Notes under the pieces: generated by a model | Seen by the model: the letters and a program-made list of their open reading frames with translations, nothing else | Database searches by the model: none | Told to the model about the DNA's origin: nothing | Shown: one piece after another, positions 1 through 64,000 of the stretch | Layout: each line of letters begins with the position of its first letter | Position numbering within the stretch: position 1 is the first letter of the stretch | Source: Synechococcus sp. CC9311 | Lineage (GTDB): Bacteria; Cyanobacteriota; Cyanobacteriia; PCC-6307; Cyanobiaceae | Direction of reading: 5' to 3' | DNA: 64,000 bases | Assembly: GCF_000014585.1 (NCBI RefSeq) | Contig: NC_008319.1 | Coordinates: 186,001 to 250,000, forward strand | Position numbers and translations under genes: made by a program

Positions 1-1149
1 ACTTGACCAGCGCTCAGGGAATTCACCGTCATAGCGTTTAATGAGCGCAAGAGCCTCATCTCTTTCCAAATCTCCTGAGCGAACTTCTTGTGATGCATCG
101 TAAGTTGCGCGCCCTATTCCAAACTTAACATATGTAGTATAGTAATGAAAGTCATCAATCTTGTCATCAATAGAGTTGTACTTTGAATATGTCCCAGCCG
201 TCCTCTCTGGACTAGCCTTAAAGCCTCCATTTTCGACTGCAAAGTAATAAGCAGACTGAGGATGCCACTTTAAGTAATATCCTAGGTAGTGGACTTCAGC
301 CCCTATGTCTTTCAATGGCTGCATTGAGCTGGGCAGGAAAGGTTGGAGGTCTGCGGAAGTCAAGCCAAAATTTTCTTTCAAGCTTTTAATGCTCTCACCA
401 CCTATGAACAATTCATCTTCTGAGTTCGAAGAGAAGTACTCAAAACTTCTCTGTGCATCTGCATTATCTTCAATAGGATTACCATATTCTGCCTCATTCT
501 CTCCGTAGAAGATTAGTGGTATCTTAAATAGAGCAGCCATCTTAGGCGCGAAGCACTTTTGACCAAGAATGAATGGCTGAAAAGGGTGAAAGATATTCTC
601 CACAGCAAGTCGCGTTAGTAATCGCTTTGAACGACCTGATGTTGTCATTGTGTAATTATCCATACCCGAATGTATCCAGCACTGGAAATTATGGTATCCC
701 CAATCTGTATAGATATTTGGAGCCCAAGTGACGGTCAAAGGATTCATCCCATATTTGTACTTTAACACCCAAGATTGATAGAAGCTATCTTTCCCGCCTG
801 ATCCCGGTACAAGGCAGTCATAGCTACCATTTTGAGACCTGTATTTGTCACACAACGCCTTCAGTTCTGACTCACGTCTTTCCCAGTCAATCTCTTTTGA
901 TTTTCTCTCGGCAGTAAGACACGCGTCGCAAACATTATTAATATCAAAGGCAATAGTCTTTTTCCGTGACTCTTTTGTATGCTTAAACTCAACTGCAGAG
1001 CTTGGACGTTGGTTTGATATACAACACCGACTACAAAATCTGACCTCAGAGGGTAGTCCGTATTTCGGCATAACAGAGTTATGATTTGCCGTTGGCGAGT
1101 ACAACTCTAAGTTGATCGTGTCGGACAGCGCGCTCCTCTTGATTTCCAT
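1..1149 (-). CDS. N-acetyl sugar amidotransferase (WbpG/PseA type), 3' end cut by window edge
   Basis: The frame is open from an ATG at 1149 to base 1, giving 383 codons with no stop; the gene leaves the window. The N-terminal part has a zinc-ribbon-like pair, FCSRCCISNQRPSS followed by VCDAC about 40 residues later, and then the PP-loop ATP-binding motif PGSGGKDS near residue 120. The last visible part reads VRSGDLERDEALALIKRYD, typical of the C-terminal half of this family. Members such as WbpG and PseA use ATP and ammonia to form an acetamidino group on a bacterial surface sugar, usually with HisH/HisF-like partners, which may lie beyond the left edge. It follows asnB after 69 nt and is the last visible gene of the operon. 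The family call is firm; the exact sugar is inferred from context. Confidence 0.85.
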   Translation of the reverse strand, partial: MEIKRSALSDTINLELYSPTANHNSVMPKYGLPSEVRFCSRCCISNQRPSSAVEFKHTKESRKKTIAFDINNVCDACLTAERKSKEIDWERRESELKALCDKYRSQNGSYDCLVPGSGGKDSFYQSWVLKYKYGMNPLTVTWAPNIYTDWGYHNFQCWIHSGMDNYTMTTSGRSKRLLTRLAVENIFHPFQPFILGQKCFAPKMAALFKIPLIFYGENEAEYGNPIEDNADAQRSFEYFSSNSEDELFIGGESIKSLKENFGLTSADLQPFLPSSMQPLKDIGAEVHYLGYYLKWHPQSAYYFAVENGGFKASPERTAGTYSKYNSIDDKIDDFHYYTTYVKFGIGRATYDASQEVRSGDLERDEALALIKRYDGEFPERWSS

Positions 1150-1218
1150 TTTATAAGTAAAACTATTCTATTAATATAACATGCGCATCGCCTTCTCGCA
1201 TTACTTTCAGGATAATGC

Positions 1219-3033
1219 CTATTTTGACGTGATTAGCTCTAAATTAGACATATCCTGATCAATAAACAATCTGAACCAAATCTCAAGAGAAATTAATGCT
1301 CTCAACAGCCGCGTGTAATTCTTGCGTGCACTTGTGTGGTCTTCAATTACTTCGCGTAACACGCTTTCTGCGTATAGTCCCCTAGAAAGTGACCTATTAT
1401 CTAATAAAATTCTAGAGCAAAAATCGGCTAAATGCCCCCTGAACCAATCGCCAACAGGAACTGTAAACATTTGTTTTTTTCGCCACGTTAGTGTTTCACC
1501 TAGTAATTCTTCTACGGCCATCTTGTAAATATACTTTGTTTCCGTGCCCTTAAGTTTCATTTTACCAGGCAGAGAAAACGCGTACTCGACTAACCGATAG
1601 TCCAAGAATGGCGAGCGGACTTCTAACGAGTGCGCCATTGCCATTCTATCTGGTTTTACAAGATTGTTTCCTGGCAAGAGATTTACTGTATCAGCATACA
1701 GAACTTTGTTGATATGGTCATCTTGACCAAAACGTAACATTGATTCAGTGATTGGAGCGTAAGGATCGTTCTCCTCGAAACTTGCTTTTATTTCACCCTT
1801 GAACAGTCTCTTTGCCATATCTGCTTCTATTAGACCTGTAAATTGTGCATAATCGCTAAACCATCTCGGATGACTTCTATCACACTCACCACTGAAGAAA
1901 CTTGCATATTTGTCATAGCCAGCGAATAATTCATCTCCGCCATCACCAGTTAAAACCATCTTTACTTCCTGAGACGCATTTTCCGAGACTTGATATGTCG
2001 GTATGAAAGAAATATCTCCATGAGGCTGGTCACAATGCCATATGAATTTTGACCATATGTCTAATGCATTCTCACTCATGATCTTGGTCGAATGGTAAGT
2101 TCCAAATCGCTTCGATGCCATTTCTGCATAACTTGTCTCGTCATATCGAGCGTCTTCAAAGCCTATAGAGAACGTCTTTGTAGGCGACTCCTTATACAGG
2201 CTCATAAGTCCAACCACACTGGAGCTGTCAAGTCCTCCAGAAAGGAACGCACCAAACGGAGCATCACTTCTAAGTCGTATGCGAACAGCATCATCCAATA
2301 AAGTAATTATTCCCGACTTTGCTTCAGCCGTCGTTATATCTTCATTTAATCCTATATCATTACAATCCCAATATCTGTTTAATTTAACACCACTTTTAGT
2401 GATCGCCGCCGAATGGCCTGGCTGAAGGTGATAGATATTCGCAAAAGCTGTTTGCGGAGGAGGAATATAGTTTAGCGCGAAGTAACTTCTTAATGCATTA
2501 TAATTGGGATTGGCTTTGACTCCTGCCGCTAAAATAGCCTTAATTTCTGATCCAAACCATAAGCAACCACCGTCAATACAATAGTAAAGGGGCTTTACTC
2601 CAAGTCGGTCACGGTATAAGCGCAACACGGCTGTAGAAACTCGTGAATCATAAATAGCAATCGAAAACATTCCATTCAACCTACTAACAAAATCAGGCCC
2701 CCATATCGCGTATGCATGCAATACAACCTCAGTGTCACTATCTGACTGGAAGCAAGCGCCCTCTCCAATCAACAAATCTCTCAATTCAATATAATTGTAT
2801 ATTTCTCCATTTTGCACTACGACTATATCCTTGTTCTTTGAATAAAATGGCTGATTGCCATTCTTAGATAAGTCAATAATCGAAAGTCTACAATTCCCAA
2901 GTAGTGCTTCTTCATTACTCCAATAGCCCGTATTATCCGGCCCTCGGTGCAATATCGACTTAGCCATCATCACAGGTAGCTCACCTGAGAAAGCACTTGC
3001 TTCAAAAGAGAAACCACCGAAGATGCCACACAT
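1219..3033 (-). CDS. asnB: asparagine synthetase-like glutamine-dependent amidotransferase (AsnB family)
   Basis: This 604-residue protein starts MCGIFGG, so Cys2 becomes the N-terminal nucleophile of a class II glutamine amidotransferase domain (about residues 1-210, with HRGPDN and NGEIYNY motifs). The C-terminal synthetase domain carries the PP-loop GAFLSGGLDSSSVVG near residue 260 and LTGDGGDELFAGYDKY near 365. Length is near the family norm. The ATG overlaps the TAA of the upstream aminotransferase in a TAATG junction, so translation is probably coupled. AsnB homologues inside surface-polysaccharide operons usually amidate a sugar carboxylate or supply amide nitrogen rather than make free asparagine; that role is inferred from position. 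It could still act in general asparagine synthesis. Confidence 0.9.
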   Translation of the reverse strand: MCGIFGGFSFEASAFSGELPVMMAKSILHRGPDNTGYWSNEEALLGNCRLSIIDLSKNGNQPFYSKNKDIVVVQNGEIYNYIELRDLLIGEGACFQSDSDTEVVLHAYAIWGPDFVSRLNGMFSIAIYDSRVSTAVLRLYRDRLGVKPLYYCIDGGCLWFGSEIKAILAAGVKANPNYNALRSYFALNYIPPPQTAFANIYHLQPGHSAAITKSGVKLNRYWDCNDIGLNEDITTAEAKSGIITLLDDAVRIRLRSDAPFGAFLSGGLDSSSVVGLMSLYKESPTKTFSIGFEDARYDETSYAEMASKRFGTYHSTKIMSENALDIWSKFIWHCDQPHGDISFIPTYQVSENASQEVKMVLTGDGGDELFAGYDKYASFFSGECDRSHPRWFSDYAQFTGLIEADMAKRLFKGEIKASFEENDPYAPITESMLRFGQDDHINKVLYADTVNLLPGNNLVKPDRMAMAHSLEVRSPFLDYRLVEYAFSLPGKMKLKGTETKYIYKMAVEELLGETLTWRKKQMFTVPVGDWFRGHLADFCSRILLDNRSLSRGLYAESVLREVIEDHTSARKNYTRLLRALISLEIWFRLFIDQDMSNLELITSK

Positions 3034-4550
3034 TAATTTGTCTCCTTTGTCAGAATTTGAAGGATTGCACTTATGACTCTGTCTTGAGAACGTGACGGCA
3101 TATTAGAACCACTTGGCAGACATATAGATCGCATAAAATGTCGCTCTGAGTAACTTGTTTGCTCGTCATGTGGAATGTAGTCATACCCATAGCATATAGG
3201 CTGCATATGCATAGGTTTCCAGCCTGGCCTTGCGTCTATTCCCTCTGACTTTAGAATTTTCATTATTGCAAAGGGGTGGAGATTCTCTGACCTTGGCTCA
3301 ATCTCTATTGCAGTTATCCATCTATTGCCTAATGTGTCTGGAACTTCTTGTTGAAAACTAATTCCTGGAACTCTCGTTAAACTCTGCACGTAACGTGAAA
3401 ATATATTTCTCCTTGCCTTGACCCTATCCTTAAGCACCTCTAGTTGACCCACTCCCAGTGCTGCCAGTACGTTTGACATTCTATAATTATAGGCAATTGA
3501 ACTATGCTGGTAATGTAAACAATTATCACGCCCCTGCGTTGCAAGATATCTAATTTTACTCGCTATCTTGGGGCAATTAGTAACAACAGCACCTCCAGAG
3601 GATGTTGTTATTATCTTATTCCCATTAAACGAATATACACTTATTAGTCCATGACAACCACTAGCCTCTCCATTTACTGTTGCTCCTAGACTCTCTGCAG
3701 CATCTTCGATTATCGGAACATCGTAAGCATTTGCAATCTTGCATATTTCCAATATATTCGCTGGCTGTCCATACAGATGTACAACAATAATTGCTCCAGG
3801 GAGCCTGTTTCTATCTTTATCTAGCTTCAATTGGCGCTCTAGCGCTTTTGTTGACATATTCCATGTCCCAGGCTCACAGTCTATGAATACCGGTTCGTGC
3901 TTCTCAATCAATATTGGCTGTACGCTTCCTATAAAAGTAAGGTCAGAAACATAAATTCTCTTATCTTGCTTAATCATAAGTGCTCTAATGGCTAGATGCA
4001 ATCCGGCTGTGCCAGAAGCCACCGCAATTGCATGGCTCCTATCGCAAATAGCTGATAGATCTTGTTCAAATCTATTTAAATATGGTCCTATCGGTGCAAT
4101 CCAGTTAGAGTCAATTGCATCCTGAACATAGTTTGTTTCACTTTCGCCAAGATGAGGCGACGAAAGAAGAATGCTGCCCTCTAAGTCCTTTTTATTAATT
4201 AGGAAAACAGGTAAATCTTTAGAGTCTACTTGAATAATTGTATTGACGCTATTATTATTCATTGCGGCGACAACTTCAGATTCGTCTGAATCCTCTTGAC
4301 AAACTACCGGATTGCGAGTTGGTAATTTTGATACACTATCATCCAAACTCATTCCTGAGATCAATGCACGCCTGATATCCCCGTCTGAGACTGTCCTCAC
4401 TATCTGACCGTGCTCACCAATCACAACTATCAGCTTGACCTTGCTCGCTTCTAGTTTTACTAGTGCAGCTCTTAAGCTATCAAATTCTTGGCAAGTATTG
4501 GTAGTGTTTATTTTTTGCTTTATCACACTACCTCTTACAGACCATCTCAT
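3033..4550 (-). CDS. CBS-domain pair fused to DegT/DnrJ/EryC1-type sugar aminotransferase
   Basis: Residues of about 15-130 form a CBS pair with the signature TVSDGDIRRALISGMSLDD, the type normally found at the N-terminus of PtmE-like nucleotidyltransferases. From about residue 135 a complete PLP-dependent aminotransferase of the DegT/EryC1 family follows: HLGESETNYVQDAI, ASGTAGLHLAIRAL, the Asp of PIIEDAAESLGA and the Schiff-base Lys of FNGNKIITTSSGG. Enzymes of this class (LegC, PseC, PglE) aminate 4-keto-6-deoxy sugars. I use the ATG at 4550 because it overlaps the upstream TAA (TAATG); an ATG at 4565 would add five residues and more overlap. The CBS/aminotransferase pairing is unusual and suggests nucleotide control of the transamination step. 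Confidence 0.85.
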   Translation of the reverse strand: MRWSVRGSVIKQKINTTNTCQEFDSLRAALVKLEASKVKLIVVIGEHGQIVRTVSDGDIRRALISGMSLDDSVSKLPTRNPVVCQEDSDESEVVAAMNNNSVNTIIQVDSKDLPVFLINKKDLEGSILLSSPHLGESETNYVQDAIDSNWIAPIGPYLNRFEQDLSAICDRSHAIAVASGTAGLHLAIRALMIKQDKRIYVSDLTFIGSVQPILIEKHEPVFIDCEPGTWNMSTKALERQLKLDKDRNRLPGAIIVVHLYGQPANILEICKIANAYDVPIIEDAAESLGATVNGEASGCHGLISVYSFNGNKIITTSSGGAVVTNCPKIASKIRYLATQGRDNCLHYQHSSIAYNYRMSNVLAALGVGQLEVLKDRVKARRNIFSRYVQSLTRVPGISFQQEVPDTLGNRWITAIEIEPRSENLHPFAIMKILKSEGIDARPGWKPMHMQPICYGYDYIPHDEQTSYSERHFMRSICLPSGSNMPSRSQDRVISAILQILTKETN

Positions 4551-5578
4551 TATACACTTGTGCAATCATCTCTGGTGTAAGTTGCCTTGCACGATTTAAC
4601 GGACTTTCTGATGTACCCTCTGTTAAATTCACCCAGCTCAATAAGGTGCACTCCTCTAACCATCCATAGGATTGGGAACAATATCGAGACTATGCCAAGC
4701 CCTTCAAACAAAAGCCCAGGTGCTAGGCAGGACAAGATTCTAAAATAAGTCTTAAGCTCTTTATTACGAGAGTTGCCAAGGCGCACTAAACTGATTATTA
4801 ATAATAAGGCTATTGCTAGTGATAAATATCCTCTCAGACTGCCCTTTGCTAAACCAATAACAAGAGTGCTTCTTGTAATTGCACTCTGAATACCATCCGA
4901 GCCGTACTCAGACGTGTAACCGTCCAAGCCACCCACGAAACCTTGAATCTTTACAAGAGTTACTAGTAATGTTATTCCCAGAAAAGCAATTAATGGCACT
5001 ATTGCAACTGGATTATTCCTTAGAAGGCAGCTAATTTTCTTACGGTAAATGAGGATCAATAACGAGCTCTGCACCATAACTGCCGTGCTTAAAAGAGACA
5101 AGGTTACCCCAAATAATAAAAACAATATATTGCCTTTGCTTGTTATCGCTATTACTACATAACCAATAGCAAGAGCAGCAAGAAACGATCGATAACTTAT
5201 TAGGAATGGAAGTACTAGAGGTGCCAAATAAATTATGTCATTTGACCTCTTGTAGTATCTCATTACCACGGGTAAGCTTATAAGAATTAGTAGTACATAT
5301 TCAAGCCCCTGACCATGTCCCAGACTGCCAAGATATGAAAATGGAATAAATATGGCAACTCTTACCAAATGAGTAACAAAGATAGGATTCTCTAGTGCCC
5401 TTGTAACTGCACCACCGCTTTGAATAAACTCAAATGTTTGCTTTATTTGTATAAAAGCTCCATCTTGCAGGTTTATTTCGTTAAGGTCAAAATATCCTGA
5501 TCTAATTCTGGTCGCATTAATGAATGCTAATGCAATCAACAATATGATTGCCCACGCTTTAAATTTTTTGACTCTCAT
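4550..5578 (-). CDS. polytopic membrane protein, possible polysaccharide polymerase (Wzy-like)
   Basis: The 342-residue product is strongly hydrophobic, with perhaps 8-10 membrane segments, beginning with a helix at residues 8-22 and followed by a predicted external loop rich in charged residues (about 25-60). No sequence signature is clear. Wzy-type polymerases are poorly conserved and typically sit among glycosyltransferase genes as this does, so polymerase or ligase is a reasonable guess and no more. The short loop GFVGGLDGYTSEYGSDG between two late helices could be functional. It lies 2 nt downstream of the NeuB-like gene and overlaps the aminotransferase by one base. Low GC like its neighbours. 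Confidence 0.6.
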   Translation of the reverse strand: MRVKKFKAWAIILLIALAFINATRIRSGYFDLNEINLQDGAFIQIKQTFEFIQSGGAVTRALENPIFVTHLVRVAIFIPFSYLGSLGHGQGLEYVLLILISLPVVMRYYKRSNDIIYLAPLVLPFLISYRSFLAALAIGYVVIAITSKGNILFLLFGVTLSLLSTAVMVQSSLLILIYRKKISCLLRNNPVAIVPLIAFLGITLLVTLVKIQGFVGGLDGYTSEYGSDGIQSAITRSTLVIGLAKGSLRGYLSLAIALLLIISLVRLGNSRNKELKTYFRILSCLAPGLLFEGLGIVSILFPILWMVRGVHLIELGEFNRGYIRKSVKSCKATYTRDDCTSV

Positions 5579-5580
5579 CC

Positions 5581-6642
5581 CTATTCATACTCAACATCGT
5601 TATTGCAAATGGGCATTCCAGCCTGAACATTTCGTTTCAAAATTTTTCCTTGTACTCTAGCCCATTCGTTAGCTGGTATCCCTATTGGTGGGAATGAGAA
5701 CGATACATTCTCTAAATTCATTCTCGTGCCTGCTATTAATCCCTGTTTGGCACGTAAGCTCATCCTACCATTATTAGGCATTACCTCGTTATCGATCCTT
5801 GAGTACGGGTCGCCAAGTGCAATATTTACTCTGTTTATGTTTTCTACAAGCTGCATCAGTTGCCCCTCTTTTACCGCGTGAAAAACATCTTGGTCATCAG
5901 CCTCATTATCCCGACATAAGCCAAACTCAATTACTTTAGCCCCGATCGCAACGCTAGCTATGATCATTAGTAAGTCATCAGAGTGGTGAGACAATCCTGC
6001 ATGTTCACCTAGTAGGTTCGATAGATAGTTCATAAAGCTTAGATCCTGTCTCTCTATTGGTGCTGGTGGAGCGGCAGGACTATGCTCAAAAATCAGTTTC
6101 ACATCTTGATTGGCTGAATAAGCAGCATGTCTTGCCTCAAATATCTCGCATAGTGTTGATTTTCCTGTATCAATTAAAAGCGGCAACCCAGTTCTAGCGC
6201 TCTTCTCTATTAGCGGAAGAAAGTTAATATTTGACGAGGCTATTTTTATCGCAATAGCACCCTCGCTTACCGCAAAGTCAACAGACTCAAGCGTATAGAC
6301 TGATACTATAAAATTTAAACCATAAGACTTGATTAAATTAAACAGTTCACGATGCTGATCTAATGTCATTACCTTCTTCTGTATTAGGGATCTATAATTG
6401 ACAGACTTATAGCTTCCGTCTCTACACAAGTAACGCTCCTCAGCTGGTGTGTCAAATACAACCATTGGGTCTTCTAATATTGCCGTCTTAATTGTCCGTA
6501 AGCCTGACTTTGATACACTCTCTATTAAGCCACGCGCTATTTCTAGGTCTCCGTTAAAAAACATATCTATATCCGGTAGAATAATTGGAAGATGTCCTTC
6601 ACCAAGGACCTGAGTTCCAATGCAGATGTCTCTTAGGCTCAT
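5581..6642 (-). CDS. divergent NeuB/SpsE-family nonulosonate synthase-like protein with SAF domain
   Basis: The 353-residue protein has the order of a sialic acid synthase: a TIM-barrel part (about 1-275) and a C-terminal SAF/antifreeze-like domain (about 290-353, with SLRAKQGLIAGTRM and GKILKRNVQAGMPI). Fold landmarks survive: FNGDLEIARGLI, KIASSNINFLPLIE, DTGKSTLCEI and SHHSDD. Several active-site motifs differ from typical NeuB: the usual AEIGVNHNGD reads PDIDMFFNGD, KFQ reads KTA, and the EKHF motif that carries a Mn-binding His reads EFGL. NeuB enzymes condense PEP with a C6 sugar to make a nine-carbon acid; this copy may use another substrate or have another role. ATG overlaps the upstream TGA (ATGA). 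Confidence 0.75.
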   Translation of the reverse strand: MSLRDICIGTQVLGEGHLPIILPDIDMFFNGDLEIARGLIESVSKSGLRTIKTAILEDPMVVFDTPAEERYLCRDGSYKSVNYRSLIQKKVMTLDQHRELFNLIKSYGLNFIVSVYTLESVDFAVSEGAIAIKIASSNINFLPLIEKSARTGLPLLIDTGKSTLCEIFEARHAAYSANQDVKLIFEHSPAAPPAPIERQDLSFMNYLSNLLGEHAGLSHHSDDLLMIIASVAIGAKVIEFGLCRDNEADDQDVFHAVKEGQLMQLVENINRVNIALGDPYSRIDNEVMPNNGRMSLRAKQGLIAGTRMNLENVSFSFPPIGIPANEWARVQGKILKRNVQAGMPICNNDVEYE

Positions 6643-7391
6643 TCGCGGTCCTTCTCTCCTTGTAGTTTAATCTGCATTGGCCTTACAAATCGATTTGGCA
6701 TCTTTAATATCAAAAATTCTACAAATTCAAGATCAATTGGTCCGTCAATATCAAATCGTGTATATTCTGCCATTATAAATGCTAGTGTCTTTTTGGTAAA
6801 TGTTCGTGGGTGCTCCATAAAACTATCTCGCTTCCATGCATATATCGCAGCATTTAAAGCAAAGCACATCTTTGTTGAACCAGTGTGCTCATTTACTTCC
6901 TCAGGGCTTAACATTGGCATTAAAAATCCTTGTTGGTCGACATAAAACAAATTTGAGAACGGCGTCACCTTTGATTCTGTTACAGATACCAGGCTTTCAG
7001 CAAACTTATCTTTCTCTAAAGCTTTGACTGCAGCAATGACATCTGCTGCTGCTCTCAATGGAGCAGTGACATCGAGATCAACTATAGTATCGTACTGTAT
7101 ACCCTCACATTGTTCGCACTTAAGTACAGCATCATAAATTGCTCTAGTCTTTGATATTGCAGAATTGGATAACTCAGCATTTCTATATACGCACGCTATG
7201 TTTCCATATCTGCTTGCTATTTCCAAATACTCACGACTATCGCTTGTTACTACGATTTTTCTGAATAACTTAGACTCGTGAGCAGCTGCTATTGCATAAG
7301 CGATGAGAGGATGACCATTCAGCGGCGCAATATTTTTATTTGCTAATCGTTTTGAGCCGGCTCGTGCACAAATTGTACAAATCCTTTTCAT
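6639..7391 (-). CDS. CMP-nonulosonate synthetase (NeuA/PtmB-like cytidylyltransferase)
   Basis: The 250-residue protein opens with the nucleotide-binding segment ICARAGSKRLANKNIAPLNG, of the acylneuraminate cytidylyltransferase type, followed by PLIAYAI, the metal-site region VVTSDSREYL and VDLDVTAPLR. The last motif is closest to the PtmB/LegF subgroup that activates legionaminic acid with CTP. I start at the ATG at 7391 (MKRICTIC), because the upstream in-frame start at 7403 is a TTG; that TTG overlaps the preceding stop and cannot be excluded. It sits directly upstream of the NeuB-like gene (ATGA overlap), the usual pairing of synthase and activating enzyme. The sugar it activates is not determined by the sequence. 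Confidence 0.85.
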   Translation of the reverse strand: MKRICTICARAGSKRLANKNIAPLNGHPLIAYAIAAAHESKLFRKIVVTSDSREYLEIASRYGNIACVYRNAELSNSAISKTRAIYDAVLKCEQCEGIQYDTIVDLDVTAPLRAAADVIAAVKALEKDKFAESLVSVTESKVTPFSNLFYVDQQGFLMPMLSPEEVNEHTGSTKMCFALNAAIYAWKRDSFMEHPRTFTKKTLAFIMAEYTRFDIDGPIDLEFVEFLILKMPNRFVRPMQIKLQGEKDRE

Positions 7392-7399
7392 ATGACAGA

Positions 7400-7954
7400 T
7401 CAATGTGCCAATTTCGTTAAGACACTATACACCGTTATCATCAGTATTTTTAGGTAGAGAGTAAACGAGCGCTTCTCTACCCACTCACAATCATTCTTTA
7501 GTCTAATTTCATGAGTAGCACCAGATCGACCTCGAATCTGAGCTAATCCTGTAATGCCTGGCTGAACACTATGCCTGAAAATAAATTCCCTTTCAGTATA
7601 CATTTCTTTCTGGGTAGGTACGTCAGGCCTTGGCCCAACAAAACTCATATCGCCTCTAATTACGTTGATCAGTTGGGGCAGCTCGTCAATACTCGTCGCT
7701 CTCAGAAACCCACCAACTCTTGTTATTCTCTTATCACCTTTTTTTGTGGCAAAGTTGCCATCTTTCGATGCATTAACATACATTGTCCTTAACTTATAAA
7801 TTATAAATTCTTTTCCGTATTTCCCAATTCTGACTTGACTGAATACTGGCCACCCTCTTGATTCTACTGATATTAAGAATGTAGCCACAGCTAAAAGTGG
7901 AATCGCCACCATGAGTAAAATTAGGCTGAGAACCAGATCTGCAATCCTTATCAT
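7400..7954 (-). CDS. initiating sugar-phosphate transferase (PglC/WcaJ-C type)
   Basis: This is a short (184-residue) bacterial sugar transferase of the polyprenyl-phosphate hexose-1-phosphate transferase family. One membrane helix occupies about residues 5-28, followed by the conserved KLRTMYVNA, LRATSIDELPQL, the catalytic-region GDMSFVGPRPDVP and QPGITGLAQIRGRSG. The size matches the monotopic PglC-like core without the extra N-terminal helices of WcaJ. Such enzymes move a sugar phosphate from UDP-sugar to undecaprenyl phosphate at the inner membrane and so start a lipid-linked glycan. ATG overlaps the upstream TGA. It implies that the operon builds a lipid-linked oligosaccharide rather than only free sugars. 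Confidence 0.9.
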   Translation of the reverse strand: MIRIADLVLSLILLMVAIPLLAVATFLISVESRGWPVFSQVRIGKYGKEFIIYKLRTMYVNASKDGNFATKKGDKRITRVGGFLRATSIDELPQLINVIRGDMSFVGPRPDVPTQKEMYTEREFIFRHSVQPGITGLAQIRGRSGATHEIRLKNDCEWVEKRSFTLYLKILMITVYSVLTKLAH

Positions 7955-9183
7955 TGAAAATTCACCGCTATTAGTTCCACAATTGACCTAACAGGGCTCT
8001 CGGTTATCGATTCATTTCTTAATGGTTTTGGTAAGCAATCATTAGCAATGCAATACCACATATGATCCAATTCATTTTCCGCGTTGATAGTCATGCTATT
8101 GCCTATCATTTTAAAATCTACATCACTAGAAAACATAGAGAACATTCCCTGAACAACTGGTTTACCAAGCAGAATAGCTTGATATCCAACTGAAGACGAA
8201 CAGGTAAAAACTCCATCAACACTATAGAGTAAGTCTGATAGATCCTCATGCTGGTCACTAAATGATAGCCCTTCAATCTCATCCTCCACGATTATTTCTT
8301 GATTGGGATGATAGCGAATACATAGCTTTACGGACTCCGCACACCTTTTCATTGAATCTATCAACATTTTGTTTAGCCTCCGTGGCAACTGAGGATCACC
8401 AGCCTTACCTGTAAAAGGATGTTCATCTGGTTCGTTTTGTTGAGCAAAGAGTAAGACTCTGTCGTTTGGACCCCAACCCTTGCGCTTTCTTAGCTTCTCT
8501 ATTTCATTCTTTCTTCGTGGTTTCAATAGTTGTTCAAACTGAGGGTTTCCTGTGATTCTGATCTCTTCTTTTGGTCTTCCTGCTTCTAACATTTTGTTGT
8601 AACTGTATTTACTGTCCACGCATACATAATCAGTGAAGGACTCTTTCCCTACCCACTCTATCTCATGTTTAGCTAGTGATGACCATATAACAATTGAAGG
8701 TATCCCTAGCCTCCTGGCAGCATCCAAAAATGCTTTTTCAGATCTTGGAGCGTTAGTCGATATGACCATGTCAACCATCAGCTCTTCTAACGCTATAAGT
8801 GCGGTATTTATTGGGAAGAAGCAGCTTCGCCCCCTCTGTCTGTACATCGAAGCTGCATCTACTTTTCCATATTGCTTTACTAAATCGTAATAGTTCTTCC
8901 CTAGATAAGCGATACTCTCCTCCTCGCTCACACTATAACCAAAGTTTCCTTTCTCAACTAATCTTTTACCGGCGTCTAACTCTTCAATTGTCATAACTCC
9001 CAAATCTTTGTATCCAATAGTCTCGACACCTGACGCCAATGACTCCCTATAACCTGTCGTTAGTGCCAAAACCACCGGATTAATATTCCAGTTCTTATTC
9101 TCATCTAGATATTTCGCAATGGGCAAAACTGATCTAATGTGAGCGGCTCCATAAGCGACAAATAAAACCTTTTTACTTTTCAT
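7951..9183 (-). CDS. GT-B-like glycosyl/glycerophosphotransferase
   Basis: The 410-residue protein has two Rossmann-like halves: an N-terminal VLFVAYGAAHIRSVLPIAKY and a C-terminal donor-site region with CIRYHPNQ (about residue 290) and TCSSSVGYQAILLGKPVVQG (about 330). These are shared by CDP-glycerol glycerophosphotransferases and capsule transferases of the GT-B fold. No signal peptide or membrane helix is visible, so it is probably cytoplasmic or peripheral. The start is set by ATGAAAAG inside the end of the upstream dehydrogenase, an 11-nt overlap. Donor and acceptor cannot be told; in this operon a CMP- or nucleotide-activated sugar donor is plausible. Confidence 0.7.
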   Translation of the reverse strand: MKSKKVLFVAYGAAHIRSVLPIAKYLDENKNWNINPVVLALTTGYRESLASGVETIGYKDLGVMTIEELDAGKRLVEKGNFGYSVSEEESIAYLGKNYYDLVKQYGKVDAASMYRQRGRSCFFPINTALIALEELMVDMVISTNAPRSEKAFLDAARRLGIPSIVIWSSLAKHEIEWVGKESFTDYVCVDSKYSYNKMLEAGRPKEEIRITGNPQFEQLLKPRRKNEIEKLRKRKGWGPNDRVLLFAQQNEPDEHPFTGKAGDPQLPRRLNKMLIDSMKRCAESVKLCIRYHPNQEIIVEDEIEGLSFSDQHEDLSDLLYSVDGVFTCSSSVGYQAILLGKPVVQGMFSMFSSDVDFKMIGNSMTINAENELDHMWYCIANDCLPKPLRNESITESPVRSIVELIAVNFQ

Positions 9184-10147
9184 GCATCCCCAGCTCCCGG
9201 TCCAAATCTTCTATGCATTTTATATTCAATTGGCCATCGATATATCTCGCGCACTCCCCTCCACCTTCTTGTATTATATCTCTATGCATTTTCCTGTATG
9301 TATCGTCAAAATCCTCGCAGGGACATTCGATTAATTCTGTTCCATTGCTACTACTCTTTATAATTTTACCAGACATAAGATCCGTAACCAGAGTTTCATT
9401 GTTACTAATTAGTGAAAAACCTCTCGTTTCAAAATGCTGCGTGTATGACAGGCCAATTGATACAAGTCCTGCCTGCTTACAGCTTCCAACGATATAAATA
9501 GTATCCTCAACCTCACACTCGAGATTAGACAAGTGACCACCATATATATTCAGTTTATGTGGAGTTCCACAAAGCCACTGCATCAGATCAAGCTCATGTG
9601 ACAAATCTCTTAGAACTCCACCTCCGGTAGACCATCGTGCTGAGCTACTTTTTCTATAGTCAATGTCGCGCCAATGCGGCAGGTAACTGTGGCTAAAAAA
9701 TTCTGCTCTCGTAAATTTTTTGTCCTGTTGTTTGCATAATTCCTTCGACTTCTTCACCACGGGTAAATATCTTAGATTAAAGCCAATAAACACTCTCTCT
9801 TTATCCTCTATCGTCAACCCCAAGTCAACCAGCTGCTTAGACTCAGCGGCAAGTGGCTTTTCAACCATTATCCTTGCTCGCTTGTTTAATCTGAGCGCAT
9901 TGAGCATACACTCAATATGTCTCGATGTTTCAACTGCTATTACTATATATCTTATTTCTTTCATATTTACATCCCCTATTGACTCAAAATAAGTGTATGC
10001 ACTGTCCCGTTCTACCTCCCTGCATGATCTTGTTACCACGCTAACCCTTGCGCCTACCTCCTTGAGCAATCGTGCGTGTTTCCTTCCGATCGATCCAAAC
10101 CCGACTACAAGGGCACCTATTTCCATTAATTCATGAGTTTGTGCCAT
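9173..10147 (-). CDS. Gfo/Idh/MocA-family sugar dehydrogenase
   Basis: The 324-residue protein begins with an NAD(P)-binding site, ALVVGFGSIGRKHARLL, and has the family motif MVEKPLA near residue 97, whose Lys belongs to the catalytic region. The central GGGVLRDLSHELDLMQWL gives the conserved DLSHE/H pair expected of the C-terminal domain. Such enzymes oxidise or reduce a sugar, often a nucleotide sugar, with NAD(P). An identical arrangement of an ATG overlapping the previous stop (TAATG) ties it to the upstream fusion gene. A second in-frame ATG eight codons in is a possible start. It may act on an intermediate of the nonulosonate route or on another branch sugar. Confidence 0.8.
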   Translation of the reverse strand: MAQTHELMEIGALVVGFGSIGRKHARLLKEVGARVSVVTRSCREVERDSAYTYFESIGDVNMKEIRYIVIAVETSRHIECMLNALRLNKRARIMVEKPLAAESKQLVDLGLTIEDKERVFIGFNLRYLPVVKKSKELCKQQDKKFTRAEFFSHSYLPHWRDIDYRKSSSARWSTGGGVLRDLSHELDLMQWLCGTPHKLNIYGGHLSNLECEVEDTIYIVGSCKQAGLVSIGLSYTQHFETRGFSLISNNETLVTDLMSGKIIKSSSNGTELIECPCEDFDDTYRKMHRDIIQEGGGECARYIDGQLNIKCIEDLDRELGMHEK

Positions 10148-12279
10148 TAATTAGTAAAATCTACTGACAAGTCTCTCAAGATTTTTTTCTCATCTATCAT
10201 ATGCTTAGTAAGCTTGCAGAACTTTGTCCATTCATACTCTGGCCAATCTAAACCATATAGTCTAGATTGAGATAATATACCAAAGGACCTGGCAATTGCG
10301 TATGCTCTGCCATCGTTGAGCGCTTCAACTCTTGGTAATCTCCATTCAACTACTTTGAAGTATTCACTAAGTAATACCCTGCATCTTTTTATGCTGTTTC
10401 TACCGGATAACATGCACAATCTCTCAATAACAATAGCCAGATCTACATAAAATGGAAGCCAACTCGACGTGGCCTCCTCAAAATCTATAAATATTATACC
10501 TCCTTGCCTTGTACATAAGATGTTGCCCTTATTCAAATCCCCATGAATAAATTGCTTATTCGTTTCTCTGCTTACTCTGTTGGCGCGTTTGCTGATTTCT
10601 TCTTTGATTTTCTTTGACAACGTACTGCACTTTTTTTCTAGCAAGTCAGTTTTAGCAACTTCGTGCCAGGCATCAACAATCCATCTTTGTCTCTCGATTG
10701 CTAACTCCCGCTTGAAAACTAAGGTTTTCATTCTCTTATGAAGCAAACCAAGTGCGCTGCCGATTTTTTTGAGATTATCCTCGTCTTCGCAATCTATTTC
10801 TGTGCTGTCAATCCACTGCGTCACTGCCATATATTTGTTTTTTGTCTCTATGTATACGGGATCCTTTGTCAATACCGTTTCAACCTGTGCACATCCTTCC
10901 CCTATCTCTTGAACCATTAATAGTGCATTTTTAGTTTGCTCAACCTCTCTGGTATCTATTAGTTTTATGAATATATTGCCCGACTCTTTTGTGTTGCCTC
11001 TTATGTACACAGTCTCGGATTCATCATGCAATGTGCTTAGTCTTCTGATTTCACTATTGGCTTCTCCCAGCCCGCATTTTCTTAGTGCCTCCCTTATTTC
11101 TTCCGCCCAACTGTGACTTGACCCTAATTGCCTTCGGCTTGTATCAAGCTGGCTGTCTGCCGCATAATTCTTTGGCAAGAATAATCTTTTTTTGTAATCC
11201 CTAACTATCGTCTTGTAGATCTCTTCTGTCTTTGGCTCGCTAAATTCAATCGTCTTATTACCCCATATCTCCGTCTTGAAATCTCCTAAGGTTAGCTCTC
11301 TGTCTATAACCTCCGCAAACCAGCTATCTTTGACTAGTTCGCTTATTGACTGGCCATTTTCGACATACGACGCCCTGACATCCTTCTCTCCAATTGCATA
11401 GATTAGTCTGGGTAACTTTCTCTTTGCTGCCATATTTATCATAGCCGCTTCCTTTAGTCCGGTCGAAAAGCAGGTTACTATATATTTGTATTCAAGCACT
11501 AGTTCTAGTAGGCCTCTGCTTGTTACTTTTACTAATCCACTTGCAATTGCCTGTTCCTTTCCTTCAAGAGGATGGCTTACGTAGTCTATTCCATCCTTCC
11601 CTAAGTCTGCCACCACACTATGGAGTTTTTCTAGGGTTTTTCTATAACCTTGTAGTTGCCATAGTGGTTGACCTATAAACAATACTCTGTTTGTCGTAAT
11701 TTCATTCTGTCCAACTTTCTTTAACAGTCTCTCGGCTTTGTACTTCATCTCTTTCATTTTTAATTCTCCTACACAAATCGATCTGTGTACGCCCTTTTCA
11801 GTCATTTCTTTTTCCTTTCCCGCAATCTGTACGAAGTAAGTCGGTGATGGACCTGCTATGCCATCCACAACCCAACCAGGCGTATCCTGAAGCGTGTAGC
11901 GGATTTTTCTTTGTCTAGAACCAATTAACTGCAATGTCTCATCTACTCCCATATCCAAACCGCTTAGCCCTGTTATTACAGCATCTATTTGTGCGTCCCC
12001 AATCGTCTCGAGGACCCATTTCATGTACTCCTGTTTCTTGTCAGATTCGTGCTTAGTGTATCTCGCATTGGTTGAAATTGCTGCTCTTATATTATTTAAC
12101 TTGCAAACATTCTCCAATATTCTCCACGCCGGTTCTTCGACCATTACCACCTCTATTTCTATGTCTCGTTTCTTTGCTAAGTAGCCAATAGTTTCCTTTA
12201 TCAATGCTGCTCCACCAGGGGAGGAGCATGCTAGTGCTAGCTTGGCAATTTTTCGCTTACTATTCTCTTGTTTCACCAT
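10147..12279 (-). CDS. fusion: GT-B-like N-terminal half plus aminoglycoside-phosphotransferase-like kinase
   Basis: This 710-residue protein has two parts. Residues about 1-360 resemble a GT-B transferase (KLALACSSPGGAALIKETI at the start; DYVSHPLEGKE and CFSTGLKEAAMIN in the putative donor site). Residues about 385-700 are a protein-kinase-like small-molecule kinase of the APH/choline-kinase group: FIHGDLNKGNILC is the catalytic loop with its Asp and Asn, and IIFIDFEEATSSW supplies the metal-binding Asp. The kinase half implies phosphorylation of a sugar or small alcohol such as choline or ethanolamine; the transferase half implies attachment to a glycan. Both are inferences. The gene is unusually rich in Lys and Glu codons compared with the GC-rich backbone. 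It overlaps the SDR gene by 7 nt. Confidence 0.7.
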   Translation of the reverse strand: MVKQENSKRKIAKLALACSSPGGAALIKETIGYLAKKRDIEIEVVMVEEPAWRILENVCKLNNIRAAISTNARYTKHESDKKQEYMKWVLETIGDAQIDAVITGLSGLDMGVDETLQLIGSRQRKIRYTLQDTPGWVVDGIAGPSPTYFVQIAGKEKEMTEKGVHRSICVGELKMKEMKYKAERLLKKVGQNEITTNRVLFIGQPLWQLQGYRKTLEKLHSVVADLGKDGIDYVSHPLEGKEQAIASGLVKVTSRGLLELVLEYKYIVTCFSTGLKEAAMINMAAKRKLPRLIYAIGEKDVRASYVENGQSISELVKDSWFAEVIDRELTLGDFKTEIWGNKTIEFSEPKTEEIYKTIVRDYKKRLFLPKNYAADSQLDTSRRQLGSSHSWAEEIREALRKCGLGEANSEIRRLSTLHDESETVYIRGNTKESGNIFIKLIDTREVEQTKNALLMVQEIGEGCAQVETVLTKDPVYIETKNKYMAVTQWIDSTEIDCEDEDNLKKIGSALGLLHKRMKTLVFKRELAIERQRWIVDAWHEVAKTDLLEKKCSTLSKKIKEEISKRANRVSRETNKQFIHGDLNKGNILCTRQGGIIFIDFEEATSSWLPFYVDLAIVIERLCMLSGRNSIKRCRVLLSEYFKVVEWRLPRVEALNDGRAYAIARSFGILSQSRLYGLDWPEYEWTKFCKLTKHMIDEKKILRDLSVDFTN

Positions 12280-13097
12280 GCACCTAGTCCACCATCAACA
12301 AGCAGGCATTGACCTGTCATGTATGAGGCTTCATCACTGGCAAGGTAAAGCAGTGCGCCTGTTATCTCTGTGTCTCTTCCCATTCTCCCCATAGGTACTC
12401 TTGCGCTGTACCTATCTACAAATTCATCATTCTGTCCGCTAAAGATGCCTCCTGGTGCAATTGCATTCGACCGTATCTTTTTGTCTGCATATTCAACTGC
12501 TATCCATCTCATTAATCCCAGGACACCTGCTTTCGCTGTGCTGTAAGCGACTGGTGTATTGATTGCATTTCCTTCATACAATGCATTTTTGTAAATTCTC
12601 TTGTCATGACCCATGACTCCCATGACAGAGCTCATCTGTATCAATGATCCTCCTGATCCGTCTTTTTTCTTCAGAAAACTTTTCACGGCTTCACGCGCAA
12701 CTAAAAAGCATGCATCTAGGTTCACCGAATTTTGCCTCCGCCATTCTTCCAATGAAAAATCAGTCAGATTGGCAAAAAACTCTTTTGGGTTCTTTATGGG
12801 TGCTGTAGCATTGTTTATAACAACATCTACTCCTCCAAAGTCTTTCTCGACCTTTGCGAATGCCCTGACAACCTCTTCTTCATTTCCACAGTCACAGCTT
12901 ATAGCTAAGATATTCTCCTTTTTGTGACGAGCTGTCATCTGCTCATGGATCTCCTTAAGTCTTTCAGAGTTGACTTCTGCTAGCACTATTTTGCCGCCTT
13001 CAGATAGTACTGCGTCGGCAAAACGCGACCCAAGAATGCCGCCAGCACCTGTAACAAGTACCCTCTTGTCAGCCAACCTCATGCCGCCTCTGCTCAT
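12273..13097 (-). CDS. short-chain dehydrogenase/reductase, PtmA-like
   Basis: A classical SDR of 274 residues: cofactor site VLVTGAGGILGSRFADA, NNATAP in the central strand, catalytic Ser in QMSSVMGVMG, and YSTAK as the Tyr-x-x-x-Lys pair, followed by SNAIAPGGI. PtmA-like SDRs accompany ptmB in legionaminic-acid clusters, and the same pairing is present here. It is the first gene of the operon, so its promoter should lie just upstream of 13097. ATG at 13097 gives MSRGGMRL; an ATG at 13082 preceded by AGAGG at 4-nt spacing is an equally good start. Its substrate is unknown; conversion of an amino sugar precursor is the likeliest role. Confidence 0.82.
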   Translation of the reverse strand: MSRGGMRLADKRVLVTGAGGILGSRFADAVLSEGGKIVLAEVNSERLKEIHEQMTARHKKENILAISCDCGNEEEVVRAFAKVEKDFGGVDVVINNATAPIKNPKEFFANLTDFSLEEWRRQNSVNLDACFLVAREAVKSFLKKKDGSGGSLIQMSSVMGVMGHDKRIYKNALYEGNAINTPVAYSTAKAGVLGLMRWIAVEYADKKIRSNAIAPGGIFSGQNDEFVDRYSARVPMGRMGRDTEITGALLYLASDEASYMTGQCLLVDGGLGAW

Positions 13098-14165
13098 ATC
13101 TCATTACTCTATTGCATGAGACGAAATTTCCGCTTGGTAAGCCAACCACTTCTTAATTAAAACCCCGAATACAATCTTCGGACTCGCTTGATGCGTTTCC
13201 GTTTATCAAAGTTCTTCTAATTTCCTTCACTTCGTTGTCTTATTCAGTGTTTACCTTGCTTCCTTACTCGCTCCAAACAAGTGTATTTCAGTCAATTAGA
13301 TGACTGCTATCCCGCCAGTTGTGGCAGCAGCTCAGAGGTTAAACCTACCTTTTGTACATCTTGATTTCCATGCAACGATAGGATGGTCTTCTGAAAGTTA
13401 ACTTAGATTCCTCTCATCAGATAGATCGGATATTAAGTTTATTTTAATTTATCCGTATTTGCTGAAGATGTAGTAGGAGCAGGGTAATCCTTTGGTAACA
13501 ATGTACAGGAGGTCCAGGTCAGGGTTGGTGTGGTTTAGTTCATCTTGAAGGCTTTTCGGGTACGGGATTCTTTCCATCTTTTAGTTCCTCAGCAACTAAC
13601 ATTTAGCATATGAGCCAGGACGCTCAAGAAGGGCTCTGTAGGAATCCAAGCCCGCAAACTCCGAGCCCCCGTACCGTAAAGATTGGCTAGTTGCGTGGAG
13701 TGGTTCTTGTTTGGACTTGGGTCATGAATTATTTCAGGGGCTATTCGAGAGAGGCTTTTCCTTTGAATTGCTTACCGACCATTTGGGACTTGGTGTTTTG
13801 ACTTTAGAAGTACTTATTCGGGCGAGGTGTACTGAAAACGTCGCATGCAAGGCTGTTTGACACTAATAGAAATTACACAGGAAGTTCAACGGCAGGGTGA
13901 TTGCTTGGACCTTTCTTTGCGGGATGCTTTTAATGATTTCGAATCACGGTCGTTCACTCGTAGAGTCCGCAGCCATGGTCTAGAAGCTTTCAGCTTGGCT
14001 TATTACAACTGCGAGAACAATTTCGGAATAATGCTTTGTGTCGGCTTGCCCGGTTTTATTTTCCCGCGTGCTTGACCTCAAATCCAAGTTAAGGGCTGGT
14101 TTTCAACATTGTTCAGCTTCCCAATTAACACCTGTCTGTCGAAATCTCAAACCCTTTAGTTCCCT
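13098..14165. other. gene-poor spacer upstream of the glycan operon
   Basis: About 1.07 kb with no gene I can support. It should contain the promoter of the minus-strand operon, but no clear -35/-10 pair stands out. A plus-strand frame at 13845-14075 (76 codons) has no recognisable motif and no convincing ribosome site, and I treat it as chance or debris. AT content falls between the low-GC operon on the left and the GC-rich backbone on the right. Confidence 0.5.
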
Positions 14166-14559
14166 TCACTCCTTCGTCTCTCTGCCTTTCGCGGTCCTTC
14201 TGTTTTCGGCTCTCGGTAGTGGCCTGGACCTTTGGATTCCGATCCCGCAGCTGCACTGTCAGTTGTTGGATCAACCAAACGCCCGCTGCTGCTGCTGCCC
14301 CCCCCCCCCCCCCCCCGCGGAGGTGAGGTGGACTTTTCGCACGTGACCGCGCTGGCCTTTCGCGTTGCTCTGGGGCGTTCCTGCTGGCGTTTCCTTCAGC
14401 GGGTTGACGTTGCTTCCGCTTCTGACCGTTGTGGGGTTTCTTGATGATCGCAACAAGCTCTCTGCTGGCCTCCGTTACGGCGATCAACTGGCTACGGCGC
14501 TTTTTGTGTTTTTGGTTAGACCGCTGATGCTTCCCTTGCTTGCGCCGCCCTTGCTTTGA
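14166..14559 (+). pseudogene. remnant of a WecA/MraY-like polyprenyl-phosphate sugar-1-phosphate transferase
   Basis: Family motifs are recognisable but scattered over reading frames. In the first frame, a hydrophobic stretch leads to QLLDQPNAR (about 14253-14280), the cytoplasmic loop that usually reads LLDxPNxRSSH. The expected SSHxxPTPRGGG segment is replaced by a poly-C run, after which PRGGEVDF appears in another frame. The first frame then resumes at 14365-14559 with VVGFLDDRNKLSAGLRYGDQL, matching the Asp-Asp motif of this family. A stop and two frame changes separate the pieces, and no full-length frame exists. It is probably a dead copy of the glycan-initiating enzyme; the short PglC-like enzyme at 7400-7954 may have taken over its job. 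Confidence 0.7.
14298..14316 (+). repeat. homopolymeric run of 19 C
   Basis: Nineteen consecutive C residues, preceded by a CTG-like repeat (14285-14297). It falls exactly where the WecA-like remnant should encode the Ser/His-rich loop, and the reading frame changes across it. Tracts of this length slip during replication, so the length may vary in the population or may be a sequencing weak point. Confidence 0.95.
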
Positions 14560-15031
14560 TCGCCAGGGAATCATCCAGGCTTACGTGGGTTTCGTGGTTG
14601 CCTTGATCGCTCAGCTCAGCTCTTATGACCACATCTCCATCCCAGCAGGCATCAACCTGCAGCTTCAGTAGCAATGGGCGTGTGGTTCCTAGTTGCCTCG
14701 ATCGCGCTTATTCTTACAGACGCTTAACTGGCAACACGATCCCAGCATTCAGAAACATACCAACCCCTCAAAGTGGCGAGTGAAGCAGCTGAGGAGCAAT
14801 ACCGACCAGCTCAAGCGATAAAACGCACGGCTCTGCGAGTTCAACAGCAAGCCCTAGTAGGTTTCCCCTAAGCGTTTTGGAGATGATCGTAGTAATCGTG
14901 TTGAGTTCTTCCACCAATTCGATCGCAACGAAGCCAACGTTCAGCGAGTCTGAGACGTGATCTCAGCCCATAGCCCATGGTGGATGGTTTGATCTGAAAG
15001 TTGCAGTCCCGTTAGCTGTTGCCTCCCTTAA
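14560..15031. other. spacer with probable decayed coding DNA
   Basis: About 470 bases between the WecA-like remnant and the dehydratase gene. A short hydrophobic reading (about 14570-14670) and a Gln/Arg-rich reading (about 14730-14870) look like protein debris, but stops interrupt both and I cannot assign a family. It must hold the promoter and leader of the gene that starts at 15032; no clear box was found. Confidence 0.45.
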
Positions 15032-16978
15032 TTGAAATTTGCTGAGTTGTCGCGTATCTATCCCGTTCCTGTCGTCAATCAGGTGGTTCGCTTTCCGCCC
15101 AGGGCCCGCCGCTTCTTGTTGATGGGCATCGATGCTCTGTTGTTGCCCCTGGCCGTCTGGCTCAGCTTCTGGTTGCGCCTGGCACATCCGTTCCACCCAG
15201 TCTTCATGGCCGCTGGCAGTTGGTTGTTGATGGCTGTGCTCCTTGTTGGCCTTCCGTTGTATGCATTCACGGGGCAATACAAGGGCCTAACCCGCTATGT
15301 CGGTAGTGCTGACCTCTATCGCCTGGCCGGGCGCAATGGTCTCCTGGTGCTTTTGCTAGCTGGTCTTGGTTTGATGCTAGGGCTGCCGATGCCGCCCCGC
15401 AGCAGCTGGATTCTGTTGTGGTTGCTGCTTACCGGTTTCACAGGGGCCGTGCGCTTTGCGCTGCGGGATCTGTTGCTGAATTTGCGCTCTATTCATCACA
15501 AACAGCAGTTGCGCGTCGCCATCTATGGCGCTGGTGCAGCCGGAGCCCAGTTGGCGGCTGCCCTGCGTTTGGCGGGCAACCACAGGATCATCACTTTCCT
15601 CGACGACAACCCGAATTACTGGAGTCGATCCATCAACGGTGTTGGTATCCAACCTCCCCAGGTGTTGAAGGATCTGGAGGACTCCGTTGATCAGGTGCTG
15701 CTGGCGATCCCCTCCTTGCCCCGCAGCGAACGTCGTCGCATCGTCGACGACCTCCAGCGACGTGGCATCGGTGTGTTGCAGGTGCCTTCGGTGGATGACC
15801 TCACCTCCGGTCACGCCCGCATCGATGCTTTGCGGCCAATCGCGATTGAAGATCTGCTCGGTCGCGATGAGGTGCCGGCCGATCCCCATCTGCTTGGGCC
15901 AGGCATTCGTGATGCTGTGGTTTGCGTTACAGGAGCAGGCGGCTCGATTGGCTCGGAGCTCTGCCGTCAGATCCTGGCCTTATCTCCGGCGCGGTTGGTG
16001 CTTCTGGAGAGCAGCGAGCCGGCGCTGTATGCGATTGAGCAGGAGCTCTGTTCGCTGGTGCCGGGAAGAACCGAGCTCAAGGCAGTGCTGGGCAGTGCCA
16101 CCGACACGCAGCTGCACCGTTTGTTTGAAGATCAGTCCGTCGAGCTGGTCTTTCACGCTGCGGCCTACAAACACGTTCCACTGGTGGAGGCCAATCCATT
16201 GGCGGGCCTGTCCAACAACGTGGGTTCCACTGTTCAGGTGTGTCGCGCTGCCATGGCCGTTGGCGTCCACCAGGTGGTTTTGATCTCCACCGACAAAGCC
16301 GTTCGCCCTACCAACGTGATGGGTTCGTCCAAACGGCTGGCCGAATTGGTCGTTCAGGCCCATGCCACCGAGGGAAGCAGCACTCGTTTTTCAATGGTGC
16401 GCTTCGGCAACGTGCTCGGCTCATCGGGATCGGTGGTGCCTTTGTTTCGCCGCCAGATCGCTGCCGGTGGGCCGATCACACTCACCCACCCGGAGATCAT
16501 TCGCTATTTCATGACCATCCCCGAGGCTGCCACGTTGGTGCTGCAGTCTTCGGTTCTCGCCCAAGGTGGAGATGTGTTCCTGCTCGACATGGGCGAACCG
16601 GTGCGGATCAAAGCCCTGGCTGAGCAGATGGTGCGCCTGAGTGGGTTGTCACTGCGCGATGCCGGCCATCCAGATGGGGACATCGAGATCATTTGCACCG
16701 GCTTGCGACCCGGCGAGAAGCTCTACGAAGAGCTGTTGATTGATGCTGAATCTCAGCCCACAGCCCATCCCTTGATTTATCGGGCAGAGGAACGTTCGAT
16801 ACCTCCCCATGTGCTTTGGCCTCAATTGGATGCCTTGGAGGCAGCTATTGCGGCGCAGGATGTAGAGGGCGCGCTGGCCTTGCTGGCGCAGCTGGTGCCC
16901 GAGTGGCAGCGGGGCGATGGTGTGAATGGGGCTGGTGCTGCGGTAGCTGCTGCAGTGGAGAACGATTTATTGGCTTAG
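15032..16978 (+). CDS. FlaA1/CapD-type membrane nucleotide-sugar 4,6-dehydratase
   Basis: The 648-residue protein has about four N-terminal membrane helices (residues 30-140), a first Rossmann-like domain (RVAIYGAGAAGAQLAAALR), and a C-terminal SDR domain starting VVCVTGAGGSIGSELC near residue 296. The catalytic region reads ISTDKAVRPTNVMGSSK, with Met in place of the usual Tyr of the YxxxK motif, the hallmark of this dehydratase group. It converts a UDP-HexNAc to the 4-keto-6-deoxy form, the substrate of LegC/PglE-like aminotransferases such as the CBS fusion at 3033-4550. The start is a TTG at 15032; a TTG at 15047 and ATG at 15121 are alternatives, the last losing the N-terminus before the first helix. 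GC-rich like the backbone. Confidence 0.88.
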   Translation: MKFAELSRIYPVPVVNQVVRFPPRARRFLLMGIDALLLPLAVWLSFWLRLAHPFHPVFMAAGSWLLMAVLLVGLPLYAFTGQYKGLTRYVGSADLYRLAGRNGLLVLLLAGLGLMLGLPMPPRSSWILLWLLLTGFTGAVRFALRDLLLNLRSIHHKQQLRVAIYGAGAAGAQLAAALRLAGNHRIITFLDDNPNYWSRSINGVGIQPPQVLKDLEDSVDQVLLAIPSLPRSERRRIVDDLQRRGIGVLQVPSVDDLTSGHARIDALRPIAIEDLLGRDEVPADPHLLGPGIRDAVVCVTGAGGSIGSELCRQILALSPARLVLLESSEPALYAIEQELCSLVPGRTELKAVLGSATDTQLHRLFEDQSVELVFHAAAYKHVPLVEANPLAGLSNNVGSTVQVCRAAMAVGVHQVVLISTDKAVRPTNVMGSSKRLAELVVQAHATEGSSTRFSMVRFGNVLGSSGSVVPLFRRQIAAGGPITLTHPEIIRYFMTIPEAATLVLQSSVLAQGGDVFLLDMGEPVRIKALAEQMVRLSGLSLRDAGHPDGDIEIICTGLRPGEKLYEELLIDAESQPTAHPLIYRAEERSIPPHVLWPQLDALEAAIAAQDVEGALALLAQLVPEWQRGDGVNGAGAAVAAAVENDLLA

Positions 16979-17087
16979 TTGAGGGCTGTCGTTGCCTTGA
17001 TGCATGCTTTGCTCTAGTTGCCCTTTCTTAAAGCGCAATGTCCGACGCTGAGGACGTGTTTGTGTTGCCGATCCAAGTGAGGCCGTC

Positions 17088-18842
17088 TTGAGCGCCCTGG
17101 TCACATTGCTGCTGTTGGGGGCGGCGATTGCCTGTTTCATTGGCGGTTGGCTAGCGCCTGAGCTGGTGGCCCTATTGGCCGCAGGCCTGCTCATGGCCAC
17201 AGGGGTGCTCACGCCCAATGAGGCCTTGGCTGGCTTTGGTAGCCCTGCCTTGATCACCCTGGTGGGTTTGTTTGTGCTCTCCAATGGCTTGCTGCACAGC
17301 GGTGCCTTGGATCGCTTGCGTGAACTGCTGGCATCGCCGCGGATTCGGAATCCCAGCCAGTTGATGCTGGTGTTTGGCTTTGTGGTGGCGCCGATTTCCG
17401 GCTTCATCCCCAACACCCCGATCGTGGCGATCTTGCTGCCGGTGGTGCAGGGCTGGTGTCAGCGCCGTGGCATCAGCCCGTCGCGGGTGTTGATGCCGCT
17501 GTCGTTTGCCACCCTGATCGGCGGCACGATCACCCTGATTGGCACCTCCACCAGCTTGCTCGCCAGTGACCTAGTCACCCGGCTGGGCTATGGCTCCTTT
17601 GAGCTGTTTTCATTTACGGCCATCGGTATTCCCGTGTGGCTGATCGGTGCCTGCTATCTGGTTCTTGCTGGCCGTTGTTTGCCCGATCGCGGTGACCAAA
17701 ACGACGACAACCTTCAGGCCTTAAGCCGTGATGGCTATCTCACGGAGGTGGTGATTCCGCAGCGCTCTCCGCTCTGTGAGGTCACCCTGCATGAGAGCCG
17801 CTTGCAGCGCCGTTTTGATGTTGATGTGCTCGATGTGCACCGCGACGGCCAACGCTTGCAGCCGCCCCTTGCTCAATTGCGTTTGCAGGCGTCTGATCGC
17901 TTGTTGTTGCGCTGCAGCCGTCAGGAGCTGTTGCGCTTACAGCAAGACCGGATGGTGGATTTAGCCGGCACTCTTCTCGCCGAAGAATTGCCCCACATCC
18001 GCCATGCTGAAGTGCTCGTGCCTGCGGGTTCTTTGCTGGCCGGTGCCACGTTGCGCGAGCTGCGCTTTCGTCAGCGATTTAATGCCACGGTGCTTGCTGT
18101 GAACAGGGCCAACAGCACCCTGCGCGATCGCTTGGGACGGGTGGTGCTGAGAGAGGGAGACATGCTGCTGCTGCAGGCTCCACTCGATGCTCTGCGCGGT
18201 CTGCAGCAAGCCAGCGATCTGGTGGTGCTCGACCAGCTCGACGACGATCTGCCCTCCACTCACCGCAAGGGATTGGCGATCAGCGTGATGCTGGTCGTGC
18301 TGCTGCTGGCTGGCTTCAAAGTGATGCCCCTGGTAGCAGCGGTGCTCGTGGGTGTGGGGGTGTTGGTGATCGGCAATTGCCTCGATGCCGGAACGGCTCT
18401 GCGTTCGATTCGTTGGGATCTCTATTTGCTGCTGGGTGGCCTGTACAGCTTCAGTGTGGCGCTGCAGAAAACGGGGCTGGCCGATCAGGCGGCCTCAAGC
18501 TTGCTCACGTTGCTGCAACACAGCTCCGCCTATGGGGCCTTACTGGTGATTTATGCAATCACCCTGGTGGCAACCGAACTGCTCAGCAATGCGGCTGCCG
18601 TTGCACTGGTTTTACCCATTGCCGCTGCCGTGGCCACGGGCTTGGGGCAGCCGCCGATGATGTTTGCCACCGCCGTGGTATTCGCGGCCAGCCAGAGCTT
18701 TCTCTCGCCGATTGGCTATCAAACCAACCTGATGGTGTATGCCCCTGGCCGCTATCGCTTCTTGGATTTTTTCCGCTTTGGCTGGCCGCTCTCGCTTGCC
18801 TACACCCTGATGGTGCCGCTGCTGTTGCTTTGGTTCTTTTAA
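17088..18842 (+). CDS. SLC13/DASS-type anion transporter with two RCK_C (TrkA-C) domains
   Basis: The 584-residue protein has an N-terminal block of membrane helices (about 1-205), a soluble middle (about 210-395) and a second membrane block (395-584). The middle holds two copies of a TrkA-C-like domain, each ending in DRLLLR or GDMLLLQ. Helix motifs [11 protein letters not shown] and [15 protein letters not shown] are typical of divalent-anion symporters, which in cyanobacteria include sulfate carriers of the SAC1-like type. TTG at 17088 is preceded by GAGG at a good distance and there is no in-frame alternative upstream before a stop. The end overlaps the convergent rimM by 4 nt. Sulfate import would suit the sulfotransferases at 46.6-49.4 kb, but that link is speculative. 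Confidence 0.82.
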
Positions 18843-19405
18843 AGCTCCAGCAACCCCGGTGGTGGGGTGAGCAGCAACCAGCCTTCCTCCAACTGCACGT
18901 CTGGAACGATTGCCTCCACGAAGGGAACCAATACCGTTTTGCCGCTGTTGAGCTTGATCTCCAGCAGGTCATTACCGCCGCTGATCAGGTTGCTCACCGT
19001 GCCGATCGGTTCATCACTGCCGGCCAAGCGTGCCTCTAATCCCACCAGGTCGAGTAGATGAAATTCCCCTTCGGCGAGCTCGGGCCTGTCTTTGGCAGGC
19101 ACCAGCACTGTGCAGCCCACGAGTGCTTCTGCACTGGCGCGGTTGTTCACGCCTTTTAAACGCACCACATAGAGGCTTTTGCCTGGCAGCTGTCGCCCCT
19201 CGAGTAGCTCCACCTCTTTTGGAGCTGATCCCTTGGCTTGCAGCCAACGAGTCCCTGGTTCGGTGAAGCGTTCGGGAAAATCACTGGCCGGGTTGAGGCG
19301 CAGTTCCCCCTTTAATCCTTGAGCGCCAACGAGCGTTCCCACCGGTAGCCAATCGTTGGTGCTGTTCGGATCAGCTGTACTGGGTGACGGAGTGGAAGTC
19401 ATCAT
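18839..19405 (-). CDS. rimM: 16S rRNA processing protein RimM
   Basis: The 188-residue protein has the RimM N-terminal domain ([18 protein letters not shown] near residue 22, then [16 protein letters not shown]) and the PRC-barrel domain ([29 protein letters not shown], and the end [13 protein letters not shown]). It assists maturation of the 30S head near ribosomal protein S19. A low-complexity Thr/Ser-rich N-terminus of about 20 residues precedes the domain; two adjacent ATGs (19405 and 19402) are possible starts. It is divergent from the NdhS-like gene and convergent with the transporter. Confidence 0.95.
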
Positions 19406-19438
19406 TCGATAATGGCCTTACGACTGTCCGTTTCTGTC

Positions 19439-19621
19439 ATGGCCTCCGCCGCTCCGATCCTGCCTGGTGCCACGGTCACCGTGGTTGATACCCGTTCGAT
19501 CTATGCCGGCTACACGGGATTTGTTCAGCGCATCAGTGGTGATCGCGCAGCCGTGTTGTTTGAGGGCGGCAATTGGGACAAGCTCGTAACGATGCGCCTC
19601 AGCGATCTCAGTGCCGCCTGA
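19439..19621 (+). CDS. ndhS: NAD(P)H-quinone oxidoreductase subunit S-like protein
   Basis: The short SH3-like protein carries [19 protein letters not shown] and [18 protein letters not shown], closely matching NdhS, the ferredoxin-contacting subunit of cyanobacterial NDH-1. I choose the ATG at 19439 (60 residues). An in-frame ATG at 19412 would add nine residues but would leave only 6 nt to the divergent rimM start. The stop at 19619-19621 is followed immediately by the channel gene. Small size and the GGNWDKLV core make the family call good; exchange of the annotation name with a generic DUF3252 protein is possible. Confidence 0.75.
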
Positions 19622-19625
19622 TGCG

Positions 19626-20435
19626 ATGAATCTGCGTCTGCGCTTTCGGCGCGTTGTTCTTGATGCCGATACTCGGGCTGGCCGCATCTACAACCTGGTC
19701 ATTTTTGGCACGATTCTTGCCAGTGTTGCTGGGCTCTTAGTAGAACCCACGCCTACCTGGATCGCTGCCTCTGATCAAGCACCCGATTGGACGAATGTCC
19801 TGGAGAGAATCTGCTTAGGAGTCTTTATCGCAGACTTCCTTTTGCATTTGTGGGTCACGCCTAAGCCGTCTAATTATCTGTTTAGTTTTTACGGCTTAAT
19901 TGATTTTTCAGCCGTTCTGTTTTTTTTTATTCCCCAGATCAGCAGCGGTCTCATCCTTTGGATTTTTAAATTCGGGCGAGTCCTGCGTGTGTTCAAACTG
20001 CTGCGCTTTCTCGACGAAGCTCAGTTGCTCGGCAATGCCTTAAAGGCCAGTGCACGCCGCATCGGCGTGTTTTTGTTTTTTGTGGTGATGGCCCAAGTGG
20101 TGCTGGGTTATCTCATGGTTTTGGTGGAAAGCAGCCATCCACAAACTCAGTTCCAGACCGTTGGGCAAGGGGTGTATTGGGCCATCGTCACCATGACCAC
20201 CGTTGGCTATGGAGACATCGTTCCCCAGACAGTGCTCGGACAATTGCTCGCTGCCGGCGTGATGCTGCTGGGCTTTGGAATCATTGCCATCCCCACGGGG
20301 ATTATCACCGTGGAGACCATGGAGCAAGTGCGTCGCGGTGGCCGTAGCTGCACGAGTTGTGGTGCCTCAGCTCATCACAAAAAAGCGCTGCGTTGTGATC
20401 AGTGTGGATCGATCTTGCCGCCCCTATCGGCATGA
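19626..20435 (+). CDS. voltage-gated-type potassium channel with C-terminal zinc ribbon
   Basis: The 269-residue protein has a six-helix channel layout: S1 near residues 20-40, S2-S3 around 65-110, an Arg/Lys-bearing S4-like helix (FKFGRVLRVFKLLRFLDEA), then S5, a pore with the selectivity filter TMTTVGYGD (about residues 193-201), and S6. After the membrane part comes CTSCGASAHHKKALRCDQCG, a four-Cys zinc-ribbon-like tail. ATG at 19626 is preferred; a GTG at 19611 overlaps ndhS. The fold and K+ selectivity follow from the filter; the zinc-ribbon tail is uncommon in bacterial channels and may regulate or anchor it. Confidence 0.88.
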   Translation: MNLRLRFRRVVLDADTRAGRIYNLVIFGTILASVAGLLVEPTPTWIAASDQAPDWTNVLERICLGVFIADFLLHLWVTPKPSNYLFSFYGLIDFSAVLFFFIPQISSGLILWIFKFGRVLRVFKLLRFLDEAQLLGNALKASARRIGVFLFFVVMAQVVLGYLMVLVESSHPQTQFQTVGQGVYWAIVTMTTVGYGDIVPQTVLGQLLAAGVMLLGFGIIAIPTGIITVETMEQVRRGGRSCTSCGASAHHKKALRCDQCGSILPPLSA

Positions 20436-20466
20436 GGCGAGATGGACTCTCCTGCTGAGGAAACGA

Positions 20467-20841
20467 TCAGAGTCGATGCAAGGAGACGTCGTAACCGGAC
20501 CATTGCCCGTCCGATGACACAGCCATCAAGCCTTCCACCCTGGCCTGGGCAATCAACAGACGATCGAAGGGATCCTGATGCAGCAGTGGAAGTTGAGCTG
20601 TTTCGATCACATGTGGATCCAGCACCGGCAGAAGATCCGCACCCGCCGCGATGCTCTGATCGCGAAACACGACCGGTGAAACCTCCAATTTGCCAATGCG
20701 GTGTTTGATGGCTACCTCCCAGATGCTCGCAACAGACACCAAACAGGGTTTTGAGGCCAATAGTTCTCGCGACTTGGCTCTCAATCTGGGATCGTCGAGA
20801 AGCCACCAGAGCATGACCTGGGTATCAAGCAGACAGCGCAT
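20467..20841 (-). CDS. PIN-domain toxin (VapC-like)
   Basis: The 124-residue PIN-domain protein has CLLDTQVMLWWLLDDPRL at the N-terminus with the first acidic residue, IWEVAIKHRIGKLEV with a central Glu, DPFDRLLIAQA with the third Asp, and a final SSDGQWSGYDV. These are the four acidic positions that bind metal in VapC ribonucleases. ATG at 20841 overlaps the antitoxin stop by one base (TGATG), so the two are translationally coupled. A TTG at 20844 is a weaker start. As a toxin it would cleave RNA unless bound by its partner. Confidence 0.88.
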   Translation of the reverse strand: MRCLLDTQVMLWWLLDDPRLRAKSRELLASKPCLVSVASIWEVAIKHRIGKLEVSPVVFRDQSIAAGADLLPVLDPHVIETAQLPLLHQDPFDRLLIAQARVEGLMAVSSDGQWSGYDVSLHRL

Positions 20842-21083
20842 CAACCGTTGAATAGTTGGGCAACCTGCTGGTCCACGGCCTCGCCAAACGCTTCATCCAC
20901 GTGGGATGCCTGAAGAGAAAGAGCAGAAAGACTTCCAGGCTCCTTCAAGCCGGTCGCCGCAGCGCAGGGAACTAACTTCACTTGAGCCTTGCCATGACTG
21001 GCAATGATCACCTCTTCTCCGGCGAGGGCTGCTTTCACAAGCCGGGAGAGCTGGCTTTTTGCATCCAACATGTTGACCAGCAC
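20841..21083 (-). CDS. Phd/YefM-type antitoxin (VapB partner)
   Basis: The 80-residue protein starts MLVNMLDAKSQLSRLV and continues LAGEEVIIASHGKAQVKLVP, the Phd/YefM fold with its short DNA-binding N-terminal half. The C-terminal part, about residues 50-80, would wrap the toxin. The start is a GTG at 21083, which keeps the VNMLDAKSQL segment at the usual distance; ATG at 21071 would cut it. The antitoxin precedes and overlaps the toxin, which is the standard order for autoregulated pairs. No operator repeat was obvious in the 73 nt upstream. Confidence 0.85.
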   Translation of the reverse strand: MLVNMLDAKSQLSRLVKAALAGEEVIIASHGKAQVKLVPCAAATGLKEPGSLSALSLQASHVDEAFGEAVDQQVAQLFNG

Positions 21084-21156
21084 AACAGTGAGCTCAAGGC
21101 TTAGCCAAGTTAGCCAGATATTAAGTGGCGATCAACCGCTCATGCTTCGCCTTGCC

Positions 21157-21921
21157 TCAGCTGTTTTGAGTTTGAGAGCTTGATGGAACGCTTGCAAATG
21201 TTGTTTGTTGCATCGCCGCTTTGGCCGCCTGCTGCTCTGCTTGGCGGCGCGATCCACCCCAGGCTTCTGCCGTTGGGCTGTTTTGGTCTTGGATGAACAC
21301 CTGGCAATGAAAACGCCGGGGGTCGCCATGACGCTTGTTGACTTCATGGCATTCGTAGATCGGTAACCCCAGCCCCTGGGCTTGAGTCCATTCCTGCAGT
21401 GCCGACTTGCTGTTGCCGCGGTGGGGATCGGCGAGCACGTCGCGGCTTGTTTCGCGCCAATAGGGCGTGAGCCAGCATTGCACCGGAGACACCTTGCCGC
21501 TGATCCGGTAGATCGCACCGATCAGGGCTTCGCAATGCTCGGCACGCAGAGTGCTGCGTGCCGCCTGATCACCGCTGGCTTTGGAGCCAACCTGGAGCAG
21601 CACTTCAATGCCGATTGTCGTGCCGAGCTCCGCTAGCCAGCGATCGCTCACGAGCTGAGCGCGCAAGGCAGAGCGTTCCCCAACAGGCATTTGAGGGTGT
21701 TCGGATTCGATGAAATCCGATGCCGCTAGCCGCAATACAGCATCACCGAGAAACTCCAGTTGTTCGTGATGGCGGGCGAGCCCTGTGGAGGTGTGGGTGA
21801 GGGCTTCGTTCAGGTGCTCCAACTGCTCCCGGTTCAAGTCGTTGTTGTTGGCGGTGCTCGAATCGGGAACTAGCTGGCGCCATAGCTCTTGCAGTTGCTG
21901 TTCACGCTGGCGAGTGATCAC
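21157..21921 (-). CDS. rnc: ribonuclease III
   Basis: The 254-residue protein has the RNase III catalytic signature HEQLEFLGDAVLRLAASD with its Glu and Asp, and a second acidic site in EHCEALIGAIY. A double-stranded-RNA-binding domain fills about residues 160-235 (SALQEWTQAQGLGLPIYE, and GSRRQAEQQAAKAAM). It cuts double-stranded RNA in rRNA and mRNA maturation. I choose GTG at 21921, because a longer in-frame version would run into the rnpB gene, which ends at about 21954. The gene sits 33 nt downstream of rnpB on the same strand. Confidence 0.93.
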   Translation of the reverse strand: MITRQREQQLQELWRQLVPDSSTANNNDLNREQLEHLNEALTHTSTGLARHHEQLEFLGDAVLRLAASDFIESEHPQMPVGERSALRAQLVSDRWLAELGTTIGIEVLLQVGSKASGDQAARSTLRAEHCEALIGAIYRISGKVSPVQCWLTPYWRETSRDVLADPHRGNSKSALQEWTQAQGLGLPIYECHEVNKRHGDPRRFHCQVFIQDQNSPTAEAWGGSRRQAEQQAAKAAMQQTTFASVPSSSQTQNS

Positions 21922-21953
21922 AGCAACTCCGCCTGACGGAACATCAACAAAGA

Positions 21954-22352
21954 GGGTTGAAAGCAGGACATAAGCCGGGTTCTGTTCACCCTTCCAAGGA
22001 AGGGGGGTGATCATCTATCTGGGATCGCCGTTACCGACGACCTCGAGCGGCGCACAAAGACGGAACGGGGAAGATGGCCACCCGTCGTTCCTAGGCCTTG
22101 CTCCCAGCCGGGGTTTACCGAGCCAGCACCTCTCGATGCTGCTGGTGCGCTCTTACCGCACCTTTGCACCCTTGCCTGTGCCGGCGGAACCGGCCATCGG
22201 CGGTGTGTTTCTGTGGCACTCTCCTCACGGTCACCCGCACTGGGCGTTACCCAGCAAGCCTGGCCATCGGGGAGCCCGGACTTTCCTCAACCGATGACTG
22301 CAGCCCGAAGGCAACAACCATCGATTGCGATCACCTCGCCTACTTTCAACCC
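21954..22352 (-). ncRNA. rnpB: RNase P RNA
   Basis: Read on the minus strand, the region begins GGGTTGAAAGTAGG and ends CCTGCTTTCAACCC, two arms that pair over 14 bases and form helix P1. The strongly conserved core GAGGAAAGTCCGGGCT lies about 80 nt from the 5' end and ACAGAACCCGGCTTA near the 3' end. It is the ribozyme that trims tRNA 5' ends. Ends are set by P1 and may be off by a few bases. It lies between rnc and the divergent tRNA-Arg. Confidence 0.93.
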
Positions 22353-22368
22353 CCATAATGGCCTTTGA

Positions 22369-22442
<74 letters not shown>

Positions 22443-22475
22443 TGAATGACTGCCATCGCCTTCAGCTTGGGTTCC

Positions 22476-22859
22476 TCAGAAACCCTTGCGTTCTAGTGCG
22501 TCTGTGAGGCGAGTCATGGCAGAAGCCAGTTGAGCTTGGGGATCGGGTTTGGTTTCGGCAATGACCTCTTGCTTGCGTTTGGAGGCCTCGATTGACTTCA
22601 CAATCAAGAAGCACACAAAGGCGATCACGAGGAAGTTGATGATCGCCACAATCACGGTTCCTGCTGGCCAGGAATTGATTGAGTCCACATTGGCTGCCTT
22701 GAGTGCCGGCTCAAGGGCATTAGTCATCACTAAGGTCACAACAGTGGCAACGACCTTGCCGAATGCACCTGCAATCACAACAGCAATGGCGAGATCAACA
22801 ACGTTGCCTTTGTTGATGAAAGCTTTGAAGTCTGCAAATAAACCAGGCTTACGAGTCAT
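22476..22859 (-). CDS. mscL: large-conductance mechanosensitive channel MscL
   Basis: The 127-residue protein has the MscL order: a short N-terminal amphipathic segment (LFADFKAFINKGNVVDLAIAV), a first transmembrane helix with AGAFGKVVATVV, a periplasmic loop, a second helix (VIVAIINFLVIAFVCFLIV) and a charged C-terminal helix. Length matches the family (about 130). It opens under membrane tension to release solutes in hypo-osmotic shock. A clear ATG gives MTRKPGLF. It is convergent with the tRNA gene. Confidence 0.95.
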   Translation of the reverse strand: MTRKPGLFADFKAFINKGNVVDLAIAVVIAGAFGKVVATVVTLVMTNALEPALKAANVDSINSWPAGTVIVAIINFLVIAFVCFLIVKSIEASKRKQEVIAETKPDPQAQLASAMTRLTDALERKGF

Positions 22860-23001
22860 TGAATGAGTGAACTGACTCCTATTGGATAGTCATTCAGGTT
22901 GAGCATTTCCAGTTCATGGATACAAACTGATGGATTGTCTTGGATTGATGGGGTAGCCAGATGCCAGACCCCCGCTATTTTTGAAAGTGTGAGCCTGTTC
23001 C

Positions 23002-23343
23002 ATGACCCAGCTTCACGAGCTTCGGCTACGGCTCTTGGTTCAGCAGGAAAGCGAGCTCATCGCTGCTAGCCAGCCAACCGACCTTGACTTGTCTGTGGTG
23101 CAAGCGCGCTGCCTTTGCTGGCTCGCCCTTTTGGCGGAAGCCCATGAAGATCAAGCCAGTGACGCTGAGAGTCGCGGAGATACCGAACAAGCCATGGGTT
23201 GGTTTGCCGATTCCATGCGTTTGCGCGATGCCCTCAATGTGGTGAGTTCGATTGAGATCCCTCTGCCAGGTGTTGTGGACAGGGATGGAGATCAGCTTGG
23301 TGATTGGTCTGGGATCGATCAGGAGCCGCCCTTGGCCGCCTGA
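23002..23343 (+). CDS. conserved hypothetical protein
   Basis: The 113-residue product is acidic and helical, with no membrane segment: a likely helix MTQLHELRLRLLVQQESELIAA at the start, a Cys-x-Cys in ARCLCWLALLAEAHED, and a Pro/Gly-rich tail. I do not recognise the family. ATG at 23002 is clear and codon use matches the core genome. It is followed after 39 nt by another unknown gene on the same strand, and the two could be co-transcribed. Confidence 0.7.
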   Translation: MTQLHELRLRLLVQQESELIAASQPTDLDLSVVQARCLCWLALLAEAHEDQASDAESRGDTEQAMGWFADSMRLRDALNVVSSIEIPLPGVVDRDGDQLGDWSGIDQEPPLAA

Positions 23344-23382
23344 TCAGGTGCCATGATGGAAAGCAACTGAGGGTCTGCTGCT

Positions 23383-23838
23383 TTGCCTGATGAGCCCTGT
23401 CAATGTCCGGACTGTCAACGCTTTTACCGTGAACATGACCGTCTGATCAGAGAGTCACCAACATTGCGTCAGCAGCAAGAGCTGAGTTGGGCGGCCCTTC
23501 AAGCGTTTAGAACCCTGTCTGGTCGTGTTTTGGAGGATCTGCAGAAAGAACACGGCACCCCGTCTGCTGATTCCCAAACCCATGCCACTCCAATCGGTGG
23601 TGGTGAAGAGCCTGCTGATGCCATTCATCAAGCCATGGCTGATCTGGAAAATATCAACGCCCATCTCTTTTCAATTGAAGCGTTGATGGAGCGCATCTTT
23701 GATGTGCGTGTGCCCGACGATATTGAACAGAAATTTAGGGAGTTGGCCGGCGAGCTCGCCCCAGACCCCCTCAACGCTGATCGCTTGCGTTTAAATCGCT
23801 TGCTGCACCAAACCCCTGATCTACCTGATCGCGGCTGA
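23383..23838 (+). CDS. conserved hypothetical protein with N-terminal Cys pair
   Basis: The 151-residue product begins with CQCPDCQRFYREHDRL, a possible metal-binding CxCxxC group, then is mostly charged helix, with a Thr/Gly-rich linker near residues 60-75 and a second helical part (about 80-145). No family recognised. The start is a TTG with GAGG 9 nt upstream; no in-frame ATG is available nearby. The strong stem-loop at 23850 ends the transcript. Confidence 0.65.
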   Translation: MPDEPCQCPDCQRFYREHDRLIRESPTLRQQQELSWAALQAFRTLSGRVLEDLQKEHGTPSADSQTHATPIGGGEEPADAIHQAMADLENINAHLFSIEALMERIFDVRVPDDIEQKFRELAGELAPDPLNADRLRLNRLLHQTPDLPDRG

Positions 23839-23849
23839 ACGACAAAAAA

Positions 23850-23876
23850 GCCCTCGAGTTGATCTCGAGGGCTTTT
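23850..23876. terminator. bidirectional Rho-independent terminator
   Basis: GCCCTCGAG, loop TTGAT, CTCGAGGGC gives a perfect 9-bp stem. It is flanked by A6 on the left and T4 on the right, so it can stop both the plus-strand pair at 23.0-23.8 kb and the minus-strand glgP. Confidence 0.92.
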
Positions 23877-23894
23877 AACTGTTAGCGCACAATG

Positions 23895-26417
23895 TCAGCG
23901 CACATCGCAGGTGATCTCAACGGGCATGGCCTCCACCTTCCAGATGTCGCGGCAGTAGTCACGGATCGAACGATCTGATGAGAAGAAGCCGCTTCTGGCG
24001 CTGTTCAACACCGACATTCGGTTCCAGTGCTGGCGATCGGTCCAAGCCAGGCTCACGGCATCTTGAGCACGCAAGTAATCGGCGAAATCAGCCATCACGA
24101 AGAAGGGATCATTCCCCGTGAGGTTGTCGATCAGAGGACGGAAGAGCTCCCCATCACCATTGCTGAAGTGACCCATTTCCACCAGGCGGATGGCTTCAGC
24201 GAGCTCAGGAACCGATTCAACAACCTCCCAAGGCCTATAACCGCTTTGCTTGAGAGCCGAAATTTCTTCCACGGTCTTGCCAAATAGGAAGAAGTTTTCT
24301 GCACCCACGTGCTCACGAATTTCAACGTTGGCGCCATCGAGGGTGCCAATCGTGAGAGCACCATTCATGGCGAACTTCATGTTGCCGGTGCCAGAGGCTT
24401 CCTTGCCGGCAGTTGAGATCTGTTCGGAAAGATCCGAGGCTGGATACACCTGTTCGCCCAGCTTCACGTTGTAGTCAGCGAGGAACACCACCCGTAGCCG
24501 TCCGTCCATGTCGGGATCCGCGTTGATCGTTTCGGCGATGCCGTTGATGAAGCGGATGATCAACTTGGCCATGTAATAGCCAGGCGCTGCTTTGCCACCA
24601 AAGATCACCGTGCGAGGCGCCAGGCCATCGGCTTGCCCATTCTTGATCCTGAGGTACTGGGTAATCACCTGCAAAGCATTGAGGTGCTGGCGTTTGTACT
24701 CGTGGATTCGCTTCACCTGCACATCAAACAGGCTGGATGGATCCACCAACACGCCCGTATTGCGGTGGATGTAGGTCGACAGCTTGCGCTTCACGCAGAG
24801 CTTGGTGTCTTCCCAGTGATTCAAGAAGCCCGTGTCGTTCTGACGATCCTCAAGCTTGCGCAGGATCTCCATGTTGGTGACCCAGTCGGGGCCCACATGC
24901 TCATCGAGGAGGCTGGAGAGTCCGGGATTGGAAAGAGCAACCCAACGTCTTGGGGTGACGCCATTAGTCACATTGGTGAATTTTTCGGGCCAGAGCTCGG
25001 CGAATTCAGGCATCAGTTGCTCACGCACCAAGTCGGAGTGGAGCGCTGCCACGCCATTCACGTGATGGGCGCCAATGGTGGCGAGGTGGGCCATGCGGAT
25101 GGACTTACCACCTTCCTCATCAATGATCGAGAGTTTGCGTTGAATCGCTTCGTTGCCCGGGTAGCGCAAGCGCACCTGCTGCAAGAAGCGGCGGTTGATC
25201 TCGTAAATCAGCTCAAGGTGTCTCGGCAACAGGCTTCCAAATAGGTTGAGATCCCATTTCTCGAGTGCCTCGGGAAGCAAGGTGTGGTTGGTGTAAGCCA
25301 CGGAGCGGCGGGTGATGTCCCAAGCCTTGTCCCATTCCATGTGGCGATCGTCGATCAGCAGACGCATCAGTTCTGCTACTGCGATGGCGGGATGAGTGTC
25401 GTTGAGCTGAACAGTCCAGAACTCAGGGAAGTCGTCAATGGAAAGCCCACGGTTATCGAGGCTGCGCAACATGTCCTGGAGTGAGCAGCTCACAAAGAAA
25501 TGCTGCTGTTTCAGGCGAAGGCGGCGTCCCTCATCGGTGCCGTCGTTCGGATACAGCACTTTGGAAAGGGTTTCGCTGCCCACTTTCTCTTCCACAGCGC
25601 CGTAGTAGTCGCCGATGTTGAAGGCGTAGAAATCGAAGCTTTCCGTGGCATCGGCGCGCCAGAGGCGCAGGCGATCGCAGGTGTTCACGCGATAGCCGAG
25701 CACGGGTACATCGTGGGGGACGCCAATGGCGTGATCCGATGGGATCCAGCGAGAGCGGTAGTTGCCCTTGTCATCGAGATAGCTTTCCGTCCGGCCACCA
25801 AAGCCCACAAAGCAGGCCTGATCGGGTTGCGGCAGTTCCCATGGCCAGCCGCCCTTCAGCCACTTGTCGGTGACCTCCACCTGCCAACCGTCGCGGATCA
25901 GCTGGTCAAAAATTCCGAATTCGTAGCGAATGCCGTAGCCGGTGGCAGGAATTTGCAAACTGGCGAGGGATTCCATGTAGCAAGCGGCTAAACGCCCCAG
26001 GCCGCCATTGCCGAGGCCTGGCTCTTCTTCCACTTCGATGATCTGCTGCAGGGATTCAATCCCGAAGCGCTTCACGGCTTCTTCCGCTTCGTTCTGGATT
26101 CCCAAATTCAGCAGGTTGTTGGCCAGCTGCGGGCCAATCAGGAACTCTGCAGATAAATAAGCCACCGTTTTTTGCGGTCGAGCCCGTATCGCCTCCAAGC
26201 TGGCTAAGTAGCGGGTCATCAGCCGATCGCGCACGGCATAGCTCAGGGCCATGTAAAGGTCGTGGCGGCTGGCGGATGGAGCGAGCTTGCCCAGCGTGAA
26301 GAACAGGTGCTCTGTCATGCCGTCGAACACGGCATCAGCATCAAATCCGGCCCGTTCTGGGTCGGCGTAGCAACCAGGAGTTGGAAGGCGAAGATCGAGG
26401 GGTTCGGAGCTGCTCAT
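23895..26417 (-). CDS. glgP: glycogen/alpha-glucan phosphorylase
   Basis: The protein is 840 residues when started at ATG 26417 (MSSSEPLDLRLPTPG), the usual length; an in-frame extension to 26570 adds 51 atypical residues. GT35 landmarks include EPGLGNGGLGRLAACYMESL, IQLND-like VQLNDTHPAIA, NVTNGVTPRRW, RIHEYKRQHLN and the PLP-binding Lys in EASGTGNMKFAMNGALTIG (about residue 670). It releases glucose-1-phosphate from stored glycogen, important for night-time carbon use. It ends 18 nt from the terminator. Confidence 0.96.
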   Translation of the reverse strand: MSSSEPLDLRLPTPGCYADPERAGFDADAVFDGMTEHLFFTLGKLAPSASRHDLYMALSYAVRDRLMTRYLASLEAIRARPQKTVAYLSAEFLIGPQLANNLLNLGIQNEAEEAVKRFGIESLQQIIEVEEEPGLGNGGLGRLAACYMESLASLQIPATGYGIRYEFGIFDQLIRDGWQVEVTDKWLKGGWPWELPQPDQACFVGFGGRTESYLDDKGNYRSRWIPSDHAIGVPHDVPVLGYRVNTCDRLRLWRADATESFDFYAFNIGDYYGAVEEKVGSETLSKVLYPNDGTDEGRRLRLKQQHFFVSCSLQDMLRSLDNRGLSIDDFPEFWTVQLNDTHPAIAVAELMRLLIDDRHMEWDKAWDITRRSVAYTNHTLLPEALEKWDLNLFGSLLPRHLELIYEINRRFLQQVRLRYPGNEAIQRKLSIIDEEGGKSIRMAHLATIGAHHVNGVAALHSDLVREQLMPEFAELWPEKFTNVTNGVTPRRWVALSNPGLSSLLDEHVGPDWVTNMEILRKLEDRQNDTGFLNHWEDTKLCVKRKLSTYIHRNTGVLVDPSSLFDVQVKRIHEYKRQHLNALQVITQYLRIKNGQADGLAPRTVIFGGKAAPGYYMAKLIIRFINGIAETINADPDMDGRLRVVFLADYNVKLGEQVYPASDLSEQISTAGKEASGTGNMKFAMNGALTIGTLDGANVEIREHVGAENFFLFGKTVEEISALKQSGYRPWEVVESVPELAEAIRLVEMGHFSNGDGELFRPLIDNLTGNDPFFVMADFADYLRAQDAVSLAWTDRQHWNRMSVLNSARSGFFSSDRSIRDYCRDIWKVEAMPVEITCDVR

Positions 26418-26637
26418 GGAGGGGGGAATATGCCGATTGCTTTTTGTTTTGCGTTCAGTGTGGTGGTATTGGACAAAGAAAGCTTGAAACGGTGGCCGAA
26501 CTGTGACCGAGGCTTCTGCTTCAACCGTTAGGCAAAAGCTTGCGTGCGGGGCCTCTCCTTTTGTTGCCATCAGCTAGCAGGCCTTCGCAATGCACGGTCA
26601 GAGATCCCGTTTGCCTTTATGGTCCCGCTGAGAAAAC

Positions 26638-28044
26638 ATGCCGATTCCGATGCTCGCCGCTGCGATGCCGCCCCTTCTCACGCCGCTTTTGGCTGAACTG
26701 TCTGCCCACGATTTCGAGATGGCGGAAACCCTCATTGGGGTTGGTCGATTCATGCTGATCTTTGTGGCGGCGCGGGCGCTGGCCGAAGTTCTGGTTCGCC
26801 TTCAGCTCCCCACGATTTTGGGAGAGCTGCTGGCCGGTGTGTTGATTGGAGCGTCTGGTCTCCACCTCTTGGTGCCGCCAGAAACACAGGTGGAGTTGAG
26901 CAATGGCTTAATCACCCTGCTCAGTTCCATAGGCAATGTGCCTCCTGAATCGGTGACGGATCTCTACAACGAGAGTTTCCCAGCCTTGGAGGCAGTAGCC
27001 CAACTGGGATTGTTTGCTCTCTTGTTCCTCACCGGTCTGGAAAGTGAGCTCGATGAGTTGATCGCCGTGGGCACCCAGGCCTTCACCGTGGCTGTGGCTG
27101 GTGTTGTGTTGCCATTTGCCCTGGGGACCTGGGGCCTGATGGCCATTTTTCACGTGGATGCCATTCCAGCGATCTTTGCTGGCGCGTCGATGACCGCCAC
27201 CAGCATTGGTATTACCGCCAGTGTGTTCGGAGAACTCGGATATTTGAAAACGCGCGAGGGGCAGATCGTGATCGGTGCGGCCGTTCTTGATGACATCCTC
27301 GGCATTGTGATCTTGGCTGTCGTGGTGGCCTTGGCCTCAGGCGGCAGCCTGGAAATTGGTCCGATCGTCAAGCTGGTGGCGGCCGCCGCTGTGTTTGTTG
27401 TGGCTGCGATTGGTTTGAGCCGCTCGGCAGCGCCTGCCTTTGATTGGTTGATCGACAAGCTCAAGGCACCGGGTGAGGTGCTGGTGGCGTCCTTCGTCAT
27501 CCTTGCGCTGAGCTGCTTTACTGCCACCGCGATTGGCTTGGAGGCTGCCCTTGGCGCCTTCGCGGCTGGTTTGATTCTCAGCGGCTCAAAGCACAATCAC
27601 GCCATGCAGCAGGCGGTTCTGCCGATCGTGACCTTGTTCGCCACGATCTTCTTCGTGCTCGTGGGCGCCGGCATGGATCTGTCGGTGATCAATCCTTCGG
27701 ATCCTGGGAGCCGCACCGCTTTGATCATCGCGGCCTTCCTGTTTGTGGTTGCCGTGATCGGCAAGATTGCCGCTGGTTGGGCCTTTGTGAGCAAGCAACC
27801 CACCCGCCGCCTTGTGGTTGGGCTTGGAATGATGCCCCGCGGAGAAGTGGGTTTGATTTTCTTGGGCCTTGGCACCAGCGCGAAGCTTCTGTCGCCATCG
27901 CTCGAGGCGGCCATTCTCTTAATGGTGATCGGCACCACCTTCCTGGCACCGGTGCTGCTCAGGTTGGTGATTGGAGGCGACAAGCCCGACGACGATGACA
28001 AGGTTGATGGCGAGGTTGCGGCTGATCCGGTTGGTTTGATCTAG
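26638..28044 (+). CDS. CPA2-type cation:proton antiporter
   Basis: The 468-residue protein has about 12 membrane helices and the CPA2 features: ILGELLAGVLIGASGLHL in an early helix, TGLESELDELI, and the double-Asp ion site AAVLDDILGIVIL (about residues 215-227). A soluble Asp-rich tail of some 25 residues ends it; there is no TrkA-N domain. Members exchange Na+ or K+ for protons and matter for salt and pH balance. ATG at 26638; ATGs at codons 5 and 10 are possible starts. Its end overlaps the convergent small membrane gene by 4 nt. Confidence 0.9.
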   Translation: MPIPMLAAAMPPLLTPLLAELSAHDFEMAETLIGVGRFMLIFVAARALAEVLVRLQLPTILGELLAGVLIGASGLHLLVPPETQVELSNGLITLLSSIGNVPPESVTDLYNESFPALEAVAQLGLFALLFLTGLESELDELIAVGTQAFTVAVAGVVLPFALGTWGLMAIFHVDAIPAIFAGASMTATSIGITASVFGELGYLKTREGQIVIGAAVLDDILGIVILAVVVALASGGSLEIGPIVKLVAAAAVFVVAAIGLSRSAAPAFDWLIDKLKAPGEVLVASFVILALSCFTATAIGLEAALGAFAAGLILSGSKHNHAMQQAVLPIVTLFATIFFVLVGAGMDLSVINPSDPGSRTALIIAAFLFVVAVIGKIAAGWAFVSKQPTRRLVVGLGMMPRGEVGLIFLGLGTSAKLLSPSLEAAILLMVIGTTFLAPVLLRLVIGGDKPDDDDKVDGEVAADPVGLI

Positions 28045-28355
28045 TCCTCTTGCCCGCGGGCAACCACTAGAAACAAACTCCAGCCAATGGCGATTAAGGC
28101 CAGGCTGGAGGCCCAGCCTGGTCCGAGCGCCCAGGCCAGAACGAGTTGGGTGATCACACCCACGGCAAGGGCTAGCAACAAACTGCTGACCACCAAAGCG
28201 GCCTGACGCCAGGCCCCACTCAGGGGGCCATCTTCCAAGCTGGTCTCTAGCCGTTGAAGGGGGCCACTGAGCGGTAGGTAGAGCGCAAGAGCCCAGAACA
28301 GGCCTCCGCTGAGGGTGCTGCTTTGCAGCAGGGGCCCCATCTCGTATGTGTCCAT
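28041..28355 (-). CDS. small membrane protein, unknown function
   Basis: The 104-residue product has three hydrophobic helices, at about residues 12-32, 52-72 and 76-98, and no catalytic motif. It resembles the general plan of small cyanobacterial DUF3082-type proteins, but I cannot confirm that. ATG at 28355 (MDTYEMGPLL) is preferred over a TTG at 28385. Confidence 0.6.
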   Translation of the reverse strand: MDTYEMGPLLQSSTLSGGLFWALALYLPLSGPLQRLETSLEDGPLSGAWRQAALVVSSLLLALAVGVITQLVLAWALGPGWASSLALIAIGWSLFLVVARGQED

Positions 28356-28424
28356 CGTTGGGAAGTGCCCGGCGCTGCGGAGCAATGAACAGGATGCCTA
28401 GCATCGCCGCCCGATGCGACAAGC

Positions 28425-29348
28425 GTGGTGAGTGAGCCCTGGTGGCGGTTTGAGAATCATGCGGTGCATGGTCTTTGCCAGATGCCTGAACAGCCTGAGG
28501 CCGCGGCCCAGGCCCAAGCGAGGCCCGCTGTGTTGCTGGTGCATGGCTTCGGGGCTTCTACCGACCACTGGCGCCACAACATTCCAGTGTTGGCAAGCCA
28601 GTACGAAGTGCACGCTCTGGATCTTCTTGGCTTCGGCCGGAGTGCCAAACCAGCAGGTCTCACCTATGGCGGTGCTCTGTGGCGCGACCAATTGGTGGCC
28701 TATGTCCAGCAACGGATCGGTCGCCCCACCGTGATCGCTGGAAATTCCCTCGGGGGGTTTGCTGCCCTTGCGGCTGGTGCCGCTTTAAAGGAGCAGTCAG
28801 CGGGTGTGGTGCTCCTGAATGCGGCAGGGCCCTTTAGTGATGAACAGCGCTCAAAACCGAGTGGCTGGGGTGCCATCGCCCGACGCACGATTGCTTCAGC
28901 CCTGCTCAAAAGTCCGGTGCTGCAAAGAGTTTTGTTTGAAAATTTGCGCCGGCCGGCCACGATTCGACGCACCTTGAATCAGGTGTATGTCGATCGCACC
29001 AACGTGGATGATGCCCTCGTGGAATCGATTCGCCTTCCGTCGCTGGATCCGGGTGCTTTTGGCGTGTTTCGCACCGTGTTCGATATTCCCAGCGGTCAAC
29101 CCCTGGATGAGTTGTTTGATCAGTTGCAATCCCCCCTGTTCCTGCTCTGGGGGATCCGTGATCCTTGGATTAACGCCGCTGGACGTCGTGCCAGCTTTCA
29201 ACGCCACGCCCCGGAGAACACCCATGAAGTGGTGTTAGAAGCCGGTCATTGCCCCCATGACGAGGTTCCCGATCAGGTGAACAAGGCCCTGCTCGATTGG
29301 CTTGGTTCCCTGCAAAGCCAACCAACCAACACACTCCAACTGGATTGA
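28425..29348 (+). CDS. alpha/beta-hydrolase fold protein
   Basis: The 307-residue hydrolase has the oxyanion motif [14 protein letters not shown], the nucleophile elbow [10 protein letters not shown] (Ser), the catalytic Asp in LWGIRDPWI and the His in [12 protein letters not shown]. This set is common to chlorophyll/pheophytin-cleaving hydrolases and other cyanobacterial esterases, so a pigment-related substrate is possible but unproved. The start is GTG at 28425 with a second GTG next to it. Confidence 0.88.
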
Positions 29349-29405
29349 GATCGATGGCTGTGCGGATCACTCGCCTGTGTTCACACTGAAGAAGCTCCGG
29401 GTTTC

Positions 29406-30266
29406 ATGGCCATGACCCTTCGTCAACTGTCGACGCCGTATGCCCACTGGGAATACGTGCATCCCCAAAGTGGTGATCGCCTACGCGTGGTGCCTGAACG
29501 CGGCGGCATTGTCACGGAATGGCTTTGCAATGGCCGGGAGATTCTCTATTTCGATCAGTCGCGTTACGCCGACCCAACGCAAAGCATCCGCGGTGGGATT
29601 CCTGTGCTGTTTCCCATCTGCGGCAACCTTCCCGGTGACCGGCTGCCCTTGAAAAGCGGTGAGGCCACCCTTAAACAGCATGGCTTTGCGCGCGGCTTGC
29701 CCTGGCAGCTGGAGCTACTCGACGACCAAAGCGGCGTGCGCTTGTGTTTGACGGACACGGACGAGACCCTTGCGCACTATCCGTTCCGCTTTCGCCTGGA
29801 GATGGCGGTGCGTCCTGTGAGTGATGCGTTGGAGATCACCACAACGATTGCGAATGCCAATGAAGGCGGCGAGTTGATGCCGTTCAGTTTTGGTCTCCAT
29901 CCCTATTTCAATGTGACGGACCTCAGTCGCACGAGCATCGAAGGCTTGGCACCCCAATGCCTCAACCACCTCGTGATGGCAGAGGCTGAAACCCGTGATC
30001 AATTGAGTCGATTGCCAGAGGGCGTGGACTTTCTCACTCGCCCTGCTGGACCCGTCACCCTGGTGGATGAGGCTGCTGGCACGCGCTTACAGCTTCAGCA
30101 TCAAGCGCCCATGGATCTCACTGTGGTTTGGACCGAGCCTCCTCGCTCGATGGTGTGCCTCGAGCCCTGGACGGGACCGCGCCAGTCCCTGATTACTGGA
30201 GACGGCAAGCTAGAGCTCGCTCCTGGCGACAGCCTTCAGCTCAGTTGCCGCTATGCGCTGAGTTGA
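29406..30266 (+). CDS. hexose mutarotase-like protein (aldose 1-epimerase superfamily)
   Basis: The 286-residue protein has the beta-sandwich signature motifs GGIPVLFPICGNLPGD, KQHGFARGLPW with the His, FGLHPYFNV with the second His, and EPWTGPRQSL with the general-base Glu region. This matches the D-hexose-6-phosphate mutarotase subgroup (YeaD-like) that interconverts anomers of a sugar phosphate. ATG at 29406; ATG two codons later is equal. It overlaps the convergent glcE by 26 nt at the 3' ends. Confidence 0.85.
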   Translation: MAMTLRQLSTPYAHWEYVHPQSGDRLRVVPERGGIVTEWLCNGREILYFDQSRYADPTQSIRGGIPVLFPICGNLPGDRLPLKSGEATLKQHGFARGLPWQLELLDDQSGVRLCLTDTDETLAHYPFRFRLEMAVRPVSDALEITTTIANANEGGELMPFSFGLHPYFNVTDLSRTSIEGLAPQCLNHLVMAEAETRDQLSRLPEGVDFLTRPAGPVTLVDEAAGTRLQLQHQAPMDLTVVWTEPPRSMVCLEPWTGPRQSLITGDGKLELAPGDSLQLSCRYALS

Positions 30267-31473
30267 GAGGTGCTGCCACTCCAGGCAGCCGTCCTCTTGA
30301 GAGCTGTTGCTTCGGATCAAACTGACGCTTCACGGCTTCAATCAGGGGGCGGGATGGGGCATCCAGCCAGGCCGGTAGAGCACCTGGCTGGGCACCTGGT
30401 TGGATCAGCACGCTGAGCTGACCCCCTAACGCGATCACCCGTCGCCTCAGCGCTTCGATCAGGTATTCCGGTGTGGGAGCACCGCTGTGCTGCCAGGCCT
30501 CACCGCTGCCGGCTCCAGCGGCGAGCTGCCAATGCCACCCTGTGAGCGCCGTGCATTCGCGCGAGCTGAACAAGTGCTGGAGCTCCGCGGGGGGGAGACA
30601 AAGGCGCAGCAGCCAGGGTGGATCTTCGCTTGTGGCAGAGCCTTCAGGGATCAGGTTCTCCCACAGCATTCGTTCGCTGCTAACCCCCTGCTTGGCAGCG
30701 ATTGTCTCGAGCCGGTTGAGCTGGTCGACGACCGCACCATCACTGATGCTGGCCACGCCCAGCAGGATCCTTGGCCCCTGGTCCGGACGGAGCTCCCAAT
30801 CGATCCTTTCGGGGGTGAAGCTGCTGCCCACCACTTCGGCTCGGAAGGCTTCGAGCTGGTTGAGCTCACCCTCCAGGACAAGCTGACCGCGTGGTTCACG
30901 AATCGGTTGCACGCGCAACGTGAGCCCGGTGATCAGGGCGAGGCTGCCCCAGCTGCCGCAGAGCAGGCGCATCAGGTCATAGCCCGCCACGTTTTTCACC
31001 ACCCGTCCGCCGGCACGGGCGCTTACCCCATCGCTGCGAATCAAGCTGATGCCAATGATCTGGTCGCGCACTCCTAAGTGACGTTGGCGTAGCCCACCAG
31101 ATAGACCCCGTGCCACGAGCCCGCCGATTGAACCTGCTGATTGAGGCGAGGCCATGTTGCTCCCCCAGGGCCAGTTGAGCGGAAGCCATTGCTGATGCTC
31201 TGCAAGCGCCGTCTGCAGGTCGGCCAGGGGCATGCCGGCATCCACGGTGATCGTGAGGTCATCCACCGCATGGTCCACGATCCGAGACAGGTGGCGCATG
31301 CTCACCACCGGCCCTGAATCAGCTGCGAGGGGAGGGCCCCAGTGCAAACGGCTGCCCATGCCAGAAGGCACCCAGGGCCTCCCTTCCGCATGCAGGTCGG
31401 CAATGAGTTGGCCAAGCTCCTCAACAGAATTGGGTGCTAGTACCGCTGTGGAGGACAACCCTTGTTCAGGCAC
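30241..31473 (-). CDS. glcE: glycolate dehydrogenase FAD-binding subunit GlcE
   Basis: The 410-residue protein is a FAD-linked oxidase with a PCMH-type N-terminal domain: PSGMGSRLHWGPP, TVDAGMPLADLQ, SAGSIGGLVARGLSGGLRQ and GGRVVKNVAGYDLMRLL. It lacks the longer GlcD C-terminal domain. With GlcD and GlcF it oxidises glycolate to glyoxylate in photorespiration. The start is GTG at 31473. The glcF gene lies 2 kb away on the same strand, separated by a plus-strand kinase gene; glcD is not in the window. Confidence 0.88.
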   Translation of the reverse strand: MPEQGLSSTAVLAPNSVEELGQLIADLHAEGRPWVPSGMGSRLHWGPPLAADSGPVVSMRHLSRIVDHAVDDLTITVDAGMPLADLQTALAEHQQWLPLNWPWGSNMASPQSAGSIGGLVARGLSGGLRQRHLGVRDQIIGISLIRSDGVSARAGGRVVKNVAGYDLMRLLCGSWGSLALITGLTLRVQPIREPRGQLVLEGELNQLEAFRAEVVGSSFTPERIDWELRPDQGPRILLGVASISDGAVVDQLNRLETIAAKQGVSSERMLWENLIPEGSATSEDPPWLLRLCLPPAELQHLFSSRECTALTGWHWQLAAGAGSGEAWQHSGAPTPEYLIEALRRRVIALGGQLSVLIQPGAQPGALPAWLDAPSRPLIEAVKRQFDPKQQLSRGRLPGVAAPLNSAHSGN

Positions 31474-31514
31474 GTGAGCGAACAGGCCAGATCAGTACAC
31501 CAACCGATCGTGCC

Positions 31515-32915
31515 ATGAAGATTGTCGTGATCGACGATGACCCCACCGGTTCTCAGACGGTGCACAGCTGCCCACTGCTGCTGCGTTGGGATCAAGCGGC
31601 ATTGCGTCGGGGGTTGAGGCACCCTTCCCCCTTGATGTTTGTGTTGGCGAACACGCGGGCGCTCACGCCTGAGGCCGCGGCATCCCGCAACCGCGAGATT
31701 GTGGATGCGCTGGTGTTGGCGATGGCGGCTGAAGATCTTCAGGAGCATGAACTGCTGCTTGTGAGCCGCGGTGATTCCACCCTGCGTGGTCATGGCGTGC
31801 TCGAACCCCAGGTGCTTGCGCAGGCTTGGGAGGGGCACTTCGGGGTGGCGGTGGATGCCACCTTGCATGTGCCCGCATTCTTCGAGGGAGGGCGCACCAC
31901 CGTGAATGGTGTGCATCGTCTCCACGGACAGCCGGTGCACACCACAGCATTTGCCCTTGATCGCCTCTTTGGTTATGGCACCAGTGATTTGGCGGAGTGG
32001 CTTGAGGAGAAGAGCGCTGGCCAGATCGCTGCCAATTCAGTGCTGCGAATCCCGCTGGAGTTGCTGGAGCCAGAGCGATCTGCAGACCTCTTGACTCGTC
32101 TTGAGACGTTAGAAGCCAATAGCCCGGTGGTCGTTGATGCGACCCGTCCTGAGCAGCTGCTGTCGTTGGGGGTCGCGATCCGGAGACTTCAGGGGCGCAA
32201 GCGCTTTTTGTTTCGTTCAGCTGCAAGCCTTCTCAATGGACTGGTGGATTCAGGTCCATCTCCCTTGGGACCTCAGCTCCTTGATGCCCAGGGCCTGGTG
32301 AGTTTGCATCGTCGTGATCTCCACGGTCAGCCGCTCCCTGGTTTGGTGGTGGTGGGATCCCATGTTTCTTTGGCGGATCAACAGTTGAAATCTCTTCTGG
32401 CCAACGAAGGTTGCCGCGGGATTGAGCTGCCGGTGGCTCGCATCGCCCGGGTGCTGGAGGGGGGCTCTCCGGATTTGCTTCTGCCGGACCTGGAGGCTGA
32501 ATGGCGATCGCAGCTGGAGCAGGCGCTGGAGGAAGGGCTCACGCCGGTGCTGTTTTCCAGTCGTGGTGAGCTGCTGTTCGGAGCTGGTGCGGCGGCTGCG
32601 GCGCGGCGGCTGCGCTTTGGGATGGAGTTGGCATCCCTGATGGCCCGTATGCTTGCCGCCGTGGCTCCGCGGCTTGGCTATTTGATCAGCAAAGGAGGCA
32701 TCACCACGGGAACCCTATTGGTGGAGGGGCTTGGCCTTGAGGCTGTTCAGCTGGAGGGGCAACTCTTGCCAGGGTTGTCGCTGGTTCGTGCGATGGAAAC
32801 AGCGACTGAAATGACGGAGCAAATTCGTGCTTTGCCTGTGATTACATTTCCTGGAAATCTTGGAACGGAACACAGCTTGAAAGACGTTTGGCAGATGTTT
32901 GCTGGAGAGGCTTAA
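31515..32915 (+). CDS. four-carbon acid sugar kinase family protein
   Basis: The 466-residue protein begins MKIVVIDDDPTGSQTVHSC, the N-terminal domain motif of the DUF1537/OtnK family, and has SRGDSTLRGH and a C-terminal nucleotide-binding part with SKGGITTGTLLVEGL. Members phosphorylate four-carbon sugar acids such as threonate or related compounds. It starts at ATG 31515; an in-frame extension upstream would run into the divergent glcE. The substrate is unknown; glycolate metabolism is next door, so a role in a linked C2-C4 salvage is possible. Confidence 0.82.
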   Translation: MKIVVIDDDPTGSQTVHSCPLLLRWDQAALRRGLRHPSPLMFVLANTRALTPEAAASRNREIVDALVLAMAAEDLQEHELLLVSRGDSTLRGHGVLEPQVLAQAWEGHFGVAVDATLHVPAFFEGGRTTVNGVHRLHGQPVHTTAFALDRLFGYGTSDLAEWLEEKSAGQIAANSVLRIPLELLEPERSADLLTRLETLEANSPVVVDATRPEQLLSLGVAIRRLQGRKRFLFRSAASLLNGLVDSGPSPLGPQLLDAQGLVSLHRRDLHGQPLPGLVVVGSHVSLADQQLKSLLANEGCRGIELPVARIARVLEGGSPDLLLPDLEAEWRSQLEQALEEGLTPVLFSSRGELLFGAGAAAAARRLRFGMELASLMARMLAAVAPRLGYLISKGGITTGTLLVEGLGLEAVQLEGQLLPGLSLVRAMETATEMTEQIRALPVITFPGNLGTEHSLKDVWQMFAGEA

Positions 32916-33451
32916 CCAGCCATGGTTTTGCTAAACCGATCTCGCCATTGCTGCCAGCTTTCAGATTCGGGGAACTGGTGCACTAGAGCATCTGTTTCCG
33001 CCATTAATGTCTCGAATGGTTGTTCCATATCCATCGGAATCGTGGCGATCGGTGGTGCATACGTTTGGGTGTAGGCAAAAAATTCAATGGGATTGCTTTC
33101 TGGATCGGAGAAATAAACCGACCAGCTTCCACCATGGTTCATGGCTACAACGTCGCCTGGTGCAATTGCCTGAATGGCTGAGTAGTTCTCATGCAGATCT
33201 TGCAAGCTGGAGACTTCGAAAGAGATTTGATTGAACTGACTCGGCGTTTCCATTTGCCGTCCTGTGGCCAAAACAATTTGATGATGTTCCTTGGGATCTT
33301 TGCTTAAAAAAAGCATTCTTGATCCTTGGAACTCCCAGGAATCTGTGATGCAAAATCCCAACTTTTTGACGTAGAAATCTTCCATTAGCTCCAGATCATG
33401 CACGTAGAGCCCGAAATGGGAAGGTCGCGACGAGGCAAGAAAGGAATTCAT
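32912..33451 (-). CDS. VOC (glyoxalase/dioxygenase fold) protein
   Basis: The 179-residue protein has the vicinal-oxygen-chelate fold: SHFGLYVHDLELMEDFYV, a central strand FLSKDPKEHHQIVLA, and WSVYFSDPESNPIEFFAYT. His and Glu at the usual metal positions are present (the first at HFGLY, the second near IEFF). ATG at 33451 overlaps the glcF stop by 4 nt (ATGA); a longer frame to 33604 would only repeat the glcF end in another frame. The tail (about 135-179) after the VOC fold is helical and unassigned. Function unknown; coupling to glcF suggests a role with glyoxylate or a related small acid. Confidence 0.8.
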   Translation of the reverse strand: MNSFLASSRPSHFGLYVHDLELMEDFYVKKLGFCITDSWEFQGSRMLFLSKDPKEHHQIVLATGRQMETPSQFNQISFEVSSLQDLHENYSAIQAIAPGDVVAMNHGGSWSVYFSDPESNPIEFFAYTQTYAPPIATIPMDMEQPFETLMAETDALVHQFPESESWQQWRDRFSKTMAG

Positions 33452-34758
33452 GGATGTTGCTGCGGGGGGGTGGCGGAGCTGTCTTGCCCGCCAGTGGTTG
33501 GAGCGGGCGCCGGGCTGAGCCTGGCAGAGCGGGCGAGTAGCTCCATGGGATGGCATACATCCGGACCTTCTGAGCGGAGATGGCGCCTCAGTTGAAGGCT
33601 GCAACCGATGTTGGCGCTAGCAACGATCTCTGCCCCAGTGCTTGTAAGGTCGTTCGCTTTGAGTTGGCCGAGTTCGGCGGCCTCGTCCGGTTGCACCAGG
33701 TTGTAGATGCCGGCACTCCCGCAACACACACCGGCTTCTGTGGCTTCTTTGAGCTGCAGTTGAGGAATGGAACGCAGCAAGTCTCTGGGCTGGGCTGCAA
33801 TCCCCTGGCCATGGATCATGTGGCAGGCGTCGTGATAAGCCACCGTGCAGGGCAGCGGTGTGAGAGCTTGCCGAAACGACTCGGACAGCCCCCGGTTCGC
33901 CAGGAATTCGTGCACGTCCAACACGGGCGCACTGAAGTTGTCCTCGCCATCGAGAAGCTCCCCATAGGCCTTCATGGTGTGCCCGCAACCGGAGGCGGCC
34001 ACTAGCACGGCATCCAGGTCTTCATCGCGGAAACTCCGCACCAATGCGCTTGCCAGCTCCTGGGTTTGTTGGAGTTGGCCTTGGTGATGGCTCACCGCCC
34101 CGCAGCAGCCTTGATCGGCTGGAATCACCACTTCGAAGCCATTGGCTTGCAGTACGGCCACGGTCGCCTCGTTCACTCCTGGATCAAAGCAACGTTGCAC
34201 GCAACCAAGCACCAAGCCCACCCGGCCGCGTTGTTCGCCTTGTGCCGGATTCACCCGCGGTAAGCGATCAGAAAACCCCTCGGCCGGCAAGGCAGGCAAG
34301 AGCGATTCCATCGCTTCCAGTTGCGGGCCAAGCAGCTTTAATAGCCCTGATCGCCGAGTGAAACGCTGCAGTCCGGTGCCTGCATAGGCGCGTAAGGGCT
34401 GGAGAAGTGCGCGCAGGCGATTGGGGTAGGGCAGCACCAGAAGCAACAGCTGCCGGAAACTGGTTTGCCAGCTGCTGCGGAGCTCAGGTTGGTTGAGTTT
34501 TGGGCGGGTCGCTTCAATCAGCTGGTCGTAGCGCACGCCGGATGGACAGGCGCTCACGCAAGCGAAGCAGCCCAAGCAGCTATCAAAATGGCTTGCCACC
34601 GTGGCATCCAGTTCCAGCTCTCCAGCCTCGATCGCTTTGAGGGTGTGGATGCGCCCGCGGGGGGAATCCATCTCCGTGCCCAGCACCCGATAACTGGCGC
34701 AGGTGGGCAAACAAAATCCGCAGTGCACGCAGGGGTCGCTTGGGTCGACAAAAGCCAT
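33448..34758 (-). CDS. glcF: glycolate dehydrogenase iron-sulfur subunit GlcF
   Basis: The 436-residue protein has two N-terminal [4Fe-4S] motifs, CVHCGFCLPTC and CLGCFACVSACPSGV, and two CCG-type domains downstream (GCVQRCFDPG then DQGCCGAVSHHQG, and YHDACHMIHGQG then VCCGSAGIYN). This is the GlcF/heterodisulfide-reductase arrangement. The ATG at 34758 (MAFVDPSDPC) leaves 34 nt to icd; a longer start at 34827 would overlap icd. It passes electrons from GlcD/GlcE to quinone. Confidence 0.92.
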   Translation of the reverse strand: MAFVDPSDPCVHCGFCLPTCASYRVLGTEMDSPRGRIHTLKAIEAGELELDATVASHFDSCLGCFACVSACPSGVRYDQLIEATRPKLNQPELRSSWQTSFRQLLLLVLPYPNRLRALLQPLRAYAGTGLQRFTRRSGLLKLLGPQLEAMESLLPALPAEGFSDRLPRVNPAQGEQRGRVGLVLGCVQRCFDPGVNEATVAVLQANGFEVVIPADQGCCGAVSHHQGQLQQTQELASALVRSFRDEDLDAVLVAASGCGHTMKAYGELLDGEDNFSAPVLDVHEFLANRGLSESFRQALTPLPCTVAYHDACHMIHGQGIAAQPRDLLRSIPQLQLKEATEAGVCCGSAGIYNLVQPDEAAELGQLKANDLTSTGAEIVASANIGCSLQLRRHLRSEGPDVCHPMELLARSARLSPAPAPTTGGQDSSATPPQQHP

Positions 34759-34792
34759 AGGCCGATTCTGGCCTGAATCGGCCTGTTGGTGC

Positions 34793-36217
34793 TCAGAAGC
34801 GCTCGATGATGGCGTCAGCGAAGCCACTACAGCTCACGGGATCCACCTTTGGCTCCATCAGTCGGGCGAGGTCATAGGTGACCTGCTTGTCCTTGATGGC
34901 GGCGCTGAGCCCCTTGGTGATTAGGTCGGCTGCTTCCTGCCAACCGAGGAATTCCAGCATCATGACGCCACTCAAGATCACGGATCCGGGGTTGATTCGA
35001 TCCAATCCCGCGTGCTTGGGGGCCGTGCCATGGGTGGCCTCAAAGATGGCGGCCGTTTCGCCGATATTTGCCCCGGGGGCCATGCCAAGACCTCCCACCA
35101 TCGCGGCCGCGGCATCGGAGATGTAGTCGCCATTGAGGTTGAGGGTGGCCAGAATCGAATACTCCTGAGGGCGGGTCTGGATCTGCTGGAAGATGCTGTC
35201 GGCGATGCGGTCATCCACCAGCACCATGCTTTTCCATTTGCCGTATCCGTGGCTTTCGCCAATCGCTGCGAGAACCTCCTTCACTTCTGAATCGATCGCC
35301 TCTTTTTTCTCTGGCGTCAGGCTGTCGTAGCCGGGCTCAATCATGCGCGCGTTGTCCTGGGCGCTGAGGGAGTGATCCCGATCGAGATTGTCGAGAATCC
35401 AACTTTCTCGTTCCGTGATGCAAACATCACGGAATTCAGTCGTGGCTAGTTCATAGCCCCAGTCGCGGAAAGCGCCTTCCGTGAATTTCATGATGTTGCC
35501 TTTATGCACCAGCGTGACGTGACGCTTATTTCCTTCCAAGCGCAGGGCGTGTTGGATGGCTTTGCGGATGTGGCGTTGGCTGCCGTGTTTGCTCACCGGC
35601 TTGATGCCGATGCCGGATCCTTCTGGGATCTGCCGCTTGCCGAGTTTGCCGTTTGCCGGAATAACCACCTCATTGAGATGCTTGCGCAGCTCTTGGCCGA
35701 TTGGATCGTCAGCCTCCCACTCAATGCCCATGTAAATGTCTTCCGTGTTTTCTCGGTAGACGATCACGTCAAGGTCTTCGGGGCGCTTGTGAGGGCTGGG
35801 GGTGCCTTCGTAATAGCGGCAGGGCCGAACACAGCAGTAGAGATCAAAAATTTGTCGCAGGGCGACGTTTAGGGAACGGATGCCGCCACCGATCGGTGTG
35901 GTGAGGGGACCTTTAATCGCTACACCGAAGCTGCGGATTGCTTCGAGGGTGTCTTCAGGAAGGTATTGGTAAGTGCCGTAGAGGTCACAAGCTTCATCAC
36001 CGGCATAAATCTTGAACCACTTGATATTTTTCTCGCCTTTGTAGGCTTGAGCAACAGCAGCATCAAGCACCTTCTGGGTTGCGGGCCAAATGTCAACTCC
36101 GGTGCCGTCGCCGCGAATGAAAGGGATGATCGGATCGTTGGCCACCACGGGTTGGCCGTTTTCGAAGCGGATTGGTGTGCCCTCTGTGGGGGCGGTGAGC
36201 TTCTCAAACTGAGCCAT
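34793..36217 (-). CDS. icd: NADP-dependent isocitrate dehydrogenase
   Basis: The 474-residue protein has [18 protein letters not shown] at the N-terminus, [15 protein letters not shown] for substrate binding, [15 protein letters not shown] with the catalytic Lys, and a C-terminal [11 protein letters not shown] nucleotide region. The length fits cyanobacterial Icd, longer than the E. coli enzyme. It makes 2-oxoglutarate, the carbon skeleton for ammonium assimilation. ATG at 36217 (MAQFEKL) is the typical start; an upstream ATG adds eight residues. The promoter faces the next gene, which is divergent. Confidence 0.96.
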
Positions 36218-36341
36218 GGATGGGTCGCCGTCAGGCGGCATTTTGATTAGGCGAGCTTATGACTTGGGGGTGATTCTTTGAGTTCGTTTCAATGACCCAT
36301 GGCGCATTCCCTAGCGAAGCTTCACCCTTAGTGCAGCAGTG

Positions 36342-36803
36342 ATGAACCCTGTGAATGCGGCGGCAGCTGTCCACAGCGTGGCTTTGGCCCAGGCCTTGGC
36401 CTCAAGCATCACACTCGTGCGCAGGCAATTTCCTGCTGCGCAGCCGAATCTGAGCCCATGGCGCGATGACCCTCTCACTCGGCATTGGGACGAGGCCGCA
36501 ACGTTGGATTTGGCCTTTCATTTTCCAGGCTGGAGCCCGCGGCTGCAATGTCGCAGTTTGTTGCTGCAATTAAGGTTCAATTCTGAGCCGTGGGAAATGG
36601 ACATGTCTTGCCCATCCCTCCTTGGAGTTGTGATGCGTGGCATGACTTTTGACGGCGAACGCTGGCGATTGGCAACATTGGGAGACTGGTTGCCGGCTGG
36701 CCCCCACCTACCCCAACGAGATCAGGTGGAGCAGCTGCAGTTGATCTGTCGAGAGATGTTTGAAGTGTTCGAACACGGTGTGCCCAATCACACCAGTTCT
36801 TAA
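36342..36803 (+). CDS. conserved hypothetical protein
   Basis: The 153-residue soluble protein has no motif I can assign. Visible features are a helix at about 10-30, Pro-rich loops and Trp-rich segments (LAFHFPGWSPRLQC, MRGMTFDGERWRLATLGDWL) and a helical C-terminus with a Cys (LQLICREMFEVFEHG). It is oriented between icd and ho1 on the plus strand; proximity to heme oxygenase is the only hint and is weak. Confidence 0.68.
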   Translation: MNPVNAAAAVHSVALAQALASSITLVRRQFPAAQPNLSPWRDDPLTRHWDEAATLDLAFHFPGWSPRLQCRSLLLQLRFNSEPWEMDMSCPSLLGVVMRGMTFDGERWRLATLGDWLPAGPHLPQRDQVEQLQLICREMFEVFEHGVPNHTSS

Positions 36804-36876
36804 CCCTTCGCAACCGATCCGAGCTATCTGCGGAAACTGAATTTAAGGTCTTTCAATCGCTTTGTATTGCATTCTT

Positions 36877-37590
36877 ATGTCCGTCGCTCTGGCTACCCAG
36901 CTCCGGGAAGGAACGAAAAAGTCACACACGATGGCCGAGAACACTGGCTTTGTGAGCTGCTTCCTGAAGGGTGTAGTGGACAAGCTGAGCTATCGCAAAT
37001 TGGTTGCAGATCTGTTCTTCGTCTATGAAGCCATGGAAGAGGAGATGCATCGGCTCAAGGAGCACCCTGTGTTGGCTCCGATTGCTTTTGAGCAGCTCGA
37101 TCGCGTTACGGCTCTCGAAGAAGATCTTGCCTTCTATTTCGGCACTGAGTGGCGTCAACAGATCGAAGCATCCCCTGCGGCTAAGGAGTACGTCGCTCGG
37201 ATTCGCGAAGTAGCTCAGACGGCTCCTGAATTGTTGGTGGGTCATCACTACACTCGCTATCTGGGCGATCTCTCAGGTGGGCAGATCCTGAAGAACATTG
37301 CTCAGAAGGCGATGAACAACCCCACCGATAATGGCTTGCACTTTTATGTGTTCCCTGAAATCGCGGACGAAAAAGCTTTCAAGACCACCTATCGCTCTGC
37401 GCTGGACACCTTGCCTATCGACCAGGCCATGGCAGATCGCATTGTGGAGGAGGCCAACCAGGCTTTCCACCTGAACATGAAGATGTTCCAGGAGCTTGAG
37501 GGCAATCTTGTTGCTGCTATTGGCAAGGTCTTGTTTGGTTTCCTCACTCGCCGTCAGCGGACTGGAAGCACAGAGGCCGTTGTGGCATAA
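36877..37590 (+). CDS. ho1: heme oxygenase (phycobilin pathway)
   Basis: The 237-residue protein is a soluble heme oxygenase: the proximal His lies in KKSHTMAENTGF, and GHHYTRYLGDLSGGQILKN near residue 120-140 is the family signature with the distal-helix Gly residues. It opens heme to biliverdin, the precursor of phycobilins and phytochrome-type chromophores. ATG at 36877 (MSVALATQL); an in-frame TTG at 36862 is unlikely. The glycosyltransferase starts only 3 nt after its stop. Confidence 0.95.
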   Translation: MSVALATQLREGTKKSHTMAENTGFVSCFLKGVVDKLSYRKLVADLFFVYEAMEEEMHRLKEHPVLAPIAFEQLDRVTALEEDLAFYFGTEWRQQIEASPAAKEYVARIREVAQTAPELLVGHHYTRYLGDLSGGQILKNIAQKAMNNPTDNGLHFYVFPEIADEKAFKTTYRSALDTLPIDQAMADRIVEEANQAFHLNMKMFQELEGNLVAAIGKVLFGFLTRRQRTGSTEAVVA

Positions 37591-37593
37591 GCG

Positions 37594-38676
37594 TTGATAC
37601 AAGAAAGGATTCAAGAATCTCTACCGCTGTTTACCTCTATTCGGGTTCTGGTGCCTGGCACCGGACCCCGTTTTAGATGTGGTGGATTGAGCGTTGCCTT
37701 GCAAACGGCTCGACTCCTATCGGAGTTGCGTCCCACGGAGGTCGTGACCTATCGAGAAAAAGAGCCTGATCATCCTTTCTTGGATGATTTATTGGCTTCA
37801 GCATTGGAGTCCTCAGGGGAGCTTTGGCTAGTGAGCTGGGGTTTTGATGTCCCGATGCTGTTAAAACGATTGCGTGGGCGTTCGGTGGCTTATCAGGCCC
37901 ATAGCACTGGCTATGGCTTTGACCTGTCTCCCGGAGTCCCCGTTATTGCTGTTAGCCGTAATTCCCTCAGTTACTGGGCTGATCGTGCACCTCGAAACCC
38001 TCTCTACTTGGTTCCTAATGCTCTGGAGCCGCAATGGCTGATAAGGGGTGAGTGGAGCCATAACGGACGCCGCCCGGTGGATGTACTGGTACAAAAACGA
38101 AAAAGCAGTCCTTATGTTTTGGAGTCATTGGTTCCTGCATTGCGTCAGCATGGATTGCGGGTTGAGGTACAGAGCGGTTGGGTTGATGACCTAGTCAATC
38201 TGTTTAATCGCGCGACGGTTTATCTCTATGACTCGGCAGATTACTGGCGTGGTCGAGGCGTGAGCGAGGGCTTCGGCTTGCCCCCGCTCGAGGCACTGTC
38301 CTGCGGGTGCGTTGTTTTCAGCAGCTTCAATCACGCCTTGGCTGACCTGCTGACGCCAGGAGGTAATGCTCATCAGATCGGGCAGGGATCCCTTGTGAAT
38401 GATCTGGTCCGAATCAAGGCAGCAGTGTCTGATCCAGAGACCTGGCGACCTCAGTCCGAAGAGCTAAAGGCTTTGCTTCTCGATCTATCGGAGTCACGTT
38501 GCAGTGAACGTTGGCATAAGACTCTCAGTTGTTTGGACGAACTTCAACGGCATGGCGCAATGGTGGAGTCTGAAGCCCTACGTGCTTCGTCTAGCCGACA
38601 GTTGCGTTGGCATCAGCGAGTGAATAGCTTCCGACGCAAAGTGGTCAATCGGTTCTCTGACTGGCCTTTTAAGTGA
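37594..38676 (+). CDS. GT-B glycosyltransferase, GT4-like
   Basis: The 360-residue protein shows a GT-B pattern: an N-terminal half with a PGTGPRFRCGGLSVAL glycine-rich start and a C-terminal half with SEGFGLPPLEALSCGCVVFSS (about 225-245), the usual donor-site Glu/Gly motif. It would add a sugar to the glycan of this region. The assigned start is TTG at 37594; a GTG at about 37651 is possible. It lies 3 nt downstream of ho1, so the true start might be further in. Confidence 0.75.
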   Translation: MIQERIQESLPLFTSIRVLVPGTGPRFRCGGLSVALQTARLLSELRPTEVVTYREKEPDHPFLDDLLASALESSGELWLVSWGFDVPMLLKRLRGRSVAYQAHSTGYGFDLSPGVPVIAVSRNSLSYWADRAPRNPLYLVPNALEPQWLIRGEWSHNGRRPVDVLVQKRKSSPYVLESLVPALRQHGLRVEVQSGWVDDLVNLFNRATVYLYDSADYWRGRGVSEGFGLPPLEALSCGCVVFSSFNHALADLLTPGGNAHQIGQGSLVNDLVRIKAAVSDPETWRPQSEELKALLLDLSESRCSERWHKTLSCLDELQRHGAMVESEALRASSSRQLRWHQRVNSFRRKVVNRFSDWPFK

Positions 38677-38758
38677 GAGGGATTTCTCCCCTCACCCTAA
38701 GTTTATTTGGTCAACACTTTCGATTTGGTCGCACCGGGCTGGCCAGCTGAGGGCATCA

Positions 38759-40576
38759 ATGCCGATGAAGAGTCAGACTTGGACGCATTTGCGCGAGCTG
38801 CTTGCCTACTTGCCTCCAAAACGCAATAAGCAGTTGGTTGTTGTGATATTGGCCTCATTTATTCAGGGGCTTATGGATATTTTTTTATTGGCCCTAATGG
38901 CAAGGCTTGTTGGCCTACTTGCTGGGCAGAGATTGCAGGACAAAATTCCTGGAATTAATGTATTTGGAGGTGGTTTGTTAGATCAAGCAGGCTGGATTAT
39001 TTCTCTTTTGATCCTAGCTTTCTGGATTGCTTCTGCTGTTCGCTTTGCGGTGTCATTGATGCAAAGTCTTTTAAGTGCTGAGATATGGAATGATCTTGTA
39101 AACAGTGTTTATAGTACTCTCATGCGTCAGGATTATGAATTTTTTGTAAGCGGTAAGTCAACAGGTATTGCAATTCAGTTTAACAGAATTTTTAGCAATA
39201 TTTCTAAGAATATTGTTGCTCCTCTCATCACAAGCGCTGGAAGCCTTGTTTCCATTGGATCTTTGATGGTTGGCATTGTATTTATATTGGGGATAAGGGC
39301 ATTGATGATATTTATGTTAATGCTAGTTGCGTACATACTTGCATCCAGAATTATAATACCGTATTTGCGTTTAGCGACAAAACAGAGAATTCGGTACAAG
39401 AAAAAAATATCAATGTTGATGGCTGAATCTATCCATTCAATGAGGGAGGTTCAGTTATATGGGGCTGAGGATTTTTTTTCTAAGCGCTTTTCTAGTGATG
39501 GCAGGATTGCTAAGCGCTATGACCGCATAAGTAGGTTATTGCCTGATGTGCCTCGATTGATTATTGAGCCTGCTGGAATTACTATTCTATTCGTCATAGG
39601 TCTTGGGCCTGCGATAATTCAGGGAGATTCTCAAGCTATTCGTCAAGTTGCTCCAGAACTTTCAGTCATCCTGATTGCGCTTCTGCGCATTTCTGGCCCA
39701 TTGCAATCCTTGTTTAAAGGGATTAACCAATTGCGTGGTGGATTGCCCCAAGTGAAGGAAGCGCTTGAGTTGCTGGAGCTTGTGCCTGTGCGCTCTATGC
39801 TGTCATCCCAAGGAGTTCCGTCTCCGTCTGGGTTGATGCCTAGAAGATTCATTCAACTTGAATCTGTTGATTTTCATTATGAGCTGAGCGATCGAAAAGT
39901 AATCGATGGTGTTGATTTAATGATTCCTGTCGGCTCTCGAATAGCCTTAGTCGGAAGCACCGGCAGTGGTAAAACAACTTTAGCTCATTTGCTTTTAGGT
40001 TTGTATCACCCAACTCAAGGTGCGCTCTGTCTAGACGGAATTCCCGTAACACGTCAGGAGCTTCCAGCCTGGCAGGGCAATTGCTCGTTTGTTCCTCAAA
40101 ATGTTCGTTTGTCTAATGGAAGCGTTAGGGATAATGTTGCTTTTGGTAGAGAGTCTGACGAGATAGATGATGATCGTGTTTGGGCTGCACTTGAGTCTGC
40201 GCAATTTGATGATGTAGTCGCCACGATGCCTTATGGTCTTTACACCATGGTTGGTGATGATGGTGCCAAGCTGTCTGGTGGGCAGAGGCAAAGGTTGGCA
40301 TTGGCAAGAGCATTTTATAGGGAAGCAAAGGTTCTTGTTTTAGATGAAGCAACGAGTGCTCTTGATAATAAAACTGAGCATGATGTTATGCAGGCTCTTG
40401 ATATTGTCGGGCGTCGCTGTACTACGATAGTAATTGCTCATCGTCTTTCAACAGTTAAAAAATGTGATCGTATTTATCAGCTTGAGCAAGGCAAAATTAT
40501 TGCTTCGGGTGCATTTGCTGATCTATGTAATAGTTCAAATAGTTTTCGTGAGATGAATTTGTTCGATGGCTCCTGA
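38759..40576 (+). CDS. MsbA-like ABC transporter (fused permease and ATPase)
   Basis: The 605-residue half-transporter has an N-terminal six-helix domain (about 20-330) and a C-terminal ATPase. Walker A reads GSTGSGKTTL (about residue 398), the Q-loop SFVPQNVRLSNG follows, then the signature KLSGGQRQRL (about 503), Walker B VLVLDEATSAL, and the H-switch IAHRLSTV. The type exports lipids, lipid-linked sugars or oligosaccharides. Several stretches are AT-rich compared with the flanks, suggesting a later arrival. It stands between two glycosyltransferase genes and likely moves the product across the membrane. Confidence 0.9.
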   Translation: MPMKSQTWTHLRELLAYLPPKRNKQLVVVILASFIQGLMDIFLLALMARLVGLLAGQRLQDKIPGINVFGGGLLDQAGWIISLLILAFWIASAVRFAVSLMQSLLSAEIWNDLVNSVYSTLMRQDYEFFVSGKSTGIAIQFNRIFSNISKNIVAPLITSAGSLVSIGSLMVGIVFILGIRALMIFMLMLVAYILASRIIIPYLRLATKQRIRYKKKISMLMAESIHSMREVQLYGAEDFFSKRFSSDGRIAKRYDRISRLLPDVPRLIIEPAGITILFVIGLGPAIIQGDSQAIRQVAPELSVILIALLRISGPLQSLFKGINQLRGGLPQVKEALELLELVPVRSMLSSQGVPSPSGLMPRRFIQLESVDFHYELSDRKVIDGVDLMIPVGSRIALVGSTGSGKTTLAHLLLGLYHPTQGALCLDGIPVTRQELPAWQGNCSFVPQNVRLSNGSVRDNVAFGRESDEIDDDRVWAALESAQFDDVVATMPYGLYTMVGDDGAKLSGGQRQRLALARAFYREAKVLVLDEATSALDNKTEHDVMQALDIVGRRCTTIVIAHRLSTVKKCDRIYQLEQGKIIASGAFADLCNSSNSFREMNLFDGS

Positions 40577-40618
40577 CCAGGCTTTATCGCTATATTCGGC
40601 TTTGATAAGGGATATCAA

Positions 40619-42835
40619 ATGAATGATGTTGTGATAATTGCTACTGCTGACTGGGACCATCCCATCTGGACAAATAAGCAGCATGTTGCGCGTTCTCTAG
40701 CTGATTTAGGAAATCGAGTTCTTTATGTCGAGTCGCTTGGGATACGCTCGGTTCAAATTACTCGTTCTTCTGATTGGACGAAGATTAAGCGGCGGATTTT
40801 TCGAGCTCTTTGGCCATTGCGTCAAGTGAGTCCAAGGATTTGGGTGTTGTCGCCACTGGTTATCCCAGGTGGCAGTGATGGGTGGAGTCGTCGACTCAAT
40901 AAGTTAAGCCTGAGGTTGGCCTTGGCTCTTGCTCAGGCTCATATTGGGCTGCGTCAACCATTGCTTTGGACATTTAATCCGTTAACTCGTCGTTATCTAA
41001 ACCTGAAAATGTTTCGTTCGACCGTCTATCACTGCGTCGATAGGATTCAGGCCCAACCAGGGATGCCTGTTGAATTGCTTGATTTGGAGGAGAAAGCACT
41101 CTGCCAAGAGTCCCAGGTTGTTTTTACTACGGCACCTTGCCTGCAGGAAGGCTTACAGGCTCTCAATCCAGCAACTTATCTATTTGGCAACGTGGCCGAC
41201 GCGGAGCATTTTGCTCAGGCGCTTGAGCCTGCTTTGCCACGACCAGTCGACTGCCCTTCATCTGAGCGTCCATTGGTGATGTTCATCGGTGCAATTGATG
41301 CTTACAAGCTCGATATGTTGATGCTGGAGCAGTTGATTCAGGCCACGCCGCAATGGACATATCTGTTAATTGGCCCGATAGCAGAGACCGACTCCAGCAC
41401 GGAGATAAGTGGCTTACATCGTCTACCTAATGTGTACTTTATTGGAAGTCGTCCTTATAGAGATCTCCCCGCTTATTTGGCCTGTGCCGATGTTGCCTTG
41501 TTGCCGTTGCAAATTAATGACTACACCAGGCACATGTACCCGATGAAGTTTTTTGAGTATCTGGCTGCAGGATGTCCTGTTGTGGCGACTGCTATTCCCT
41601 CGTTGCATGATCAAGGTGATGTGGCTTGGTTATGTGATCCGTCTTGTCAGAGCTTTAAGCAATCGATCCAAGAGGCCCTTGAAGGTAAGGGCGCCCCTAG
41701 GCAGCAACGACTGGAACGCGCATCCATGCATACCTATCAACGCAGGACTGAGGCGATGCTGGAATGTCTTGATTTTCATGGTCTGCTGCTGCCTATGACG
41801 GGGGCGACTACCCATATGCCAAATGCTCGGCCCCTATCTTGCCAAGCACTGGAATCTTTAGGGGTGAGCTTATTGGTTTTGCTGATCGGGGCTTTGAGGA
41901 TTCTCAATCAGAACTTTTTATCTGGGGCTTTAAGAAATGCAGGCCTGAAGCGATGGTCGTGTAACACACGTCTGCTTTATTTGGCTGCAGATGATGCTAT
42001 TCGCTCTGGAGATATGCGAGATGCACGTCACTACATGGAAGGTCTTTGGAGAGAGAATGGACAAGTATTGGCTCTCCATCGCCTCTTGTTGAAGCCCAGG
42101 CGGGGGCAGGTAGTGGATCAGTTAGCCCTTTTTGAAACCATGATGAATAGCAATGTATTTCCCCTGCATTTCACGGGTTATTGCGCTGTCGTTCTTGGTG
42201 ACTGGTCGATTGAAATTAAGGATCCAGATTTGCGTGATGGCTGTTTGAACACTCTCACGACGGTGATTACAACTTTGTTGGATGATCCCGGCACTTATCA
42301 CTGTCTTCGTCCAGTTCATGAGAATCGGATGCAGTTATTGGTCTCGGCTCAGCTGTCTAGGATGCGCCTGCTGATGGCAGCTCAATTCTGGCTGGAGCTG
42401 GAAGCGTGCGGTCCTAGCCTGATGCGCAGCATCGCTGACTACAACCCTGCTTTGATCGATCCTCAGTCGGCTAGCCGGCTGACGACTAATGCAGTTCGTT
42501 GTCTGGCCATGGAAGGGTTGATGGCCTGGTGGACAAATGATGCTCAGCGCTTTCTTGCTTCTTTTTCTGAAGTGCACAGACTTGTTGTCGCGGCGGATTC
42601 GCTTTCTTTTGACTCTGATTCTCTAGGAGGTCAAACAGAAGCCCAAGCTTTTGCTGCGCTCATGCTGAAACAACTGAGGGGGTGTTTGTGGCGTGCGGAT
42701 CTTGGTCAGCAGCGCCCAGGGCGAGGTCAATTAGTTGGGTTTGTGTTGTTGATTTTGAATAATCATCTCAACTGGAAGCGAAGTGACAAAGTACAACGGT
42801 TATTGAAAACATTGGAGCAAACCAAACCAGCTTGA
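40619..42835 (+). CDS. glycosyltransferase (GT-B) with C-terminal helical extension
   Basis: The 738-residue protein has a GT-B domain in about residues 1-390: DWDHPIWTNKQHVARSLADLG, LFGNVADAEHF and YPMKFFEYLAAGCPVVAT (about 305-322). The remaining 350 residues are helical, with repeated Leu- and Arg-rich segments, perhaps a TPR-like scaffold, without an assignable family. Nothing suggests a frameshift. Donor and acceptor unknown. Confidence 0.72.
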   Translation: MNDVVIIATADWDHPIWTNKQHVARSLADLGNRVLYVESLGIRSVQITRSSDWTKIKRRIFRALWPLRQVSPRIWVLSPLVIPGGSDGWSRRLNKLSLRLALALAQAHIGLRQPLLWTFNPLTRRYLNLKMFRSTVYHCVDRIQAQPGMPVELLDLEEKALCQESQVVFTTAPCLQEGLQALNPATYLFGNVADAEHFAQALEPALPRPVDCPSSERPLVMFIGAIDAYKLDMLMLEQLIQATPQWTYLLIGPIAETDSSTEISGLHRLPNVYFIGSRPYRDLPAYLACADVALLPLQINDYTRHMYPMKFFEYLAAGCPVVATAIPSLHDQGDVAWLCDPSCQSFKQSIQEALEGKGAPRQQRLERASMHTYQRRTEAMLECLDFHGLLLPMTGATTHMPNARPLSCQALESLGVSLLVLLIGALRILNQNFLSGALRNAGLKRWSCNTRLLYLAADDAIRSGDMRDARHYMEGLWRENGQVLALHRLLLKPRRGQVVDQLALFETMMNSNVFPLHFTGYCAVVLGDWSIEIKDPDLRDGCLNTLTTVITTLLDDPGTYHCLRPVHENRMQLLVSAQLSRMRLLMAAQFWLELEACGPSLMRSIADYNPALIDPQSASRLTTNAVRCLAMEGLMAWWTNDAQRFLASFSEVHRLVVAADSLSFDSDSLGGQTEAQAFAALMLKQLRGCLWRADLGQQRPGRGQLVGFVLLILNNHLNWKRSDKVQRLLKTLEQTKPA

Positions 42836-42847
42836 TGAGCAGGATTC

Positions 42848-43990
42848 ATGCAAATCGCTTTTTACATCGATTCACTTAAGCTTGGTGGTGCCGAGCGTGT
42901 CCTTTTGCTTTGGGCTGGTTGGTGTGTGCAGAACAACTGGCACGTCACCGTAATTACCCGTCAGGGACTCGAACAGGATGTGTACCCCCTCCCCACAGGA
43001 GTGCAGCGAAGGGTCGAGGCCCCTTTGCCCTGGGGATTAGAACGCTTTGGTTGGTGGGCCTTTCCTCTTCGTGTATGGAGCCTGCGTCTTCTGCTCAAGG
43101 AGCTGGGCCCACTTGACTGCGCGGTGGGTGTGACCACCTTGCCAGCTATCAAATTGCTGCTTGCGGCACATGGGGGTCGGATTCGCTGCTTGGTCTCGGA
43201 GAGAAATTTCCCCCCTGCAAAGCGTCCTGCGCTGCCATGGCGTTTGCTGCGCCGCTTCACCTATCCATGGGCCGACTTGCATTTGGTGCAAACCTCAGAA
43301 ACCGGTGATTGGTTGAAGCGACACTGCGGAGCTCACCGGCAGCGGCTTATGCCTAATCCCGTGACCTGGCCACTACCGGATCGAGACCCTCGATTGGATC
43401 CTGATGACTGGCTTGATGCCGACGTCCCAATGTTGCTGGCCGCCGGAACCAAGGCGCATCAGAAAGGATTTGATCAACTGATGCAAGTGTTTGCCTTGCT
43501 GGCCCTGAGGCATCCAACTCTGAGGTTGGTCATTTTGGGATTGGGCAATTCTAAATATCACGGCTGTGATCAGCAGGCCATGTTGCGGGGCCTCTTGCCA
43601 GAGGATGGGGCCCTACAGCGTCAGCTGCTTTTCCCTGGGATGGTTGGAAATATGTCGTCCTGGTATGAAAGAGCAACGATTTTTGTTTTGCCATCTCTTT
43701 ATGAGGGCTTCCCCAATGTGTTGTTGGAAGCAATGGCTGCTGGCTGTGCCTGTGTTGCCAGAGATTGTGATACCGGCCCTCGAGATCTGATTGATCAGAA
43801 TCACAACGGGGTGTTGCTGCCATCCGAGGCTACTTCCAATATGTGGGCTGAAACGCTGGATGAGCTACTCACGCAGCCTGTACGTAGACGACGTTTGGCA
43901 GATGCTGCCAAGGGAGTGCGTGAGCGCTATGCCGAGTCCGTATTGCGTTGTGATTTCTTGGAGTCCTTGAAGGGGTTGGTCTATGGATGA
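42848..43990 (+). CDS. GT4 glycosyltransferase
   Basis: The 380-residue protein has DSLKLGGAERVLLLWA at the start and PSLYEGFPNVLLEAMAAGC (about 281-299) in the donor site, the standard GT4 motifs. A Pro-rich segment near residue 40 and a Trp-rich stretch at residues 60-75 are unusual details. It begins 12 nt after the previous gene and overlaps the next by 8 nt. Confidence 0.88.
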   Translation: MQIAFYIDSLKLGGAERVLLLWAGWCVQNNWHVTVITRQGLEQDVYPLPTGVQRRVEAPLPWGLERFGWWAFPLRVWSLRLLLKELGPLDCAVGVTTLPAIKLLLAAHGGRIRCLVSERNFPPAKRPALPWRLLRRFTYPWADLHLVQTSETGDWLKRHCGAHRQRLMPNPVTWPLPDRDPRLDPDDWLDADVPMLLAAGTKAHQKGFDQLMQVFALLALRHPTLRLVILGLGNSKYHGCDQQAMLRGLLPEDGALQRQLLFPGMVGNMSSWYERATIFVLPSLYEGFPNVLLEAMAAGCACVARDCDTGPRDLIDQNHNGVLLPSEATSNMWAETLDELLTQPVRRRRLADAAKGVRERYAESVLRCDFLESLKGLVYG

Positions 43991-45254
43991 TCTATGGGTG
44001 GTGCTACCTCATCTTGGGGCAGGAGGTGCCCAGAAGGTGGCTCTGCTGGCAGCGGAGCATTTCGCTGCTCAGGGGTTGCGAGTTCGGGTGATCACGATGA
44101 TTCATGGTCATCCCGTTCTGCATGCCTTGCCGGATGGAGTGAGGCATCAGGAATTGAGCCCACAGCTGGAGGTCCTGAAACCTTGGCTCGGCGATGGTTC
44201 CAACCGTTCTTTGCTGGCCAGAGGAAGTCGCTATTTGATCGCCAATCTGATCAAGGTGTACAGGTTCATGATCAGGGCTCAGATGGTTTTGATTGGCCCT
44301 TGGTTGGAGTCGCACATTCGTCCGGGTTCCAGTGGTTTGGCCGCTGAATTGTTTCAACTAGGCACCACCACCCTGCTCGGTGATCGGCTCCTGCAGTTTC
44401 GAAATCTGGTTGAGCAGGAGCAACCGCGCAGAATTTTGGCGTTGCTCACACGCACCAACATCGTGTGTTGTCTGGCTTGTTGGGATTTGCCGGTGCATGT
44501 TGTGGTCTCTGAGCGGAATGATCCGGCTCGACAGCGACTTGGAACATTTTGGGCGCTGTTACGACGCCTCTGTTACCGCCGTGCGGATGTGGTCACGGCA
44601 AATACAGATGGAGTTTTAAAGGCATTGAGTCGGATTGGAACCTGGCAAAGACTTGAGTTGCTCCCTAACCCATTGCCCTTTGGGGTGATATCAAGTGCTG
44701 AGAATGGCAGCGAGCGCGACTTGGAAGTGTTGGCTGTCGCACGCCTGAAGATACAGAAGGGTTTGGACCTGTTGATTCGTGCCTTTGCGTCCATTCCAGA
44801 AGTCCGCCGGTTGGGTTGGTGTCTCACCGTGGTGGGGGATGGGCCAGAACGAAGTTCTCTGGAAAACCTCGTCACCAAATTAGGAATCGATGGTGTTTTT
44901 TTTGAGGGGTTTCGCTCCGATCCACAAACTTTCATGCAAAGGGCCGCAATTTTTGCTTTGCCATCTCGTTTCGAGGGCATGCCCAATGCTTTGTTGGAAG
45001 CGATGGCCGCCGGCCTACCTTGCGTCGTCAGCGACGCATCACCTGGCCCGTTGGAAATGATCACCGATGGTGTGAATGGCCTTGTGGTTCCCCATGAGGA
45101 TTGGCCGGCGTTGGCAAAAAAGCTTGAAATGTTGATGGAAGATCAGATTCTCCGCTTTCGTCTCGGTGAGGCTGCTCGTCAGAAGCTGCGCTCACTGGAT
45201 TGGTCAGTTGTTGAGCCTCATTGGCGCTCTGTGCTCGCATTGCCGAAGCTTTGA
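43983..45254 (+). CDS. GT4 glycosyltransferase
   Basis: The 423-residue protein shows LGAGGAQKVALLAAEHFAA and PSRFEGMPNALLEAMAAGLPC, close in sequence to the preceding gene product, and VVSERNDPARQRLG in the linker; the two look like paralogues from duplication. The ATG sits in the end of the previous gene (8-nt overlap), and its stop overlaps the next start by one base. Confidence 0.88.
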   Translation: MDDLWVVLPHLGAGGAQKVALLAAEHFAAQGLRVRVITMIHGHPVLHALPDGVRHQELSPQLEVLKPWLGDGSNRSLLARGSRYLIANLIKVYRFMIRAQMVLIGPWLESHIRPGSSGLAAELFQLGTTTLLGDRLLQFRNLVEQEQPRRILALLTRTNIVCCLACWDLPVHVVVSERNDPARQRLGTFWALLRRLCYRRADVVTANTDGVLKALSRIGTWQRLELLPNPLPFGVISSAENGSERDLEVLAVARLKIQKGLDLLIRAFASIPEVRRLGWCLTVVGDGPERSSLENLVTKLGIDGVFFEGFRSDPQTFMQRAAIFALPSRFEGMPNALLEAMAAGLPCVVSDASPGPLEMITDGVNGLVVPHEDWPALAKKLEMLMEDQILRFRLGEAARQKLRSLDWSVVEPHWRSVLALPKL

Positions 45255-46429
45255 TGTCAGGGACCGAACTCAACAATCAGAGGTTGCTTGTATTTGCGCC
45301 GACTAGGCGTGCCCTAAGTGAGACCTTTATTCGGGCCAATTTGGAGGGTCTGCCCTTTGAACTCTCTGCCTATTTCGGAGATGAATTCCAAGGCAAGAGA
45401 CCTCTTGCCTTGGCCTATTCCTTCGGCATCACCCTGAGCAAGGTGCTGACCCGCCTTCACCTTTTGCGCTTGGCTGGCCTTCCAGCATCTTTGGTCGCGT
45501 GGTGTTTGATTCAAAAACACAGACCTGATCTGGTCTTGGCTGAATTTGGCTTTGAAGCAGTACGTGTGATGGAAGCCGCGGTTTGGGCCAAGGTCCCTCT
45601 TGTGGCGCATTTCCGAGGATCGGATGCTTCAGCTCATGATCGCCTTGGTCTTTTAGAAGGTCGATATCGCCGTTTGCTTGGTGTGGTTTCTGGAGTGATC
45701 GTGAAGTCCAGACCGATGGCACAAACTATGGAGCGATTAGGTGCTGATCCCGCTCATATTTTGATCAGTCCATCTGGTGCTAACGCACAGTTGTTCAGAG
45801 GTGGCAATCCAGCAATAGCTCCACCTGTGCTACTTGCGGTGGGGAGGTTCGTAGCCAAAAAGGGCCCTTTACAGACAGTGCGTGCGTTTGGGCGGTGCAG
45901 TGAGCAAGGCGGAACCGCGATGAAGACAGCCGAATTGTGGATGGTTGGGGATGGACCGTTGCTAGTTGCGGCCCAGGCTCTGGTGATTCAGCTCGGCTTA
46001 CAGAATCGAGTGCGCTTCTTAGGGCCTAAGCCACCGGTAGCTGTAGCTGCTTTAATGCGAGAGGTACGTGCTTTCGTCCAGCATTCCTGCGTGGCCCCTG
46101 ATGGAGACAGTGAAGGGAGCCCCGTATCAGTAATGGAAGCTCAGCTCAGCGGCCTTCCTGTGATTTCCACGTTTCACGCAGGAATCCCAGAGGTGGTGAT
46201 CGATCAGACCACTGGCCTCCTTGTGCAAGAAGGTGATGAGCGGGCCATGGCTGACTGCATGATCGAATTGCTTCTTGATCCATCCAGAGCTGAGGCCCTT
46301 GGGAATGCGGGCAGGAATCGGGTATTGCGTCACTACACCATTGATCATCATCTGCGTGATGTCACTGCTTTTTTGCGTGCCAGAATGCCAATGTCTTTCG
46401 TAGGACAAGAGTTGATTAAGCATGTTTAG
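45254..46429 (+). CDS. GT4 glycosyltransferase
   Basis: The 391-residue protein has LVFAPTRRALSETFIRANLE at the start, the linker segment VAHFRGSDASAHDRLG, and the donor part EGSPVSVMEAQLSGLPVIST (about 295-315), with VGRFVAKKGPLQTVRAF before it. This type resembles colanic-acid or exopolysaccharide GT4 enzymes. Its ATG overlaps the upstream TGA by one base (TGATG). It ends the overlapping cluster of glycosyltransferases; an AT-rich gap of about 215 bases follows. Confidence 0.88.
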   Translation: MSGTELNNQRLLVFAPTRRALSETFIRANLEGLPFELSAYFGDEFQGKRPLALAYSFGITLSKVLTRLHLLRLAGLPASLVAWCLIQKHRPDLVLAEFGFEAVRVMEAAVWAKVPLVAHFRGSDASAHDRLGLLEGRYRRLLGVVSGVIVKSRPMAQTMERLGADPAHILISPSGANAQLFRGGNPAIAPPVLLAVGRFVAKKGPLQTVRAFGRCSEQGGTAMKTAELWMVGDGPLLVAAQALVIQLGLQNRVRFLGPKPPVAVAALMREVRAFVQHSCVAPDGDSEGSPVSVMEAQLSGLPVISTFHAGIPEVVIDQTTGLLVQEGDERAMADCMIELLLDPSRAEALGNAGRNRVLRHYTIDHHLRDVTAFLRARMPMSFVGQELIKHV

Positions 46430-46647
46430 ATCACTTGATGATTGTTGGCAGTTTTGGATGGCTTCGCCAAATCCATGGGGCTGTTTTTTGTCACCAACGC
46501 TTTATAATTTGAACAATAAAAGGAAGAAAAGCTGCTTAATTGCTTGCCATGGATGGGCGTAAAAGTCAGAAACCATTCTCTGTTTTTATATGAAGCCGCT
46601 CTGTCTTTTTGTTTTGGTTTATGGAAGTCCTTGCATGACCTAGATTG

Positions 46648-47517
46648 ATGGCTTTACCTCCTCTGTATTCCCAGATGCCAACAGTTGTGTATATAACAAG
46701 TAGAGGTCATAGTGGCTCAACCTTATTGTCGCTTTTGATTGGTGGAAATTCTAAAGTCGTAAGTGGGGGTGAGCTGAAAATGTTAATCAATTCAGATCCT
46801 AGGCGGAGGTTTTGTAGTTGCCATTCACTCAGTCCGGAGCAGTGTCCTTTTTGGAGTCAGGTGCAGGCTAAGGTTATAGATTTAGTGGGTGTATCTTTGT
46901 GTCAATTATCATTGATGGAGGGTGGTAGTGACGACATGTTTTCTAAGCACAATCAGGCATTGTTTGAGGCGATCGCATCTGTAAGTGGCTGCTCGATCAT
47001 TGTTGACTCCTCGAAGTCATTGCTGCGGCTTTCGCGCCTTCTTAAGGCAAAAGAGAAGGGTTGTGCGATTGAAGTGCAGCCTATTCATCTTCATCGTGGG
47101 CCGTTAGGTACTGTAAACAGTGCCCGCAAGAAGGGGCATCCGTTGTTGTCTGTTGCGCAAAATTACTCAACAGCATTCTTCAAGACTCGTGAATGTTTGA
47201 GCAAAACGCCCTCATTATTTATCAGTTATGAACAACTTGCGTGTCATCCTAGGCGCTGTCTTCAGCGTGTGATGCGTTGGATTCAATTGCCTCTTCAGGA
47301 ATCTCAACTTCAATGGCGGGAGGGGATTCGCCGTGATGTCGGTGGAAATCGCATGCGCATAGGAGAGTCAACGAAGATTTGTCTGGATCAGAGTTGGAAG
47401 CGTGATTTGAAGCCTGTAGAGGTTCTCAAGTTGACACTTTTAACTTTGCCAGTCCGTTTGCGTTGGCGATGGCTCTATCGCAAGTTCCATGGTCGCAAAA
47501 TTGGGTTTGGCTTGTAG
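46648..47517 (+). CDS. sulfotransferase family protein
   Basis: The 289-residue protein has the PAPS-binding loop ITSRGHSGSTLLSLLIGG at about residue 15 and the 3'-phosphate site IVDSSKSLLRLSRLL near 113. A Cys-rich segment, FCSCHSLSPEQCPFW, is shared with the next gene and may bind metal or form disulfides. Sulfotransferases of this class place sulfate on a sugar. AT-rich upstream. ATG at 46648 (a later ATG at 46675 is possible). Confidence 0.85.
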   Translation: MALPPLYSQMPTVVYITSRGHSGSTLLSLLIGGNSKVVSGGELKMLINSDPRRRFCSCHSLSPEQCPFWSQVQAKVIDLVGVSLCQLSLMEGGSDDMFSKHNQALFEAIASVSGCSIIVDSSKSLLRLSRLLKAKEKGCAIEVQPIHLHRGPLGTVNSARKKGHPLLSVAQNYSTAFFKTRECLSKTPSLFISYEQLACHPRRCLQRVMRWIQLPLQESQLQWREGIRRDVGGNRMRIGESTKICLDQSWKRDLKPVEVLKLTLLTLPVRLRWRWLYRKFHGRKIGFGL

Positions 47518-47714
47518 ATATTGGGATCATTTTTGTCAATCTGTATGCTTGATTGCCTATGCGTGGAGTGCTGTTTTTTTGGTTTGTGTATTGCCTTGTA
47601 ATTGGTAATCTCGATTTTGGAAAGCTTTTAGTGTTCCCTTTGGACTAGCGATGGGTTTCTGTATGAGCTTGATGCTAAAATGACTCAGTTAAAGTATATG
47701 GATCGAAAACATAC

Positions 47715-48530
47715 ATGTCGCGATGGAACTTGGTTTATATCACTAGCAATAGCCATAGCGGCTCTACGCTTTTAGATATGTTAATCGGCTCCCATTCCAG
47801 TTGCATCACTTTGGGTGAGATTCATAAGCTGACTCGTAAGTCGAAGGGTGTTTGCGCTTGCGGTGCTCCCAACTATCAGGAGTGTGCTTTTTGGCGTGAC
47901 GTAGATGCGCGGCTGCAGGCATGTGGAGGACCTAAGCTAGCTCAATTGCATTTGGATTCCACTCAAAAAGATGAGTTTCAGGAGATGAATTACTATTTAT
48001 TTCGTGTGCTTCAAGAAAAGACAAATGCTCAATGGTTTGTGGATTCTTCTAAGAAGTTATCGCGATTAAAGAGTCTCGTCTCTGATCCTTCGTTTAATGT
48101 TATTCCCATTCACATTATCCGCCGACCTGAGGGGGTTGTGTGTTCGAACCTTAGAAAGGGTAGGAGCTTTTATAGTGAGTTGCATTCTTATTATTATGAT
48201 CTTTGGAGCCGGTATAAATACTTGCATTGCCGTCGTCACGTTTTAATATCTTATGAAAGCCTTTGTTCTCAACCTGACCTTGTTTTAGGAAAGATTATGG
48301 GAAGGTTAGGGTTGTTTTTTGAATCCGCCCAGCTCCAGTGGTCTAAGCACGAGCATCACAATGTAAACGGCAACAAGAGGACGAGAACCAGTCGTCAATC
48401 ATCGATTTGTTTAGACGAACGTTGGCGGCGAGAGCTTAGCCTGTGGCAGCGCTTCGTTGTTAAGCTCGCTACGGTCAAATTTAGATTAAAATTGCTTTTA
48501 TTCTTAAGGATATGGCCCAAGCCCCTATGA
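47715..48530 (+). CDS. sulfotransferase family protein, paralogue of the preceding
   Basis: The 271-residue protein has YITSNSHSGSTLLDMLIGSH, the Cys-rich VCACGAPNYQECAFW and WFVDSSKKLSRLKSLV, following the same plan as the gene at 46648. The two share the end pattern NGNKR...ICLDERWRREL. They seem tandem duplicates that have diverged. Separated from the first by about 200 AT-rich bases, so it may have its own promoter. Role: sulfation of a sugar. Confidence 0.85.
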   Translation: MSRWNLVYITSNSHSGSTLLDMLIGSHSSCITLGEIHKLTRKSKGVCACGAPNYQECAFWRDVDARLQACGGPKLAQLHLDSTQKDEFQEMNYYLFRVLQEKTNAQWFVDSSKKLSRLKSLVSDPSFNVIPIHIIRRPEGVVCSNLRKGRSFYSELHSYYYDLWSRYKYLHCRRHVLISYESLCSQPDLVLGKIMGRLGLFFESAQLQWSKHEHHNVNGNKRTRTSRQSSICLDERWRRELSLWQRFVVKLATVKFRLKLLLFLRIWPKPL

Positions 48531-48592
48531 GTGACAAAGGGTGACATGCAATCTGCTTTTTGCGATAATTGGCATGTCTCTTGTTGAAAGAC

Positions 48593-49435
48593 ATGCGTGA
48601 AAATGGACCTCACTTCATCGTGATCGGTGCCCAGCGCTCTGGTACCACTTGGCTGCATCGTGTAATGACACAACATGATCAGCTTTGGTTGACCCCGGTA
48701 AAAGAACTGCATTATTTCGACAAGCAAGAACTACGGTTAGGCGTAATGAGTGCCTATGAGAGGAATAGGGCGCGTTTTTGGAGCCCACGTCGTTTAATGC
48801 TAGATCCACGATGGTATTGCCGATACTGGTTTCTTCCTCGTAGTGATGAATGGTATGGAAAATTATTTCGTCGTGCCCGTCAAAAAGGAAAAATAACAGG
48901 AGAAATTACTCCTGCCTATGCAGTCTTGCCAGAGAAAGAATGGGATCATTTGTACTCTCTTTTCCCTGATGTTCGTTTGGTTTTTATTATGCGTGATCCG
49001 ATCATACGAACTTGGTCTGCTTTGCGCAACAATATGAAAAAGGGTCGTTTGAATTCTGCTTCATCTGTGGATGAATTAGTTGCGCAGGCTTCAGGCTTCT
49101 CGATGGCATCTCGTTCTGACTATTTGCGGACGATTAAAACTGTGGAGTCTCGATTCGGTGCAGATCGAGTGCATTGTTGTTTCTTTGAGCAGCTTTTAAG
49201 CGATCCTACGGAATTGGCTGACTCCCTCTTTCAGTTCTTGGGAGCAAAGCCTATGGGAGAGGCTCTCAACATTCCCCCTGCTGTCAATAGTGCTGCTGGA
49301 GGCGATGCTCCACCATTTGCGCTTCAACAAGCTTTGGCAGAGCAATACTTGCCAATGGTCGATGAATTAGCTGAACGTTTTGGGGAGGTTCCCCTGAGTT
49401 GGGCCAATAGATACCGTAATTTGCTGGGAGTATAA
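48593..49435 (+). CDS. sulfotransferase (heparan-sulfate/NodH-like)
   Basis: The 280-residue protein belongs to a different sulfotransferase group: PHFIVIGAQRSGTTWLHRVM at the N-terminus is the 5'-PAPS site, KELHYFDK the substrate region, and VRLVFIMRDPIIRTWSALR the 3'-phosphate site. ATG at 48593 (MRENGPHF) is preferred over a TTG upstream at 48569. It probably sulfates the same glycan at a different position. Confidence 0.9.
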   Translation: MRENGPHFIVIGAQRSGTTWLHRVMTQHDQLWLTPVKELHYFDKQELRLGVMSAYERNRARFWSPRRLMLDPRWYCRYWFLPRSDEWYGKLFRRARQKGKITGEITPAYAVLPEKEWDHLYSLFPDVRLVFIMRDPIIRTWSALRNNMKKGRLNSASSVDELVAQASGFSMASRSDYLRTIKTVESRFGADRVHCCFFEQLLSDPTELADSLFQFLGAKPMGEALNIPPAVNSAAGGDAPPFALQQALAEQYLPMVDELAERFGEVPLSWANRYRNLLGV

Positions 49436-49535
49436 ATTTCTATCGCAAGTTCTGGCATCCTTGAGCAAATTCTTTTCAGGTGGACTGAAAGCTTTTTATT
49501 TCTGCGATGATCTTGAGAATTAATTGATACATCTC

Positions 49536-49919
49536 ATGAACGATTTGCTTCATTACGCTGGTCATGGCTCCGACCGCGTCTCAACCGATTGTGTCCACTA
49601 TCCGATTTCAACTGATTGCAAATGCAGGAATTCATATCCGCAAAATGCTTTCCTTCAGGTGATGACCGACAATGGGACGGTGATGTTCGACATGTTTGAG
49701 AAGGTGATTCAGCGACCTGTCTCTGGTGGGTTGAAAGGATCTAACTCTTTTATTTGTATGTCTGAATTGCCAGCTGTTCAGCTTTCAACATCTTTGCTGG
49801 AGTCCATGCTGCTTACAGCGTCATTGCAGCGGGTTGTAAGTGGTGATCTCTCGGCTATCTCGTCTTGGTTTCAGGCTCTTACAACTCCAGCAGTTCGAGC
49901 CGATACCATCACTCCATGA
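49536..49919 (+). CDS. small hypothetical protein coupled to pcrA
   Basis: The 127-residue product is unrecognised. It has a Cys/His-rich N-terminal third (HYAGHGSDR, DCVHY, DCKCRNSY) and a helical remainder with FDMFEKVIQRPVSGGLKG. Its stop overlaps the pcrA ATG (ATGA), the best evidence that it is a gene. No ribosome site is strong. Probably small soluble; function unknown. Confidence 0.6.
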   Translation: MNDLLHYAGHGSDRVSTDCVHYPISTDCKCRNSYPQNAFLQVMTDNGTVMFDMFEKVIQRPVSGGLKGSNSFICMSELPAVQLSTSLLESMLLTASLQRVVSGDLSAISSWFQALTTPAVRADTITP

Positions 49920-52327
49920 GCTTTCTTGCCGGTCTCAATGACGCCCAAAAGCGGGCGGTCGATCACCATGAAGGCCCTCTTCTGGTCGTTGCTGGAGCGG
50001 GGAGCGGTAAGACTCGGGCCCTAACCCATCGGATTGCCCACTTAATTGGTGAGCATGGAGCCGATCCGGCCCAGATCTTGGCGGTGACCTTTACCAACAA
50101 GGCCGCCCGTGAGATGAAAGAGCGGCTGGAACTGCTTCTGGCGCAACGCTTAGCCCAAAGTCAATTTGGTCAACCCTGGAGCACGCTCCCTCCGGTGGAG
50201 CAGCGTCAGTTACGCACGCGGATTTATCGCGAGATCACGAAAGAACTATGGATCGGCACATTTCATGCCTTGTTTGCACGGATGTTGCGCTTCGATATCG
50301 ATAAATTCAAGGATCCGGAAGGTCTCACTTGGACGAAGCAGTTCTCTATTTATGACGAGGCGGATGCTCAGAGTTTGGTAAAGGAGATTGTGACCCAAGA
50401 GTTGCAACTTGATCCAAAACGCTTTGAGCCCAAAAAAGTACGCTGGGCGATTAGCAACGCTAAAAACCAAGGTTGGTCTCCTGACGATTTGGAGGCCAAT
50501 GCCGAGGGGCAGCGGGGCAAGCTTAGTGCTGATGTATACAGGCGTTATCGCAAGGCATTGGCGGCTAACAATGCCCTGGACTTCGACGATCTACTGCTCC
50601 TACCTGTGCGGTTACTGCAGCAGAATGAACAAGTGCGTGGGTATTGGTTCCGACGGTTTAGGCACGTGCTTGTTGATGAATATCAAGACACCAATCGTAC
50701 CCAGTATGAGTTGATCAAACTGTTGGTAACGGATGGGAAAGAGCCGCAACAAGTGGACGATTGGTCAGGCCGATCGGTGTTTGTTGTGGGTGATGCTGAT
50801 CAAAGTATTTACAGCTTTCGTGCCGCAGATTTTACGATTTTGATGGGGTTTCAGGACGACTTTGGTGACAAGGCCCCTGATGATGTGACGCGCACAATGG
50901 TGAAATTGGAGGAAAATTATCGCTCTACCGCCACGATTTTAGAGGCTGCGAATGCCTTGATCTCCAACAACAGTGAGCGAATCGATAAGGTACTGCGCCC
51001 TACGCGTGGTGAAGGTGAGTTGATTTCACTTACACGCTGCGATGACGAAATCGCTGAAGCGGAAGCTGTGGTGCATCGGATGCGGATGATGGAAGCGGCA
51101 AATCCAGATCTCAGCTGGAAAGATATGGCCGTGCTGTATCGCACCAACGCCCAGTCTCGAGCGATCGAAGAATCCCTGGTGCGCTGGCGGATTCCCTACG
51201 TGGTGGTCGGGGGGTTGCGTTTCTACGACCGTCGTGAAATCAAAGACTTGTTGGGCTATCTGCGTCTTTTGATTAATCCAGCTGACACCGTCAGCTTGCT
51301 GCGAGTGATCAATGTGCCCAAACGTGGCATTGGTAAAACCACCATTCAGCGTCTAACCGATGCTGCTAATCAGCTAGGAATTCCGTTGTGGGATGTGGTG
51401 AGCGATCCCGAGGCAGTGCGTTCCTTGGGCGGCCGTTCCGCCAGGGGGCTGCTGCAGTTTTGTGAGTTGATCAACAGCATGAAGGAGCGCATTCATGCTG
51501 CAACCCCATCAGAACTCATACAAGAGGTGATGGAGAAGAGTGGCTATGTCAGCGAGTTGATTGCTGATGGTTCCGATGAGGCCGAAGAACGTCGCCGCAA
51601 CCTGCAGGAGCTGGTGAATGCGGGTCTCCAATACCAGGAGGAAAATGAAGAAGGTGATTTAGAGGGATTTCTAGCTTCTGCTGCGCTCGCGAGTGATGCG
51701 GATAGCAAGGACACGGCTGCAGACAGGGTCACCTTGATGACCTTGCACAGCAGTAAGGGACTTGAATTTCCAGTGGTGTGCCTGGTGGGATTGGAGCAGG
51801 GGTTGTTCCCCAGTTATCGCTCCCTGGATGACCCGGCCTCGCTGGAGGAGGAGCGCCGACTTTGCTATGTCGGCATCACCCGAGCTAAAGAACGTTTATT
51901 CATCTCCCATGCGAGTGAGCGGCGCTTGTGGGGCGGAATGCGTGAGCCAGCCATGCCCAGCGTGTTTCTTTCCGAATTGCCGGAAGGTCTTGTGCAGGGT
52001 GATGTCCCTCAAAGCGGAGGCGCAGCGCTGCGGCGTGAGCAGCGTCTGGAGCGACTCACCCGCGTAGACCGCGATGATTCCCGACGGGTGGCCTCCGGCG
52101 GAGCGTCCGGAGCGCCAGCCAATGCCGTCCGTCGCCGCCAGGCTGGACCGGCCCCTGGAAAAAGCTGGAGTGTGGGCGATCAGGTGGTCCATGCCAGTTT
52201 TGGTGTCGGGGAGATCACCCACACCTTTGGTAGCGGTGAAAAGGTGTCGATTGCCGTGAAGTTTGCGGGTATGGGGCCCAAAATTCTCGACCCGCGCTTG
52301 GCACCGATCGAGCCTGCTGGAGGCTGA
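49916..52327 (+). CDS. pcrA: ATP-dependent DNA helicase UvrD/PcrA
   Basis: The 803-residue superfamily 1 helicase has Walker A in AGAGSGKTRALTHR (about 26-39), motif Ia VTFTNKAAREM, the DEYQDTN box (about residue 258), GDADQSIYSFRAAD, LEENYRSTATILEAA, and the C-terminal VTLMTLHSSKGLEFPVV and YVGITRAKERLFIS. The basic Ala/Arg-rich tail after residue 700 and the SH3-like VGDQVVHASFGVGEI end are typical of PcrA. It unwinds DNA in repair and replication. ATG at 49916; an extended frame to 49865 has no support. Confidence 0.95.
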   Translation: MSFLAGLNDAQKRAVDHHEGPLLVVAGAGSGKTRALTHRIAHLIGEHGADPAQILAVTFTNKAAREMKERLELLLAQRLAQSQFGQPWSTLPPVEQRQLRTRIYREITKELWIGTFHALFARMLRFDIDKFKDPEGLTWTKQFSIYDEADAQSLVKEIVTQELQLDPKRFEPKKVRWAISNAKNQGWSPDDLEANAEGQRGKLSADVYRRYRKALAANNALDFDDLLLLPVRLLQQNEQVRGYWFRRFRHVLVDEYQDTNRTQYELIKLLVTDGKEPQQVDDWSGRSVFVVGDADQSIYSFRAADFTILMGFQDDFGDKAPDDVTRTMVKLEENYRSTATILEAANALISNNSERIDKVLRPTRGEGELISLTRCDDEIAEAEAVVHRMRMMEAANPDLSWKDMAVLYRTNAQSRAIEESLVRWRIPYVVVGGLRFYDRREIKDLLGYLRLLINPADTVSLLRVINVPKRGIGKTTIQRLTDAANQLGIPLWDVVSDPEAVRSLGGRSARGLLQFCELINSMKERIHAATPSELIQEVMEKSGYVSELIADGSDEAEERRRNLQELVNAGLQYQEENEEGDLEGFLASAALASDADSKDTAADRVTLMTLHSSKGLEFPVVCLVGLEQGLFPSYRSLDDPASLEEERRLCYVGITRAKERLFISHASERRLWGGMREPAMPSVFLSELPEGLVQGDVPQSGGAALRREQRLERLTRVDRDDSRRVASGGASGAPANAVRRRQAGPAPGKSWSVGDQVVHASFGVGEITHTFGSGEKVSIAVKFAGMGPKILDPRLAPIEPAGG

Positions 52328-52331
52328 GGGG

Positions 52332-53567
52332 GTGGAGCGTCCAGGTCTTCCACCTCAGCTTTTACCGGCACTTCAGGCCCTCGCGTCAGAAGTTGGAGTG
52401 TCCCGGTTGGCTCTCGTGGGCGGTGCTGTGCGAGATGCCTTGTTGCACGATGAGCACTGCGATCCATGGCGAGAATTGCCGGATCTGGATTTGGTGATGG
52501 AGGGGTCGGCCTCTGAGTTGGCGGCTGCTCTTCAGCGGCACTACGGAGATGAGCGGGTCCAGGAGGTGCGTGTTCATGGTGCCTATGGCACAGCTGAGCT
52601 GTCCTTCGATGGCGTGTTGCTCGATCTAGCGGGCGCGAGGCAAGACCACTACCCGGCACCGGGCGAAAACCCTGTGGTGGAGAGTGGCTCCTTGGAGCGC
52701 GATTTGGAGCGTCGGGATTTCACGGTGAATGCGATGGCCTTGGAGTTGTCGCTTTCTGGCGATCGTGAACCATTGCTTTTGGACCCGCACGGCGGTCAAG
52801 CCCATCTTGAGCGCCGTGAACTTGCCTTCTTGCATGCGTCCAGCGTTGCTGATGACCCCACGCGGGTTATTCGTGCTGCTCGCTATGGGGCTCGACTGGG
52901 GTTTGTGTTAACACCAAGCTCTCAGGACCAACTGCGCACAACCTTGAAACGTTGGCCTTGGTCTTGGCGGCATGGCCAATCAACCGAACATGTTCCCCCT
53001 GCATTAGGCACACGCTTGCGGATGGAATTGGAGTTGCTGTTTGAGAATGAACCGTGGCTAAAAGCTTTGGAGCTACTGCAGCAATGGGGAGCATTAGCCC
53101 TACTCGATCCGCTTCTGTCCTCGAACGCGACGCTCATCCGTCGCTTGCGTTGGGCGATGAGGTTGAAAGTGCCATTGATATTGGCTCTGGTGGCTGCTGC
53201 TACTGACCCTTGCTCGCTAGGACAGCGTCTGCAGCTTCCGCTTCGTCAGCAGCGCTTGTTGGAGGAATCGATGTCCTTGACAAACTGGTTGCACTCAGAA
53301 GTGTTGCCACAAGCATGGGTTGGCTGGAGCGCAGTTCAGTGGACGGAAGCTTTGGAGACTCGAGCTTGGTCACCTGAGTCAGTTGTCTTAACTGTGGCAA
53401 TGGGCGTGCCATGTTGGCGCCCGATGTTGCGTTGGTGGGGGCGCTGGCGAAAGATCCGATCGCCACTGAGTGCAAAAGATTTGATCGCAAGCGGCATACC
53501 CGCTGGACCAGGTCTTGGATTAGCCCTTCATCAGGCCAGAGTGAAGGCGCTTGACTCTATGAGATGA
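52332..53567 (+). CDS. CCA tRNA nucleotidyltransferase / poly(A) polymerase family
   Basis: The 411-residue protein has ALVGGAVRDALL, the DxD metal site in DLDLVMEG, RRDFTVNAMALEL and SVADDPTRVIRAARYGARLGF, the class II nucleotidyltransferase pattern. It adds or repairs the 3' CCA of tRNAs, which fits with the tRNA-Arg here that lacks an encoded CCA. The start is GTG at 52332 with GAGG close upstream, 4 nt after the pcrA stop; no metal-dependent HD domain is seen. Confidence 0.9.
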   Translation: MERPGLPPQLLPALQALASEVGVSRLALVGGAVRDALLHDEHCDPWRELPDLDLVMEGSASELAAALQRHYGDERVQEVRVHGAYGTAELSFDGVLLDLAGARQDHYPAPGENPVVESGSLERDLERRDFTVNAMALELSLSGDREPLLLDPHGGQAHLERRELAFLHASSVADDPTRVIRAARYGARLGFVLTPSSQDQLRTTLKRWPWSWRHGQSTEHVPPALGTRLRMELELLFENEPWLKALELLQQWGALALLDPLLSSNATLIRRLRWAMRLKVPLILALVAAATDPCSLGQRLQLPLRQQRLLEESMSLTNWLHSEVLPQAWVGWSAVQWTEALETRAWSPESVVLTVAMGVPCWRPMLRWWGRWRKIRSPLSAKDLIASGIPAGPGLGLALHQARVKALDSMR

Positions 53568-53622
53568 ATTTAGTGTTGAAATTTTTGAGAAATTATTGGT
53601 TGAACAACTCTGGGCGAATAAC

Positions 53623-54918
53623 TCATTGCGATTGATCTGGGCTTTGCCATGCGAGGGCAGAGCCGGCCCCTAAGCCTATTAAAACCTGATTGATTGGGCT
53701 AGATACATATATCGTTGTTGAGGCTGCAAATATTAATAAAGTGAGATTTAGTCCTAGGCTAATTTCTGCCCAGCTAGTTGAGTTAAATGGAGGCCAAGAA
53801 AATATTTTGGTTGAGACCCGTTGCTGACGCAATAGTCCATACGCAACTAGCATTGAAAAACTTATAAGTACAATTATTCCAAGTAGTCCATGGTGGCCTG
53901 CAATGTTGGCGAGTGTGTTGTGAGCGTGCCCAAAAGGACTTCCTGGGCGTATGTATTCACACGCTTCCCGTAGCTTGGCTGAGTCGAAGCCTGTTCCGAT
54001 CCAGAAGCGCTCTGTTGGTTTGAGCATTCCCTTGTCGATCCAGCAAGATGCCATGCGCAGCCGCATCACATCACTTGATGCAAACCCTTTTGCAATCACG
54101 AAATGCCAAGCCAAGCTCCCTGTTAATCCGAGGGTGGCAATGGATGTAATGATTAATTGTTTCGCTGATAGACGATTGTTAATCCGCATCCAAAGCCAAG
54201 GGATAGAGATTGCTATTGGTACGGCGATGATGGCCATGCGCGAACCGGTACCTAGAACGATTAAATATCCTGCGAATGCAATTATTAGACTTGCTGCTCT
54301 TGCAGGAATTTGGTGCATTTGAGTAGTGCTATACCATGCAGATAAGGTCAATAAGCCAGCAGTCGTTGCCAGTCTGTTGATGCTACCCATGCTCTGCTTG
54401 GTGTATTCGTAGTAAATACGATAAATAGATCTTATTGACCAGTCGTCGTTTAGGTGCATTCTCCAGGCGAACCATGTAGCAATTGGGATAATTGCGATGC
54501 CGAGCCAGCGAAGAAGACTTAGCCACTGTTTTTTGCTGAATTGACTGCTAATTAATAGGCCCGTGAGGATTAATAAAAATTGTACTGGTCCTCTGTAATC
54601 GTCGCGTTCGATCACATTTCGGGCATTTAAGAGAAGGAATCCAAGCAGGCCTCCCCAGGCTACTAGGGTTGCTTGAGTTGAGCTTTTAAGGATCAGTTTG
54701 CGGATGGCCGCTGACATTTGTAAAACTAACCATGCAAATAAGCTGATTAAGCCAAGCTCACGACTTTGTTTGGTTAGGTGGAGTGCCACGCTGAAGGGTA
54801 TCAGCGCATTAATTAGATCGTCGTTGCTTAGCAGGTTTCTTGATATGTCCTGAAAAATTCTTGTCAGCCTGACGAGTGGTTGTGAACTCAATTGCGGATG
54901 GCTCTTGGAGGACCCCAT
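53623..54918 (-). CDS. O-antigen ligase/polymerase-like membrane protein (Wzy_C family)
   Basis: The 431-residue protein has about 10 membrane helices with a large periplasmic loop (about residues 270-330) that ends in PFGHAHNTLANIAGHHGLLG, the His-containing signature of the O-antigen ligase family. It probably joins or polymerises lipid-linked glycans in the periplasm. It is convergent with the nucleotidyltransferase gene and its stop lies 55 nt away. Moderately AT-rich. Confidence 0.82.
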   Translation of the reverse strand: MGSSKSHPQLSSQPLVRLTRIFQDISRNLLSNDDLINALIPFSVALHLTKQSRELGLISLFAWLVLQMSAAIRKLILKSSTQATLVAWGGLLGFLLLNARNVIERDDYRGPVQFLLILTGLLISSQFSKKQWLSLLRWLGIAIIPIATWFAWRMHLNDDWSIRSIYRIYYEYTKQSMGSINRLATTAGLLTLSAWYSTTQMHQIPARAASLIIAFAGYLIVLGTGSRMAIIAVPIAISIPWLWMRINNRLSAKQLIITSIATLGLTGSLAWHFVIAKGFASSDVMRLRMASCWIDKGMLKPTERFWIGTGFDSAKLREACEYIRPGSPFGHAHNTLANIAGHHGLLGIIVLISFSMLVAYGLLRQQRVSTKIFSWPPFNSTSWAEISLGLNLTLLIFAASTTIYVSSPINQVLIGLGAGSALAWQSPDQSQ

Positions 54919-55054
54919 TGTCTCACTTTTTTGAAAATATTATTGCATACAAAATTTTACTTCGGTCTGCTGTAATAGGCGTTGTTGGTTTTGTCGACCT
55001 CAATACTGTTTCTGTCAATACTATGGTTGCTTCGCTTAACTTAAATGTTTCAAT

Positions 55055-57247
55055 TTAGTTTCTTGAATGAGAAAATGCTCTGCCAATCGACCGCCACTCG
55101 TCTGGGGCCTGGGCCAGGAGTGCTTTGGCCATTTCTGGAGCGATGCTGATCAGAAGTGGTCCGCATGTTTGGGGATCAACTAATAGATCCAGCAATGCTC
55201 TGCTAGATCTGCTGTTCTTGGTTTTTTGGCCCATCGTCAGCGTTACCAAGGCATGCCCTGAGAGCTGCGCCTTGGGATGCAGCAATGCGAAGGCTCGCCT
55301 ATTTGCTGGAGCAAGGCTGCTCGAGTGGCCTGCACTCAATAGTTCTAGGGCTCCTGGTAAGGCTGGGATTTTTTCCGCGTCCAAAATGACTTGAGGCTGT
55401 GCTGTGACTTCGGGAGCGTCCCCGAGCATCTCGCCTAGGTGGCCTAAAAGCCCAAATCCAGTGATATCAGTTGCGGCATGGAGTTGACCAGGGTGCTCTT
55501 TCTCAAGATTCCTAAGTAGATCAACTAGCCGATGTTGGCTCCTATTCATTTGTGCCAGTGCCTTGTCAAGTTCACCTGGCCGCACGGCCCCTTTCATGGC
55601 TGCAGCGAAGAGCACGCCCATACCAAGTGAACCGCTGAGTAACAACTGGTCGCCGGCTTGTATTCCGCGCTTGTTCCAAATCGGACCTTGCGCTGAACCC
55701 TGCACGTTCAAAGCCACCTGAACCCCTAGGCTCAATGTCCCCTCGGTATGGCTGCGTGATTCCAGGGTGTGGCCGCCGATCAGCTCTGCGCCTTGGGCCT
55801 CAAGCGCCGATCTCAGGCCGGCAAGAGTTTGGCTGAGCAACAGTCGTTGCAACGATTGAGCCGCTTGCGGCAGAGTGACCACGGCTTGGGCTGAGCGCAC
55901 TCTTGCGCCACACGCCCAGAGGTCGGAACAGGCGTGCAGAGCCGTAAGCCTGGCATTAAGCCATGGATCACTGATCAGTGCTGGGAAACCATCCACGCTT
56001 TGCAAAACGGGATCGCCATCTGTGCTTTGGGTCTCTGGTATGGATGCGGCATCCTCTGGTGTATTGCCAAGCTTGGCGAATCCGGCTTCCTCGAGGGCTG
56101 CTTCTAGATCATCTGCGGGAAATTTTGCGGCACAGCCCCGGCAAAGCATGGCGCCTTGCGAATCGTGGTTTTCTTCAGCCATATGCGTCCCTTGCAATCG
56201 GGACATAAACCGGCGGTCAATGTGCTCTTTCCATTTCCACAGCAAGGCGTGGGGGCCTAGGCAGATCGGACCCCAGAGGGCCCATGCTGTTGGTTCCCCG
56301 TTGATGCTGAAACCGCCTACTAACTGCATGGCATGACGCTGGGAGCGCCAGGGACGTAATGGCCTGTTGTTGCAGCTGGCCTTGAGGTTGCGTGACAAGG
56401 GCCCAGCGGCTCGTACAGCCCAGACGCCGGAAGCGGGTCGTGGGTCGGCGTCGATCACAGCGCAGTCTCCTGCCGCGAAATGGCCTGAATGGCCCAGCAC
56501 TTCCAGAGTGGCTTCTGTTCGCACTCTCCCTCGCTCGTCGACTGGTAACCCGCTGTCTTTCAACCAGGTGGGTGCACAGCTACCAGTGCAGTTCAGATCG
56601 AGGCTTTTCTTTCCCTGGAGGGAGGGTTTGGTCCTCCCTCCAGGGGTAGAGGCTGGTTGCACCGATACCCCTGCAAGGGCTAAGCCTCTTTGAAATGGTG
56701 GGTGAATGGAGTCCGTTCGTGCTTGGAGGCTCAACGTTCGGCTGGGCCAGCGATGGCGTAGAGCAAGGCTCACTTCGATTGCCGCTAGGCCTGAACCCAG
56801 AATTCGTACTGGAGCGGTCAGTGAATTCGCGTCGGCCTCATCGATCGCGGTGAGGGCCTGTTCCAGCGGTTTAATCGCGAGGGTGTCTTGTTGGATAGGG
56901 CCAAGGTTGTTGGTGATGCAGCCCACGTTGAGGCTGAGCTGGTCGTATCCAATTGGCGGTCGATCAGCTAACCAGAGTTTGTGTTTTGCGGGATCAAGCC
57001 CTTTGATCTCCGCGACGATGAGAGCAACTTCGGCCTGATCCGTCAGCTGTCTCAGATCGATCTCCAGTTCTTCGCGCTGGTAAAGGCCTGCTACAAGTCC
57101 TGGAACCATTCCTGAATAAAGAGCGGTGCTATGCCGACTGACCAGGGTGATGAAAGTGTTTGGTCTGCTGCCAGGGTTCATGACCCATTTCCTAAGCAGC
57201 AATGCATGGCTGTGCCCTCCTCCGGCCAGCACCAGATGCCCTTTCAT
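55055..57247 (-). CDS. selD: FAD-dependent oxidoreductase fused to selenophosphate synthetase (SelD)
   Basis: The 730-residue fusion has an NDH-type FAD/NAD part in about 1-345 (MKGHLVLAGGGHSHALLLR; the second dinucleotide region starts VRILGSGLAAIEVSLALR; GHFAAGDCAVI) and a selenide, water dikinase part from about 365. The latter starts AMLCRGCAAKFPADD with the catalytic Cys, continues STDGDPVLQSVDGFPALIS, and has ATDITGFGLLGHLGEML. No in-frame UGA was needed; the key residue is Cys. SelD makes selenophosphate for selenouridine or selenocysteine. ATG at 57247 overlaps the galE stop (ATGA), which fixes the start. Confidence 0.9.
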   Translation of the reverse strand: MKGHLVLAGGGHSHALLLRKWVMNPGSRPNTFITLVSRHSTALYSGMVPGLVAGLYQREELEIDLRQLTDQAEVALIVAEIKGLDPAKHKLWLADRPPIGYDQLSLNVGCITNNLGPIQQDTLAIKPLEQALTAIDEADANSLTAPVRILGSGLAAIEVSLALRHRWPSRTLSLQARTDSIHPPFQRGLALAGVSVQPASTPGGRTKPSLQGKKSLDLNCTGSCAPTWLKDSGLPVDERGRVRTEATLEVLGHSGHFAAGDCAVIDADPRPASGVWAVRAAGPLSRNLKASCNNRPLRPWRSQRHAMQLVGGFSINGEPTAWALWGPICLGPHALLWKWKEHIDRRFMSRLQGTHMAEENHDSQGAMLCRGCAAKFPADDLEAALEEAGFAKLGNTPEDAASIPETQSTDGDPVLQSVDGFPALISDPWLNARLTALHACSDLWACGARVRSAQAVVTLPQAAQSLQRLLLSQTLAGLRSALEAQGAELIGGHTLESRSHTEGTLSLGVQVALNVQGSAQGPIWNKRGIQAGDQLLLSGSLGMGVLFAAAMKGAVRPGELDKALAQMNRSQHRLVDLLRNLEKEHPGQLHAATDITGFGLLGHLGEMLGDAPEVTAQPQVILDAEKIPALPGALELLSAGHSSSLAPANRRAFALLHPKAQLSGHALVTLTMGQKTKNSRSSRALLDLLVDPQTCGPLLISIAPEMAKALLAQAPDEWRSIGRAFSHSRN

Positions 57248-58356
57248 GTTTGGCGGATGTAGCCCTGCGGATTGGCCTGTTGCCAAGCCCAGCCATCACG
57301 GCAGATCTCGGCGAGCGAGCGCTGCGTGCGCCAATGGAGGTGTTGGGCCGCCAGAGTTGGATTGGCCACGGTGAGGGCGGCATCGCCAGGACGCCTGGGA
57401 GCGATTCGATAAGGAATCGCACGCTGGCTCGCCGCTTCCATAGCCTTCACCACATCCAGCACGCTCGCTCCCTGCCCGCTCCCCAGATTGAGGGTGAGCA
57501 ATTGGGGATCAGTGTTGAGCAGCGAATGGAGTGCTTCTCGGTGACCTTCGGCTAGATCCATCACGTGGATGTAGTCGCGGACTCCGGTTCCATCCGGCGT
57601 GGGCCAGTCGTCACCAAACACGGTGAGTTCAGGCCGGCGGCCTATGGCCACCTGCGTAATAAAGGGGAACAGATTGTTGGGGATGCCGTTGGGGTCTTCC
57701 CCAATCCGGCCACTGGGGTGGGCGCCTACGGGATTGAAATAGCGCAACCTTGCAATGCGCCAGCCACCCTGGCTGGCTTGGATCGGTTCGGGTTTGCCGC
57801 TGCAGCCTGCTATGTCGGCAAATAGGGCTTCCGCGGCTTGTTTGCTGGCTCCGTAGGGATTGATCGGTTGGATCGGAGCCGTTTCCGGAATCGGCACTTG
57901 ATCCGGGTAGCCGTAAAGGGTTGCGCTACTGCTGAACACCAGGGTGCGGCAGCTGTGGCGGTCCATCGCACTCAGCAGTCTCTGAGAGCCAACAACGTTC
58001 ACATCCCAGTAGCGCAAAGGCTGTTGAACCGATTCACCCACAGCCTTTAGTCCAGCGAAATGAATCACCGCCTCAATCGGCTGGTCGAACGTTTTTGTGC
58101 TTGTGAACAGGGCATCCAGGCATTGGGCGTCCCTGATATCTCCCTCCACAAGGGTCAACGTTTCCGGTGCTGCTCGCAGGGTTGGTTGATCTCGCTGCAA
58201 GCGGGCGCCTGCGAGTTCAGCGACCCGTTCCAGGGCGATCGCTGAGCTGTTGCTGAAATCGTCCAGCACCAACAGTTGATGGCCAGCCTCCAGCAGCACA
58301 AGGCAGGTATGGCTGCCGATAAAGCCGGCTCCGCCCGTAATCAGCAGCTGAGCCAT
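57244..58356 (-). CDS. galE: UDP-glucose 4-epimerase
   Basis: The 370-residue extended SDR has LLITGGAGFIGSHTCLVLL, the substrate-binding FAGLKAVGESVQ, VFSSSATLYG with the Ser-Ser-Ala-Thr segment, and the catalytic NPYGASKQAAE (Tyr/Lys). It interconverts UDP-glucose and UDP-galactose, a donor for glycans. ATG at 58356 (MAQLLITGG) is preferred over a longer frame to 58401. It is coupled to the SelD fusion by an ATGA overlap. Confidence 0.94.
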   Translation of the reverse strand: MAQLLITGGAGFIGSHTCLVLLEAGHQLLVLDDFSNSSAIALERVAELAGARLQRDQPTLRAAPETLTLVEGDIRDAQCLDALFTSTKTFDQPIEAVIHFAGLKAVGESVQQPLRYWDVNVVGSQRLLSAMDRHSCRTLVFSSSATLYGYPDQVPIPETAPIQPINPYGASKQAAEALFADIAGCSGKPEPIQASQGGWRIARLRYFNPVGAHPSGRIGEDPNGIPNNLFPFITQVAIGRRPELTVFGDDWPTPDGTGVRDYIHVMDLAEGHREALHSLLNTDPQLLTLNLGSGQGASVLDVVKAMEAASQRAIPYRIAPRRPGDAALTVANPTLAAQHLHWRTQRSLAEICRDGWAWQQANPQGYIRQT

Positions 58357-58446
58357 TGAACAATCTTTATACCCAAGCATTCTGGGGGGGAGTGGGCCCA
58401 CTTACAAGATTGGGCGGCAGACTGCGCTTGTGATGGTGGTGGCGCT

Positions 58447-59733
58447 GTGAGTCAGCTGCAGACTTTGCGCGGAATGGTGGATCTGCTGCCGGAGCAGACA
58501 CGACGTTGGCAGGCTGTTGAGTCGGTGGCGCGCGAACATTTTCGCTGCGCGGGTTTAGACGAGATTCGAACGCCGTTGCTCGAATTCACGGATCTGTTCG
58601 CCCGGGGCATTGGTGAGGGAACGGATGTGGTGGGTAAGGAGATGTATACCTTCTTGGATCGTGGCGACCGCTCTTGCACCCTGCGTCCAGAAGGCACCGC
58701 CTCTGTGGTGAGAGCAGCCCTGCAACATGGCTTGCTCAGCCAGGGAGCTCAGCGGCTGTGGTACGGCGGCCCGATGTTCCGCTATGAACGTCCTCAGGCT
58801 GGCCGTCAGCGACAGTTTCACCAGATCGGTGTTGAATTTCTCGGGGCCAGCAGTCCGCGAAGCGATGCTGAGGTGATTGCCCTGGCCTGGGATTTGTTGA
58901 CTGACTTGGGAATTCAGGGCCTCAATCTTGAAATCAACAGCCTGGGCACTCCAGATGATCGCCAGCGGTTTCGCTCTGAGCTTGTGCAGTGGCTTGAGGA
59001 GCGCGTTGAGCAGTTGGATGCAGAGTCCCAAGCGCGTCTCACCACGAACCCCCTGCGCATTCTTGACAGCAAAGACAAGGGCACCCAGCAGCTGCTGAAT
59101 GATGCGCCAACGTTGTTGAAGGCACTCAGTAAGGAGAGTGTGGATCGGTTTGAGCAGGTGTGTGCCCTGCTGACCGCGCTGCAGATTCCCTATCAACTCA
59201 ATCCTCGCTTGGTGCGCGGTCTCGATTACTACGGCCACACTGCCTTTGAAATCACCAGCGATCAACTTGGTGCCCAGGCCACGGTCTGTGGCGGTGGTCG
59301 TTACGACGGTCTGATCCAGCAATTGGGTGGTCCAGTTACGCCCGCGATCGGCTGGGCATTAGGGATGGAACGTCTGTTGCTGGTGATCTCCGCTGCTGCG
59401 CAAGCCGATCCCGATGGAGCTGCGGCACGGCTCACTGCGACGCCATCACCGCTGGTCTACGTGATCAATCGCGGCGAGCAGGCTGAACCGCAAGCGTTGA
59501 GCTTGGCCCGGCAATGGCGGGGGGCAGGCCTTGCCGTTGAGCTGGATGGCTCGAGCGCGTCGTTCGGCAAGCAGTTCAAGCGTGCCGATCGTTCCGGTGC
59601 GCCATGGGCTGTGGTGCTTGGCGACGAAGAGGCTTCGGCCGGCCAGGTGCGGCTGAAGCCCTTGCGTGGTGAGGGGGAGGAAAAGCAACTCACCTGGGAG
59701 GACGCGCTGTCTTACCTCATGAAACAGCGATAA
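58447..59733 (+). CDS. hisS: histidyl-tRNA synthetase
   Basis: The 428-residue class II synthetase has [13 protein letters not shown] at the N-terminus, motif 2 in [11 protein letters not shown] and [20 protein letters not shown], the histidine-specific [14 protein letters not shown], and [13 protein letters not shown] near residue 285. A C-terminal anticodon-binding domain fills about 335-428. It charges tRNA-His. The start is GTG at 58447. It is divergent from galE. Confidence 0.95.
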
Positions 59734-59769
59734 CCTGCCGGGATCAAAGACGACGCCAACGTTTCTCCG

Positions 59770-61209
59770 ATGAGCAGCAATCCCACGATTCAATCGATTT
59801 GCTGTATCGGTGCTGGCTATGTAGGCGGTCCCACCATGGCTGTGATCGCCGATCGCTGTCCGGATGTGAAGGTCACGGTTGTGGACATCAATCAGGATCG
59901 GATTGCTGCCTGGAACAACGGCGATCTCTCCAAGTTGCCTGTGTATGAACCAGGCCTGGATGCGGTGGTGGAGCGGGCCCGCGGGCGCAATTTATTTTTC
60001 TCCACGGCTGTGGAGGAAACGATTGCGTCTGCGGACATGGTGTTCATCTCCGTAAACACACCCACCAAGACCAAGGGCCTGGGTGCTGGGCAGGCCAGTG
60101 ATCTTCGCTGGGTGGAAGCCTGCGCGCGAACGGTGGCGAAGGCCGCTCAGGGCTACACGATCGTGGTGGAGAAAAGTACCCTTCCGGTTCGAACGGCGGA
60201 AGCCGTCAAGGCGATTTTGGGGTCCGTTGATCCATCGTCGGAGCTGAAAACTTTTTCGGTGCTTTCCAATCCTGAGTTTTTGGCTGAGGGGACGGCGATT
60301 CGCGATCTTGCAAGCCCAGATCGCGTCTTGATCGGTGGGGATAATGCCGAAGCGATCGATGCTTTGGCAGAGATTTATCAACAGTGGGTGCCTGAAGAGA
60401 AGATTCTTCGCACCAATTTGTGGAGCAGCGAGTTGTCCAAGCTCACCGCTAACGCGTTTCTTGCGCAGAGAATTAGCTCGATCAACTCCGTTGCGGCTCT
60501 GTGTGAAGCCACCGGTGCGGATGTGCGCGAGGTGGCGAAGGCGATCGGCACCGATAGCCGGATTGGACCCAAATTTCTGAGTGCAGGCCCTGGTTTTGGG
60601 GGTAGTTGTTTCCAGAAAGATATCCTCAATTTGGTGTATCTCTGTCGTCACTTCGGTTTGCCAGATGTGGCCGACTATTGGGAGAGTGTGGTGTTGCTGA
60701 ACACCTGGCAACAGCACCGCATCGCCCGCTTGGTGGTTCAGAAATTGTTTGGCACGGTCACGGGCAAGCGACTGGCCATTTTGGGCTTTGCGTTTAAGGC
60801 GGACACCAACGACACGCGCGAGGCTCCAGCGATTCGAATTTGCAGAGATCTTCTTGAAGAAGGCGCTCAGCTGGCCATTCATGATCCAAAGGTGGATCCG
60901 GAACAGATCAGCCGCGATTTAAAACTGATTGCGAGCCACGCACCGGAGGCGGATGCCGGGCCAACTCGGGGTGCCTTGAGTGGAGAAGCCACCTGGTGGC
61001 CCAGCCCCGATGTGGCCTCAGCGCTGCGGGGTGCCGATGCCGTCCTGATCCTCACGGAGTGGAAGCAGTATCGGGAGCTGGATTGGGCCGCACTTGCGCC
61101 GTTGATGCGCAAACCGGCTTGGTTGTTTGATGCCCGTGGCGTCGCTGACCCGAAACAAGTTGCCTCCGCTGGTCTTAACGTTTGGCGCGTTGGCGAGGGT
61201 GACGCGTGA
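59770..61209 (+). CDS. ugd: UDP-glucose 6-dehydrogenase (long, eukaryotic-like form)
   Basis: The 479-residue enzyme has CCIGAGYVGGPTMAVIAD, VEKSTLPVRTAEA, and the catalytic Cys in GPGFGGSCFQKDILNL (about 280). The length and GGSCFQKD form match the longer, eukaryote-like dehydrogenases rather than the 390-residue bacterial ones. It makes UDP-glucuronate for glycans. It overlaps the epimerase downstream by 4 nt (GTGA), indicating joint translation. Confidence 0.93.
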   Translation: MSSNPTIQSICCIGAGYVGGPTMAVIADRCPDVKVTVVDINQDRIAAWNNGDLSKLPVYEPGLDAVVERARGRNLFFSTAVEETIASADMVFISVNTPTKTKGLGAGQASDLRWVEACARTVAKAAQGYTIVVEKSTLPVRTAEAVKAILGSVDPSSELKTFSVLSNPEFLAEGTAIRDLASPDRVLIGGDNAEAIDALAEIYQQWVPEEKILRTNLWSSELSKLTANAFLAQRISSINSVAALCEATGADVREVAKAIGTDSRIGPKFLSAGPGFGGSCFQKDILNLVYLCRHFGLPDVADYWESVVLLNTWQQHRIARLVVQKLFGTVTGKRLAILGFAFKADTNDTREAPAIRICRDLLEEGAQLAIHDPKVDPEQISRDLKLIASHAPEADAGPTRGALSGEATWWPSPDVASALRGADAVLILTEWKQYRELDWAALAPLMRKPAWLFDARGVADPKQVASAGLNVWRVGEGDA

Positions 61210-62246
61210 GCCAGGTGTCTTTACGTCCGATTTTGGTCACAGGTGCGGCTGGCTTCATCGGAGCCGCGTTGTGCGAGCGACTGCTTCAACGCGGTGATCG
61301 TGTGATCGGCATTGACAATCTCAATGATTACTACGACCCAGCCCTGAAGCAGGCACGTCTTGCTCGCATTGAGACACTGGCCGTGTCAACGGCGGGAGCT
61401 TGGAGTTTCCACCGCTTGGCCTTGGAGGATGGTGATGCCTTGCTCAAGCTGTTTGCGGCAGAGCAGCCTCGCGTGGTGGTCAATCTTGCTGCCCAAGCGG
61501 GTGTTCGTTACTCACTGGAGAATCCAGCTGCCTACATCCAGAGCAATTTGGTGGGCTTTGGCCACATCCTTGAAGGTTGTCGTCACCACGGCGTTGACAA
61601 TTTGGTGTACGCCTCCAGCAGCTCGGTGTATGGCGGCAACCGCAATTTGCCGTTTCACGAACAGCAAGCTGTGAATCACCCCGTGAGCCTCTATGCGGCC
61701 AGCAAGAAAGCGAATGAGTTGATGGCACACACCTACAGCCACCTCTATGGGTTGCCAGCAACTGGCTTGCGCTTTTTTACGGTTTACGGCCCATGGGGCA
61801 GACCGGATATGGCTCCAATGTTGTTTGCCAGGGCGATCTTGGCGGGTGAACCCATCAAGGTGTTCAATCACGGGAAAATGCAGCGTGATTTCACTTACAT
61901 CGACGACATCGTGGAGGGTGTGCTGCGCTGTTGCGATCAGCCCGCCACCTCGAATCTCGACTTTGATCCGATGCAACCTGACCCGGCTACGGCTGCTGCA
62001 CCCCATCGTGTGTTCAATATCGGCAACAGTCAGCCCACCGAACTTCTTCGTTTTATTGAGGTGATGGAACAGGCGTTAGGCAGGGAAGCAATCAAGGATT
62101 TTCAGCCGATGCAGCCTGGTGATGTGGTGGCCACGGCTGCAAACACAGAGGCTTTAGAAACTTGGGTGGGATTTAAGCCTTCGACCCCGATCGAAGAGGG
62201 CATCCAACGGTTTGCTGATTGGTACCGGAAGTTTTATCAACCATAG
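61206..62246 (+). CDS. UDP-glucuronate 4-epimerase-like NAD-dependent epimerase
   Basis: The 346-residue extended SDR has LVTGAAGFIGAALCERLL, the motif DNLNDYYDPALKQARL typical of UDP-glucuronate 4-epimerases, VYASSSSVYGGN, and YAASKKANELM with the catalytic Tyr and Lys. It would convert UDP-glucuronate from Ugd to UDP-galacturonate. The GTG start lies in the ugd stop region. Its end overlaps the convergent small gene by 10 nt. Confidence 0.9.
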   Translation: MSQVSLRPILVTGAAGFIGAALCERLLQRGDRVIGIDNLNDYYDPALKQARLARIETLAVSTAGAWSFHRLALEDGDALLKLFAAEQPRVVVNLAAQAGVRYSLENPAAYIQSNLVGFGHILEGCRHHGVDNLVYASSSSVYGGNRNLPFHEQQAVNHPVSLYAASKKANELMAHTYSHLYGLPATGLRFFTVYGPWGRPDMAPMLFARAILAGEPIKVFNHGKMQRDFTYIDDIVEGVLRCCDQPATSNLDFDPMQPDPATAAAPHRVFNIGNSQPTELLRFIEVMEQALGREAIKDFQPMQPGDVVATAANTEALETWVGFKPSTPIEEGIQRFADWYRKFYQP

Positions 62247-62689
62247 AAGCGTTTCCCGTCCACACGTTTTTGTTGGTGCCTGCGGGCTTGCTTGCGGGTG
62301 TATTCGCTAACGGTTGGATTGGCCACGCTCGGGTCGACATGAGCCACCTGCTCCCAGAGATGTTGGGGCGCCCAGCGCACTGTGTATTCATCAGGGGAAT
62401 GTTTGATGATGTGGCACCAATGGTTGCTGCCGCATTGTTCGCAATACAGCTCCTCAAGCCACTCGTTGCTTAACACAAACACTGGATAAGCATTGATGAC
62501 CAGTCGTGCAGTTTTGGAAGCCATCCCACGTCTCTGAAGCGCTTCTGCGCTCAGTAAATGCAAAAAATATTTTTTACCATTGCCGCGAATAATCTGGTCT
62601 TGGTGGACCGGGCAAACCAGCTTCCGGCCTTTTAGGCGTCTGTCGCGAGATCGCCGTATTTTCTGATGCTGTTTGACTGAAGAGGTCAA
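62237..62689 (-). CDS. conserved hypothetical protein with zinc-binding Cys pairs
   Basis: The 150-residue basic protein has CPVHQDQI near residue 26 and LYCEQCGSNHWCHI near 82, which could form one zinc site. Between them is a helical segment with SAEALQRRGMASKTARLV, and the end is Arg/Lys-rich. The start is TTG at 62689; the next in-frame upstream codons reach a stop without an ATG. No family recognised; a nucleic-acid role is possible from the charge. Confidence 0.65.
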   Translation of the reverse strand: MTSSVKQHQKIRRSRDRRLKGRKLVCPVHQDQIIRGNGKKYFLHLLSAEALQRRGMASKTARLVINAYPVFVLSNEWLEELYCEQCGSNHWCHIIKHSPDEYTVRWAPQHLWEQVAHVDPSVANPTVSEYTRKQARRHQQKRVDGKRFYG

Positions 62690-62856
62690 TGAGAACCATT
62701 CTTCGTTTCACTCAGACTATGCCTTCACACCTCGATTGAGGAATCTATAAGTGCTTGAATTGGATTGAGAACTGATTTATGCACGATTGGAATTACGCAT
62801 CGTGTTACGCGCCTGCCGCCTGAGTGATGCCTTCTCAAATAAACTTTAATAAAAAA

Positions 62857-62883
62857 CCCATTGATAATAAAGATATCAATGGG
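62857..62883 (-). terminator. Rho-independent terminator of psbEFLJ
   Basis: A perfect 10-bp inverted repeat, CCCATTGATA and TATCAATGGG, with a 7-nt loop. On the minus strand the stem is followed directly by TTTTTT, as expected of an intrinsic terminator 28 nt after the psbJ stop. Confidence 0.9.
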
Positions 62884-62911
62884 AAATATTTAATAGGGTT
62901 GAAGAAATTAT

Positions 62912-63112
62912 TTAAGCAGAGCCAACGCCCACATAGGAGCCATAAAAGAAGAGGCCAACAACAAAAATGACTGCCATCCCGCCCGCTGTGGCAACAAGCC
63001 AAAGAGGAAGAGTGCCTTCAGTCCAGCGCGACTTCCAGGCAACGGCTGGTCGGCCATCAGGTAGACGATCTGGTATGCGACCGTCTGGCAGATTGGATTT
63101 CTTACCGCTCAT
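62912..63112 (-). CDS. psbJ: photosystem II reaction-centre protein J
   Basis: The 66-residue protein ends with the single helix [20 protein letters not shown] and [12 protein letters not shown], the core of PsbJ. The hydrophilic N-terminal half (about 35 residues) is longer than in most cyanobacteria. It is the last gene of the psbEFLJ operon, with the terminator just downstream, and acts in PSII assembly around the plastoquinone sites. Confidence 0.95.
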
Positions 63113-63123
63113 GATTCAGACCT

Positions 63124-63243
63124 TCAGTTGAAGAAGTAGCTGGAAAAAAGGATTCCAGTCGTAAAAACAATCAACAGCCCGAGATAAAGGCTGGTGCGGT
63201 TTAGTTCAACCGGCAGATTGTTGGGGTTGGGATTGCGCTCCAT
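63124..63243 (-). CDS. psbL: photosystem II protein L
   Basis: A 39-residue protein, reading [19 protein letters not shown] then [21 protein letters not shown], matches PsbL almost perfectly. It stabilises the PSII dimer and QA function. It lies 11 nt upstream of psbJ and 18 nt downstream of psbF. Confidence 0.97.
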
Positions 63244-63261
63244 GGAAATTTCGTTGGGTGA

Positions 63262-63399
63262 TTAGCGGCGAATAAACTGCATCGCAGCTAGGGCACCCAA
63301 GAAGAAAACTGTGGGAACACCCAAGGTGTGCAAAGCAAGCCAACGCACCGTAAAGATCGGGTAGTTGCGAGGCGTTGAAGTGGCTGGAGTCTGTGTCAT
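63262..63399 (-). CDS. psbF: cytochrome b559 beta subunit
   Basis: The 45-residue protein has [20 protein letters not shown], with the heme-ligand His in the single helix, and ends AAMQFIRR. With PsbE it forms cytochrome b559. It starts 3 nt after psbE and is too short to be picked up by most gene finders. Confidence 0.97.
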
Positions 63400-63402
63400 G
63401 GC

Positions 63403-63651
63403 TTATTTCAAGCGCAGGTCGAGTTCAGATTTGCCCTCATAACGCTGGCTCACAACAGGAGCCTTGCTTTCAGAGGCCTGAAAATAAGCATCTGGACGAG
63501 GTGTGCCGAAGGCGTCGTAAGCGAGGCCTGTGGACACGAACAGGAACCCTGCCAAGAAAATGGATGGCAAGGTAATGGCATGAATCACCCAGTAGCGAAT
63601 ACTGGTGATGATTTCAAAAAACGGGCGTTCCCCGGTGGAGCCGGCAGCCAT
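63403..63651 (-). CDS. psbE: cytochrome b559 alpha subunit
   Basis: The 82-residue protein has [20 protein letters not shown], with the heme His in the helix, and the lumenal tail [16 protein letters not shown]. It is the first gene of psbEFLJ and follows ycf48, the usual cyanobacterial order. Confidence 0.97.
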
Positions 63652-63681
63652 AGCATCGGGCGTATCAGCTAATTGATCTTA

Positions 63682-63693
63682 GGGCAGCTGCCC
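63682..63693. promoter_or_regulatory. 12-bp perfect palindrome between ycf48 and psbE
   Basis: GGGCAGCTGCCC is a perfect inverted repeat in the 109-nt gap between the ycf48 stop and psbE. It has no T-run, so it is a weak terminator candidate; a protein-binding site or leader hairpin is equally possible. TAAGAT on the minus strand lies just beyond it, a possible -10-like element. Confidence 0.35.
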
Positions 63694-63760
63694 CGAACTC
63701 GCGCTGCTCTCACCGCACTGGTTACAGAGCGTTGTCAGAGCCGCGGGAGTTCTCATCTGA

Positions 63761-64000
63761 TCAGCTCGTCGCGGACCAGCGCAAGAGGTTGCCGCGCTCG
63801 CCGAGAAGGAAGGCGTGCAATCGATTGCCGCTGTGATCGAACACGAAACGGTTGAAATTCGTGGGGGTTTGATTCGCTTCGGGATCTCGTTCCCAGCTGT
63901 CACCGTTGTCACGACTCACCAGCAAAGTCCCATTGCCACCACCGGCCCAAATGGCACCGTCATCGGACCAGGCCATGTCCATGTAGCCGTAGCCATTGGT
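63761..64000 (-). CDS. ycf48: photosystem II assembly factor Ycf48/HCF136, 5' end outside the window
   Basis: The 79 visible C-terminal codons include MDMAWSDDGAIWAGGGNGTL, RDNGDSWERDPEANQTP and AFLLGERGNLLRW, one repeat blade of the seven-bladed Ycf48 propeller. The frame is open at base 64000. Ycf48 assists D1 insertion in early PSII assembly in the lumen. It lies upstream of psbE on the same strand, as in most cyanobacteria. Confidence 0.92.
   Translation of the reverse strand, partial: TNGYGYMDMAWSDDGAIWAGGGNGTLLVSRDNGDSWERDPEANQTPTNFNRFVFDHSGNRLHAFLLGERGNLLRWSATS

Follow-up and report, generated by a model that had tools for sequence, protein, structure and literature searches.

NeuBv, a divergent NeuB protein encoded in Synechococcus sp. 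CC9311, belongs, as judged from alignments, to a small conserved subfamily of the NeuB superfamily in which the acceptor and metal sites appear to be remodelled, and it is neither a product of decay nor a lone oddity. By the same evidence, it lacks the features that define the characterised NeuB, PseI and LegI enzymes, namely the two metal-binding His residues, Glu25 and Arg314 (residue numbers of this kind are those of Neisseria meningitidis NeuB, NmNeuB). The window analyzed here, a stretch of 64,000 nucleotides (positions 186,001 to 250,000 of contig NC_008319.1), contains the NeuBv gene together with several other genes of its cluster.

The NeuBv protein and its active site

An earlier sequence-only reading of this DNA gave the boundaries of the NeuBv open reading frame exactly, and its assignment of the product to the NeuB fold with a SAF domain was borne out: the NeuB barrel (PF03102) scores 126.8 bits (Pfam cut-off 22.1) and the C-terminal SAF/antifreeze-like domain 30.6 bits (cut-off 21). 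The AlphaFold2 model (pLDDT 90.7) has NmNeuB (2wqp; Z 36.2, rmsd 3.6, 342 aligned residues) as its closest solved structure and matches it over the whole length, which puts the replaced residues where the active site is predicted to lie. NmNeuB (2wqp, 1xuu) shares with NeuBv the barrel and SAF domain as well as Lys53, Lys129, Ser132, Ser213, His215, Glu234 and Asp247, whereas the overall identity is 20-22% and NeuBv carries E25D, Q55A, E134N, S154D, Y186P, H236G and R314F. Campylobacter jejuni PseI (8h2c), which among solved structures is closest to NeuBv in sequence (E 1.3e-21), has the same fold (Z 32.9) and 24% identity, and is set apart from NeuBv by the same active-site replacements.

For the motif comparison, NeuBv was aligned with NmNeuB, C. 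jejuni PseI, Bacillus subtilis SpsE and 33 homologues from genomes. All three altered motifs named in the sequence-only reading were recovered, with AEIGVNHNG replaced by PDIDMFFNG (E25D, N29F, H30F), KFQ by KTA (Q55A) and EKHF by EFGL, where Gly indeed occupies the position of the metal-binding His (H236G); this alignment did not recover His and Glu where they would be expected. The one His said to remain in the SHHSDD segment aligns with His215. The change is larger than had been noted: E134N, S154D, C182S, Y186P, D214H, G245D and R314F are further departures at sites that hardly vary elsewhere.

In all three members of the clade described below, the catalytic Glu25 is Asp, the SAF Arg314 is Phe and the second Mn-binding residue, His236, is Gly, so that the residues required by characterised synthases are missing and only the first metal His, His215, is kept. 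Retained in all three, along with the equivalents of His215, Glu234 and Asp247, are Lys53, Lys129, Ser132 and Ser213, which we take, partly from established knowledge of NmNeuB, to form the PEP side of the active site. An alignment with the DAHP synthase profile, used to map the metal ligands of NeuBv, showed similarity too low to place them. Among ordinary synthases, the R314A mutant is inactive (PMC6795526). In Caulobacter crescentus NeuB, activity is abolished by E30A and R322A, which correspond to Glu25 and Arg314, and is retained only in part by H245A, which corresponds to His236 (PMC7591256). NeuBv is thus unlikely to carry out the usual reaction with an N-acetyl-hexosamine.

Partial resemblance to NeuBv is found in an uncharacterised SpsE-like protein of Chromobacterium violaceum (3g8r), which has Phe in place of Arg314 within the SAF motif NVSFxFPPxxG...ANEW; in contrast to NeuBv, it keeps EKH, Tyr186 and Ser154, has Asn at the Asp247 position and falls outside the NeuBv group in the tree. 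A separate, very divergent NeuB-family protein (L059, G628:C188:49128-49646) has Gln at Lys53 and Gly at Ser154, with EKH intact.

A clade of three proteins

Initial homology searches returned only ordinary NeuB and PseI proteins, with 22-29% identity. Exact peptide patterns identified no close relatives of NeuBv in genome_contigs or viral_contigs, and whole-genome searches of 300 genomes of the family and 386 of the phylum gave no close relative beyond about 115 bits. We next searched about 85,000 species genomes for a degenerate DNA pattern that covers the beta7-beta8 region and places Gly at the His236 position; this pattern occurred in 6 contigs, 5 by chance and one in a true relative (L054), encoded in an alphaproteobacterial metagenome-assembled genome and 36% identical to NeuBv (229 bits, far above any canonical NeuB). 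A profile built from these two members, independently of the pattern, detected one further member (L076), encoded by a second genome from the order of L054, of which 249 genomes were searched. Apart from L054, there were no additional members in 398 genomes of Pseudomonadota and 260 of Alphaproteobacteria. Plasmids and phages gave only matches at the level of ordinary NeuB and PseI (about 31% identity or less), synthetic degenerate alignments had no match in viral_contigs, and a viral pattern scan for EKT-type NeuB produced 3 matches, all by chance. Three members are known, and their prevalence is low, at roughly one per several hundred genomes sampled.

NeuBv and the two alphaproteobacterial proteins (36-43% identity) form a monophyletic group with support of 100/100 with two members and SH-aLRT of 100 with three; the long stem of the clade leaves its exact sister group uncertain, and the nearest branch, weakly supported (71/92), is the L071-type NeuB. 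The signature PDID, KxA, SSNI, DTG, HSPxxPPAP, ExG, DxDxxHA and FxFP is present in all three proteins, and we found no description of it in the literature searched. There are 46 columns that are at least 90% conserved in 47 ordinary NeuB and PseI sequences; the trio keeps 21 of these, carries one shared new residue in 13 (P23, D24, F29, A54, Y116, A124, D158, S188, P192, G241, D250, A256 and F317) and varies in 12. The columns that contact ligand in NmNeuB, listed from PMC6795526 with His236 added from PMC7591256, are identical across the trio in 11 of 14 cases, compared with 91 of 346 overall (P 4.5e-5). After removal of every column fixed by the DNA search pattern, 7 of the 10 contact columns are identical (P 0.003), and the comparison of NeuBv with L076 alone gives P 0.002.

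Random decay and sequencing artefact were considered as sources of the changes and ruled out, given that the reading frame is intact and coupled, the genome is a single contig and the changes recur in two genomes.

The L071-type NeuB (genome G642) has, like NeuBv, Asp at Ser154 and a residue other than His (Thr) at position 236, whereas Glu25, Gln55, Tyr186 and Arg314 are kept and no APH kinase was seen beside it. Its gene directly adjoins those for HisH, HisF, the amidotransferase and NeuA, a suggestive parallel from one case. This protein (L071 / L074:7755-8900) is possibly a separate, undescribed metal-site variant.

Gene neighborhoods of NeuBv

The genome, one contig of 2.6 Mb, encodes exactly two NeuB-family proteins. 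The second is canonical (AEIGVNHNG, KFQ, EKHF) and its gene lies about 7.3 kb from that of NeuBv, outside the window; it is adjoined by a gene for an HpcH/HpaI aldolase-like protein (L005:18234-19064; G000:C1:184234-185064) that scores 26.1 bits against a cut-off of 25. NeuBv itself lies in a run of minus-strand genes, and its start codon overlaps the stop codon of the CMP-sugar synthetase gene upstream (ATGA, as read in the sequence).

Table 1. NeuBv and neighboring genes in the window
Feature	Coordinates	Strand	Basis and remarks
NeuBv (divergent NeuB/SAF protein)	5581..6642	minus	353 aa; ORF, Pfam, alignments, AlphaFold2; switched sites (own numbering): D24, D26, A54, N138, D158, S188, P192, G241, D250, H255, F317
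CMP-sugar synthetase, PtmB/LegF-like	6639..7403	minus	PF02348; TIGR03584 120 bits, under its cut-off
Gfo/Idh/MocA oxidoreductase	9173..10147	minus	Position of PtmF in related clusters; synteny
710-aa fusion: N-half (possibly GT-B-like) and C-half APH-family kinase	10147..12279	minus	HGDLxxGNIL and DFEE motifs
SDR oxidoreductase, PtmA-like	12273..13097	minus	NF050062 (PtmA) 145 bits, cut-off 350; synteny
LegC-like DegT aminotransferase with N-terminal CBS domain	3033..4565	minus	PF01041, PF00571; TIGR04181 350 bits, cut-off 420
AsnB-type amidotransferase	1219..3033	minus	PF00733 307 bits
N-acetyl sugar amidotransferase (WbuX/PseA/PtmG type)	1..1149, past window start	minus	TIGR03573 351.7 bits, cut-off 203.2

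Relatives of the CMP-sugar synthetase adjoin Gfo and mostly SDR genes. The HisF and HisH partners of the N-acetyl sugar amidotransferase are encoded outside the window (L005), in the same island; the best model for HisF is WbuZ (296 bits, cut-off 299.7). The CBS domain, fused here to the aminotransferase, is carried in the related clusters examined by a protein of its own, about 350-400 aa long. For the N-half of the 710-aa protein, a Pfam search gave no match and the structure model (pLDDT 48.6) is too poor for use; a homologue of this half occurs alone in an Azospirillum nonulosonate cluster, and is thus not specific to NeuBv.

All three genomes encoding a clade member possess a legionaminate-type cluster with a canonical NeuB, homologues of the amidotransferase, HisH and HisF, and an APH-family kinase. 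In L076, the gene order is PtmE-like, Gfo, PtmB-like, PtmA-like, amidotransferase, HisF, HisH, NeuBv, APH kinase, N-half protein, with the HisH and NeuBv genes abutting. In L054, the NeuBv and APH kinase genes overlap, and next to them on the opposite strand are genes for the N-half protein, HisH, HisF, amidotransferase, CMP synthetase, a CBS protein, canonical NeuB and NeuC. The kinase gene is directly 3' of NeuBv in both alphaproteobacteria, where it and the nearby N-half gene are separate, and is fused to the N-half in the window. No counterpart of the AsnB-type amidotransferase was seen by synteny in the L054 and L076 clusters. The partner most specific to NeuBv is the kinase; the amidination genes are linked to it more loosely. 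A further cluster (L045) encodes the amidotransferase (68% identity), HisF and HisH, and neither NeuBv nor the kinase; because amidination genes thus occur without NeuBv, its amidino link is an association only. The acetamidino-legionaminate pathways known so far place amidination after CMP activation (PMC3766260), so that no special synthase is required, which also argues against an obligatory link. Legionella pneumophila serogroup 1 has, in its acetamidino-legionaminic acid locus, a second neuB-family gene of unassigned function besides the canonical neuB, namely LPS ORF 9 (PMC3766260); from this published description, it is the most promising candidate for a relative that has been studied.

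The minus-strand run that includes NeuBv (window 1-13100) has a G+C content of 39-43%, compared with about 55-60% over the remainder of the first 22 kb; this drop suggests that the low-G+C polysaccharide island was probably acquired horizontally. Elsewhere in the window, positions 46645-49435 on the plus strand encode three consecutive sulfotransferase-like proteins, the first two under the Pfam cut-off, and positions 55055-57286 encode a pyridine nucleotide-disulphide oxidoreductase fused to an AIR synthase/SelD-like domain.

Possible functions of NeuBv

The retention of the PEP-side residues and of His215, Glu234 and Asp247, combined with replacement of the acceptor side, favors a synthase that still depends on PEP and whose acceptor and metal sites are new. 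We estimate at about one half the probability that NeuBv is a PEP-dependent ulosonate synthase that acts on an aldose through a remodelled acceptor pocket and metal site. In such an enzyme, PEP would be bound via Lys52, Lys133, Ser136 and Ser218 (NeuBv numbering), and a divalent metal would be held by His220 with Glu239 and Asp252, the lost His being replaced by new carboxylates or by His255. An N-acetyl-hexosamine would not be the acceptor, since the Arg314 that holds the N-acetyl group is replaced, as are Gln55, Glu134 and Tyr186. With Asp24, Asp26, Asp158 and Asp250 gained in the pocket and Arg314 lost, a hexose of cationic character (amino or acetamidino) would fit; alternatively, the linked kinase would suit a phosphorylated hexose, the type of acceptor used in the mammalian pathway. 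The product might be a second CMP-activated ulosonic acid in the same surface glycan. Counterpoints exist: S154D places a carboxylate beside the substrate pocket that could disfavour PEP, mutations of the E25A and R314A/R322A type inactivate ordinary synthases (PMC7591256, PMC6795526), and the clade counts only three known members. A more specific proposal, in which NeuBv would be a ulosonate synthase of a kind not yet described, with a distinct metal site, and would convert a cationic (amino or acetamidino) or kinase-phosphorylated hexose into a nonulosonic acid new to surface glycans, is put forward tentatively.

The main rival to the PEP-dependent synthase, which we consider rather doubtful, is a NeuB barrel that performs different chemistry, such as aldol cleavage, isomerisation or modification of a nonulosonate or its precursor, with no PEP condensation. 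S154D, H236G, E25D and Y186P jointly rebuild the catalytic face, the kinase partner could supply a phosphorylated substrate, and a second synthase is not strictly needed where a canonical one is always alongside; yet the conserved Lys53, Lys129, Ser132, Ser213, His215, Glu234 and Asp247 are the set found in PEP-condensing relatives. The replacement of Glu25 and Arg314, both essential in ordinary synthases (PMC7591256, PMC6795526), could also be read as the mark of a pseudoenzyme, a sugar-binding or regulatory partner that might form mixed dimers with the canonical NeuB encoded nearby, NeuB being a domain-swapped dimer. However, a freed active site would not be expected to show the same specific new residues at the replaced sites in three genomes at 36-43% identity, and a NeuBv SAF domain donated to the active site of the partner would lack the essential Arg; we consider such a role improbable and, because of the strict conservation in the clade, less likely than different chemistry.

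The smallest chance is left to NeuBv being an ordinary nonulosonate synthase whose product is legionaminic or neuraminic acid and whose activity tolerates the changes. The residual activity of C. crescentus NeuB H245A (PMC7591256) and the L071 NeuB, which combines Thr at His236 and Asp at Ser154 with the other synthase motifs, are compatible with such tolerance, but R314A, E30A and R322A mutants are inactive (PMC6795526, PMC7591256) and the genome already carries a canonical copy. The equivalog scores of NeuBv are also far under the cut-offs (TIGR03569, 144.8 against 399.65; PseI TIGR03586, 136 against 340.25), although this failure is weak on its own, the canonical NeuB of the same genome also missing the TIGR03569 cut-off, if narrowly (376.7). 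The sequence-only reading had suggested a different metal site or substrate, or sugar binding without catalysis. The former is strengthened by the replacements fixed in the clade, the canonical enzyme alongside and the inactivity of ordinary synthases that lose Arg314 or Glu25; the latter became less likely, given the retained PEP-side residues, His215, Glu234 and Asp247 and the strict conservation of the new residues.

Annotation commonly labels members of the NeuB family as sialic acid or nonulosonate synthases, and sugar products are predicted from the presence of such genes. The existence of a conserved subfamily without the essential Glu, His and Arg, encoded beside a canonical copy, implies that such predictions can be wrong. 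NeuBv would be a natural case in which substrate and metal specificity were exchanged while the fold was kept, and it suggests a sugar not yet known from the surface glycans of marine cyanobacteria and alphaproteobacteria.
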